A DNA stretch of 32,110 bases, taken from Occallatibacter sp. GTDB lineage: Bacteria; Acidobacteriota; Terriglobia; Terriglobales; Acidobacteriaceae. The position numbers and the translations under genes are program-made. The stretch lies in contig JARLGF010000101.1 of the NCBI GenBank assembly GCA_031296165.1, positions 1 to 32,110 of the forward strand, given 5' to 3'. The notes below the pieces were generated by a model. The model made no database searches and was not told the origin of the DNA. It worked only from the letters and a program-made list of their open reading frames with translations. Shown here one piece after another: positions 1-32,110 of the stretch (the stretch's first letter is position 1; each line of letters begins with the position of its first letter).

Positions 1-210
1 ATAAAAATCCTCATCCTGGCGGTAGGGCATAAAGTCCAGCAGCGGCTCTTCGGCGGCAAACAGCACGGCCACGCCGCCGCGCAACCGCGCGCCCAGCTCT
101 ACGCGCCGCGCATGGTAAACCCCGGCAGGCTGCTTTTCCAGAGCATTCAGTGCAGGTATCGCCGTCAGGGCGGCCAGCAAGGCAAGTGCGACAAACCGGA
201 ACAATTTCAT
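1..210 (-). CDS. Secreted Xaa-Pro aminopeptidase / proline dipeptidase, 5' part
   Basis: The reading frame starts at an ATG (complement of 208-210) and runs off the left edge of the window, giving the first 70 residues. Residues 1-23 look like a Sec signal peptide: K2 and R5, a hydrophobic core at about 6-20, and a likely cut after the ALNA at 20-23. The mature start matches the N-terminal domain of aminopeptidase P family enzymes, with GVAVLFAAEEP and then the characteristic YRQDEDFY near residues 63-70. Such enzymes are dinuclear metallopeptidases that remove an N-terminal residue preceding proline. The metal-binding domain lies outside the window. It is transcribed divergently from rimP. 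No good ribosome binding site is visible. The family call rests on a short stretch. Confidence 0.72.
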   Translation of the reverse strand, partial: MKLFRFVALALLAALTAIPALNALEKQPAGVYHARRVELGARLRGGVAVLFAAEEPLLDFMPYRQDEDFY

Positions 211-326
211 TCCGCTATTGTCGTCTCTATGCGCTCCACCGTGCAAAGTTCACGGGGGAACTCCCCCACCCGTCTCCGCATGTCGCCAAACCGGGCGAAA
301 TTAGCCACGTTTGGCTCACTTCCCCA

Positions 327-355
327 TTGAATTTCCCCTCAATTCCCCGTATGCT
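327..355 (+). promoter_or_regulatory. Putative sigma-70 promoter of the rimP-nusA-infB operon
   Basis: A TTGAAT box at 327-332 is followed, after exactly 17 bases, by TATGCT at 350-355. Each matches the sigma-70 consensus at four of six positions. A start near 362 would give a leader of about 190 nt before rimP. This is a pattern match only. Confidence 0.45.
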
Positions 356-375
356 AAGGATGCAGACGAATTTGT

Positions 376-447
376 CCGCCAGAAGTACTTGCCGTGAACG
401 CACCGGCTGGCGGAGAGAGGAGTGGGCTCATAGCCCACTTTTTATTT
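376..447 (+). promoter_or_regulatory. rimP leader: stem-loop followed by terminator-like hairpin
   Basis: A first stem pairs CCGCCAG (376-382) with CTGGCGG (407-413). A second hairpin pairs AGTGGGCT (421-428) with AGCCCACT (432-439) around a three-base loop and is followed directly by a T-rich run to 447. That is the form of an intrinsic terminator, but it lies inside the leader, about 105 nt upstream of the rimP start and downstream of the candidate promoter. An attenuator of the rimP-nusA-infB operon is the natural reading, possibly responding to NusA or other translation factors. The alternative is that it ends an upstream transcript, but no plus-strand gene lies upstream within the window. 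Confidence 0.6.
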
Positions 448-551
448 GCGGCAAATTCACCGGGACGTACGCCCCGGAAACTACCGTCCTGAGACGGCAT
501 GAAATTCAGGTTTCCCCGTGAGCAATTTTGCTCGCTGGGGTGTTAGGGAAG

Positions 552-1148
552 ATGGCAGTCAAGCTGGAAGCAATCCGGACAGCGGCGGCAAGAGTGGCCG
601 CTTCGCATGGGCTGGACTTGGTGGACATCGAGTTCATCGGCCCTGCGAAGGAGCGTACCCTCCGCATTTACCTCGAAAAAAACGCCGAGGGCCGCGCGCA
701 ATTGAAGGCGGCTATTGCGGCAGGCATGGAAGGGCTTCCCGAGCGTTTGGTTGAAGGAACATTGAGCGTCGAGCAGTTGTCCGGCATCACCCACGAGGAT
801 TGCGCAGCTTTCAGCCGCGACTTCGGCGTGTTGCTGGACGTGGAAGACCTGGTTCCCGGCGCGGAGTACACGCTCGAAGCCAGTTCTCCGGGTCTGGACC
901 GCAAGCTGAGCAAGGCAGAGGATTTCAAGCGGTTTACGGGCAGCCTGGTCAAAGTGCAGACCTTTGAGCCCATCCGCAACAACCGCCACTGGCAGGGACG
1001 CATGACTGCCGGCGCGGAAGCAGGGCAAACCATCACCCTTGACCTTGCGGCCGTGAAGCAGAACAGCAAGAGCCGGAAGACCGGCGTAGACACTGTCGAG
1101 ATTGCGCTCGACAACATCGAGAAGGCGCAACTGGTACCGGAGATCTGA
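552..1148 (+). CDS. rimP: Ribosome maturation factor RimP
   Basis: This 198-residue protein belongs to the RimP (DUF150) family, which assists late assembly of the 30S subunit. The N-terminal alpha/beta domain carries LVDIEFIGPAKERTLRIYLEK, and the family motif leading into the C-terminal SH3-like domain is visible as YTLEASSPGLDRKLSK near residues 108-123. I chose the ATG at 552, which has AGGGAAG just before it. In-frame TTG (528) and GTG (540) codons upstream are possible but have no better ribosome binding site. It is the first gene of the rimP-nusA-infB operon. It carries an insertion of roughly 30 residues between the N-terminal strands (about 45-75) compared with short family members. 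Confidence 0.93.
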   Translation: MAVKLEAIRTAAARVAASHGLDLVDIEFIGPAKERTLRIYLEKNAEGRAQLKAAIAAGMEGLPERLVEGTLSVEQLSGITHEDCAAFSRDFGVLLDVEDLVPGAEYTLEASSPGLDRKLSKAEDFKRFTGSLVKVQTFEPIRNNRHWQGRMTAGAEAGQTITLDLAAVKQNSKSRKTGVDTVEIALDNIEKAQLVPEI

Positions 1149-1281
1149 GCAGCACTCCGGAAACTGCATGGAACTGAAGGGGACTGGCCTCGGTCCGCAC
1201 CCTTCTCAAACCCTACCGAACCGGCTGTGGGCCGCTGTTGCACCCCACGCGCCGAGCCGCAATCGAGAAAGCAAGCAGAGT

Positions 1282-2937
1282 ATGGCCAACAGCGTTTTGT
1301 ATCAGAGTATCGAGCTCCTCAGCCAGGAAAAGGGCATTGACCCCGGCATCGTTGTCGGCGCCGTCGAGGAGGCCATCGCCCTGGCTACGCGCAAGTTTTA
1401 CAAGACCCAGGAAAACATGCGCGGCGAACTGAACAAGGAGACCGGCGAAATCCAGGCCTACATCTACAAAACCGTGGTGGCCGACGAGGAAACGATCGAG
1501 GACCCGCTCAACCAGATCCCGCTCACTGAGGCCAAGGTCATCTCACCCGACGTGGAAGTGGGCAGCGAGATTCGCTTCTACCGCGACACCAGCCCCCTGG
1601 GCCGCATCGCCGCGCAACTGGCCAAGCAGGTTATCTTCCAGAAAGTCCGCGAAGCCGAGCGCGACACCGTCTTCAATGAGTACGCGCACCGCGAAAAGGA
1701 AGTCCTCAACGCCACCGTCAAGCGCATCGAGGGTCAAGACATCATTTACGACCTGGGCAAGGCTGAGGCACGCTGCCCCCGGCGCGAGCAGTCGCGGCTT
1801 GAGCAGTTCTCCATCGGCGAGCGCGTCCGCGTGGTGCTGCTCAAGGTGGACCGCGCCGCCAAGGGACCGCAGGTCATCGTCTCCCGCGCCGCTCCCGAGC
1901 TGGTTTCCAATCTCTTTCAGTCGGAAGTCCCGGAAATCTACGACAACACCGTGGTCATCCGCGCCATTGCCCGCGAAGCTGGCGAGCGCACCAAGATCGC
2001 CGTCCAGTCCCGCGACAAGGACGTTGACCCGGTCGGCGCCTGCGTCGGCATGAAGGGCATGCGCGTGCAGTCCATCATCCGCGAGCTGCGCGGCGAAAAG
2101 ATCGACATCATCGAGTTCTCGGATGAAATCACCACCTTTGCCGAGAAGGCCCTGCAGCCGGCCAAGGTCAGCCGCGTCTCCATCTCCGACCTCACCGACA
2201 AGCAGCTTGAAGTCATCGTCGACGACACCCAGCTCTCTCTCGCCATCGGCAAAAAGGGCCAGAACGTCCGCCTCGCCGCCAAGCTCCTGGGCTGGAAAAT
2301 CGACATCAAGAGCGAAGAGGAGAAGCGCCAGGAGGTCGAGCAGCAGATGCAGGACCTCAGCGGCGGCCCCTCCACCCCCATCGAACAGGTTTCCGAACTG
2401 GGCGACGGCATCATCCAGAAGCTGGTGGCAGCCGGCATCACAACCGTCGAAGCACTGGCCGACATGACGCCCGAACAACTCGAGGAAATCCCCGGCATCG
2501 GCGAAAAAACGCTCGAGAAAATCAGTGTCGCCGTGCGCCACTACTTCGGCCACTTTGAAGAGGGCGAAGAAGGCCACGTTCCGGAAACCGCCGAAGCCGA
2601 AGCGGCAGAAGGCGAAGCCGCGGAGCCCGAGGTCAGCGAAACAGAACGCGAAGCGGTTCTGGATACCGACCAGGCGGAAGCGGAAAACGACGACGCGGTC
2701 ATCCGCGAAGCCGAGAACGTTCGCGAAGCCGAAGGCGAAACGGAATACAACTCCGAGTCGGAAGCCGCGGTCGAGGACATTCCCACTGCCGATGACGCGG
2801 AAATCGAAACCCTTGAAGACGAACCGGCCGAAGCGCTTGAACAAGACAACCAAAGCGCGCAGGAACCGTTGCTGGAAGAGACTGAAACTGAAAGTGGAGT
2901 ATCGGACGAGCAGGCTGACAAAGAGGAAGACGCGTAA
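1282..2937 (+). CDS. nusA: Transcription termination/antitermination factor NusA
   Basis: This 551-residue NusA binds RNA polymerase and nascent RNA to modulate pausing, termination and antitermination. In order it shows the polymerase-binding N-terminal domain (1 to about 135), an S1 domain (about 137-203), KH1 with its GMKG loop near 256, KH2 with GKKG near 323, and a helix-hairpin-helix segment with IPGIGEKT near 403. From about residue 427 to the end there is an unusual tail of about 125 residues, very rich in Glu, Asp and Ala. The start is the ATG giving MANSVLYQSIELL. A longer in-frame extension upstream overlaps the end of rimP and does not resemble NusA. The spacer to rimP is 133 bp, and a 119-bp spacer leads to infB. 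The ylxR gene often found between nusA and infB is absent. Confidence 0.96.
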   Translation: MANSVLYQSIELLSQEKGIDPGIVVGAVEEAIALATRKFYKTQENMRGELNKETGEIQAYIYKTVVADEETIEDPLNQIPLTEAKVISPDVEVGSEIRFYRDTSPLGRIAAQLAKQVIFQKVREAERDTVFNEYAHREKEVLNATVKRIEGQDIIYDLGKAEARCPRREQSRLEQFSIGERVRVVLLKVDRAAKGPQVIVSRAAPELVSNLFQSEVPEIYDNTVVIRAIAREAGERTKIAVQSRDKDVDPVGACVGMKGMRVQSIIRELRGEKIDIIEFSDEITTFAEKALQPAKVSRVSISDLTDKQLEVIVDDTQLSLAIGKKGQNVRLAAKLLGWKIDIKSEEEKRQEVEQQMQDLSGGPSTPIEQVSELGDGIIQKLVAAGITTVEALADMTPEQLEEIPGIGEKTLEKISVAVRHYFGHFEEGEEGHVPETAEAEAAEGEAAEPEVSETEREAVLDTDQAEAENDDAVIREAENVREAEGETEYNSESEAAVEDIPTADDAEIETLEDEPAEALEQDNQSAQEPLLEETETESGVSDEQADKEEDA

Positions 2938-3010
2938 CATGCGCCGCGGCCTGCAAAACCGATCGGGTAATCATGGAACCATCAAGAGCAACCAATGCCA
3001 AGAGGTAGCT

Positions 3011-3022
3011 ATGAGCGACTAA
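3011..3022 (+). other. Possible three-codon leader ORF between nusA and infB
   Basis: A minimal frame Met-Ser-Asp-stop (3011-3022) is preceded by AGAGG at 3001-3005, a plausible ribosome binding site at normal spacing. It lies 34 nt upstream of the infB start. It may be chance. It is listed because the ribosome binding site is at least as good as that of infB (GAGGCGG). Confidence 0.2.
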
Positions 3023-3056
3023 AGGGCTTTGGGCAGCACATATTGAAAAGAGGCGG

Positions 3057-6335
<3,279 letters not shown>

Positions 6336-6366
6336 CGCAAAGCAACTCCAACCCAGCCCCAAACTA

Positions 6367-6406
6367 AACCGGCCCGCTCCTCACCAAGAGAAGCGGGCCG
6401 GTTTTT
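6367..6406 (+). terminator. Rho-independent terminator after infB
   Basis: AACCGGCCCGCT (6367-6378) pairs with AGCGGGCCGGTT (6392-6403) around a 13-base loop and runs into a T tract ending at 6406. It closes the rimP-nusA-infB operon 32 bp after the infB stop. Confidence 0.9.
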
Positions 6407-6507
6407 CAGGGACTACTGGCAACAGACCTGTGACGGTAGGCCATGGTTTGACCCTCCGCGCCTCCGGTGATACTATCTCCTGACTCCCGATTCTCCAGGA
6501 GATACAC

Positions 6508-7479
6508 ATGCCCAAACTCCTCCCGCCTACTGGCCGATCTGGCTCCCTGTCGGCTCAACGTCGCAATGCAGTTCGCTCCGCTTCTTTGCTTCTCTGCCTC
6601 GCCTTCGCCAGCGCCTGCAATACGACAAGTGACGCCAAAGCCGTCGCCACACAACTTTCCGACACAGCCACGGCGCTGACCAGCTACTACACAGCGCTCC
6701 ACACCGAGATCGTCAACACCGATCAGTTGAACAACCTTGAGCAGGGTATCAACGGCCTGCCCTACGACACGCAAACGCGCGCCAAGATCATGGATACGGC
6801 GGCTGAGATTCAAAAGCGCGCAGATATTGCAAACAACATCTCCACCCTCGCCGCCTCTTTGACACAGCTCACCACCTCCACGGGCGCTACCGATGCCTCC
6901 ACAGCCGCCGGCAAGCTGGCATCGGCTGCAGCATCTATCAAGCCCCTCGCACCTTTTCTTACCGCGCCCGTGCAGGCCGGCATGACGGCAGCCGCACAGG
7001 AAATCGCTGCCGCTATCCAGCAACGCAAGATCCGTGAGGCGGCACGCCAAGTCTCGGTATTCCTCGATAACTTCAACAAGTTGTTTGCCGCCGAAGAGCC
7101 CGCCTGCGAAACCATCAACGATCAATATGTGGACCTCGCCGCTACATTGTCAGGCTGGTTTGTCGCGAACGGCCAGACCGACCCGGCCGCCTACAGTGGC
7201 GCGCTTTCCAAGATGGCGCTCACTCCCTACGGTCTTACGGCCAAGGTCGATGCCCCTACGGTGGCCAAAATCGCGGCTACCGCACAGATGTTCATCAATC
7301 AGAAGTCCACAGACATGAAAGCCGCCCACACCGCAGCCGGCAAAGCCATGGAAGATGCTCTCGCCGATATCGCAGTGCGGGCTGCTGACGTCGCAGCAAA
7401 CAAACCCCTCCCCGCTGGCATCCCTCCTCCCACGCTCACCACCATCAATCAGTGGACCGCCACTATCGCCGCCAAATAA
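6508..7479 (+). CDS. Putative lipoprotein of unknown function
   Basis: A 323-residue protein with an ATG preceded by a clear AGGAGA. The N-terminus has basic residues (R18, R19, R23), a hydrophobic stretch at about 25-35, and a lipobox-like ASAC with Cys at 37, so a lipid-anchored envelope protein is likely. The rest is Ala/Thr/Gln-rich and predicted mainly helical, with many short helices separated by Asn/Asp/Ser and no recognisable catalytic motif. I do not recognise the family. The next gene starts 13 bp after the stop with its own ribosome binding site, so the two are probably co-expressed and may act together. Confidence 0.7.
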   Translation: MPKLLPPTGRSGSLSAQRRNAVRSASLLLCLAFASACNTTSDAKAVATQLSDTATALTSYYTALHTEIVNTDQLNNLEQGINGLPYDTQTRAKIMDTAAEIQKRADIANNISTLAASLTQLTTSTGATDASTAAGKLASAAASIKPLAPFLTAPVQAGMTAAAQEIAAAIQQRKIREAARQVSVFLDNFNKLFAAEEPACETINDQYVDLAATLSGWFVANGQTDPAAYSGALSKMALTPYGLTAKVDAPTVAKIAATAQMFINQKSTDMKAAHTAAGKAMEDALADIAVRAADVAANKPLPAGIPPPTLTTINQWTATIAAK

Positions 7480-7492
7480 GAAAGGAACGCCG

Positions 7493-7819
7493 ATGCAGGA
7501 CGCACTCGCAGCACTCGAGAAAAACTACATGAACCTCAATCAGCAGCTGAATATGCTGAGCGTAAATTGCACCGCGGACCAGAAGTCTGCGCTGATGAAC
7601 CAGGTCGTCGCCGCGCGCACCGCTTACTGGTCCTGCGTCAACAAGGCCTTTCACGACGACGATCCGCAAGTGGTCAGTCTCACCAGCCAGCTCAATGCCG
7701 CCAACAAGCAACTCAGCAATGCGGTGCAGCAGATGGGTGACATAACGGCCACGCTCAACCAGATCACCCAGGCCGTCACCATTGCCACCGGCCTTGCTGC
7801 ACTGGTGATTGCCGCGTAA
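7493..7819 (+). CDS. Small helical protein of unknown function
   Basis: A 108-residue protein; the ATG follows GAAAGGAACG. It is rich in Gln, Asn, Leu and Ala, in the manner of amphipathic or coiled-coil helices. It has two cysteines (C26 and C48) and a hydrophobic C-terminal segment (about 91-108, ITQAVTIATGLAALVIAA) that could enter or lie on a membrane. No signal peptide is seen. It follows the lipoprotein gene at 13 bp, which suggests a two-gene unit. No homology can be named from sequence alone. A longer in-frame extension to 7355 lies inside the lipoprotein gene in another frame and is not favoured. Confidence 0.65.
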   Translation: MQDALAALEKNYMNLNQQLNMLSVNCTADQKSALMNQVVAARTAYWSCVNKAFHDDDPQVVSLTSQLNAANKQLSNAVQQMGDITATLNQITQAVTIATGLAALVIAA

Positions 7820-7924
7820 GTGCACTCTCTGTGACCAGATGGCATCACGCCCATCCTTCCGCAGCCTCAGCGCCGAAGGATACGGTGACGCGATCCTTGT
7901 CTTCTGTCCGCAGTTGCCGCCCCG

Positions 7925-8593
7925 TTACGGCAGCTCCTGCACCTTGAAGTTCTTGAATTCGATCCGATACCCCTCGGACTCCAGGCCGATGTAGCCCTTT
8001 TCCACGTCGACATGCAGCGTGTTCACCACCGCGCCGTTCACGGCCAGCGTGCAGGTGTGGCTGACGCAGCGGATGTCGTACGTGTTCCACTTGCCCGCCG
8101 GCTTGATGCGGTTTTCCGTCATTTCCTTGCTCAGGTTGAACTTCGTCATTTTGCCGTCGAGCGGCGTTGCGCCAAAGATGTAGCCGCCGCCGGGCGAGGT
8201 CTGCGCCTGGTGCCAGACGGTTCCGTCTTCGTCGTTCAGGAAGAAGACGCCGCTGTTGTATTTCGGAGTGCCGGGCAGCTTGGTAAAGCGCCACTGCACA
8301 TGGAACGTGAAGTTGTGGAGTTCCTTGCCGAAGCGGAGCCAATCGTGGCCGCCGTTGCCGTCGCACAGGATGGTGCGCTTCGCCGCGTCGATATGCCACT
8401 GGGGGATGCTGGTCACCGGGTGGGTGGGCGGGATGGCGATGCGCGTCCACTGCTCCTGGTAGTTGGCCGGGAACAGGTTGACGGTCTGCGCGGATGCGGG
8501 CAGGACGAAGGCGAGCAGGGCGAGGCCGAACAGGGCACATCTCCCGGTACGGTTCATGCCAGGGGCTGGCTTGCGAAGACTGCATAAACTCAT
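7925..8593 (-). CDS. Secreted DUF1080 (3-keto-disaccharide hydrolase-like) protein
   Basis: A 222-residue protein of the DUF1080 family, a concanavalin-like beta-sandwich fold found in secreted carbohydrate-active or carbohydrate-binding proteins and abundant in Acidobacteria, Planctomycetes and Bacteroidetes. Family signatures are NSGVFFLNDEDG in the middle, then KPAGKWNTYDIRC, and near the end KGYIGLESEGYRIEFKNFKV. The N-terminus has a signal peptide ending ALLAFVLPASAQ. I chose the ATG at 8593 because GGAG lies 8 nt upstream. The internal ATG at 8557 is a shorter option that also keeps the signal peptide but lacks a ribosome binding site. It lies downstream of the PAP2 gene on the same strand, 108 bp away. 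Its substrate cannot be told from the sequence. Confidence 0.82.
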   Translation of the reverse strand: MSLCSLRKPAPGMNRTGRCALFGLALLAFVLPASAQTVNLFPANYQEQWTRIAIPPTHPVTSIPQWHIDAAKRTILCDGNGGHDWLRFGKELHNFTFHVQWRFTKLPGTPKYNSGVFFLNDEDGTVWHQAQTSPGGGYIFGATPLDGKMTKFNLSKEMTENRIKPAGKWNTYDIRCVSHTCTLAVNGAVVNTLHVDVEKGYIGLESEGYRIEFKNFKVQELP

Positions 8594-8616
8594 GGGGTAC
8601 ACTCCGGGTTCCGGTT

Positions 8617-8637
8617 CGCAGAGTTGTTTTCTCTGCG
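8617..8637 (-). promoter_or_regulatory. Hairpin between the PAP2 and DUF1080 genes
   Basis: CGCAGAG (8617-8623) and CTCTGCG (8631-8637) form a perfect 7-bp stem with a 7-nt loop, 24 bp upstream of the DUF1080 start. No T tract follows on the minus strand, so it is not a typical terminator. Its role is unknown. Confidence 0.35.
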
Positions 8638-8701
8638 GCCAATTCGCCCGAATTCTACCACTACGAGAGCCGCGGCCGATGTGCCGGGGAGCGGAAACCG
8701 A

Positions 8702-9595
8702 TTACTGCGCCTCTGCGCGGGGCAGGGTTTTGCGGGCCAGCAATGCGATGGGGAAAAGCCAGACCAGGCCGGCAATATCGTCGATGCCGTAGTGCATGCG
8801 CAGGGCGATGGTGGACAGGGTAATGCAGGAGCAGACAACGATGGCCGCGGCCATGAACCAGCGCGGAAACTTGCCCCGGCAGATCCACACCAGCAGCCAG
8901 GGATTGGCCGTATGCAGGCTGGGAAAACAGTCGAATGCGTAGCGGAAGTTGCCCATGAGGAAGGTGTAGGAGGGCGTGGACTGGATAAAGATGGGCGCAA
9001 CGGGCGTAGCGATGGACAAAGGCCCGGAGACGGGAATCAGGATGTAGCAGCAGTAGCCGGCATAGAGCGAGATCACCATGGTGCGGCGCACAAGCCAAAG
9101 CTGCGCCATGTCTCCCCGCAACAAAAACCAGATCATGGCGAGGATGGGCATGAACGGATAGAAGCCATAGAAGCAGGACATGACCTCGAGGAAAAGCCGG
9201 GAATCCAGTCCCCACTGGGCGAGCCAGAGATAGGGAGTCTTGCCGAACAGGGCAATGTCTGCGGCCATCGTCCATTGGTCTTTGGACTGGATGCCGAGCC
9301 AGGCGGTGATTGCCGAGGCGTGCATCAGCTTGAGGCTCACATAGCCCAGCACGGCAACCACCACCGGGGCGATCTCAAGCACGATGCGCAGCAGGCCGCG
9401 GGCGCGGAAGTTGAAGCGCGCGGCAACCAGCAGCAGCACAAACAGCAGGAAGGCGCTGCGCAGAACCCATTGCGCCAGTGCGCGGCCGCCCGGAGTGGCA
9501 AAGTCCGGCGGGTAGAACGGCGCCAGCAGGAAAACCAGGCAAAGAAATGCCCCTGTCAGCAATTCGTCGAGGTAACGACGAAGGAAGTTCGCCAT
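8702..9595 (-). CDS. PAP2-superfamily membrane phosphatase (inositol phosphotransferase-like)
   Basis: A 297-residue membrane protein with about six hydrophobic segments. The catalytic signatures of the PAP2 superfamily lie in the C-terminal third: FPSLHTAN near residue 220 (Ser and His of the second motif) and HYGIDDIAG near 267-275 (His nucleophile and Asp). The arrangement resembles the PAP2_3 branch, which includes inositol phosphorylceramide synthase-like phosphotransferases and lipid phosphatases, so a role in phospho- or sphingolipid headgroup chemistry is plausible. The ATG at 9595 is preceded by AGGGA. It is 121 bp downstream of the acyl-CoA dehydrogenase gene on the same strand. Its exact lipid substrate is not deducible. 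Confidence 0.82.
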   Translation of the reverse strand: MANFLRRYLDELLTGAFLCLVFLLAPFYPPDFATPGGRALAQWVLRSAFLLFVLLLVAARFNFRARGLLRIVLEIAPVVVAVLGYVSLKLMHASAITAWLGIQSKDQWTMAADIALFGKTPYLWLAQWGLDSRLFLEVMSCFYGFYPFMPILAMIWFLLRGDMAQLWLVRRTMVISLYAGYCCYILIPVSGPLSIATPVAPIFIQSTPSYTFLMGNFRYAFDCFPSLHTANPWLLVWICRGKFPRWFMAAAIVVCSCITLSTIALRMHYGIDDIAGLVWLFPIALLARKTLPRAEAQ

Positions 9596-9716
9596 GATAG
9601 TTTCCCTGTGCTTGAAAAGGTGTCCAGTTTACGCGGCGCTTGCTCAGGGTGGCAAGGCGGCTGAGAGACCTCCAGCGCGGGAATAAATTTGTGCCCACCT
9701 GTGCGGCCGATCTCCG

Positions 9717-11516
9717 CTACAGAGGATACCGTTCCATCTGACCGCAAATCCGCGCCACGGTCCGGCTCAGCCCCACGGCGTCGCCCGGCGTAAACCGCGC
9801 CAGCCGCCGCAGAATCGCCAGTTGCGTGCGCAGCTCGTCGCCTGCGCCGCAGGCCGCCAGCACCCGCCGCGCCGCCTGCTCGGTCAGTCCCATGCTCTCG
9901 TCCGCCAGCAGCCCCGTCAGCGCCGCCGCAACCTCGGCAGAGCTCCGCCCGGCCGCAGCCAATTTCCGCGCCCGCAGCAGCGCCGACTCCAACGCATAAA
10001 CCTGCGCAATAATATCGGCCAGGTCGGCCATCACTTCCTGCTCGTCCTGCAGCGCAGTCATGAACCGTTGGCTGGCCACTCCGGCGGCAAACAGCGCCAC
10101 CTTCCTCACCGCCGCCAGCACCTCGGCCTCCCGCGCCAGCAACTCGTCCGCATCCGCCCCGCCGTCAAAGCCGAGCGGCTGCATTACCTCGTCCATCAGC
10201 TTTTTGATGGCCGGCAGCAGCGGCAGTTGTCCTGTCATCGCCCGCTTCATCAGCCAACCGGTAATGATCAGCCGGTTGATCTCATTGGTCCCCTCGAAGA
10301 TCCGGTTGATCCGCGCGTCCCGGTAGGTGCGCTCCGCCGGATACTCCTCCACATACCCATAGCCGCCCATCGTCGCAATCAGCTCATCGGCCACCAGTGT
10401 CAGCATCTCTGACCCGTACACCTTCAGAATGGAGCACTCCACCGCGTACTCCTCAATCCGGCGCTGTGTCTCCCGCGGCGATTGCGCCAGCTCCGGCCCG
10501 GCCTGCGCCAGCCCCGCATCGATCATGCCCACCGTGCGATACGCCATACTTTCCGCCGCATAAAGCCGTGTGGCGCTGGCTGAAATCTTGCGCTGAATCA
10601 TCCCGAACTCGGCAATCGGCTTGCCGAAAGCCTGGCGCTCTCTGGCGTAGCGGATCATCGCCTCCAGCGCGTGCCGCGCGCCGCCAATGCACGCCACCCC
10701 CAGCTTGAACCGCCCCACATTCAGCACGTTGAAAGCAATATGGTGTCCCTTGCCGGCCTCGCCCAGCAGGTTCGCGGCAGGAATCCGGCAGTCCTGCAGC
10801 ACCAGCGGGCAGGTTGACGAGCCGCGAATCCCCAGCTTGTGTTCTTCCGCGCCCACGCTCAGTCCCGGCGTGTCCCTCTCCACCAGAAATGCCGAAAACT
10901 TCTCCCCATCGATCTTGGCAAAAACGGTATACAGCCCGGCAATGCCGCCGTTTGAAACCCACTGCTTCTCGCCGTTCAGCGTGTAGTAGGCGCCATCGGC
11001 TGACAGCGTGGCGCGCGTCCGGATATTCATCGCATCCGAGCCCGAACTAGCCTCCGACAGTCCATAAGCCCCAATCCACTCGCAACTCGCCAGCTTCGGC
11101 AGGTAGCGCTGTTTCTGTTCCGCAGTGCCGTACCACACCAGCGGCAGCGTGGCGATGCCGATGTGCGCGCCAAAAGCCGTCGAAAAACTCGCCAGCACAG
11201 ACAGGTGATCGGTAATCAGCGTCGATGCGGTTTTGTCCATGCCCACCCCGCCGTACTCCTCGGGAATATCGACGGACGTGAACCCCAACTCCGCGGCCTT
11301 CCGCATCAGCGCCGCCACCACGCCCGGATCCTTGGCCTCAATGGCAGCCGCCGCCGGCAGAATCTCGTCGCGGGCAAACTGCGCCACGGTAGCCGCAATC
11401 TGGCGCTGCTCCTCGTTCAGATCCTCGGGAGTAAAAATCTCGGCCGGCGTCCGGGTTTCAAGCAGGAAGCTGCCGCCGGCTGCGGCAACAATCGGGTATG
11501 CGGGGGAAGCGGACAT
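9717..11516 (-). CDS. Acyl-CoA dehydrogenase, long form
   Basis: A 599-residue FAD-dependent acyl-CoA dehydrogenase that introduces the alpha-beta double bond in fatty acyl-CoA. The FAD and substrate signatures are GAYGLSEASSGSD and WVSNGGIAGLYTVFAK, followed by ERQAFGKPI. The catalytic base is probably Glu408 in RIFEGTNEINRLI. Classical family members have about 380-400 residues. This one carries a C-terminal extension of about 180 residues, as in very-long-chain-type and FadE-type enzymes. The ATG at 11516 has AGGAGG 11 nt upstream. The same frame remains open far upstream, but that part is antisense to the glycosyltransferase gene and is not coding. It is divergent from the glycosyltransferase. 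No electron transfer flavoprotein gene is nearby. Confidence 0.92.
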   Translation of the reverse strand: MSASPAYPIVAAAGGSFLLETRTPAEIFTPEDLNEEQRQIAATVAQFARDEILPAAAAIEAKDPGVVAALMRKAAELGFTSVDIPEEYGGVGMDKTASTLITDHLSVLASFSTAFGAHIGIATLPLVWYGTAEQKQRYLPKLASCEWIGAYGLSEASSGSDAMNIRTRATLSADGAYYTLNGEKQWVSNGGIAGLYTVFAKIDGEKFSAFLVERDTPGLSVGAEEHKLGIRGSSTCPLVLQDCRIPAANLLGEAGKGHHIAFNVLNVGRFKLGVACIGGARHALEAMIRYARERQAFGKPIAEFGMIQRKISASATRLYAAESMAYRTVGMIDAGLAQAGPELAQSPRETQRRIEEYAVECSILKVYGSEMLTLVADELIATMGGYGYVEEYPAERTYRDARINRIFEGTNEINRLIITGWLMKRAMTGQLPLLPAIKKLMDEVMQPLGFDGGADADELLAREAEVLAAVRKVALFAAGVASQRFMTALQDEQEVMADLADIIAQVYALESALLRARKLAAAGRSSAEVAAALTGLLADESMGLTEQAARRVLAACGAGDELRTQLAILRRLARFTPGDAVGLSRTVARICGQMERYPL

Positions 11517-11654
11517 GCGTGTAGATGCCTCCTGTGGTACTGCCCACATTACGTCAGCAAAGGACTCCGCGGCAACATCCGGCATGTAAACCCTTGTGCG
11601 GCCTGCACGCCCATTCGCATACAATGGACGGTATCCTGATCGCGGAGGCTTGCC

Positions 11655-13355
11655 CTGTTCGCCGAGCTCGTCAGTAATCTCAAACTCGCCGCCGGCCTGC
11701 CCCATATCCATCTTGGGGAGCTGCCGCTGCGGGTAGCCGCATACCTGGCGTTTGCTCCCCAGAACAGCCTTCGCCATTACATTAAGGTGCTGCAGACCAC
11801 CGATCGGACCTTCAAGGGCCTCTATCACTGGAATTACTTTGACCTCGCCATGCTGCTGCCCTACTTCGCCGTCATGATCGGTCTGTCCGTCTATGGCGTC
11901 CACCGCTACACCATGGTCTACAACTATTACAAGAACCGCAAAAACTATAGCCCCGATCCGCCGCGCCACTTTGACGTGCTGCCGCGCGTCACCATCCAAC
12001 TGCCCATGTTCAACGAGCAGTTCGTCATTGACCGGCTCATTGAGGCTGTATGCGCCATGGATTATCCCAGCGACAAGCTTGAAATTCAGGTGCTGGACGA
12101 CTCCACCGACGAAACCCAGGCCGTGGCCCAGGGCCTTGTCGATCGCTACGCTGCCCTGGGCCATCCCATTGTCTACATTCACCGCACCAACCGTTACGGC
12201 TACAAGGCCGGTGCGCTCGATGCCGGGCTCAAGGTAGCCAAAGGCGAATTCGTTGCCATCTTCGACGCCGACTTCGTTCCCCCGCCCGACTGGATCATGA
12301 AAGTGATTCACCACTTTGCCGAACCCGAAATCGGCATGGTGCAGACTCGCTGGACCCACCTCAACCGCGACTACAGCATGTTGACCCGGATTGAGGCCAT
12401 CCTCCTGGATGCCCACTTTGTCATGGAGCAAGGCGCCCGCTCCCGCTCCGGCGAATTCTTCAACTTCAACGGCACCGCAGGCATGTGGCGCGTCAAAGCC
12501 ATTGCCGACGGCGGCGGCTGGCAGCACGACACACTCACTGAAGACACCGACCTCAGCTACCGCTCGCAGATGGCCGGCTGGAAGTTCAAGTACCTGCCCG
12601 ATGTCGAGTGCCCGGCCGAGTTGCCCATCGAGATGACCGCCTTCAAAACCCAGCAGGCGCGCTGGGCCAAGGGACTGATTCAGACTTCCATCAAGATTCT
12701 GCCCCTGGTCTTTCACTCCAACATCTCGCGCCGCAACAAGTGGGAGGCCGTCCAGCACCTCACCGCCAACCTCAGTTACCCGCTGATGATCATCATGACC
12801 GCGTTTCTGATTCCGGCCATGGTCTGCCGCTTTTACCAGGGCTGGTTCCAGATGCTGCTCATCGACTTTCCGCTGTTCACGGCATCCACCTTCTCCATCG
12901 CCGTGTTTTACCTGGCCAGCCAGCGCATCCTCTACCCGAAAAGCTGGAAGAAGACCTTTTACTATCTTCCCTTTCTCATGGCTCTGGGCATCGGCCTCAC
13001 CGTCACCAACACCAAGGCGGTCATGGAGGCGCTGTTCGGCATCAAAAGCGCCTTTGTCCGCACCCCCAAGTTCCGCGTCGCCAAAAAGGGTGAAAAGTCC
13101 CAGGCCGCCAAGTACCGCAAGCGCCTGGTGCTGGCCCCGTGGATTGAGATGTTCCTTGGCTTCTACTTCTTTGTGGCCATTCTCTACACCTTCTCCAACC
13201 ACAATTACTTCACCGCCCCGTTCCTGATTCTCTTCGTAATCGGCTACTGGTACACCGGCCTCATGAGCCTGCTGCAGGGCCGCTTTGAGCGCTGGCGCAC
13301 CGGCAAGCCCGAATCCCAGGACGCCAGCCCCAAGCCCTTCCCGGTCGGGGTGTGA
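11655..13355 (+). CDS. Processive family 2 glycosyltransferase (cellulose synthase-like), probable CTG start
   Basis: A membrane glycosyltransferase of 566 residues from the CTG start. The catalytic GT2 signatures are D148-D149 in LDDSTDE, D204-A-D206, E296-D297 in TEDTD, and Q333-Q-A-R336-W337, which is the QxxRW motif of processive enzymes that polymerise or extend beta-linked polysaccharides. A hydrophobic region precedes the domain and about four membrane segments follow it, with a basic cytoplasmic loop (RVAKKGEKSQAAKYRKR). The first ATG or GTG in frame is the GTG at 11787, which lacks a spaced ribosome binding site. The frame continues upstream with coding-like codons to CTG 11655, which has GGAGG at the ideal 6-nt spacing. 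The product (cellulose, mannan or other) cannot be told. No bcsB-like or bcsZ-like gene is nearby. Confidence 0.88.
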   Translation: MFAELVSNLKLAAGLPHIHLGELPLRVAAYLAFAPQNSLRHYIKVLQTTDRTFKGLYHWNYFDLAMLLPYFAVMIGLSVYGVHRYTMVYNYYKNRKNYSPDPPRHFDVLPRVTIQLPMFNEQFVIDRLIEAVCAMDYPSDKLEIQVLDDSTDETQAVAQGLVDRYAALGHPIVYIHRTNRYGYKAGALDAGLKVAKGEFVAIFDADFVPPPDWIMKVIHHFAEPEIGMVQTRWTHLNRDYSMLTRIEAILLDAHFVMEQGARSRSGEFFNFNGTAGMWRVKAIADGGGWQHDTLTEDTDLSYRSQMAGWKFKYLPDVECPAELPIEMTAFKTQQARWAKGLIQTSIKILPLVFHSNISRRNKWEAVQHLTANLSYPLMIIMTAFLIPAMVCRFYQGWFQMLLIDFPLFTASTFSIAVFYLASQRILYPKSWKKTFYYLPFLMALGIGLTVTNTKAVMEALFGIKSAFVRTPKFRVAKKGEKSQAAKYRKRLVLAPWIEMFLGFYFFVAILYTFSNHNYFTAPFLILFVIGYWYTGLMSLLQGRFERWRTGKPESQDASPKPFPVGV

Positions 13356-13364
13356 GGAGAGGCC

Positions 13365-13658
13365 ATGCAAGAGCCCATTCAGGAGCCAAAGGTTCGATGG
13401 GACCCTCGCAAGGCCTCGATAAATCTTCGCAAACACAAGGTTTCATTTGACGAAGCCGCCACGGTTCTTGACGACCGGCTGTCGATAACAAAACCCGACC
13501 TGGATCACTCCATTGCGGAGAACAGATTTCTCACTCTTGGACTATCATGCATACATCGGCTTGTTCTTGTAGCCCACACAGAAGACCCGGACGAGATACG
13601 CATCATCAGCGCACGGCTGCCCACGCGGAGTGAACAGAATGCCTACGAAGACGAGTGA
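13365..13658 (+). CDS. BrnT-family (DUF497) ribonuclease toxin
   Basis: A 97-residue protein typical of the BrnT/DUF497 family of RelE-like ribonuclease toxins. Visible features are WDPRKASINLRKHKVSFDEA near the start, DDRLSIT, then ENRFLTLG, LVLVAHTE, and the conserved ending IRIISARLPTRSEQNAYED. BrnT toxins cleave RNA and are neutralised by a partner encoded just downstream. The ATG follows AGGAGAGG and lies 9 bp after the glycosyltransferase stop, so it may be read through from that gene. The following gene overlaps it by 20 bp, the usual toxin-antitoxin arrangement. Confidence 0.88.
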   Translation: MQEPIQEPKVRWDPRKASINLRKHKVSFDEAATVLDDRLSITKPDLDHSIAENRFLTLGLSCIHRLVLVAHTEDPDEIRIISARLPTRSEQNAYEDE

Positions 13659-13863
13659 ATCCTCAAAGTTCAAAGACACCATGCGCCCGGAATACGATAT
13701 GAGTGGCGGAGTCCGGGGAAAATATGCACGTCGTGTCAAAGGCGATGTGGTGATGGTACCCATCGCTCCCGACGTAGCTGCCGCCTTTCCCGATGCCGCG
13801 TCGGTCAACGAGGCGCTGCGCGTGCTGCTCAAGGCCGCGAAAAAAATGGCTCCGGCGGCTTAA
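13639..13863 (+). CDS. Putative antitoxin partner of the BrnT-like toxin
   Basis: A 74-residue protein overlapping the toxin gene by 20 bp. It contains MRPEYDMSGGVRGKYA followed by a VAAAFPDAASVNEALRVLL segment that could form a DNA-binding ribbon-helix-helix-like or dimerisation unit. Similar small proteins accompany DUF497 toxins, though the sequence does not look like classical BrnA. The ATG at 13639 has GGAG 8 nt upstream. An in-frame GTG at 13630 is less likely. The antitoxin role is inferred mainly from the overlap with the toxin gene. Confidence 0.7.
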   Translation: MPTKTSESSKFKDTMRPEYDMSGGVRGKYARRVKGDVVMVPIAPDVAAAFPDAASVNEALRVLLKAAKKMAPAA

Positions 13864-13919
13864 TTGGCTATTTCCAGGTGTTTGTCACGTAATCGGGCTA
13901 AACTATCCCTGAGGCAACC

Positions 13920-14324
13920 ATGCTGACCGCCGAAAAGGTTCGCGCCGTACTTGCGGGGTTTACGCCGACCCAAGAAAAAGTCGATCTTGCCGTCAAGGCC
14001 GCCGTCGAGATCGCGCAGCCGTCGCGGGTCATTCTCTTTGGCTCCTGGGCCCGTGGCGAAGCCAGATGGGATAGCGATCTGGACTTGGCGGTATTGCTGC
14101 CCGACTCCTCGGAGTCTCATCTGGGTAGCGTTCACCGCAGTCTGCGGCGCAAGCTGGATGAGTTGCCCATGACGATCGATCTGGTGGTGGTTACCGAGGG
14201 CTTCGCAGGCCAGTTCCGCGGTTCGATCAACTCAATCTATCACCGGATTCTTCAGGATGGACTGGTAGCGTATGAGCAACGGCCCGTACTCGCAGGCACA
14301 GATTCTTCTCATCAAGGCCTCTGA
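13920..14324 (+). CDS. MNT-type nucleotidyltransferase (antitoxin of an MNT-HEPN pair)
   Basis: A 134-residue minimal nucleotidyltransferase. It has the full GS-x10-D-x-D signature: G41-S42 in LFGSWARGE and D53/D55 in DSDLDLAV. A third acidic strand follows at TIDLVVVTE. In MNT-HEPN toxin-antitoxin pairs this protein neutralises a HEPN ribonuclease, in studied cases by AMPylating it. Here the downstream HEPN frame begins inside the end of this gene and is truncated. The ATG has GAGG at good spacing. Because the partner is broken, the gene is probably an orphan. Confidence 0.85.
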   Translation: MLTAEKVRAVLAGFTPTQEKVDLAVKAAVEIAQPSRVILFGSWARGEARWDSDLDLAVLLPDSSESHLGSVHRSLRRKLDELPMTIDLVVVTEGFAGQFRGSINSIYHRILQDGLVAYEQRPVLAGTDSSHQGL

Positions 14325-14403
14325 AGACGAAAAGGCCCTTCATGTGCCTGAAAACCCCGAGTCCATTCTCGGCTTTCAAACTACATCGTCCCGACGACAG
14401 TAG
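14272..14403 (+). pseudogene. Truncated HEPN-domain gene, MNT partner remnant
   Basis: An ATG at 14272 opens a 43-codon frame overlapping the last 53 bp of the nucleotidyltransferase gene. Residues 1-35 (MSNGPYSQAQILLIKASEDE, then ALHVPENPESILGF) match the usual start of HEPN proteins paired with MNT nucleotidyltransferases. In those proteins the next residues are a FHAQQAVEKLLKA-type helix. Here the sequence changes to QTTSSRRQ and a stop (TAG 14401-14403, with a second TAG next to it). The RxxxxH ribonuclease motif and the remaining roughly 90 residues are missing. I read it as a decayed toxin. Confidence 0.65.
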
Positions 14404-14769
14404 TAAGCTTCACCGCGGTCCTTTCACCAACAATCAGTTCACTTGCCGCCGTTGTGCAGTCCATTCCCGAGGCTGCCCCCTACTGGTTTGCAACGAAAAT
14501 CCCGGCCCGGCCATCTACTTATTGCACACTGTTAAAGCTTCCCTGCCGGCGTTCATCGTTTAGCCTGGCAACACAGGCTGCATAAAAACTCAATCCCGCG
14601 CGAGTTGCGCAAAGTTGTGTGAAAGGGCACGACTTCAGTCGTGCCGCAAGTGCTTCAAAATAAAGGATGGGCTTCAGCCCCTGCAGAAAGATCTCATACC
14701 TCCTAGACCACCAGAAGAAGACCTTTTTCCGCAGCCTGAACAGCCCCACCGATCTCAAGGAGGACTCCC
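14404..14769. other. Gene-free spacer downstream of the HEPN remnant
   Basis: No supported gene lies in this stretch. Short open frames on both strands (14342-14563 plus, 14519-14758 minus) lack family resemblance, and the minus one simply reads through the hairpin element at 14626-14680. The segment 14404-14620 shows no further HEPN sequence that I can recognise. The last bases hold AAGGAGG, the ribosome binding site of the next gene. Confidence 0.6.
14626..14680. repeat. Double hairpin element with TTCA loops
   Basis: GGCACGAC-TTCA-GTCGTGCC (14626-14645) is followed 23 bp later by GGGC-TTCA-GCCC (14669-14680). Both are perfect stems with the same tetraloop sequence. Elements of this look recur between genes in acidobacterial genomes as far as I recall, so I call it a dispersed repeat rather than a terminator. 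No T tract follows. Confidence 0.55.
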
Positions 14770-15744
14770 ATGAAAGCAGCTATCGTAGCCGCCGCTGGCA
14801 AGGCGCCCGTCTACGGAGACTTCGACGCCCCCATCCCCAGCGAAGGCCAGGAACTCATCTCCGTCCGCGCCGCCGCGCTCAGCAACCTCACCAAAAACAG
14901 GGCGTCCGGCTCCCACTACAGCTCCGCCGGCATCTTTCCCGCCGTGGCTGGGACCGATGGTGTCGGGCTCACGCCGGACGGCCGGCGCGTTTACTTCGCC
15001 ATGCCTGACCCACCCTACGGCTCCCTCGCCGAGCTCTGCCCCATCCAGCCCCGTCGCTGCGTAAAAATTCCCGATTCGCTGGACGACATCACCGCCGCCG
15101 CCATCGCCAACCCCGGCATGTCTGCCTGGGCCGGGCTCGTGGAGCGTGCACACCTTGCCGCCGGAGAAACCGTCATGGTCAACGGAGCCACGGGAACCGC
15201 CGGACGGATCGCCGTGCAACTGGCGAAACATCTCGGCGCTGCTCGGATCATCGCCACAGGCCGCAACTTGCGGGAGCTTGAAGAGGTCAGGCAGCTAGGC
15301 GCGGACATCGTCATTCCCTTCGCCCTCGGCGCGGATAACCCCTCAGGCGCGAGCCAGTACGAAGAGGCCCTCAAGCAGGCGTTCTCCGCCGGCATCGATG
15401 TTGTCATCGATTACCTCTGGGGCGACAGTGCGAAGATCGCAATCGCCGCGCTCTCTCAAACCATCGAGGATAGGCCGGTCCGCTTCGTCCAGGTCGGCAC
15501 TGCCGGCGGCGATCTCAGCATCGCCCTTCCCGGAGCTGCCCTCCGCTCTGCGGCCATCACGCTCATGGGCAGCGGCTTGGGCAGCGTAAGCCGGGCTGCC
15601 CTGGTGCAGTCCATCCAAAACGTCTTCCAGGCAGTCCAGCCGGCAAACCTGCAGATTGCCACCCAGGTGGTTCCCCTGGCCGAGCTTGAAAGCGTATGGG
15701 AGCGGGCTACAGCCAAGCCCAGAGTCGTCTTCACCATCGGCTGA
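14770..15744 (+). CDS. Medium-chain dehydrogenase/reductase, quinone oxidoreductase-like
   Basis: A 324-residue NAD(P)H-dependent oxidoreductase of the zinc-free quinone reductase branch of the medium-chain family. The N-terminal GroES-like domain has the pattern MKAAIVAAAGKAPVYGDFD and FPAVAGTDGVGL. The cofactor domain has VNGATGTAGRIAVQLAKHLGA near 140-160, the nucleotide-binding loop of these enzymes. The cysteines and histidines of the catalytic zinc site of true alcohol dehydrogenases are not seen. The ATG has a strong AAGGAGG. It stands alone, with spacers of about 370 bp before it and 900 bp after it. The substrate is unknown. Confidence 0.87.
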   Translation: MKAAIVAAAGKAPVYGDFDAPIPSEGQELISVRAAALSNLTKNRASGSHYSSAGIFPAVAGTDGVGLTPDGRRVYFAMPDPPYGSLAELCPIQPRRCVKIPDSLDDITAAAIANPGMSAWAGLVERAHLAAGETVMVNGATGTAGRIAVQLAKHLGAARIIATGRNLRELEEVRQLGADIVIPFALGADNPSGASQYEEALKQAFSAGIDVVIDYLWGDSAKIAIAALSQTIEDRPVRFVQVGTAGGDLSIALPGAALRSAAITLMGSGLGSVSRAALVQSIQNVFQAVQPANLQIATQVVPLAELESVWERATAKPRVVFTIG

Positions 15745-16433
15745 GGTGCGCGCGGTTCGATGCAACTCTGACCATCCAAAATGATGCGCTCAGGTTTCCC
15801 ACCCATTTTGCGTTCTTTGCGAAATGGATGGGAAACCACGAACCAAAGCCGCGCAGCGTGCCGCAGCACCGCCCATGAAGCGAACTCTGCTTCATGGGGT
15901 GAAGGGACAGGTTTTCGTCGCTGGCATGGAAAAAGGCCCTCTGGCACGATGTTTTTACGGGCAAAATCCGCCAAAAACAGCCAATCCATCCGAAATGACG
16001 CGCTGGCGAGCAGGTTTCACCGCCTCTGGAGAGCCGATTTTCACGGGTGGCCCAGCCCTGACCGTCCAAAATGATCGGGAGTCCGGTGCCTCGCTGTTGG
16101 GTGCCGGGGAGACCACGAACCAAAAACGGGCCGCGTGCCTGCCCCACCGCAAGGTATTTGCAGATAATTACCCCACCCAGGCGCACAATTATTCCATGGT
16201 GCTTTTTTGAGCCAGGCAGTTGGCCTGATCACCGATCCACCGGTCCATCCCAAAAAGGCGAATCTGTGCCCATTCATCGTGGCATTATCGCGATGAGTGG
16301 GCCGCCGGGCCGCAAAGGGATGCCACCGAAAGGAGTTTTCAACCCGATGCAGAAACGTCAAAATCTCGCATTACGGTACATTAACCTCCAAAACCGCCCA
16401 AAAACCTCATATAAGTCCTTTGTTATCTAAGTT

Positions 16434-16461
16434 TTGACATATAACCCTTTTAGAATCTAAT
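16434..16461 (+). promoter_or_regulatory. Candidate guaB promoter
   Basis: A perfect TTGACA (16434-16439) is followed after 16 bases by TCTAAT (16456-16461), five of six to the -10 consensus, within a locally AT-rich stretch. It would give a leader of roughly 190 nt containing a run of nine G and the hairpin at 16609-16651. A second -10-like TACAAT at 16595-16600 has no matching -35 box. Confidence 0.5.
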
Positions 16462-16608
16462 TTTTACGGCGATACCCCTACCGTAACTCGTTGAAACTGG
16501 AGAACATGACTATCTACATAGGGGGAGGGGGGGGGTACCCCTGGACGAAAAACGTCACTATACACGTTCTCCCGGGCTTCCCGCCCCCCTCCGTTACAAT
16601 AGATTGAA

Positions 16609-16651
16609 GCGCCTGCCGCGCCGGGAAAAGAATTCCCGGCCCGCCAGGCGC
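16609..16651 (+). promoter_or_regulatory. Long GC-rich hairpin next to the guaB start codon
   Basis: The arms 16609-16627 and 16633-16651 pair at 17 of 19 positions around a 5-nt loop (AAGAA), with ends GCGCCTG and CAGGCGC. The hairpin ends only 10 nt before the guaB ATG, where a Shine-Dalgarno sequence would lie, and none is visible. No T tract follows. It could control guaB translation or stability. Confidence 0.55.
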
Positions 16652-16661
16652 ATCAAAGCAT

Positions 16662-18185
16662 ATGCTAACCAAAAATCTACCGGAAGCTCTCACCTTCGAT
16701 GACGTGTTGCTGGTGCCCGCCTACAGCGACGTTGTCCCCACGCAGGTCAGCACGCAAACCCAGTTGACCCGCGCCATTACGCTGAATACTCCGCTGCTGT
16801 CCTCCGCCATGGACACGGTAACCGAGTCGCGAATGGCCATCGCCATGGCCCAGATGGGTGGCATAGGCATTGTGCATCGCAACCTGACCATCGCCGACCA
16901 GGCCGGCGAAATCGACAAGGTCAAGCGGTCGGAAAGCGGCATGATCGTGGACCCGGTCACCATCGGTCCCGACCAGATGATCGGCGACGCCCTCGAAGTC
17001 ATGCGCCGCTACAAGATCTCCGGCGTACCCGTCACCCAGGGTAAAAAGCTGGTCGGCATCCTCACCAACCGCGACCTGCGCTTTGAAACCCGTACCGACG
17101 TGCCCGTCGGCGACGTGATGACCAAGAAAGATCTGATCACAGTCCCCGTCGGCACCACGCTTGAAGAAGCCGAGCTCATCCTCCACGAGCACCGCGTGGA
17201 AAAGCTGTTGGTGGTCGATGATCAATACAATCTGAAGGGCCTGATCACGGTCAAGGACATCCAGAAAAAGCTCAAATACCCCAACGCCAGCAAGGATGAA
17301 AAAGGCCGGCTGCGCGTCGGCGGAGCCATCGGTGCCACGGGCGACTTCATGGAGCGCGCGGCTGAACTGGTGCGCGCTCGCGCGGATGTGCTGGCCATTG
17401 ACTCTGCGCACGGTCATTCCTCGCGCGTGCTCGAAGCCGTCCGCGAGGTCAAGAAGCACTTCCCCAACGTGGGCTTGCTGGCTGGCAATGTGGCCACCTA
17501 CGAGGGCGCAATGGCGCTGATCGACGCCGGCGCCGACGCCATCAAGGTTGGTATCGGACCCGGTTCCATCTGCACCACGCGCATGGTTACCGGGGCCGGC
17601 ATGCCTCAGATCACGGCCATCTCCGAGGCCGCCCGCGCCGCCCGTGAGCGCGACATTCCAGTCATCGCCGACGGCGGCATCAAGTACTCCGGCGAGATCA
17701 CCAAGGCCATCGCAGCAGGCGCCAGCTCGGTCATGATCGGCTCGCTGTTTGCCGGCGTCGACGAGAGCCCCGGCGAAACCATCCTCTACCAGGGACGCAG
17801 TTTCAAGAGCTACCGCGGCATGGGCTCTTTGACCGCCATGAACCAGGGCTCCGGCGAACGCTACTTCCAGAGCAACGCCGATCTGGCCAGCACCGAGATG
17901 GGCACCGAGGGCGTGGTTCAGCGCGAACGCGGCAGCCACAATCGCCTTGCCAAGTTTGTCCCTGAGGGCATCGAGGGACGTGTCCCCTACCGCGGACCGC
18001 TCGAATCCATGGTCTACCAGCTTGTTGGCGGACTGCGTTCCGGCATGGGCTACCTGGGCTGCGGCACAATTGCGGAACTGCAGGTGAAGGCGCAGTTCGT
18101 GCGCATCTCCGGGGCCGGCCTGCGCGAGAGTCACGTCCACGACGTGATCATCACCCGGGAGGCCCCGAATTATCATGTCGAGTAA
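16662..18185 (+). CDS. guaB: Inosine-5'-monophosphate dehydrogenase
   Basis: This 507-residue enzyme oxidises IMP to XMP with NAD, the committed step of GMP synthesis. The barrel begins [15 protein letters not shown]. Two CBS domains (about 95-215) interrupt it, with the pattern [21 protein letters not shown] and [20 protein letters not shown]. The catalytic loop is GPGSICTTR with Cys304 as nucleophile, followed by [12 protein letters not shown], the flap [10 protein letters not shown] and the C-terminal [11 protein letters not shown]. The length is normal for the family. The ATG at 16662 aligns with the family start, although no ribosome binding site is seen; a long hairpin occupies that place. 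The vanZ-like gene overlaps its end by 11 bp. Confidence 0.97.
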
Positions 18186-18654
18186 CCAGCGCGACCTCAA
18201 ATTCTGGATCGGTGCCTGGTGGCCGGTGGCGGTAGGCATCGCTGTCATCGCACTCGAGTCCACGGAAACGCTCGGCTCCGAGCAGACTTCGGGTCCGTTG
18301 CGGTTTCTCTGGGAAGCTGTTTTCGGGCAAGTCGGCGACGCGCGGTGGGAGTTCATCCATCACCTCATTCGCAAGTCAGGCCACTTCCTCGGCTATGGCG
18401 CCATCGGGCTGGCATGGCTGCGCGCTTGGTGGTTGACGCTACCCCATTCGCGCTTCCTGCAAGACGCGCTGCTCGCGCTTTTTGGGACAGCGCTATTAGC
18501 CGCAACCGATGAGTACCACCAGTCATTCCTGCCCAATCGCACCTCATCACCCTGGGACGTTCTCCTGGACTGCTGCGGAGCCATCACGCTGCAATTGCTG
18601 ATCTACATCTCCATGCGCCTGCTGAGACCCAAACGGCTTGCCAGAGCGGCGTGA
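18175..18654 (+). CDS. VanZ-like membrane protein
   Basis: A 159-residue integral membrane protein of the VanZ-like family. It has about four hydrophobic segments and the family signatures [13 protein letters not shown] (near 65-77) and [21 protein letters not shown] (near 120-140). VanZ confers low-level teicoplanin resistance in enterococci, but most family members have no known function, so no resistance role should be assumed. The ATG overlaps the guaB stop region by 11 bp, indicating translational coupling. The gene converges with the rplQ end of the ribosomal cluster. Confidence 0.85.
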
Positions 18655-18758
18655 CCCCCGCTTTGCTTCCGAGCATGTAGACTTGCGCACTGCGAGCACC
18701 CGGGAACGGCCTCGATCTGATTGAGATACTTTCTGATCGCCAACAAGCTATAAACAAG

Positions 18759-18791
18759 CACGGGCGCATCCCTCGATGGGATGCGCCCGTG
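18759..18791 (-). terminator. Terminator of the ribosomal protein cluster, possibly bidirectional
   Basis: CACGGGCGCATCCC (18759-18772) and its exact complement (18778-18791) form a perfect 14-bp stem with a 5-nt loop between the convergent vanZ-like and rplQ genes. On the minus strand it is followed by the weakly T-rich CTTGTTTAT. It lies 44 bp after the rplQ stop. Confidence 0.75.
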
Positions 18792-18834
18792 TGACCCTCT
18801 GTGCGAAGGTTGAGACCACTAGAGAGACGCCGCT

Positions 18835-19308
18835 TTACGCGGCATCTTCCTTGCTGTCTTCCTTTTTGCTCTCTTCCAGTTGCTTCTCCAGCTCGGCCCG
18901 CTTCTTGGCCTTGATGTCGTCGCGCTTCTGGCGCTTGGCATCGAGCTGCTTTTCGGCGCCCAGAAGTTCGATGAAAGCCTTCTCGGCCCCGTCGCCCTTC
19001 TGAAAGCCAGTCCGGACAATGCGGAGATAGCCGCCCTGGCGATCGCCATAGCGAGGAGCCACGGTTTCAAACAACCTCTCCACCGACTTGTCTGTCATCA
19101 GATAGCTCAGGGCCTGACGGCGTGAGTGCAGATCGCCCTTCTTGCCCAGGGTGATCATCTTTTCTACCAGCGGACGGACAGCCTTGGCCTTGGCCACGGT
19201 TGTCTCCACGCGGTCTTCCACGATGACGGACGTGACCAGGTTACGCAACAGTGCGCGGCGGTGGCTGGTGTTGCGTCCGAGCTTGAATCCTGCATTGCGA
19301 TGGCGCAT
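18835..19308 (-). CDS. rplQ: 50S ribosomal protein L17
   Basis: A 157-residue L17, recognised by MRHRNAGFKLGRNTSHRRAL, the AKAVRPLVEKMITLGKKGDLHSRR segment and YGDRQGGYLRIVRTG. L17 sits near the peptide exit tunnel. From about residue 118 there is an extra Lys/Glu-rich, probably helical tail (ending SKKEDSKEDAA) beyond the usual length of about 120. It is the last gene of the cluster, after rpoA, from which it is separated by a heptamer-repeat spacer. The ATG at 19308 is preceded by GAAAGAGAG. A terminator hairpin follows. Confidence 0.96.
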   Translation of the reverse strand: MRHRNAGFKLGRNTSHRRALLRNLVTSVIVEDRVETTVAKAKAVRPLVEKMITLGKKGDLHSRRQALSYLMTDKSVERLFETVAPRYGDRQGGYLRIVRTGFQKGDGAEKAFIELLGAEKQLDAKRQKRDDIKAKKRAELEKQLEESKKEDSKEDAA

Positions 19309-19329
19309 GGTGAAACTCTCTTTCGGAAT

Positions 19330-19435
19330 TTAGCTTCTAGCTTTTAGCTCCTAGCTCCTAGCTTGTTCTGTTTGGCTCGTCCGATAACTGCGTAATCCGG
19401 CACAGCAAAGCTAGAAGCTAGCGGCTAGAAGCTGT
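19330..19435. repeat. AGCT-type heptamer inverted array, rpoA-rplQ spacer
   Basis: Left arm 19330-19364 is five heptamers: TTAGCTT, CTAGCTT, TTAGCTC, CTAGCTC, CTAGCTT. Right arm 19408-19435 is AAGCTAG, AAGCTAG, CGGCTAG, AAGCTGT. The arms are mutually complementary around a 43-nt loop. The right arm ends in CTG 3 nt from the rpoA stop codon. Confidence 0.85.
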
Positions 19436-19437
19436 TC

Positions 19438-20532
19438 TTAAAAGTTCTCGGTTTCGGTAGGCAACTGCAGATCCACCGAATCCAGCGGTTCGTCCTCGTC
19501 GTCGTAGTGGTTATAGCTGGCGGCCAGTGCGGCGGCGGGCGGAATGCTCGTGGGCCCGGGAACCGCGTTGCCGTTTTCGTCTATCTTCATGCCCAGCGAC
19601 AAGCCCATCTGCGCAAGAATCTCCTTGATCTCGTTCAGGCTCTTGCGGCCGAAATTCTTGGTCTTCAGCATCTCGGCTTCAGTCTTCTGCACCAGTTCGC
19701 CAATGGTCTGAATGTTGGCGTTCTTGAGGCAGTTGTAGCTGCGGACTGAAAGCTCCAGCTCTTCCACTGAGCGATTGAGGTTGTCGTTGCGCAGCAGGAC
19801 GCGGCCTTCTTCTCCGCGCGCCTCGGCTTCGACTTCCTCTTCAAAGTTGATAAAGATGTTCATGTGGTCCTTCAGCAGCTTCGCGGCCAGGCCGACGGCG
19901 TCGGCGGGCAGCACAGCCCCGTTGGTCCACACTTCCAGCGTCAATTTGTCATAGTCGGTGATCTGCCCCAGGCGGGCTGCTTCCACCACGTAGTTAACGC
20001 GGCGCACCGGAGAGTGCACAGAATCCACGGGAATGAAGCCCAAGCCCAGGTCGGCGTCAAAGTTCTTGTCTGCGGAGATGTAGCCGCGCCCTTTCTTGAG
20101 GCGCATTTCCATGTCCAGCTTGCCGCCTTCCGAGAGGGTGGCGATATATACGTTTTTGTCCAGAATCTCCACGTCGCCGTCGGCTTCAATCATGCCGGAA
20201 GTGACCACGCCTGGCTGATCGACGCGCAGATACAGCGCCTTGGGACCGTCGCCCGAAAGCTTGAAGGGAACCTGCTTGAGGTTCAGGATGATGTCCGTGG
20301 CGTCTTCGACCACGCCGGTGATGGACTGAAACTCGTGGAGCACGCCCTCAATGCGAATCGCTGTGACCGCGGCGCCCTCAATGGAACTGAGCAGCGTGCG
20401 GCGCAATGCGTTGCCGATGGTGGTGCCAAATCCGCGCTCAAATGGCTGGGCGCTGAACTTGCCGTATGTATCGGTAAGCGTCTCGGCATCCAATGCCAGG
20501 CGCTTCGGCTTCTGAAATCCTCTCCAAAGCAT
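19438..20532 (-). CDS. rpoA: DNA-directed RNA polymerase subunit alpha
   Basis: A 364-residue alpha subunit. The N-terminal assembly domain begins [15 protein letters not shown] and carries the family hallmarks [21 protein letters not shown]. The C-terminal DNA-binding domain has [15 protein letters not shown] and the helix-hairpin-helix [17 protein letters not shown]. After this there is an extra tail of about 40 residues ending in an acidic stretch ([11 protein letters not shown], then LPTETENF), so the protein is longer than the 329 residues of E. coli. It lies between rpsD and rplQ as in most bacteria. The ATG at 20532 has no strong ribosome binding site. Confidence 0.97.
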
Positions 20533-20613
20533 ATCTGCGTCTCATTTCCCGCCCGGCATGTACGTCGCGATGCATTTTGCGGCGGCCGCGCAAGTTCTCC
20601 TTCGTTTGGAATT

Positions 20614-20697
20614 CAGTGGTCAGTGGTCAGTGAACAGTGGTCAGTAAAGCCCCGTCGGGGAGTCACTGCTCACTGCTCACTGTCCACTGTTCACTGT
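20614..20697. repeat. CAGTG-type heptamer inverted array, rpsD-rpoA spacer
   Basis: Left arm 20614-20645 reads CAGTGGT, CAGTGGT, CAGTGAA, CAGTGGT, CAGT. Right arm 20663-20697 reads TCACTGC, TCACTGC, TCACTGT, CCACTGT, TCACTGT. The 17-nt loop holds its own hairpin CCCC-GTC-GGGG (20650-20660). The right arm runs directly into the rpsD stop codon. Confidence 0.88.
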
Positions 20698-21326
20698 TAC
20701 TTCGAGTACAATTCGACGATCAGCTGCTCGTTGACCGGCAGATTCACGTCCGCACGCTTGGGCAAATGCAGAATGCGCCCGGTCAGCGTTTCAAAGCTCA
20801 TCTCAAGCCACGTGGGAAGCGGGTTCTGGGCGGCAAACTGCGAACCCTGCTCCACGATCAACAACTTCTTGGCGTCTTCGCGGATGGCGATTTCGTCGCC
20901 CACGTTCACCTGGTAGGAAGGAATGTTCACCTTGCGTCCGTTGACCGTTACGTGGCCGTGACGTACCACTTGGCGAGCCTGACGGCGGGAGATGGCAAAA
21001 CCTAGACGGAATGCCACGTTGTCCAGGCGGCGCTCCAACTGCTGAATGAGCAATTCGCCGGTCACGCCACTGGCCCGGTTGGCCTTTTCGTAGTACTCGC
21101 GGAACTGGCTCTCCAAAGTGAAGTACATGCGCTTGGCTTTCTGCTTCTCATGCAGTTGCAAGCCATAGCCCACGATCTTCGCCTTGCGGTCCTTGCCGTG
21201 CTGGCCGGGAGCAAAATTACGCTTCTCCAGCGGGCAACGGTCCGAGGTGCACTTGGTGCCCTTCAAAAATAGCTTGGTGCCTTCGCGACGGCAAAGGCGG
21301 CAGACTGCTCCAGTATAACGTGCCAT
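20697..21326 (-). CDS. rpsD: 30S ribosomal protein S4, zinc-binding type
   Basis: A 209-residue S4, a primary 16S rRNA-binding protein that starts assembly of the 30S body. The N-terminus carries C9, C12, C26 and C31, the zinc-site pattern of the C+ form of S4. The S4 RNA-binding motif follows ([15 protein letters not shown], then [17 protein letters not shown]). The ATG at 21326 has GGAGAA upstream. It is flanked on both sides by CAGTG-type heptamer arrays. The zinc-containing form suggests zinc-replete assembly. No cysteine-free paralog is in the window. Confidence 0.97.
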
Positions 21327-21392
21327 TTCTTCTCCTGACTTCGGATGACGGCCGGTTTACACGTCTCAAAGACATTTCCTCCCGGCCCAATT

Positions 21393-21563
21393 CAGTTTTC
21401 AGTGGTCAGCGATCAGTTTCATCACACTTCTACAAGTGGAATCAATTGATTTGAAATTCCCGATCACTGCTCTCTGTCCCGTTTTCAGCAGTCAGTGTAG
21501 GTTGATGCTGCTCGGACGAACAATATCCAACTGACCACTGACTGCTGAAAACTGACAACTGTT
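21393..21563. repeat. CAGTG-type heptamer array, rpsK-rpsD spacer
   Basis: Left arm 21393-21420 reads CAGTTTT, CAGTGGT, CAGCGAT, CAGTTTC. Right arm 21529-21563 reads AACTGAC, CACTGAC, TGCTGAA, AACTGAC, AACTGTT. An inner, weaker pair lies at about 21461-21497. The terminal CTG is 3 nt from the rpsK stop codon. Confidence 0.83.
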
Positions 21564-21564
21564 C

Positions 21565-21984
21565 TTACACTCTCCGCCGCTTCGGTGGACGGCAGCCGTT
21601 GTGCGGCACCGGCGTCACGTCGCGGATGGAGCGTACTTCCACACCGGCGGCAGCCAATGCTCGGATTGCCGACTCGCGGCCCGAACCCGGCCCCGCAACC
21701 CGTACATCCACCGCGCGCAAGCCGTGATCGCGGGCCAGGCTGGCGGCATTCGAGGCCGCCTGCTGCGCCGCGAACGGCGTGCCCTTGCGCGAACCGCGAA
21801 AGCCCAGTGAACCTGAACTCTTCCAGCTCAGTGTGTTGCCCACCGGATCGGTGATGGTGACAATGGTGTTGTTGAACGTGGCCTGAATGTGCGCAATGCC
21901 GAACGGCACATTCTTGCGCTCGCGCTTCTTGAACTTCTTGTTCTTGGAGGCCTTGCCGGCTCCAGACTTCTCTGGTTTCGCCAT
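21565..21984 (-). CDS. rpsK: 30S ribosomal protein S11
   Basis: A 139-residue S11, part of the 30S platform near the Shine-Dalgarno helix. Hallmarks are [58 protein letters not shown] and the C-terminal [17 protein letters not shown]. An Ala/Lys-rich N-terminal extension of about 20 residues precedes the conserved part. Its ATG directly abuts the rpsM stop codon, so translation is coupled. Confidence 0.97.
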
Positions 21985-22371
21985 TTAGGTTTTACCCGTC
22001 GCTTTCTTTTTGCCGGCAACTGTGCCCTTGCGCGGGCCCTTGCGGGTGCGGGCATTGGTGTGGGTGCGCTGTCCGCGTACCGGCAGCGACCGCCGGTGAC
22101 GGTTGCCGCGATAACTCTGGATGTCGATGAGGCGCTTGATATGCATCTGGACGTCCTTACGTAGGTCGCCCTCCACATTTCCTTCGTCCTCAATCACTTG
22201 GCGGATGCGGTTTACCTCGTCCTCGCCCAGATCCTGGATCTTCTTGAAGGGATCTACATTCGCCTTCTCCAGAATTGTCTTGGCGCGCGGATCCCCGATG
22301 CCAAAGATGTATGTAAGCGCGATCCGTGCCTGCTTGTTGCGGGGCAGATCGACGCCAGCTATACGTGCCAT
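21985..22371 (-). CDS. rpsM: 30S ribosomal protein S13
   Basis: A 128-residue S13 of the 30S head, which contacts the 50S subunit. Hallmarks are [21 protein letters not shown], the helix-hairpin-helix [12 protein letters not shown], and the basic tail with [15 protein letters not shown]. The ATG at 22371 has AAAGGAA upstream. It directly abuts rpsK. A 160-bp spacer separates it from rpmJ. That spacer has small hairpins such as CGCAC-TGTGT-GTGCG but no heptamer array. Confidence 0.97.
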
Positions 22372-22531
22372 TCTTGTTTCCTTTGCCGCTTCTGGTTGTG
22401 TGCCCCCGGCCTCAACCGGTTCGCACTGTGTGTGCGGATTCCCTTCAGGGGTTCATCGCAAGCCTTGACTCAGGCTAACTAGCCCCTTGCCCACTGGGCG
22501 TTTGGAGAGTTCCGCGTGTGCCAGACTCCAA

Positions 22532-22645
22532 CTAACCCTGGCGCTGCTTGTGCTTTGCGTTCTCGCAGATCACCCTGACCACCCCACGGCGGGTGATGAC
22601 CTTGCACTTGACACAAATCTTTTTTACCGATGCCCGAACTTTCAT
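22532..22645 (-). CDS. rpmJ: 50S ribosomal protein L36, zinc-binding type
   Basis: A 37-residue protein translated by hand from the minus strand: it starts [14 protein letters not shown] and ends [10 protein letters not shown] before a TAG. The zinc ligands C11, C14, C27 and H32 are all present, so this is the C+ form. It lies between infA and rpsM, the standard place. Other frames overlapping this stretch are longer but not real genes. The infA spacer is 51 bp. Confidence 0.96.
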
Positions 22646-22696
22646 TGCTGCTGCCCTTCTCCGCGCTCAATATCCAGGCGCGGGTGTTCAAAATAC

Positions 22697-22915
22697 TTAC
22701 TTGTAGCGGTAAACAATCCGTCCGCGATTCAGGTCGTAGGGACTCAACTCCACGGCCACGCGGTCGCCAGGCAAAATACGGATGAAGTTCTTCCGCATCC
22801 TTCCCGAGACATGGGTCAGCACCTCGTGATTGTTCTCGAGTTTGACCTTGAACATGGCGTTCGGCAGGGTCTCTGTAACTACTGCCATTACCTCAATCGC
22901 GTCTTCCTTCGACAA
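22697..22915 (-). CDS. infA: Translation initiation factor IF-1
   Basis: A 72-residue OB-fold protein that binds the ribosomal A site during initiation. It is recognised by EAIEV-like [39 protein letters not shown] and the ending [16 protein letters not shown]. Its start is a TTG (complement of 22913-22915), with GGAGG 11 nt upstream. No ATG gives a full-length product. It lies between map and rpmJ, with a 55-bp spacer to map. Confidence 0.96.
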
Positions 22916-22970
22916 ACTGTGTCCCGCCTCCAGCCCGCTTTAGGCGCACCGGCCTGTGATCCCGAGCGTG

Positions 22971-23720
22971 CTACTCGGTTAAAACTCTCGCCCCGGTAGC
23001 GGTCACCGCCACCGAGTGCTCAAAATGAGCGCTCATGCTTCCATCCGTGGTAACCGCGGTCCAGCCGTCCTCTAGCACCACAACGTCCGGCTTGCCCGCA
23101 TTCACCATGGGCTCAATAGCAATCACCATTCCCGCGCGCAACTTCATGCCACGACCAGCCTGGCCATAATTCGGCACCTGCGGATCTTCGTGCATGTGGA
23201 CGCCGATGCCGTGGCCCACAAAATCCCGCACTACAGAAAACCCCTCGGCCTCGACCACGCCTTGCACCGCAGCGCCGATGTCGCCCAAGGTCGCCCCCGG
23301 CCGCACCTTCGCAATGCCCGCCTGCAGCGACGCTTCCGTCACCTTGAGCAGCCGCGCCGTGTCCGCATCGATCACGCCCACAGGCACCGTAATGGCTGCA
23401 TCGCCACAATAGCCTTCCACGAATGCCCCAAAATCCAGCGATACAATGTCGCCTTCCTTCAGAACCCGCTTGGGCGACGGTATGCCATGCACCACCTCGC
23501 TATTGACTGAGGCGCACAGTACGCACGGATACCCGCCATACCCCTTGAAGGCAGCCTTTACATTCAACTCGTCAAGCCGATCTGCGGCAATCTTCTCCAG
23601 ATCCATCGTCGTCACGCCAGGCTTCACATGGCTGCGTAACAGCTCCAGCACCTCGCGGACCACACGGCCCGCGAGGCGCATCTTTTCGATCTCCTGAGAC
23701 GACTTCAGTACAACAGCCAA
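22971..23720 (-). CDS. map: Methionine aminopeptidase, type I
   Basis: A 249-residue enzyme that removes the initiator methionine from new proteins. All metal and catalytic residues can be placed: H78 in VVHGIP, D96 in SLDFGAF, D107 in CGDAAIT, H170 in VGHGIG, E203 in AIEPM and E234 in HFEHSV. The start that aligns with the family is TTG (complement of 23718-23720). No clear ribosome binding site precedes it, and the next ATG (residue 14) would cut into the conserved helix. It follows adk after a 132-bp spacer with degenerate repeats. Confidence 0.96.
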   Translation of the reverse strand: MAVVLKSSQEIEKMRLAGRVVREVLELLRSHVKPGVTTMDLEKIAADRLDELNVKAAFKGYGGYPCVLCASVNSEVVHGIPSPKRVLKEGDIVSLDFGAFVEGYCGDAAITVPVGVIDADTARLLKVTEASLQAGIAKVRPGATLGDIGAAVQGVVEAEGFSVVRDFVGHGIGVHMHEDPQVPNYGQAGRGMKLRAGMVIAIEPMVNAGKPDVVVLEDGWTAVTTDGSMSAHFEHSVAVTATGARVLTE

Positions 23721-23734
23721 CCCAACCCAGCTTT

Positions 23735-23822
23735 CAGTGATCGGTTACCAGTCGTCAATTACCAGCAAGCCCGCCCCACGGCGTAAAGGCTAAAGACCGA
23801 TAACTAAATACTGACAACCAGC
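23735..23822. repeat. Degenerate CAGTG-type heptamer array, adk-map spacer
   Basis: The left side reads CAGTGAT, CGGTTAC, CAGTCGT, CAATTAC (23735-23762). The right side reads AACTAAA, TACTGAC, AACCAGC (23802-23822). The period is seven, but the arms are worn, and the right arm lies 30 nt from the adk stop, unlike the other arrays. Confidence 0.5.
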
Positions 23823-23852
23823 TTGTAACGCACAAACCACCGTCCGGCTGCG

Positions 23853-24569
23853 CTATTGGCGCATCCGCTCGACGGCGGCAACAATTCCGGCCGCGATTGC
23901 AGCAATCGGCCGGTCTCCATCCACTTCAGCGAAACGTCCTAGAGCCCTGTAGTGTTCCACTACTGGCGCGGTCAAGGCCTCATAAGCGCGCATGCGCTCC
24001 TTGAAAACCTCTTCCGTGTCATCGGCTCGCTGGACAAGCGCCGCACCCTCTACATCGCAAACCCCGTCCCGCTTCGGCGGATTCATGTGCACGTTGTAGA
24101 TGGTCTGGCAGACAGGACAACTTCTGCGCCCCGTAATCCGGCGCAGTAACTGATTATAGTCCACCTGAATGCTGACGGCAATCACCGGCATCGACTTGGC
24201 TTGCGCCGCCAAGCGTCCGTCCAGCCAGCCTGCCTGGCCCAGCGTACGCGGAAAACCATCCAAAATGTAGCCGTTGGCGGTGTCGGGCTGCTGCAGGCGT
24301 ACTGCCACCATCTCGTTCACCAGAGAATCGGGAACCAGTTCCCCGCGACCCATGATCTCTTTGGCCACCTGGCCCAAAGAAGTACCCTGGGACACATTGG
24401 CGCGCAACAAATCGCCGGTGGAGATCTGCGGAATTCCCCACAGCTTCACCAGTTCCTTGGCCTGGGTCCCCTTGCCCACGCCCGGCGCGCCCAACAAAAG
24501 AATCGGGCCGGGAACGGTCTTTGAGTCCGCCGCCCGGCCGCTTTCTACTGTACTTGCAGATGAAGACAT
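23853..24569 (-). CDS. adk: Adenylate kinase, zinc-type LID
   Basis: A 238-residue kinase that interconverts ATP plus AMP with two ADP. The P-loop is GAPGVGKGTQ (27-36), the AMP site includes STGDLLRA, and DGFPRT lies near 104-109. The long LID holds C151, C154 and C171, the zinc-binding pattern of Bacillus-type enzymes, with E174 at the fourth ligand position where Cys or Asp is usual. An N-terminal extension of about 20 Ser/Ala-rich residues precedes the first strand. Its ATG overlaps the secY stop by one base (TAATG), so translation is coupled to secY. Confidence 0.96.
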   Translation of the reverse strand: MSSSASTVESGRAADSKTVPGPILLLGAPGVGKGTQAKELVKLWGIPQISTGDLLRANVSQGTSLGQVAKEIMGRGELVPDSLVNEMVAVRLQQPDTANGYILDGFPRTLGQAGWLDGRLAAQAKSMPVIAVSIQVDYNQLLRRITGRRSCPVCQTIYNVHMNPPKRDGVCDVEGAALVQRADDTEEVFKERMRAYEALTAPVVEHYRALGRFAEVDGDRPIAAIAAGIVAAVERMRQ

Positions 24570-25954
24570 TACCAGGTTTTCCTTCCGCGAATGCGACCGG
24601 AGCGAGGGGAAAAGCCGTCATAATGCCGCATGATCAGCTGCGATTCGATCTGGTTGACCGTATCCATGGCCACACCCACCACAATCAGAAGTGAGGTGCC
24701 GCCAAAGTAGAAGTTGACCCCCAAACCATGTGTTGTCCATGTCGGCAGAGACTCAAAAACTCGGCCGATAAGCCACAATTTGTCAAAACGAATACCCGAG
24801 ATCAGGAAGGTGGGAATTAGCGTGATAGCAATCAAATAGACCGCGCCGACCAGCGTAATCCGGGTAAGAATGTCGTTGATAAAGTCCGAGGTGCGCTTGC
24901 CTGGCCGGATGCCCGGGATGAACGATCCCGACTTGCGGAAGTTGTCGGCAATATCGTCCGGCTTCATGATAATGGACACGTAGAAATACGCAAAGAACAC
25001 GATGCCCAGCATGTTCAGGAACACATACCAAGGATAGCCGGGAGCCAGCGCCTGAAATACGGGTTCCAGGAAGCGGTTGTTCTGCACAAACTCCGTCTGC
25101 CCAAACAGCATGGGTGCCGAAAGCAGAGACTGGGCAAAAATGACCGGCATCACGCCGCCGGAGTTCACCTTGAGCGGCAAGTGGCTCGATTGGCCGCCCA
25201 TCATGCGGCGGCCCACAATACGCCGCGCGCTCTGGATGGGAATGCGCCGCTCCGACCGCTCGACGAAGACGATGAAGGCCACCACGGCCGCCATCGCCGC
25301 CACCAGCAGGATCACCGCAAGAATCGTGAACGATCCCCAGGCGTTGGTCTGGATCTTCTGATACAACTCGCCGATGCCGCGGGGCAGTCCGGCCACAATG
25401 CCAGTGAAGATCAGCAGGCTCATACCGTTGCCAATGCCGCGATCCGTAATCTGTTCGCCCAGCCACATGATGAAGGCCGTGCCCGTGGTCAACGTCAGTA
25501 CCGTCATCATCACAAAGCCTGGACCAGGATTCAGCACCAGACCCTGCTTGGTGAGGATGGCCGCAATCCCAATCGACTGCAGGCAGCCCAACAGTACGGT
25601 CATATACCGTGTCCATTGCGTGATCTTACGACGGCCCAGTTCGCCTTCCTTCTGGATGCGCGCCAATGGCTCGTACACAACGGTCAGAAGCTGGAAGATG
25701 ATCGAAGCCGTGATATACGGCATAATGCCCAGAGCGAAGATCGTCATGCGGCGCAGGTTGCCGCCGCCGAACAGATCCATCAGCCCCAGTGCCGAACCGC
25801 TTTGCTGGTTGAAGAGTTGCTCCAGTAGGTGGGCGTTGATGCCGGGTGTGGGAATCCATGCGCCCAGCCGGTATACGGCAAGAATGCCGAACGTAAATAG
25901 AACCCGCTTGCGCAGGTCGGGAATCCGGAAGATATTGAGAAACTTCTCAAGCAT
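24569..25954 (-). CDS. secY: Protein translocase subunit SecY
   Basis: A 461-residue channel-forming subunit of the Sec translocon, with ten membrane segments expected. Hallmarks are KRVLFTFGILAVYRLGAWIP at the start, a plug-region GLMDLFGGGNLRRMTIFALG, the RIPIQSARR cytoplasmic loop (about 240), VNSGGVMPVIFAQSLL, FRKSGSFIPGIRPGKRT and the C-terminal MRHYDGFSPRSGRIRGRKTW. It overlaps adk by one base and follows rplO after a 147-bp spacer, in which I see no heptamer array. The ATG at 25954 has no strong ribosome binding site. Confidence 0.97.
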   Translation of the reverse strand: MLEKFLNIFRIPDLRKRVLFTFGILAVYRLGAWIPTPGINAHLLEQLFNQQSGSALGLMDLFGGGNLRRMTIFALGIMPYITASIIFQLLTVVYEPLARIQKEGELGRRKITQWTRYMTVLLGCLQSIGIAAILTKQGLVLNPGPGFVMMTVLTLTTGTAFIMWLGEQITDRGIGNGMSLLIFTGIVAGLPRGIGELYQKIQTNAWGSFTILAVILLVAAMAAVVAFIVFVERSERRIPIQSARRIVGRRMMGGQSSHLPLKVNSGGVMPVIFAQSLLSAPMLFGQTEFVQNNRFLEPVFQALAPGYPWYVFLNMLGIVFFAYFYVSIIMKPDDIADNFRKSGSFIPGIRPGKRTSDFINDILTRITLVGAVYLIAITLIPTFLISGIRFDKLWLIGRVFESLPTWTTHGLGVNFYFGGTSLLIVVGVAMDTVNQIESQLIMRHYDGFSPRSGRIRGRKTW

Positions 25955-26101
25955 TTTTGGTTGTCCGCTTCAGGGCGTTTGCCGCCACTCGAATCTTTGC
26001 CACAGGTTATCTTACCCGCGTACCACCTGCCGTGTCCCAACTCACAACCTGCCGGTTGCCCCAGGTCTCGTCCGCCCGCGGCAGACAGACCCGGAGATCG
26101 C

Positions 26102-26569
26102 CTAAGCCGCTGCCGGAGCCGGACCGCCCACAACCACAGCCTTACCGCCGGCCTTTTCGATCTTCTCGACTGCCGATTTGGAAAACTTGTGCGCGTGGAT
26201 AGTGATTGCCGCAGTCAGCTCGCCAGAGCCGAGAATCTTGATCAGCGCCCTCTTGCTCGAGGACAAGCCCAGCTTCTTGTAGTCGTCCAGGCCGATCTCG
26301 GCCACTTCGAGGGCCGCAATCCTGTCCAGATTCACCACCGTGTACTCGGTGCGGAAGATGTTGGTAAAGCCCCGCTTGGGCAGCCGGCGGTGCAGCGGCA
26401 TCTGGCCACCTTCAAAACCGCGCATCAGGCTGAAGCCGGAGCGCGATCCCTGGCCCTTGTGGCCGCGCGCTGAGGTCTTGCCCATGCCGGATCCCATGCC
26501 CCGGCCCACACGCTTGCGTCCGGTGTTAGCCTTCTTGGGCGCGCGCAAATTCGATAGATTCTTTGCCAT
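26102..26569 (-). CDS. rplO: 50S ribosomal protein L15
   Basis: A 155-residue L15, a late-assembly 23S rRNA-binding protein. The N-terminus MAKNLSNLRAPKKANTGRKR leads into the Gly-rich GRGMGSGMGKTSARGHKGQ segment. FEGGQMPLHRRLPKRGFTN and a C-terminal globular part follow. The ATG at 26569 has GAGGAA upstream. An in-frame ATG 20 codons earlier adds sequence that does not belong to the family. A CAGTG-type array separates it from rpmD. Confidence 0.96.
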   Translation of the reverse strand: MAKNLSNLRAPKKANTGRKRVGRGMGSGMGKTSARGHKGQGSRSGFSLMRGFEGGQMPLHRRLPKRGFTNIFRTEYTVVNLDRIAALEVAEIGLDDYKKLGLSSSKRALIKILGSGELTAAITIHAHKFSKSAVEKIEKAGGKAVVVGGPAPAAA

Positions 26570-26633
26570 GATTTCCTCGCTGTAGCGCCGGGAAGGCTTA
26601 TCCAGCCTCGCCGACTCGCGTTCATACATCTGT

Positions 26634-26706
26634 CGGTTTTCAGCGGTCAGTCAGATCTTGCAGAAGTCGTAAACTGACAACCGATAGTCGATCTCTGACA
26701 ACTGGC
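26634..26706. repeat. CAGTG-type heptamer array, rpmD-rplO spacer
   Basis: Left arm 26634-26654 reads CGGTTTT, CAGCGGT, CAGTCAG. Right arm 26672-26706 reads AACTGAC, AACCGAT, AGTCGAT, CTCTGAC, AACTGGC, with the last CTG 5 nt from the rpmD stop codon. The arms are diverged but keep the seven-base period. Confidence 0.72.
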
Positions 26707-26709
26707 TTC

Positions 26710-26898
26710 CTAGTTCTCCAGGATGCGAACCAGGTGCGGAATCGCCTTCACCATGCCGCGAGTGGATTCCGTATCCACGCGCTCCACAATCTGGTTCAGC
26801 CGCGTAAAGCCCAAGCCCTTGACCACGGCCCTATGCTTGGCGGGCGTGGAGTTCTTTGAGCGATAGTACTCAATGCGAATCATCTTGGTTTCCGCCAT
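26710..26898 (-). CDS. rpmD: 50S ribosomal protein L30
   Basis: A 62-residue L30, recognised by IRIEYYRSKNSTPAKHRAVV, GLGFTRLNQIVERVDT and the ending GMVKAIPHLVRILE. L30 binds 23S rRNA on the 50S subunit. It lies three bases downstream of the rpsE stop, so the two are translationally linked. The first Met is the ATG at 26898, with GAGG-like sequence in the end of rpsE. Confidence 0.95.
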   Translation of the reverse strand: MAETKMIRIEYYRSKNSTPAKHRAVVKGLGFTRLNQIVERVDTESTRGMVKAIPHLVRILEN

Positions 26899-26901
26899 AA
26901 C

Positions 26902-27411
26902 TTAAAGCTCCTCTACGGACTTGCCGCGCGCTGCCGCAACTTCGGCCCGGTCGCGCAACTGCTCCAGCGCGTCGAACGTGGCCTTGACGACGTTGTGCGG
27001 GTTTGGCGAACCAAGACTCTTGGTGAGCACGTTCTGCACACCGACAGAGGTCATCACCGCACGCACCGCTCCGCCGGCAATCACGCCCGTGCCTTCGGGA
27101 GCCGGCTTGAGCAGCACCTGCCCGGAGCCGAAACGGCCCAGAACCAGATGCGGAATCGTGGTCTCGGTCAGGTTGATCCGGACCAGGTTCTTCTTGGCGG
27201 CCTCGATCCCCTTGCGAATCGCCTGGGGAACTTCCTTGGCCTTGCCCGAACCGTGGCCCACCACCCCTGCGGCGGCATCGCCTACAACCACCAGCGCGGC
27301 AAACGACATGTTCTTGCCGCCCTTGACCACCTTGGTCACGCGATTGATGGCCACCACCTGATCCTTCAGGTTGTACTGGTTGGCATCGAGTTTCTTCTTC
27401 AAGATCGTCAT
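26902..27411 (-). CDS. rpsE: 30S ribosomal protein S5
   Basis: A 169-residue S5, a fidelity-related protein near the decoding centre. The double-stranded RNA-binding-like N-terminal domain has [20 protein letters not shown] and [18 protein letters not shown]. The C-terminal domain has [20 protein letters not shown] and [18 protein letters not shown]. The start giving [12 protein letters not shown] has GAGAG upstream. Earlier in-frame codons lie in the heptamer spacer. rpmD follows at 3 bp. Confidence 0.96.
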
Positions 27412-27427
27412 TGCTCTCTCGTCCCTC

Positions 27428-27522
27428 CAGTGATCAGTGTTCAGTGAACAAGGTTCAGTCTTTCCCTGCCCTGTCGCGTCTCGCGTTTTCACTGTTCACT
27501 GTTCACTGTTCACTGTTCACTG
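27428..27522. repeat. CAGTG-type heptamer inverted array with five perfect repeats, rplR-rpsE spacer
   Basis: Left arm 27428-27462 reads CAGTGAT, CAGTGTT, CAGTGAA, CAAGGTT, CAGTCTT. Right arm 27488-27522 is TTCACTG repeated five times without change. The last CTG is 3 nt from the rplR stop codon, and the left arm ends 16 nt before the rpsE start. Confidence 0.92.
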
Positions 27523-27525
27523 CTC

Positions 27526-27882
27526 TTAAAATTCCAGGCCAGCCTCGCGCGCTGCATCGGCCAACGCCTTGATGCGCCCGTGATAAAGATAGCCGCCGCG
27601 ATCGAAGACCACCTTCTTGATGCCCTGCTTCACGGCCAGTTCGGCCACTGTCTTGCCGATCTCCTTGGCCGCCGCCACGTTGCCGCCTGTCTTCAGTTTC
27701 AATGCGAGCGTGGAAGCCGAAACCAGGGTCGTGCCTGCTTGGTCGTCGATCACCTGCGCGTAGAGGTGGTTCAGCGAGCGGTAAACATTCAGCCGCGGCC
27801 GCTCCGCTGTGCCCGCCAGCTTGCGACGGATACGATCGTGAATGCGCTGGCGGATTGCGTTCCTTTTGGTTTGCGTAATCAT
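27526..27882 (-). CDS. rplR: 50S ribosomal protein L18
   Basis: A 118-residue L18, which binds 5S rRNA in the central protuberance together with L5. Hallmarks are [40 protein letters not shown], and [21 protein letters not shown] near the end. The ATG at 27882 has GAGAG at modest spacing. It lies between rplF and rpsE, and both neighbouring spacers hold repeats: AGCT type upstream and CAGTG type downstream. Confidence 0.96.
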
Positions 27883-27901
27883 GGTCTCTCGTTCCTATCG
27901 G

Positions 27902-27922
27902 CGGAGCCACCCTGCGGCTCCG
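27902..27922 (-). promoter_or_regulatory. Short hairpin before the rplR start
   Basis: CGGAGCC (27902-27908) pairs perfectly with GGCTCCG (27916-27922) around a 7-nt loop, 19 bp upstream of the rplR ATG. It could affect access to the weak ribosome binding site. Confidence 0.4.
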
Positions 27923-27936
27923 TTCGGTTAAAATTT

Positions 27937-27985
27937 CAGCTTCTGGCTCTTAGCCTCCAGCTTTTAGCTGGAGGCTAAGAGCTGC
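27937..27985. repeat. AGCT-type heptamer palindrome, rplF-rplR spacer
   Basis: Seven heptamers in one register: CAGCTTC, TGGCTCT, TAGCCTC, CAGCTTT, TAGCTGG, AGGCTAA, GAGCTGC. Here the two arms meet with almost no loop. 27947-27961 and 27967-27981 form a perfect 15-bp stem around TTTTA. The terminal CTG is 6 nt from the rplF stop codon. Confidence 0.88.
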
Positions 27986-27990
27986 ATTCC

Positions 27991-28530
27991 CTACTTCGCG
28001 CCCGTCTTGCCGGCCTTCTTCTTCAGCTTCTCGTCTGAGTAACGCACGCCCTTGTTCTTGTAAGGGTCAGGCTTGCGCAACGACCGCATATCGGCCGCCA
28101 CCTGGCCCACCTTCTGCCGGTCGATTCCGGTGATGGTCAAATGCGTCTGCTTGGGATCGACAGCAACCTCGATGCCCGTCGGCAGCGGAAACTCGATGGG
28201 ATGCGAGTAGCCCAATGTAAAGACCACCGTTCCCTTACCCTTCAACTCGGCGCGGTAACCAATGCCTACAATGTCCAGCTCGCGGGTCCAGCCCTTGGTC
28301 ACGCCCTCGACCGCATTGAATACCAGCGCGCGCGTCAGTCCGTGAAATGCGGCATGTTTGTCGCTGTCGCGGTTTACGTGCAACTCCCCGCCAACGGTCT
28401 CCAGTGTGATCCCATCGGCGATCAGCGCCGAAACCTTGCCCTTGGGCCCTTCGACCAGTACCGTATTGCCCTCAACCTTGTACTTGACGCCTGCAGGCAG
28501 CAGGATCGGCTTTTTTCCAATACGCGACAT
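27991..28530 (-). CDS. rplF: 50S ribosomal protein L6
   Basis: A 179-residue L6 made of two similar domains, located near the factor-binding site. It starts [20 protein letters not shown] and carries [35 protein letters not shown] and the conserved C-terminal [18 protein letters not shown]. The ATG at 28530 has AAAGGA upstream. An upstream in-frame start 20 codons earlier adds non-family sequence. AGCT-type arrays lie on both sides. Confidence 0.96.
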
Positions 28531-28605
28531 CGTTTCAATCCTTTGTCGGCTTGCGAGTCCCGCCGGAGCCTGTTTGCTCTTGCGTTCCACTGCAGCCCGT
28601 AAAAA

Positions 28606-28703
28606 CAGCTCTTAGCTGCCAGCTTTTAGCCTTTAGCTTCTTGCCAGCGCTATAAGTGATTGAACTCATCGTGCCGGCTGACAGCTAAAAGCTGATAGCT
28701 GCA
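28606..28703. repeat. AGCT-type heptamer inverted array, rpsH-rplF spacer
   Basis: Left arm 28606-28640 reads CAGCTCT, TAGCTGC, CAGCTTT, TAGCCTT, TAGCTTC. Right arm 28676-28703 reads GGCTGAC, AGCTAAA, AGCTGAT, AGCTGCA. The loop is 35 nt. The terminal CTG is 3 nt from the rpsH stop codon. Confidence 0.87.
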
Positions 28704-28704
28704 C

Positions 28705-29100
28705 TTACCAAACTTCGCAGAGTAGCTCGCCGCCTACGCCTTCGCGGCGCGCCTGTCGACCGGTCATCACGCCCTTGGGCGTGGTCATGATCGAGATGCC
28801 TAGCCCGCCCTGGACACGCTTGATCTCGTCATGGGCGATATACACGCGGCAGCCGGGACGCGAGATGCGCGCCAAGTCGCGGATAGCCGCTTCCGTACCG
28901 CCGTACTTCAGGTACACGCGCAGCACCAGCTTGCCCTCTTCTTCCTGGGTCTTGTAGTTCGAGATATAGCCCTCTTCCTTGAGGATGCGGGCAATCTCGG
29001 TCTTCAGCTTCGAAGCCGGTACATCCAGCTTCTGATGACGCGCCCGGATTGCATTCCGGATCCGCGCCAGAAAATCTGCTACTGGGTCGGTCAGACTCAT
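28705..29100 (-). CDS. rpsH: 30S ribosomal protein S8
   Basis: A 131-residue S8, which binds the central domain of 16S rRNA and, in E. coli, represses the spc operon through its mRNA. Hallmarks are MSLTDPVADFLARIRNAIRA, YISNYK, and the C-terminal GISIMTTPKGVMTGRQARRE with GGELLCEVW at the end. The ATG at 29100 has AAGGAGAAGGA upstream. The spacers on both sides carry AGCT-type arrays. Confidence 0.97.
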   Translation of the reverse strand: MSLTDPVADFLARIRNAIRARHQKLDVPASKLKTEIARILKEEGYISNYKTQEEEGKLVLRVYLKYGGTEAAIRDLARISRPGCRVYIAHDEIKRVQGGLGISIMTTPKGVMTGRQARREGVGGELLCEVW

Positions 29101-29158
29101 TCCTTCTCCTTCATTCCCCGTTCGTCCGCTACTGCGGAAACCTGCGGGAATGCAAAAA

Positions 29159-29249
29159 CAGCCTCTAGCTTTTAGCTACTAGCTCTTCTAACTCAGTGAA
29201 GCTTTTCGCCATTTCTCGAAAAGCTAAGAGCTAGAAGCTAGCAGCTGCC
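29159..29249. repeat. AGCT-type heptamer inverted array, rpsN-rpsH spacer
   Basis: Left arm 29159-29186 reads CAGCCTC, TAGCTTT, TAGCTAC, TAGCTCT. Right arm 29222-29249 reads AGCTAAG, AGCTAGA, AGCTAGC, AGCTGCC. The loop is 35 nt and includes a GAAGCTTTTCG / CGAAAAGC partial pairing. The terminal CTG is 5 nt from the rpsN stop codon. Confidence 0.87.
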
Positions 29250-29252
29250 TTT

Positions 29253-29438
29253 TTACCAGCTTGACTTCACGACGCCGGGAATTTCACCCTTGAGCGCCAA
29301 AGCCCGGAAACACAGGCGGCAGATACCGAACTTGCGCAGAAAGCCGCGAGGCCGTCCGCAGAGTTGGCACCGATTGTGCTTGCGGCTGCTGAACTTCGGC
29401 TTCCGCGCGTCTTTCACCCGTTTTGCTGTAGTTGCCAT
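29253..29438 (-). CDS. rpsN: 30S ribosomal protein S14, zinc-binding short type
   Basis: A 61-residue S14 of the short zinc-binding type. The ligands are C24, C27, C40 and C43 ([20 protein letters not shown]). Zinc-free S14 proteins are about 100 residues and lack these. S14 lies in the 30S head. The ATG at 29438 has GAGG upstream. The gene is flanked by AGCT-type arrays on both sides. Confidence 0.97.
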
Positions 29439-29454
29439 AAATCCTCTTCAACCT

Positions 29455-29602
29455 CAGCTATTAGCTTCTAGCTATTAGCTTCTAGCCTGCTCCCTGCTCA
29501 GCGTCGTTTCACGCTCATGGAACCGACTCGATATCGTTTTGCCTCAGATGCTCGTCCTACCTCGAAAAAGCTAAAGGCTAGAAGCTAGCAGCTAGAAGCT
29601 GT
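29455..29602. repeat. AGCT-type heptamer inverted array, rplE-rpsN spacer
   Basis: Left arm 29455-29489 reads CAGCTAT, TAGCTTC, TAGCTAT, TAGCTTC, TAGCCTG. Right arm 29568-29602 reads AAGCTAA, AGGCTAG, AAGCTAG, CAGCTAG, AAGCTGT. The loop is 78 nt, the longest among the AGCT-type arrays. The terminal CTG is 2 nt from the rplE stop, and the left arm stops 16 nt before the rpsN start. Confidence 0.9.
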
Positions 29603-29603
29603 C

Positions 29604-30152
29604 CTACGCGCCCTGCCGGAAGGGCATTCCAAAGTGCTTGAGCAACGCACGCGCCTGATTGTCGTCCTTGGCCGTGGTCACTATGGTGATGTTCATGCCC
29701 TTCAGCTTCTCCACCTTGGAGTAATCGATCTCCGGGAAGATCAACTGGTCGCGCAGGCCGAGCGTATAGTTGCCGCGCCCGTCAAAACTCTTGGTCGATA
29801 CCCCGCGAAAATCCCTGACCCTGGGCAGCGCCGTTGAAATCAGCCGGTCAAGAAACTCATAGGCCTTCTCATTGCGCAGCGTCACCATGGCGCCAATCGA
29901 CATGCCTTCGCGTACCTTGAAGGCCGCAATCGACTTCTTCGCCTTGGTGGTCACCGGCTTCTGCCCGGTAATCGCCATCAGGTCGCCCACCAGCGGGTCC
30001 AGCAGCTTGGTGTTCTGCGTGGCCTCGCCCAGACCCATGTTGATCACGATTTTCTCGAGCGCGGGCACCGCCATCGCGTTCTCAAGCCCCAGCTCCTTTT
30101 GCAGAGCCTGCTTGATTTCCTTGTGATACTTCTCTTTCAGCCTTGCCGTCAT
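29604..30152 (-). CDS. rplE: 50S ribosomal protein L5
   Basis: A 182-residue L5, which binds 5S rRNA and contacts P-site tRNA. Hallmarks are [40 protein letters not shown], the [20 protein letters not shown] segment, and [19 protein letters not shown] near the end. The ATG at 30152 has a GAAAGAGAG stretch some distance upstream. The 129-bp spacer to rplX has no heptamer array. Confidence 0.97.
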
Positions 30153-30281
30153 GTTCCACTACTCTCTTTCTTCCGGTCCCGGAGTGGCCCTCTCGTCCGA
30201 TTGGCCGTTTACCGTTGCGGAAGGGGTTGGCCGATCCTGGTTTGAGCTTCCTCGCTCACACAGTCACGGCTTGGGATCCCG

Positions 30282-30608
30282 CTACTTTTTGGTAGGCAGC
30301 GCCTGCCCGCACTTCTTGCACACCCGAACCTTGGTGCTGCCCTCAATCTTGTAGCCCACGCGCACCGGCCCGCAGGTGGAGCAGACAACCGCCACATTCG
30401 AGACGTTGATCGGCGATTCCTGCTCGGCAATGCCGCCCTTGGTCCGCTGCCCCTGCTTGCTCGAAACCGTCTTCTTGACCACCCGGACGTGCTCCACAAG
30501 CACGGTTCCCTTGTCGGGGAAGACGCGCAGCACACGGCCCGTCTTGCCGCGGTCCGAGCCCGTGAGAACCTTGACCGTATCGTTGCGATGAATATTCAAA
30601 CTCTGCAT
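30282..30608 (-). CDS. rplX: 50S ribosomal protein L24
   Basis: A 108-residue L24, an assembly initiator near the tunnel exit. It has the KOW motif region (NDTVKVLTGSDRGKTGRVLR) and the family segment GGIAEQESPINVSNVAVV. C76, C79, C97 and C100 form a CxxC-x17-CxxC zinc-ribbon pattern found in many but not all L24 proteins. The ATG at 30608 has GGAGAAG upstream. It follows rplN after an AGCT-type array. Confidence 0.96.
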   Translation of the reverse strand: MQSLNIHRNDTVKVLTGSDRGKTGRVLRVFPDKGTVLVEHVRVVKKTVSSKQGQRTKGGIAEQESPINVSNVAVVCSTCGPVRVGYKIEGSTKVRVCKKCGQALPTKK

Positions 30609-30623
30609 CTTCTTCTCCAGAAA

Positions 30624-30735
30624 CAGCTACTAGCTTCTAGCTATTAGCCTCTAGCTCTTCGTTCACAGCTCCCACCCTTTTCAACTCCGCCTGACTTTCC
30701 GGCACATAAGCTGAAGGCTAAAAGCTAGCGACTGT
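30624..30735. repeat. AGCT-type heptamer inverted array, rplN-rplX spacer
   Basis: Left arm 30624-30658 reads CAGCTAC, TAGCTTC, TAGCTAT, TAGCCTC, TAGCTCT. Right arm 30708-30735 reads AAGCTGA, AGGCTAA, AAGCTAG, CGACTGT. The terminal CTG is 3 nt from the rplN stop, and the left arm ends 15 nt before the rplX start. Confidence 0.88.
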
Positions 30736-30737
30736 CT

Positions 30738-31109
30738 TTACACAACTTCCGGGGCCAGCGAAACGATCTTCAAAAACTTCTTTTCGCGCAACTCGCGGGC
30801 CACCGGCCCAAAGACGCGCGTACCCACCGGCTCGTGCGCATCGTCGATCACCACGGCCGCGTTTTCATCGAACCTGATATAGGTTCCGTCACGCCTGCGG
30901 TACTCCTTGCGAGTGCGGACGATAACCGCCTTCACCACTTTGCCCTTTTTAATCGTGCCGTCCGGCGAGGCTTCCTTCACGGCCGCGGTCACGATGTCGC
31001 CGAGACCCGCCTTCTTGCCTAATCCCCCGCCCAGCGGCAGGATCACTTGCAGCTTGCGCGCGCCGGAGTTGTCGGCCACCGCGAGCATGGTTCTCATTTG
31101 CACAGCCAT
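30738..31109 (-). CDS. rplN: 50S ribosomal protein L14
   Basis: A 123-residue L14 at the subunit interface. Hallmarks are [19 protein letters not shown], the basic strand [29 protein letters not shown] and [20 protein letters not shown] at the end. The ATG at 31109 has AAGGAG upstream. It lies 25 bp after rpsQ. Confidence 0.97.
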
Positions 31110-31134
31110 GGGTTCTTCTCCTTATCGCTCTCGT

Positions 31135-31461
31135 CTACTTGACGGCTGCCTTGGCAGCGTCTTCAATCTGACCGAGCGACGAGCGCCGGACAATTTCTTC
31201 CAGAGACCAGCGCTTCAACTTGCTCAGCGGCCGGGTTTCGCGAATCCGAACCACATCGCCCATGCGCGCGGAACTCTGCTCATCGTGCGCATAAAACTTC
31301 TTGGTGGTGCGCATGATTTTCTTGTACTTGGGATGGGGCTTGCGCATCTCGACCTCGACCACGATGGTCTTCTGCATCTTGGTCGAGACAACCTGGCCAA
31401 CCTTTTCGTTGCGCCGCGCGCCAGTAGCCGGCGCCTGCACTGCTTCTTTCGTCGCCGTCAT
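31135..31461 (-). CDS. rpsQ: 30S ribosomal protein S17
   Basis: A 108-residue S17, an early 16S rRNA-binding OB-fold protein. The core has [39 protein letters not shown] and [20 protein letters not shown]. It carries an N-terminal extension of about 18 residues and an Ala-rich C-terminal tail beyond the usual length of about 85. Its ATG directly abuts the rpmC stop codon, so the two are translationally coupled. Confidence 0.96.
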
Positions 31462-31701
31462 TTAGCGGGCTCCCTTCTTGTTTTTCGTGGCTTCGGCGGC
31501 AGGGCCGCCCGCGCCAAGCTCACGCTCGCGGGCCACGGTCTTGATCTGTGCGATCTCTTTGCGCAACTGGCGGAGCTTCTTGACTCCGTCGTTCTGCCCC
31601 AGCGAGACCTGAAAGCGAAGCCGGAAGAGCTGCTCGGCAGTCGTTTTCTCCTGATGCCGTAGCTCTTCGTCGCTCAAAGTGCGAATCTTTGCCAGTTCCA
31701 T
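31462..31701 (-). CDS. rpmC: 50S ribosomal protein L29
   Basis: A 79-residue L29, a two-helix protein near the tunnel exit that helps dock trigger factor and signal recognition particle. Hallmarks are KIRTLSDEELRHQEKTTAEQ, LFRLRFQVSLGQ and KLRQLRKEIAQIKTVARER. An Ala/Lys/Gly-rich tail adds about 15 residues. The start at 31701 is preceded almost at once by the heptamer array. The GGAG in a repeat unit lies 13 nt upstream, and AAGAGAAG lies closer. Confidence 0.96.
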   Translation of the reverse strand: MELAKIRTLSDEELRHQEKTTAEQLFRLRFQVSLGQNDGVKKLRQLRKEIAQIKTVARERELGAGGPAAEATKNKKGAR

Positions 31702-31707
31702 CTTCTC

Positions 31708-31814
31708 TTAGCTCCTAGCTTTCAGCTTTCAGCTCTCAGCTTCCTACTGCTCATGCGTATCTCTTCGATTCAACGCGCTGAGCCGGAAGCTGACGGCCGA
31801 CCGTCAAAAGCTGC
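31708..31814. repeat. AGCT-type heptamer inverted array, rplP-rpmC spacer
   Basis: Left arm 31708-31742 reads TTAGCTC, CTAGCTT, TCAGCTT, TCAGCTC, TCAGCTT. Right arm 31780-31814 reads GAGCCGG, AAGCTGA, CGGCCGA, CCGTCAA, AAGCTGC, more diverged. The terminal CTG is 5 nt from the rplP stop. The left arm reaches to 6 nt before the rpmC start. Confidence 0.8.
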
Positions 31815-31818
31815 ATTT

Positions 31819-32110
31819 CTACTTCGCTTCGGCAACAACCTTTTCGGCGCCTGGGCGCATGACGAACTTTGTCCTGAGCGGCAGCTTGTTGGACGCCAGG
31901 CGCATTGCCTCTTCGGCGACGGTGGGGGATACCCCTTCCATCTCGAAGAGAATCTTGCCGGGCCGAACAACCGCAACCCAATGGTCGAGTGCGCCCTTGC
32001 CGGAACCCATTCGGACTTCGGCCGGCTTCTTGGTAATTGGCTTATCCGGGAATAGACGCAGCCAAACCTTGCCGCCACGCTTGATGAAACGGGTCATGGC
32101 AATACGGCTG
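31819..32110 (-). CDS. rplP: 50S ribosomal protein L16, C-terminal part
   Basis: The C-terminal 96 residues of L16, which sits near the A site and 5S rRNA. The frame stays open to the right edge: before the internal Met at 32097 it reads SRIA, matching the IEAARIAMTR region of the family, so the true start lies outside the window. Hallmarks are [39 protein letters not shown] and [16 protein letters not shown], with a short extra tail ([12 protein letters not shown]). Confidence 0.95.

Follow-up and report, generated by a model that had tools for sequence, protein, structure and literature searches.

The ribosomal protein spacers in the window, the whole stretch of 32,110 nt of Occallatibacter sp. 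DNA analysed here, are lined with facing arrays of seven-nucleotide repeats, and each armed spacer is probably a gene-less copy of an element that elsewhere carries an S23p gene (PF05635, IVS-type). Such arms enclose S23p genes far more often than control genes, arm units at different sites vary in step with the relatedness of their S23p sequences, and S23p-bearing, decayed and gene-less forms share one ribosomal spacer in different species. A small element would then have filled the ribosomal operons of this soil lineage with its copies.

Heptamer arms in the ribosomal protein spacers

The AGCT cores of the window pair with one another 26 times at a lag of 7 nt and 23 times at a lag of 14, and at most once at any other lag below 20. 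A strong lag-7 run is found in 9 of the 17 window spacers and in 273 of 563 spacers from 40 genus relatives (lag 14 in 247/563), compared with at most 9/563 at lags other than 7 and 14, and with 2/563 at lag 7 in dinucleotide shuffles. The period of seven proposed by the sequence-only reading is therefore borne out. Paired inverted arms of 3–5 heptamers each are present in 9 of the 17 window spacers of at least 40 nt and in no shuffled spacer. That reading had counted eleven such spacers and one worn example, in nearly every spacer; its number stands if worn arms are included, but strictly there are nine both-armed spacers and three worn or one-sided ones, and 'nearly every' is a little strong because arms are absent from five.

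All of these features lie on the reverse strand, and the nine spacers have at least three units in both arms; arm2 is given here before arm1. The rpoA>L17 spacer (19309–19437) carries family A arms of five units (19331–19365) and four units (19407–19434), the latter 3 nt past the rpoA stop codon. Family B arms are found in S4>rpoA (20533–20696) at 20614–20648 and 20662–20696, where the five-unit arm1 abuts the S4 stop codon, and in L18>S5 (27412–27525) at 27428–27448 and 27488–27522, where arm1 consists of five identical units. The arms of S11>S4 (21327–21564) are CAGT-type, at 21393–21420 and 21527–21561 (five units in arm1). Family A supplies the compact hairpin of L6>L18 (27951–27984), whose arms touch, and the arms of S8>L6 (28531–28704) at 28606–28640 and 28674–28701, S14>S8 (29101–29252) at 29159–29186 and 29220–29247, L5>S14 (29439–29603) at 29455–29489 and 29567–29601, and L14>L24 (30609–30737) at 30624–30658 and 30707–30734. 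One strong family A arm2 (31709–31743) faces a worn partner in L16>L29 (31702–31818); the elements of L30>L15 (26641–26704) and adk>map (23728–23813) are worn down to two-unit traces, in the latter at each end. Rfam has no match at gathering score within positions 18000–32110.

The arrays extend beyond the cluster. Our metagenome-assembled genome (MAG; 2.78 Mb, 65.5% complete) contains 61 matches to the AGCT pattern and 27 + 29 to the CAGTG pattern, against 0 for each control (reversed, for AGCT); among the matches listed, 15/61 and 9/56, respectively, fall inside the 12.5 kb cluster. At least one paired-arm ribosomal spacer occurs in 36 of the 40 genus relatives, including two single-contig genomes (L039 and L042), which excludes an assembly artefact. 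The heptamer arrays are real, and the initial observation is confirmed. Arm calling covered spacers of 40 to 500 nt free of N, a range into which the S23p-bearing spacers in L114 and L100 do not fall, and 23 of 80 genome–contig loci were removed as duplicates by their L6 sequence, one of them (L080, a partial contig) perhaps wrongly.

A single frame is common to all families, (YAG N4)n, loop, (N4 CTR)n; families A and B, as first distinguished, are real but are two of its many variants. Polarity is inward in 276 of 281 element pairs. The unit number is five in 102/261 and 129/261 arms and higher in only 11/261 and 12/261, and the two arms differ in core in 52 of 197 genus elements. The loops had been described as unrelated, which holds within a genome (2/375 pairs similar) and between different genomes and spacers (11/15888), but orthologous loops can be related (16/1315).

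S23p genes between facing arms

Among the matches listed, 24 of 40 genus S23p genes (PF05635, '23S rRNA-intervening sequence protein') have both YAG/CTR arms, as compared to 0 of 176 control genes; a reversed-word control finds 3/40 on either side, and nine of the 16 listed genes without both arms have units of 8 or 9 nt. Flank-to-flank complementarity at the listed S23p loci exceeds the 95th percentile of 183 control genes in 33 of 39 cases and the control maximum in 26 of 39 (3 of 42 loci, too short or masked, were left out). Its median is 39 for an S23p gene's own flanks and 16 for mismatched flanks (95th percentile 31, maximum 55; some mismatched pairs share a word). Of the 40 loci, two were too short and one was unplaced; 31 of the remaining 37, again among the matches listed, are co-directional with the genes on both sides, as called by a simple ORF rule. 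Loci were sampled in E-value order among the matches listed, skipping contig-end matches and two loci that were in the set before, with G000:C39 added out of order. Two S23p genes between arms (L166 and L173) belong to the same genome as the window, and S23p is present in 75 of 149 sampled acidobacterial genomes.

The association reaches further. Across the phylum, complementarity is above 21 at 25 of 30 S23p genes (a set that includes our genome's C83 gene again, as L285, and two near-identical loci, L274 and L276) versus 5 of 76 control windows. Thirteen S23p loci on plasmids of other phyla, selected from 29 records to cover diverse cases and without sight of their flanks, were examined; each is preceded by a 7- or 8-nt array, and complementarity is at least 29 at nine of them. 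Counted against the association are the other four plasmid loci, which do not rise above control level, the 23 of 76 phylum control windows with an array on some side, and a stricter array score under which 82 S23p loci, among the matches listed, have arrays on both sides (29), one side (44) or neither (9). The sequence-only interpretation is thus partly supported: pairing, period, folding and the likeness to cyanobacterial repeats were correctly read from the window, whereas the tie to S23p, which could not be seen there, was among the points it lacked.

In Azospirillum lipoferum 4B, a 473-nt S23p insert in 23S rRNA (Rfam LSU) is bounded by arms on either side and stands in place of 19 nt found in another 23S copy of the same genome, which is otherwise identical and has no array. 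In this one isogenic case, the arms are the ends of inserted DNA. It is also the one resolved site, and it shows no target-site duplication of the kind expected of a MITE; this is counted against the S23p-element reading, as is the lack of a mobilizing enzyme.

Arm spelling changes with the protein. Between different sites, arm-unit likeness correlates with S23p identity (rho 0.31, permutation maximum 0.10), and for period-7 pairs from different genomes the correlation is stronger (rho 0.53, permutation maximum 0.11); both values ignore shared ancestry and leave aside the 9 of 82 loci with an array score below 8. Gene-less arms resemble the S23p arms of their own genome with a likeness of 0.406, compared to 0.275 when re-dealt (sd 0.031; the best of 500 also reached 0.406). 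Across 39 genomes, the density of S23p genes per Mb correlates with how many ribosomal spacers are armed (Spearman 0.53, p 0.0006). The gene-less units of G000 include A and B, and so do its S23p cassettes; these may correspond to the terminal inverted repeats that a MITE would share with an autonomous element. The rpoA>L17 spacer itself holds an S23p gene in L114 and L135 and a decayed one in L100.

Several results count against a derivation from S23p elements. An S23p unit from the same genome matches only 32% of the gene-less elements at 0.6 or better (15% when re-dealt), with 1–3 S23p loci sampled per genome, and a scan of 1280 spacers for S23p remnants found only the S23p gene of L135 and none in gene-less spacers. 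Two genomes with S23p genes (G345 with four, G435 with one) have no YAG/CTR-armed ribosomal spacer. Arms are present in 7 of 9 genus genomes without detected S23p (stated completeness 87–99%), indicating that arms can persist after the loss of S23p or independently of it. The window copies have no S23p ORF between their arms and lie between ribosomal protein genes instead of in 23S rRNA; we therefore call them gene-less relatives, not IVS.

Origin of the arms

The arms could instead be RNA processing or regulatory hairpins of ribosomal operons, selected for pairing, with their S23p link incidental. They do fold strongly, as had been supposed from the window: across 260 elements the median z is −4.66, 97% have z < −2 and a median 71% of arm1 is paired with arm2, while all nine window elements have inverted, stem-forming ends and z from −3.1 to −8.7. 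Their place is fixed, with 189 of 261 elements starting 0–6 nt past a stop codon (distances to start codons are rough, some starts, such as that of rpoA in L018, being approximate). In L5>S14 orthologs from five relatives, the arms are better kept (0.77–0.97 and 0.83–0.89) than the loops (0.49–0.64), and the persistence of arms in genomes without detected S23p also favors this reading. However, paired units do not covary as selection for pairing would predict (0.594 in register, compared to 0.576 ± 0.006 after permuting the units and 0.588 when arm2 comes from another element), so that base-by-base selection of the stem is unsupported; the same orthologous spacer may be empty or carry another family in a sister species; and the same arms accompany S23p genes outside ribosomal operons. 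We consider this explanation unlikely.

It is less likely still that the arrays are slippage-born satellites similar to STRR, the tandem heptanucleotides of heterocystous cyanobacteria, into which S23p genes merely insert. Long expansions exist, such as that of L165 with a chain score of 34 units (gene calls there follow the same ORF rule), and in one survey (Mrazek 2007, as cited in the available text of PMC4679880) most genomes had heptamers as their commonest type of long simple repeat. Against this stand the fixed inward polarity, the facing pairs around most tested S23p genes, the missing array in the insert-free Azospirillum copy or a unit that tracks S23p identity. REP/BIME-type elements, mobilized by a RAYT (Y1) transposase, would likewise be intergenic, inverted, repeated and close to stop codons, but are highly improbable here: the REP design differs from tandem heptamers, and the only Y1_Tnp match in our genome (65% complete) sits at the end of a contig and is interrupted by an internal stop.

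We consider the S23p element the most probable explanation. Its full form would consist of arm1, an S23p gene and arm2, with facing arrays whose unit is usually 7 nt, and it would settle in operon spacers right past a stop codon or replace the tip of a 23S rRNA hairpin. Gene-less copies may derive from such elements or spread with them. Ribosomal operons could tolerate them because the RNA hairpin stays outside coding frames, where RNase III may cut it, as in rRNA IVS.

The concerted change of repeat spelling and S23p points to recognition of the repeats by the protein. An S23p relative of known structure (2GSC, E 5e-21) has five chains and forms a pentamer, a ring of five four-helix bundles; the predicted structure of the L135/L114 S23p is helical, with a mean pLDDT of 58. 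A putative S23p ring might recognize the repeats with perhaps one unit per subunit, because gene-less arms mostly have five units and rarely more. We tentatively propose that a pentameric ring recognizes a short word repeated in the arms, as RNA or DNA, of the element that encodes it, that protein and word co-diversify, and that gene-less pairs parasitize essential operons or serve the host. If true, this would define a widespread class of mobile element that relies on a novel principle of recognition, and would account for many unexplained bacterial heptanucleotide repeats, which have had no agreed cause so far. S23p has no known function in the portions of the literature examined; its link to the repeats gives both a testable role, with a protein, its probable target and naturally occurring pairs, both cognate and non-cognate.

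Comparison with known systems

IVS with S23p, heptamers in a Coxiella IVS and paired heptamers in Xanthomonas are each already known separately. An open-license literature search, covering sources in part, returned no text tying heptamer arms to S23p genes outside rRNA. According to the available text of PMC4990558, the IVS of Coxiella burnetii has stem-forming inverted ends and an S23p ORF, preceded by two or three tandem heptamers and one degenerate copy. The heptamer, GACAGAT, reads as CAG-ATGA, a YAG-N4 unit as in the window's frame. These heptamers are treated there as a local variable feature and not as paired recognition arms, and the window copies differ from this IVS in lying in mRNA spacers instead of 23S rRNA and in missing the gene.

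The sequence-only reading named no earlier description of paired inverted arms in nearly every spacer of a ribosomal operon; paired inverted heptamer arrays as such have been reported from Xanthomonas, where two genomes have 70 and 75 such pairs (PMC4692102, available text). The Xanthomonas GGGAATC and Nostoc GGGGAYT heptamers of that study lie between co-directional ORFs, prefer four units, and occupy the coding strand past stop codons and the opposite strand before starts; its introduction also names Calothrix heptanucleotides. They are discussed there through G-quadruplexes, whereas the AGCT and CAGTG units would have no G-runs for such a structure, and the terms 'S23', 'four helix' and 'intervening' are absent from the text. 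The TAACTGA heptamers of Beggiatoaceae, an arm2-like N4-CTR unit, are intergenic, also within ribosomal protein operons, and lie beside start codons; unlike the window's paired arms they are direct, with one inverted case only (PMC4679880, available text, in which 'S23' and 'helix bundle' are absent).

With STRR, the window shares tandem 7-nt units between genes, as the sequence-only reading had noted. S23p genes examined on plasmids of heterocystous cyanobacteria have heptamer arrays upstream, although STRR are not described, in the portions of the literature examined, as paired arms of a gene-bearing element. Finally, alignments of sequence and structure identify the DGR accessory protein Avd as a homolog of PF05635; Avd acts together with a reverse transcriptase and with variable repeats (PMC10053308, available text).

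A seven-nucleotide frame in ribosomal spacers

Seventeen spacers in the window's ribosomal cluster (L16 to L17, minus strand) measure 40 nt or more, and nine of them hold two facing arms of at least three heptamers each. The L16>L29 spacer carries one strong arm and one worn arm, and the L30>L15 and adk>map spacers carry worn copies. The period of seven noted in the sequence-only reading holds: the signal appears at lag 7 and its double only, and 9 of the 17 spacers pass lag 7. Among 40 genus relatives, 273 of 563 spacers pass, compared with 2 of 563 after dinucleotide shuffling. In the window's own MAG, 61 matches to the AGCT triple and 27+29 to the CAGTG triple compare with 0 for the reversed controls, and arms also occupy operons outside the ribosomal cluster (L13-S9-S2, a cytochrome pair, nuo, a serine-biosynthesis-like pair and sucC-sucD). 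Elsewhere in this MAG (G000), family A arms occur in a region that also contains genes for a phage portal protein and a HipA-like protein (locus L168, C142, 7511-12631). At locus L165 (C118, ~8598-8921) there is a one-sided expansion, where a short CAGT arm faces an array that has a higher order of 14 nt and whose CTR chain scores 34 units.

We derived the arms' frame from 41 genus clusters, including the window, and 57 further clusters from related Acidobacteria. On the mRNA strand, the arms have the common form (YAG N4)n - loop - (N4 CTR)n. YAG and CTR chains occur together in 281 of 1280 spacers, with YAG first in 276 of the 281; shuffled spacers yield 0 such pairs and reversed sequence 17. 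Keeping pairs in which the CTR chain follows the end of the YAG chain leaves 261 elements (197 in genus clusters, 64 in others); 36 of the 40 genus relatives and 22 of the 57 other clusters have at least one. Arm1 begins 0-6 nt past the stop codon in 189 of these elements.

Within this frame, the words vary: across the genus, a single orthologous spacer may hold up to six core types or be nearly empty. The two arms have the same core in 198 of 261 elements, whereas re-dealing arms within genomes would give 127. Facing units of the stem show no covariation (identity is 0.594 in register, 0.576 when permuted, with a maximum of 0.594, and 0.588 with other elements' arms). The arms can indeed fold into stems, as first proposed, and folding is strong despite this lack of unit covariation; the word therefore seems to matter more than exact pairing. 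Matches to the AGCT pattern are spread very unevenly over the phylum, with any at all in 116 of 396 genomes. The reversed control, a TCGA word, is common in its own right in some of these genomes, which was the first sign of many words in one frame; this TCGA-cored period-7 pattern, another lineage-specific word, exceeds 100 matches in, for example, G242, G104, G288 and G274.

S23p genes between facing arms

In the own MAG, a PF05635 gene ('23S rRNA-intervening sequence protein', S23p) lies inside the arms found between sucC and sucD. S23p is present in 65 of 79 genus genomes searched. Comparing 40 loci from this search with 176 control genes, both YAG and CTR arms flank 24 of 40 S23p genes versus 0 of 176 controls, and at least one arm flanks 29 versus 6. 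When neither word nor period is assumed, flank complementarity exceeds the control 95th percentile in 33 of 39 S23p loci and the control maximum in 26. Seven is the best lag at both flanks of 24 of 42 loci, with 8 or 9 predominating in the remainder; in the S23p tree, 8 of the 9 loci with period 8 or 9 fall in one clade (support 100/99), with L205 outside it. Under a stricter array score, 29 of 82 loci pass on both sides and a further 44 on one.

The arrangement extends beyond the genus. In a phylum sample of 30 S23p genes from 29 loci, 29 genes are flanked by an array on one or both sides, as are 23 of 76 control windows, and flank complementarity is found in 25 of 30 versus 5 of 76; the arms have a period of 7 (33), 8 (14) or 9 (1). 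On plasmids, a 7- or 8-nt array lies upstream of S23p at each of the 13 loci examined (11 from cyanobacteria, one each from Gemmatirosa and Azospirillum), with flank complementarity of at least 29 in nine and at or below control level in four. On three cyanobacterial plasmids (L258, L260, L264), the S23p gene has CRISPR-associated genes on either side (cas6-cas4 in two cases, cas10-cmr3 in one) and is surrounded by heptamer or octamer arrays. The S23p element of Azospirillum lipoferum 4B is located inside 23S rRNA (Rfam) as a 473-nt insert with arms within 4 nt of both ends. A second 23S rRNA copy in the same genome matches both flanks and lacks the element; compared with it, the insert site shows no duplication, and the insert substitutes for a 19-nt hairpin tip rather than adjoining it (L268 versus L298).

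Words, proteins and gene-less copies

Protein and word change together. S23p identity correlates with unit similarity at different sites (rho 0.31, 2461 pairs, permutation maximum 0.10), and more so for period-7 pairs at different sites and in different genomes (rho 0.53, 1330 pairs, permutation maximum 0.11); both statistics ignore shared ancestry, which leaves the magnitude of the effect uncertain. At one and the same MacB-like site, different S23p proteins accompany different words, and like proteins at different sites have a word in common.

Gene-less ribosomal elements are more similar to S23p words from the same genome (0.406) than to those from other genomes (0.275, sd 0.031); the highest value in 500 re-deals was likewise 0.406. 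Armed spacers become more frequent as S23p content rises (Spearman 0.53, 39 genomes). Armed spacers are nonetheless present in 7 of 9 genomes without detected S23p, which are 87-99% complete, so arms can outlive S23p, or exist without it, within one cell; the mean share of armed spacers is 0.155 in the eight S23p-less genomes with enough spacers, versus 0.383.

The rpoA>L17 spacer is gene-less in the window and holds an S23p gene in three other loci: with arrays on both sides in L114, with a clear array downstream in L135, and with stops in the gene in L100. The last (CAJCHN010000095.1) is titled Rhodanobacteraceae, but its L6 is 82% identical to the acidobacterial L6 studied here; it is perhaps a mislabelled MAG. 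Since no S23p remnants were visible in gene-less loops, decay from gene-bearing to gene-less is shown for one step only. Among L5>S14 orthologs, arms are better kept than loops, although they are also simpler in sequence. In a genus member (L048), the 1149-nt L15>secY spacer contains a 353-codon reverse-strand frame.

Possible mechanism and known systems

A solved PF05635 relative, 2GSC, has five chains and is described as five four-helix bundles; PF05635 is held to be a homologue of the DGR protein Avd (PMC10053308). Five is also the commonest unit number in gene-less arms (102 and 129 of 261), where six or more units are rare (11 and 12 of 261); at S23p genes, arm length goes up to 11 or 12 units. 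The S23p ring is proposed to bind the arms, one unit per subunit. According to PMC4990558, such inserts in rRNA are excised by RNase III, and by analogy the same may happen in mRNA spacers.

We found no account in the open-licence literature searched of S23p genes outside rRNA standing between such arms, of joint change of word and S23p protein, or of gene-less copies filling ribosomal operons. The components have precedents: intervening sequences in 23S rRNA with S23p and inverted ends are already known, one of them, in Coxiella, also with heptamers (PMC4990558); inverted heptamer pairs are known from Xanthomonas (PMC4692102), and heptamers from cyanobacteria and Beggiatoaceae (PMC4692102, PMC4679880).
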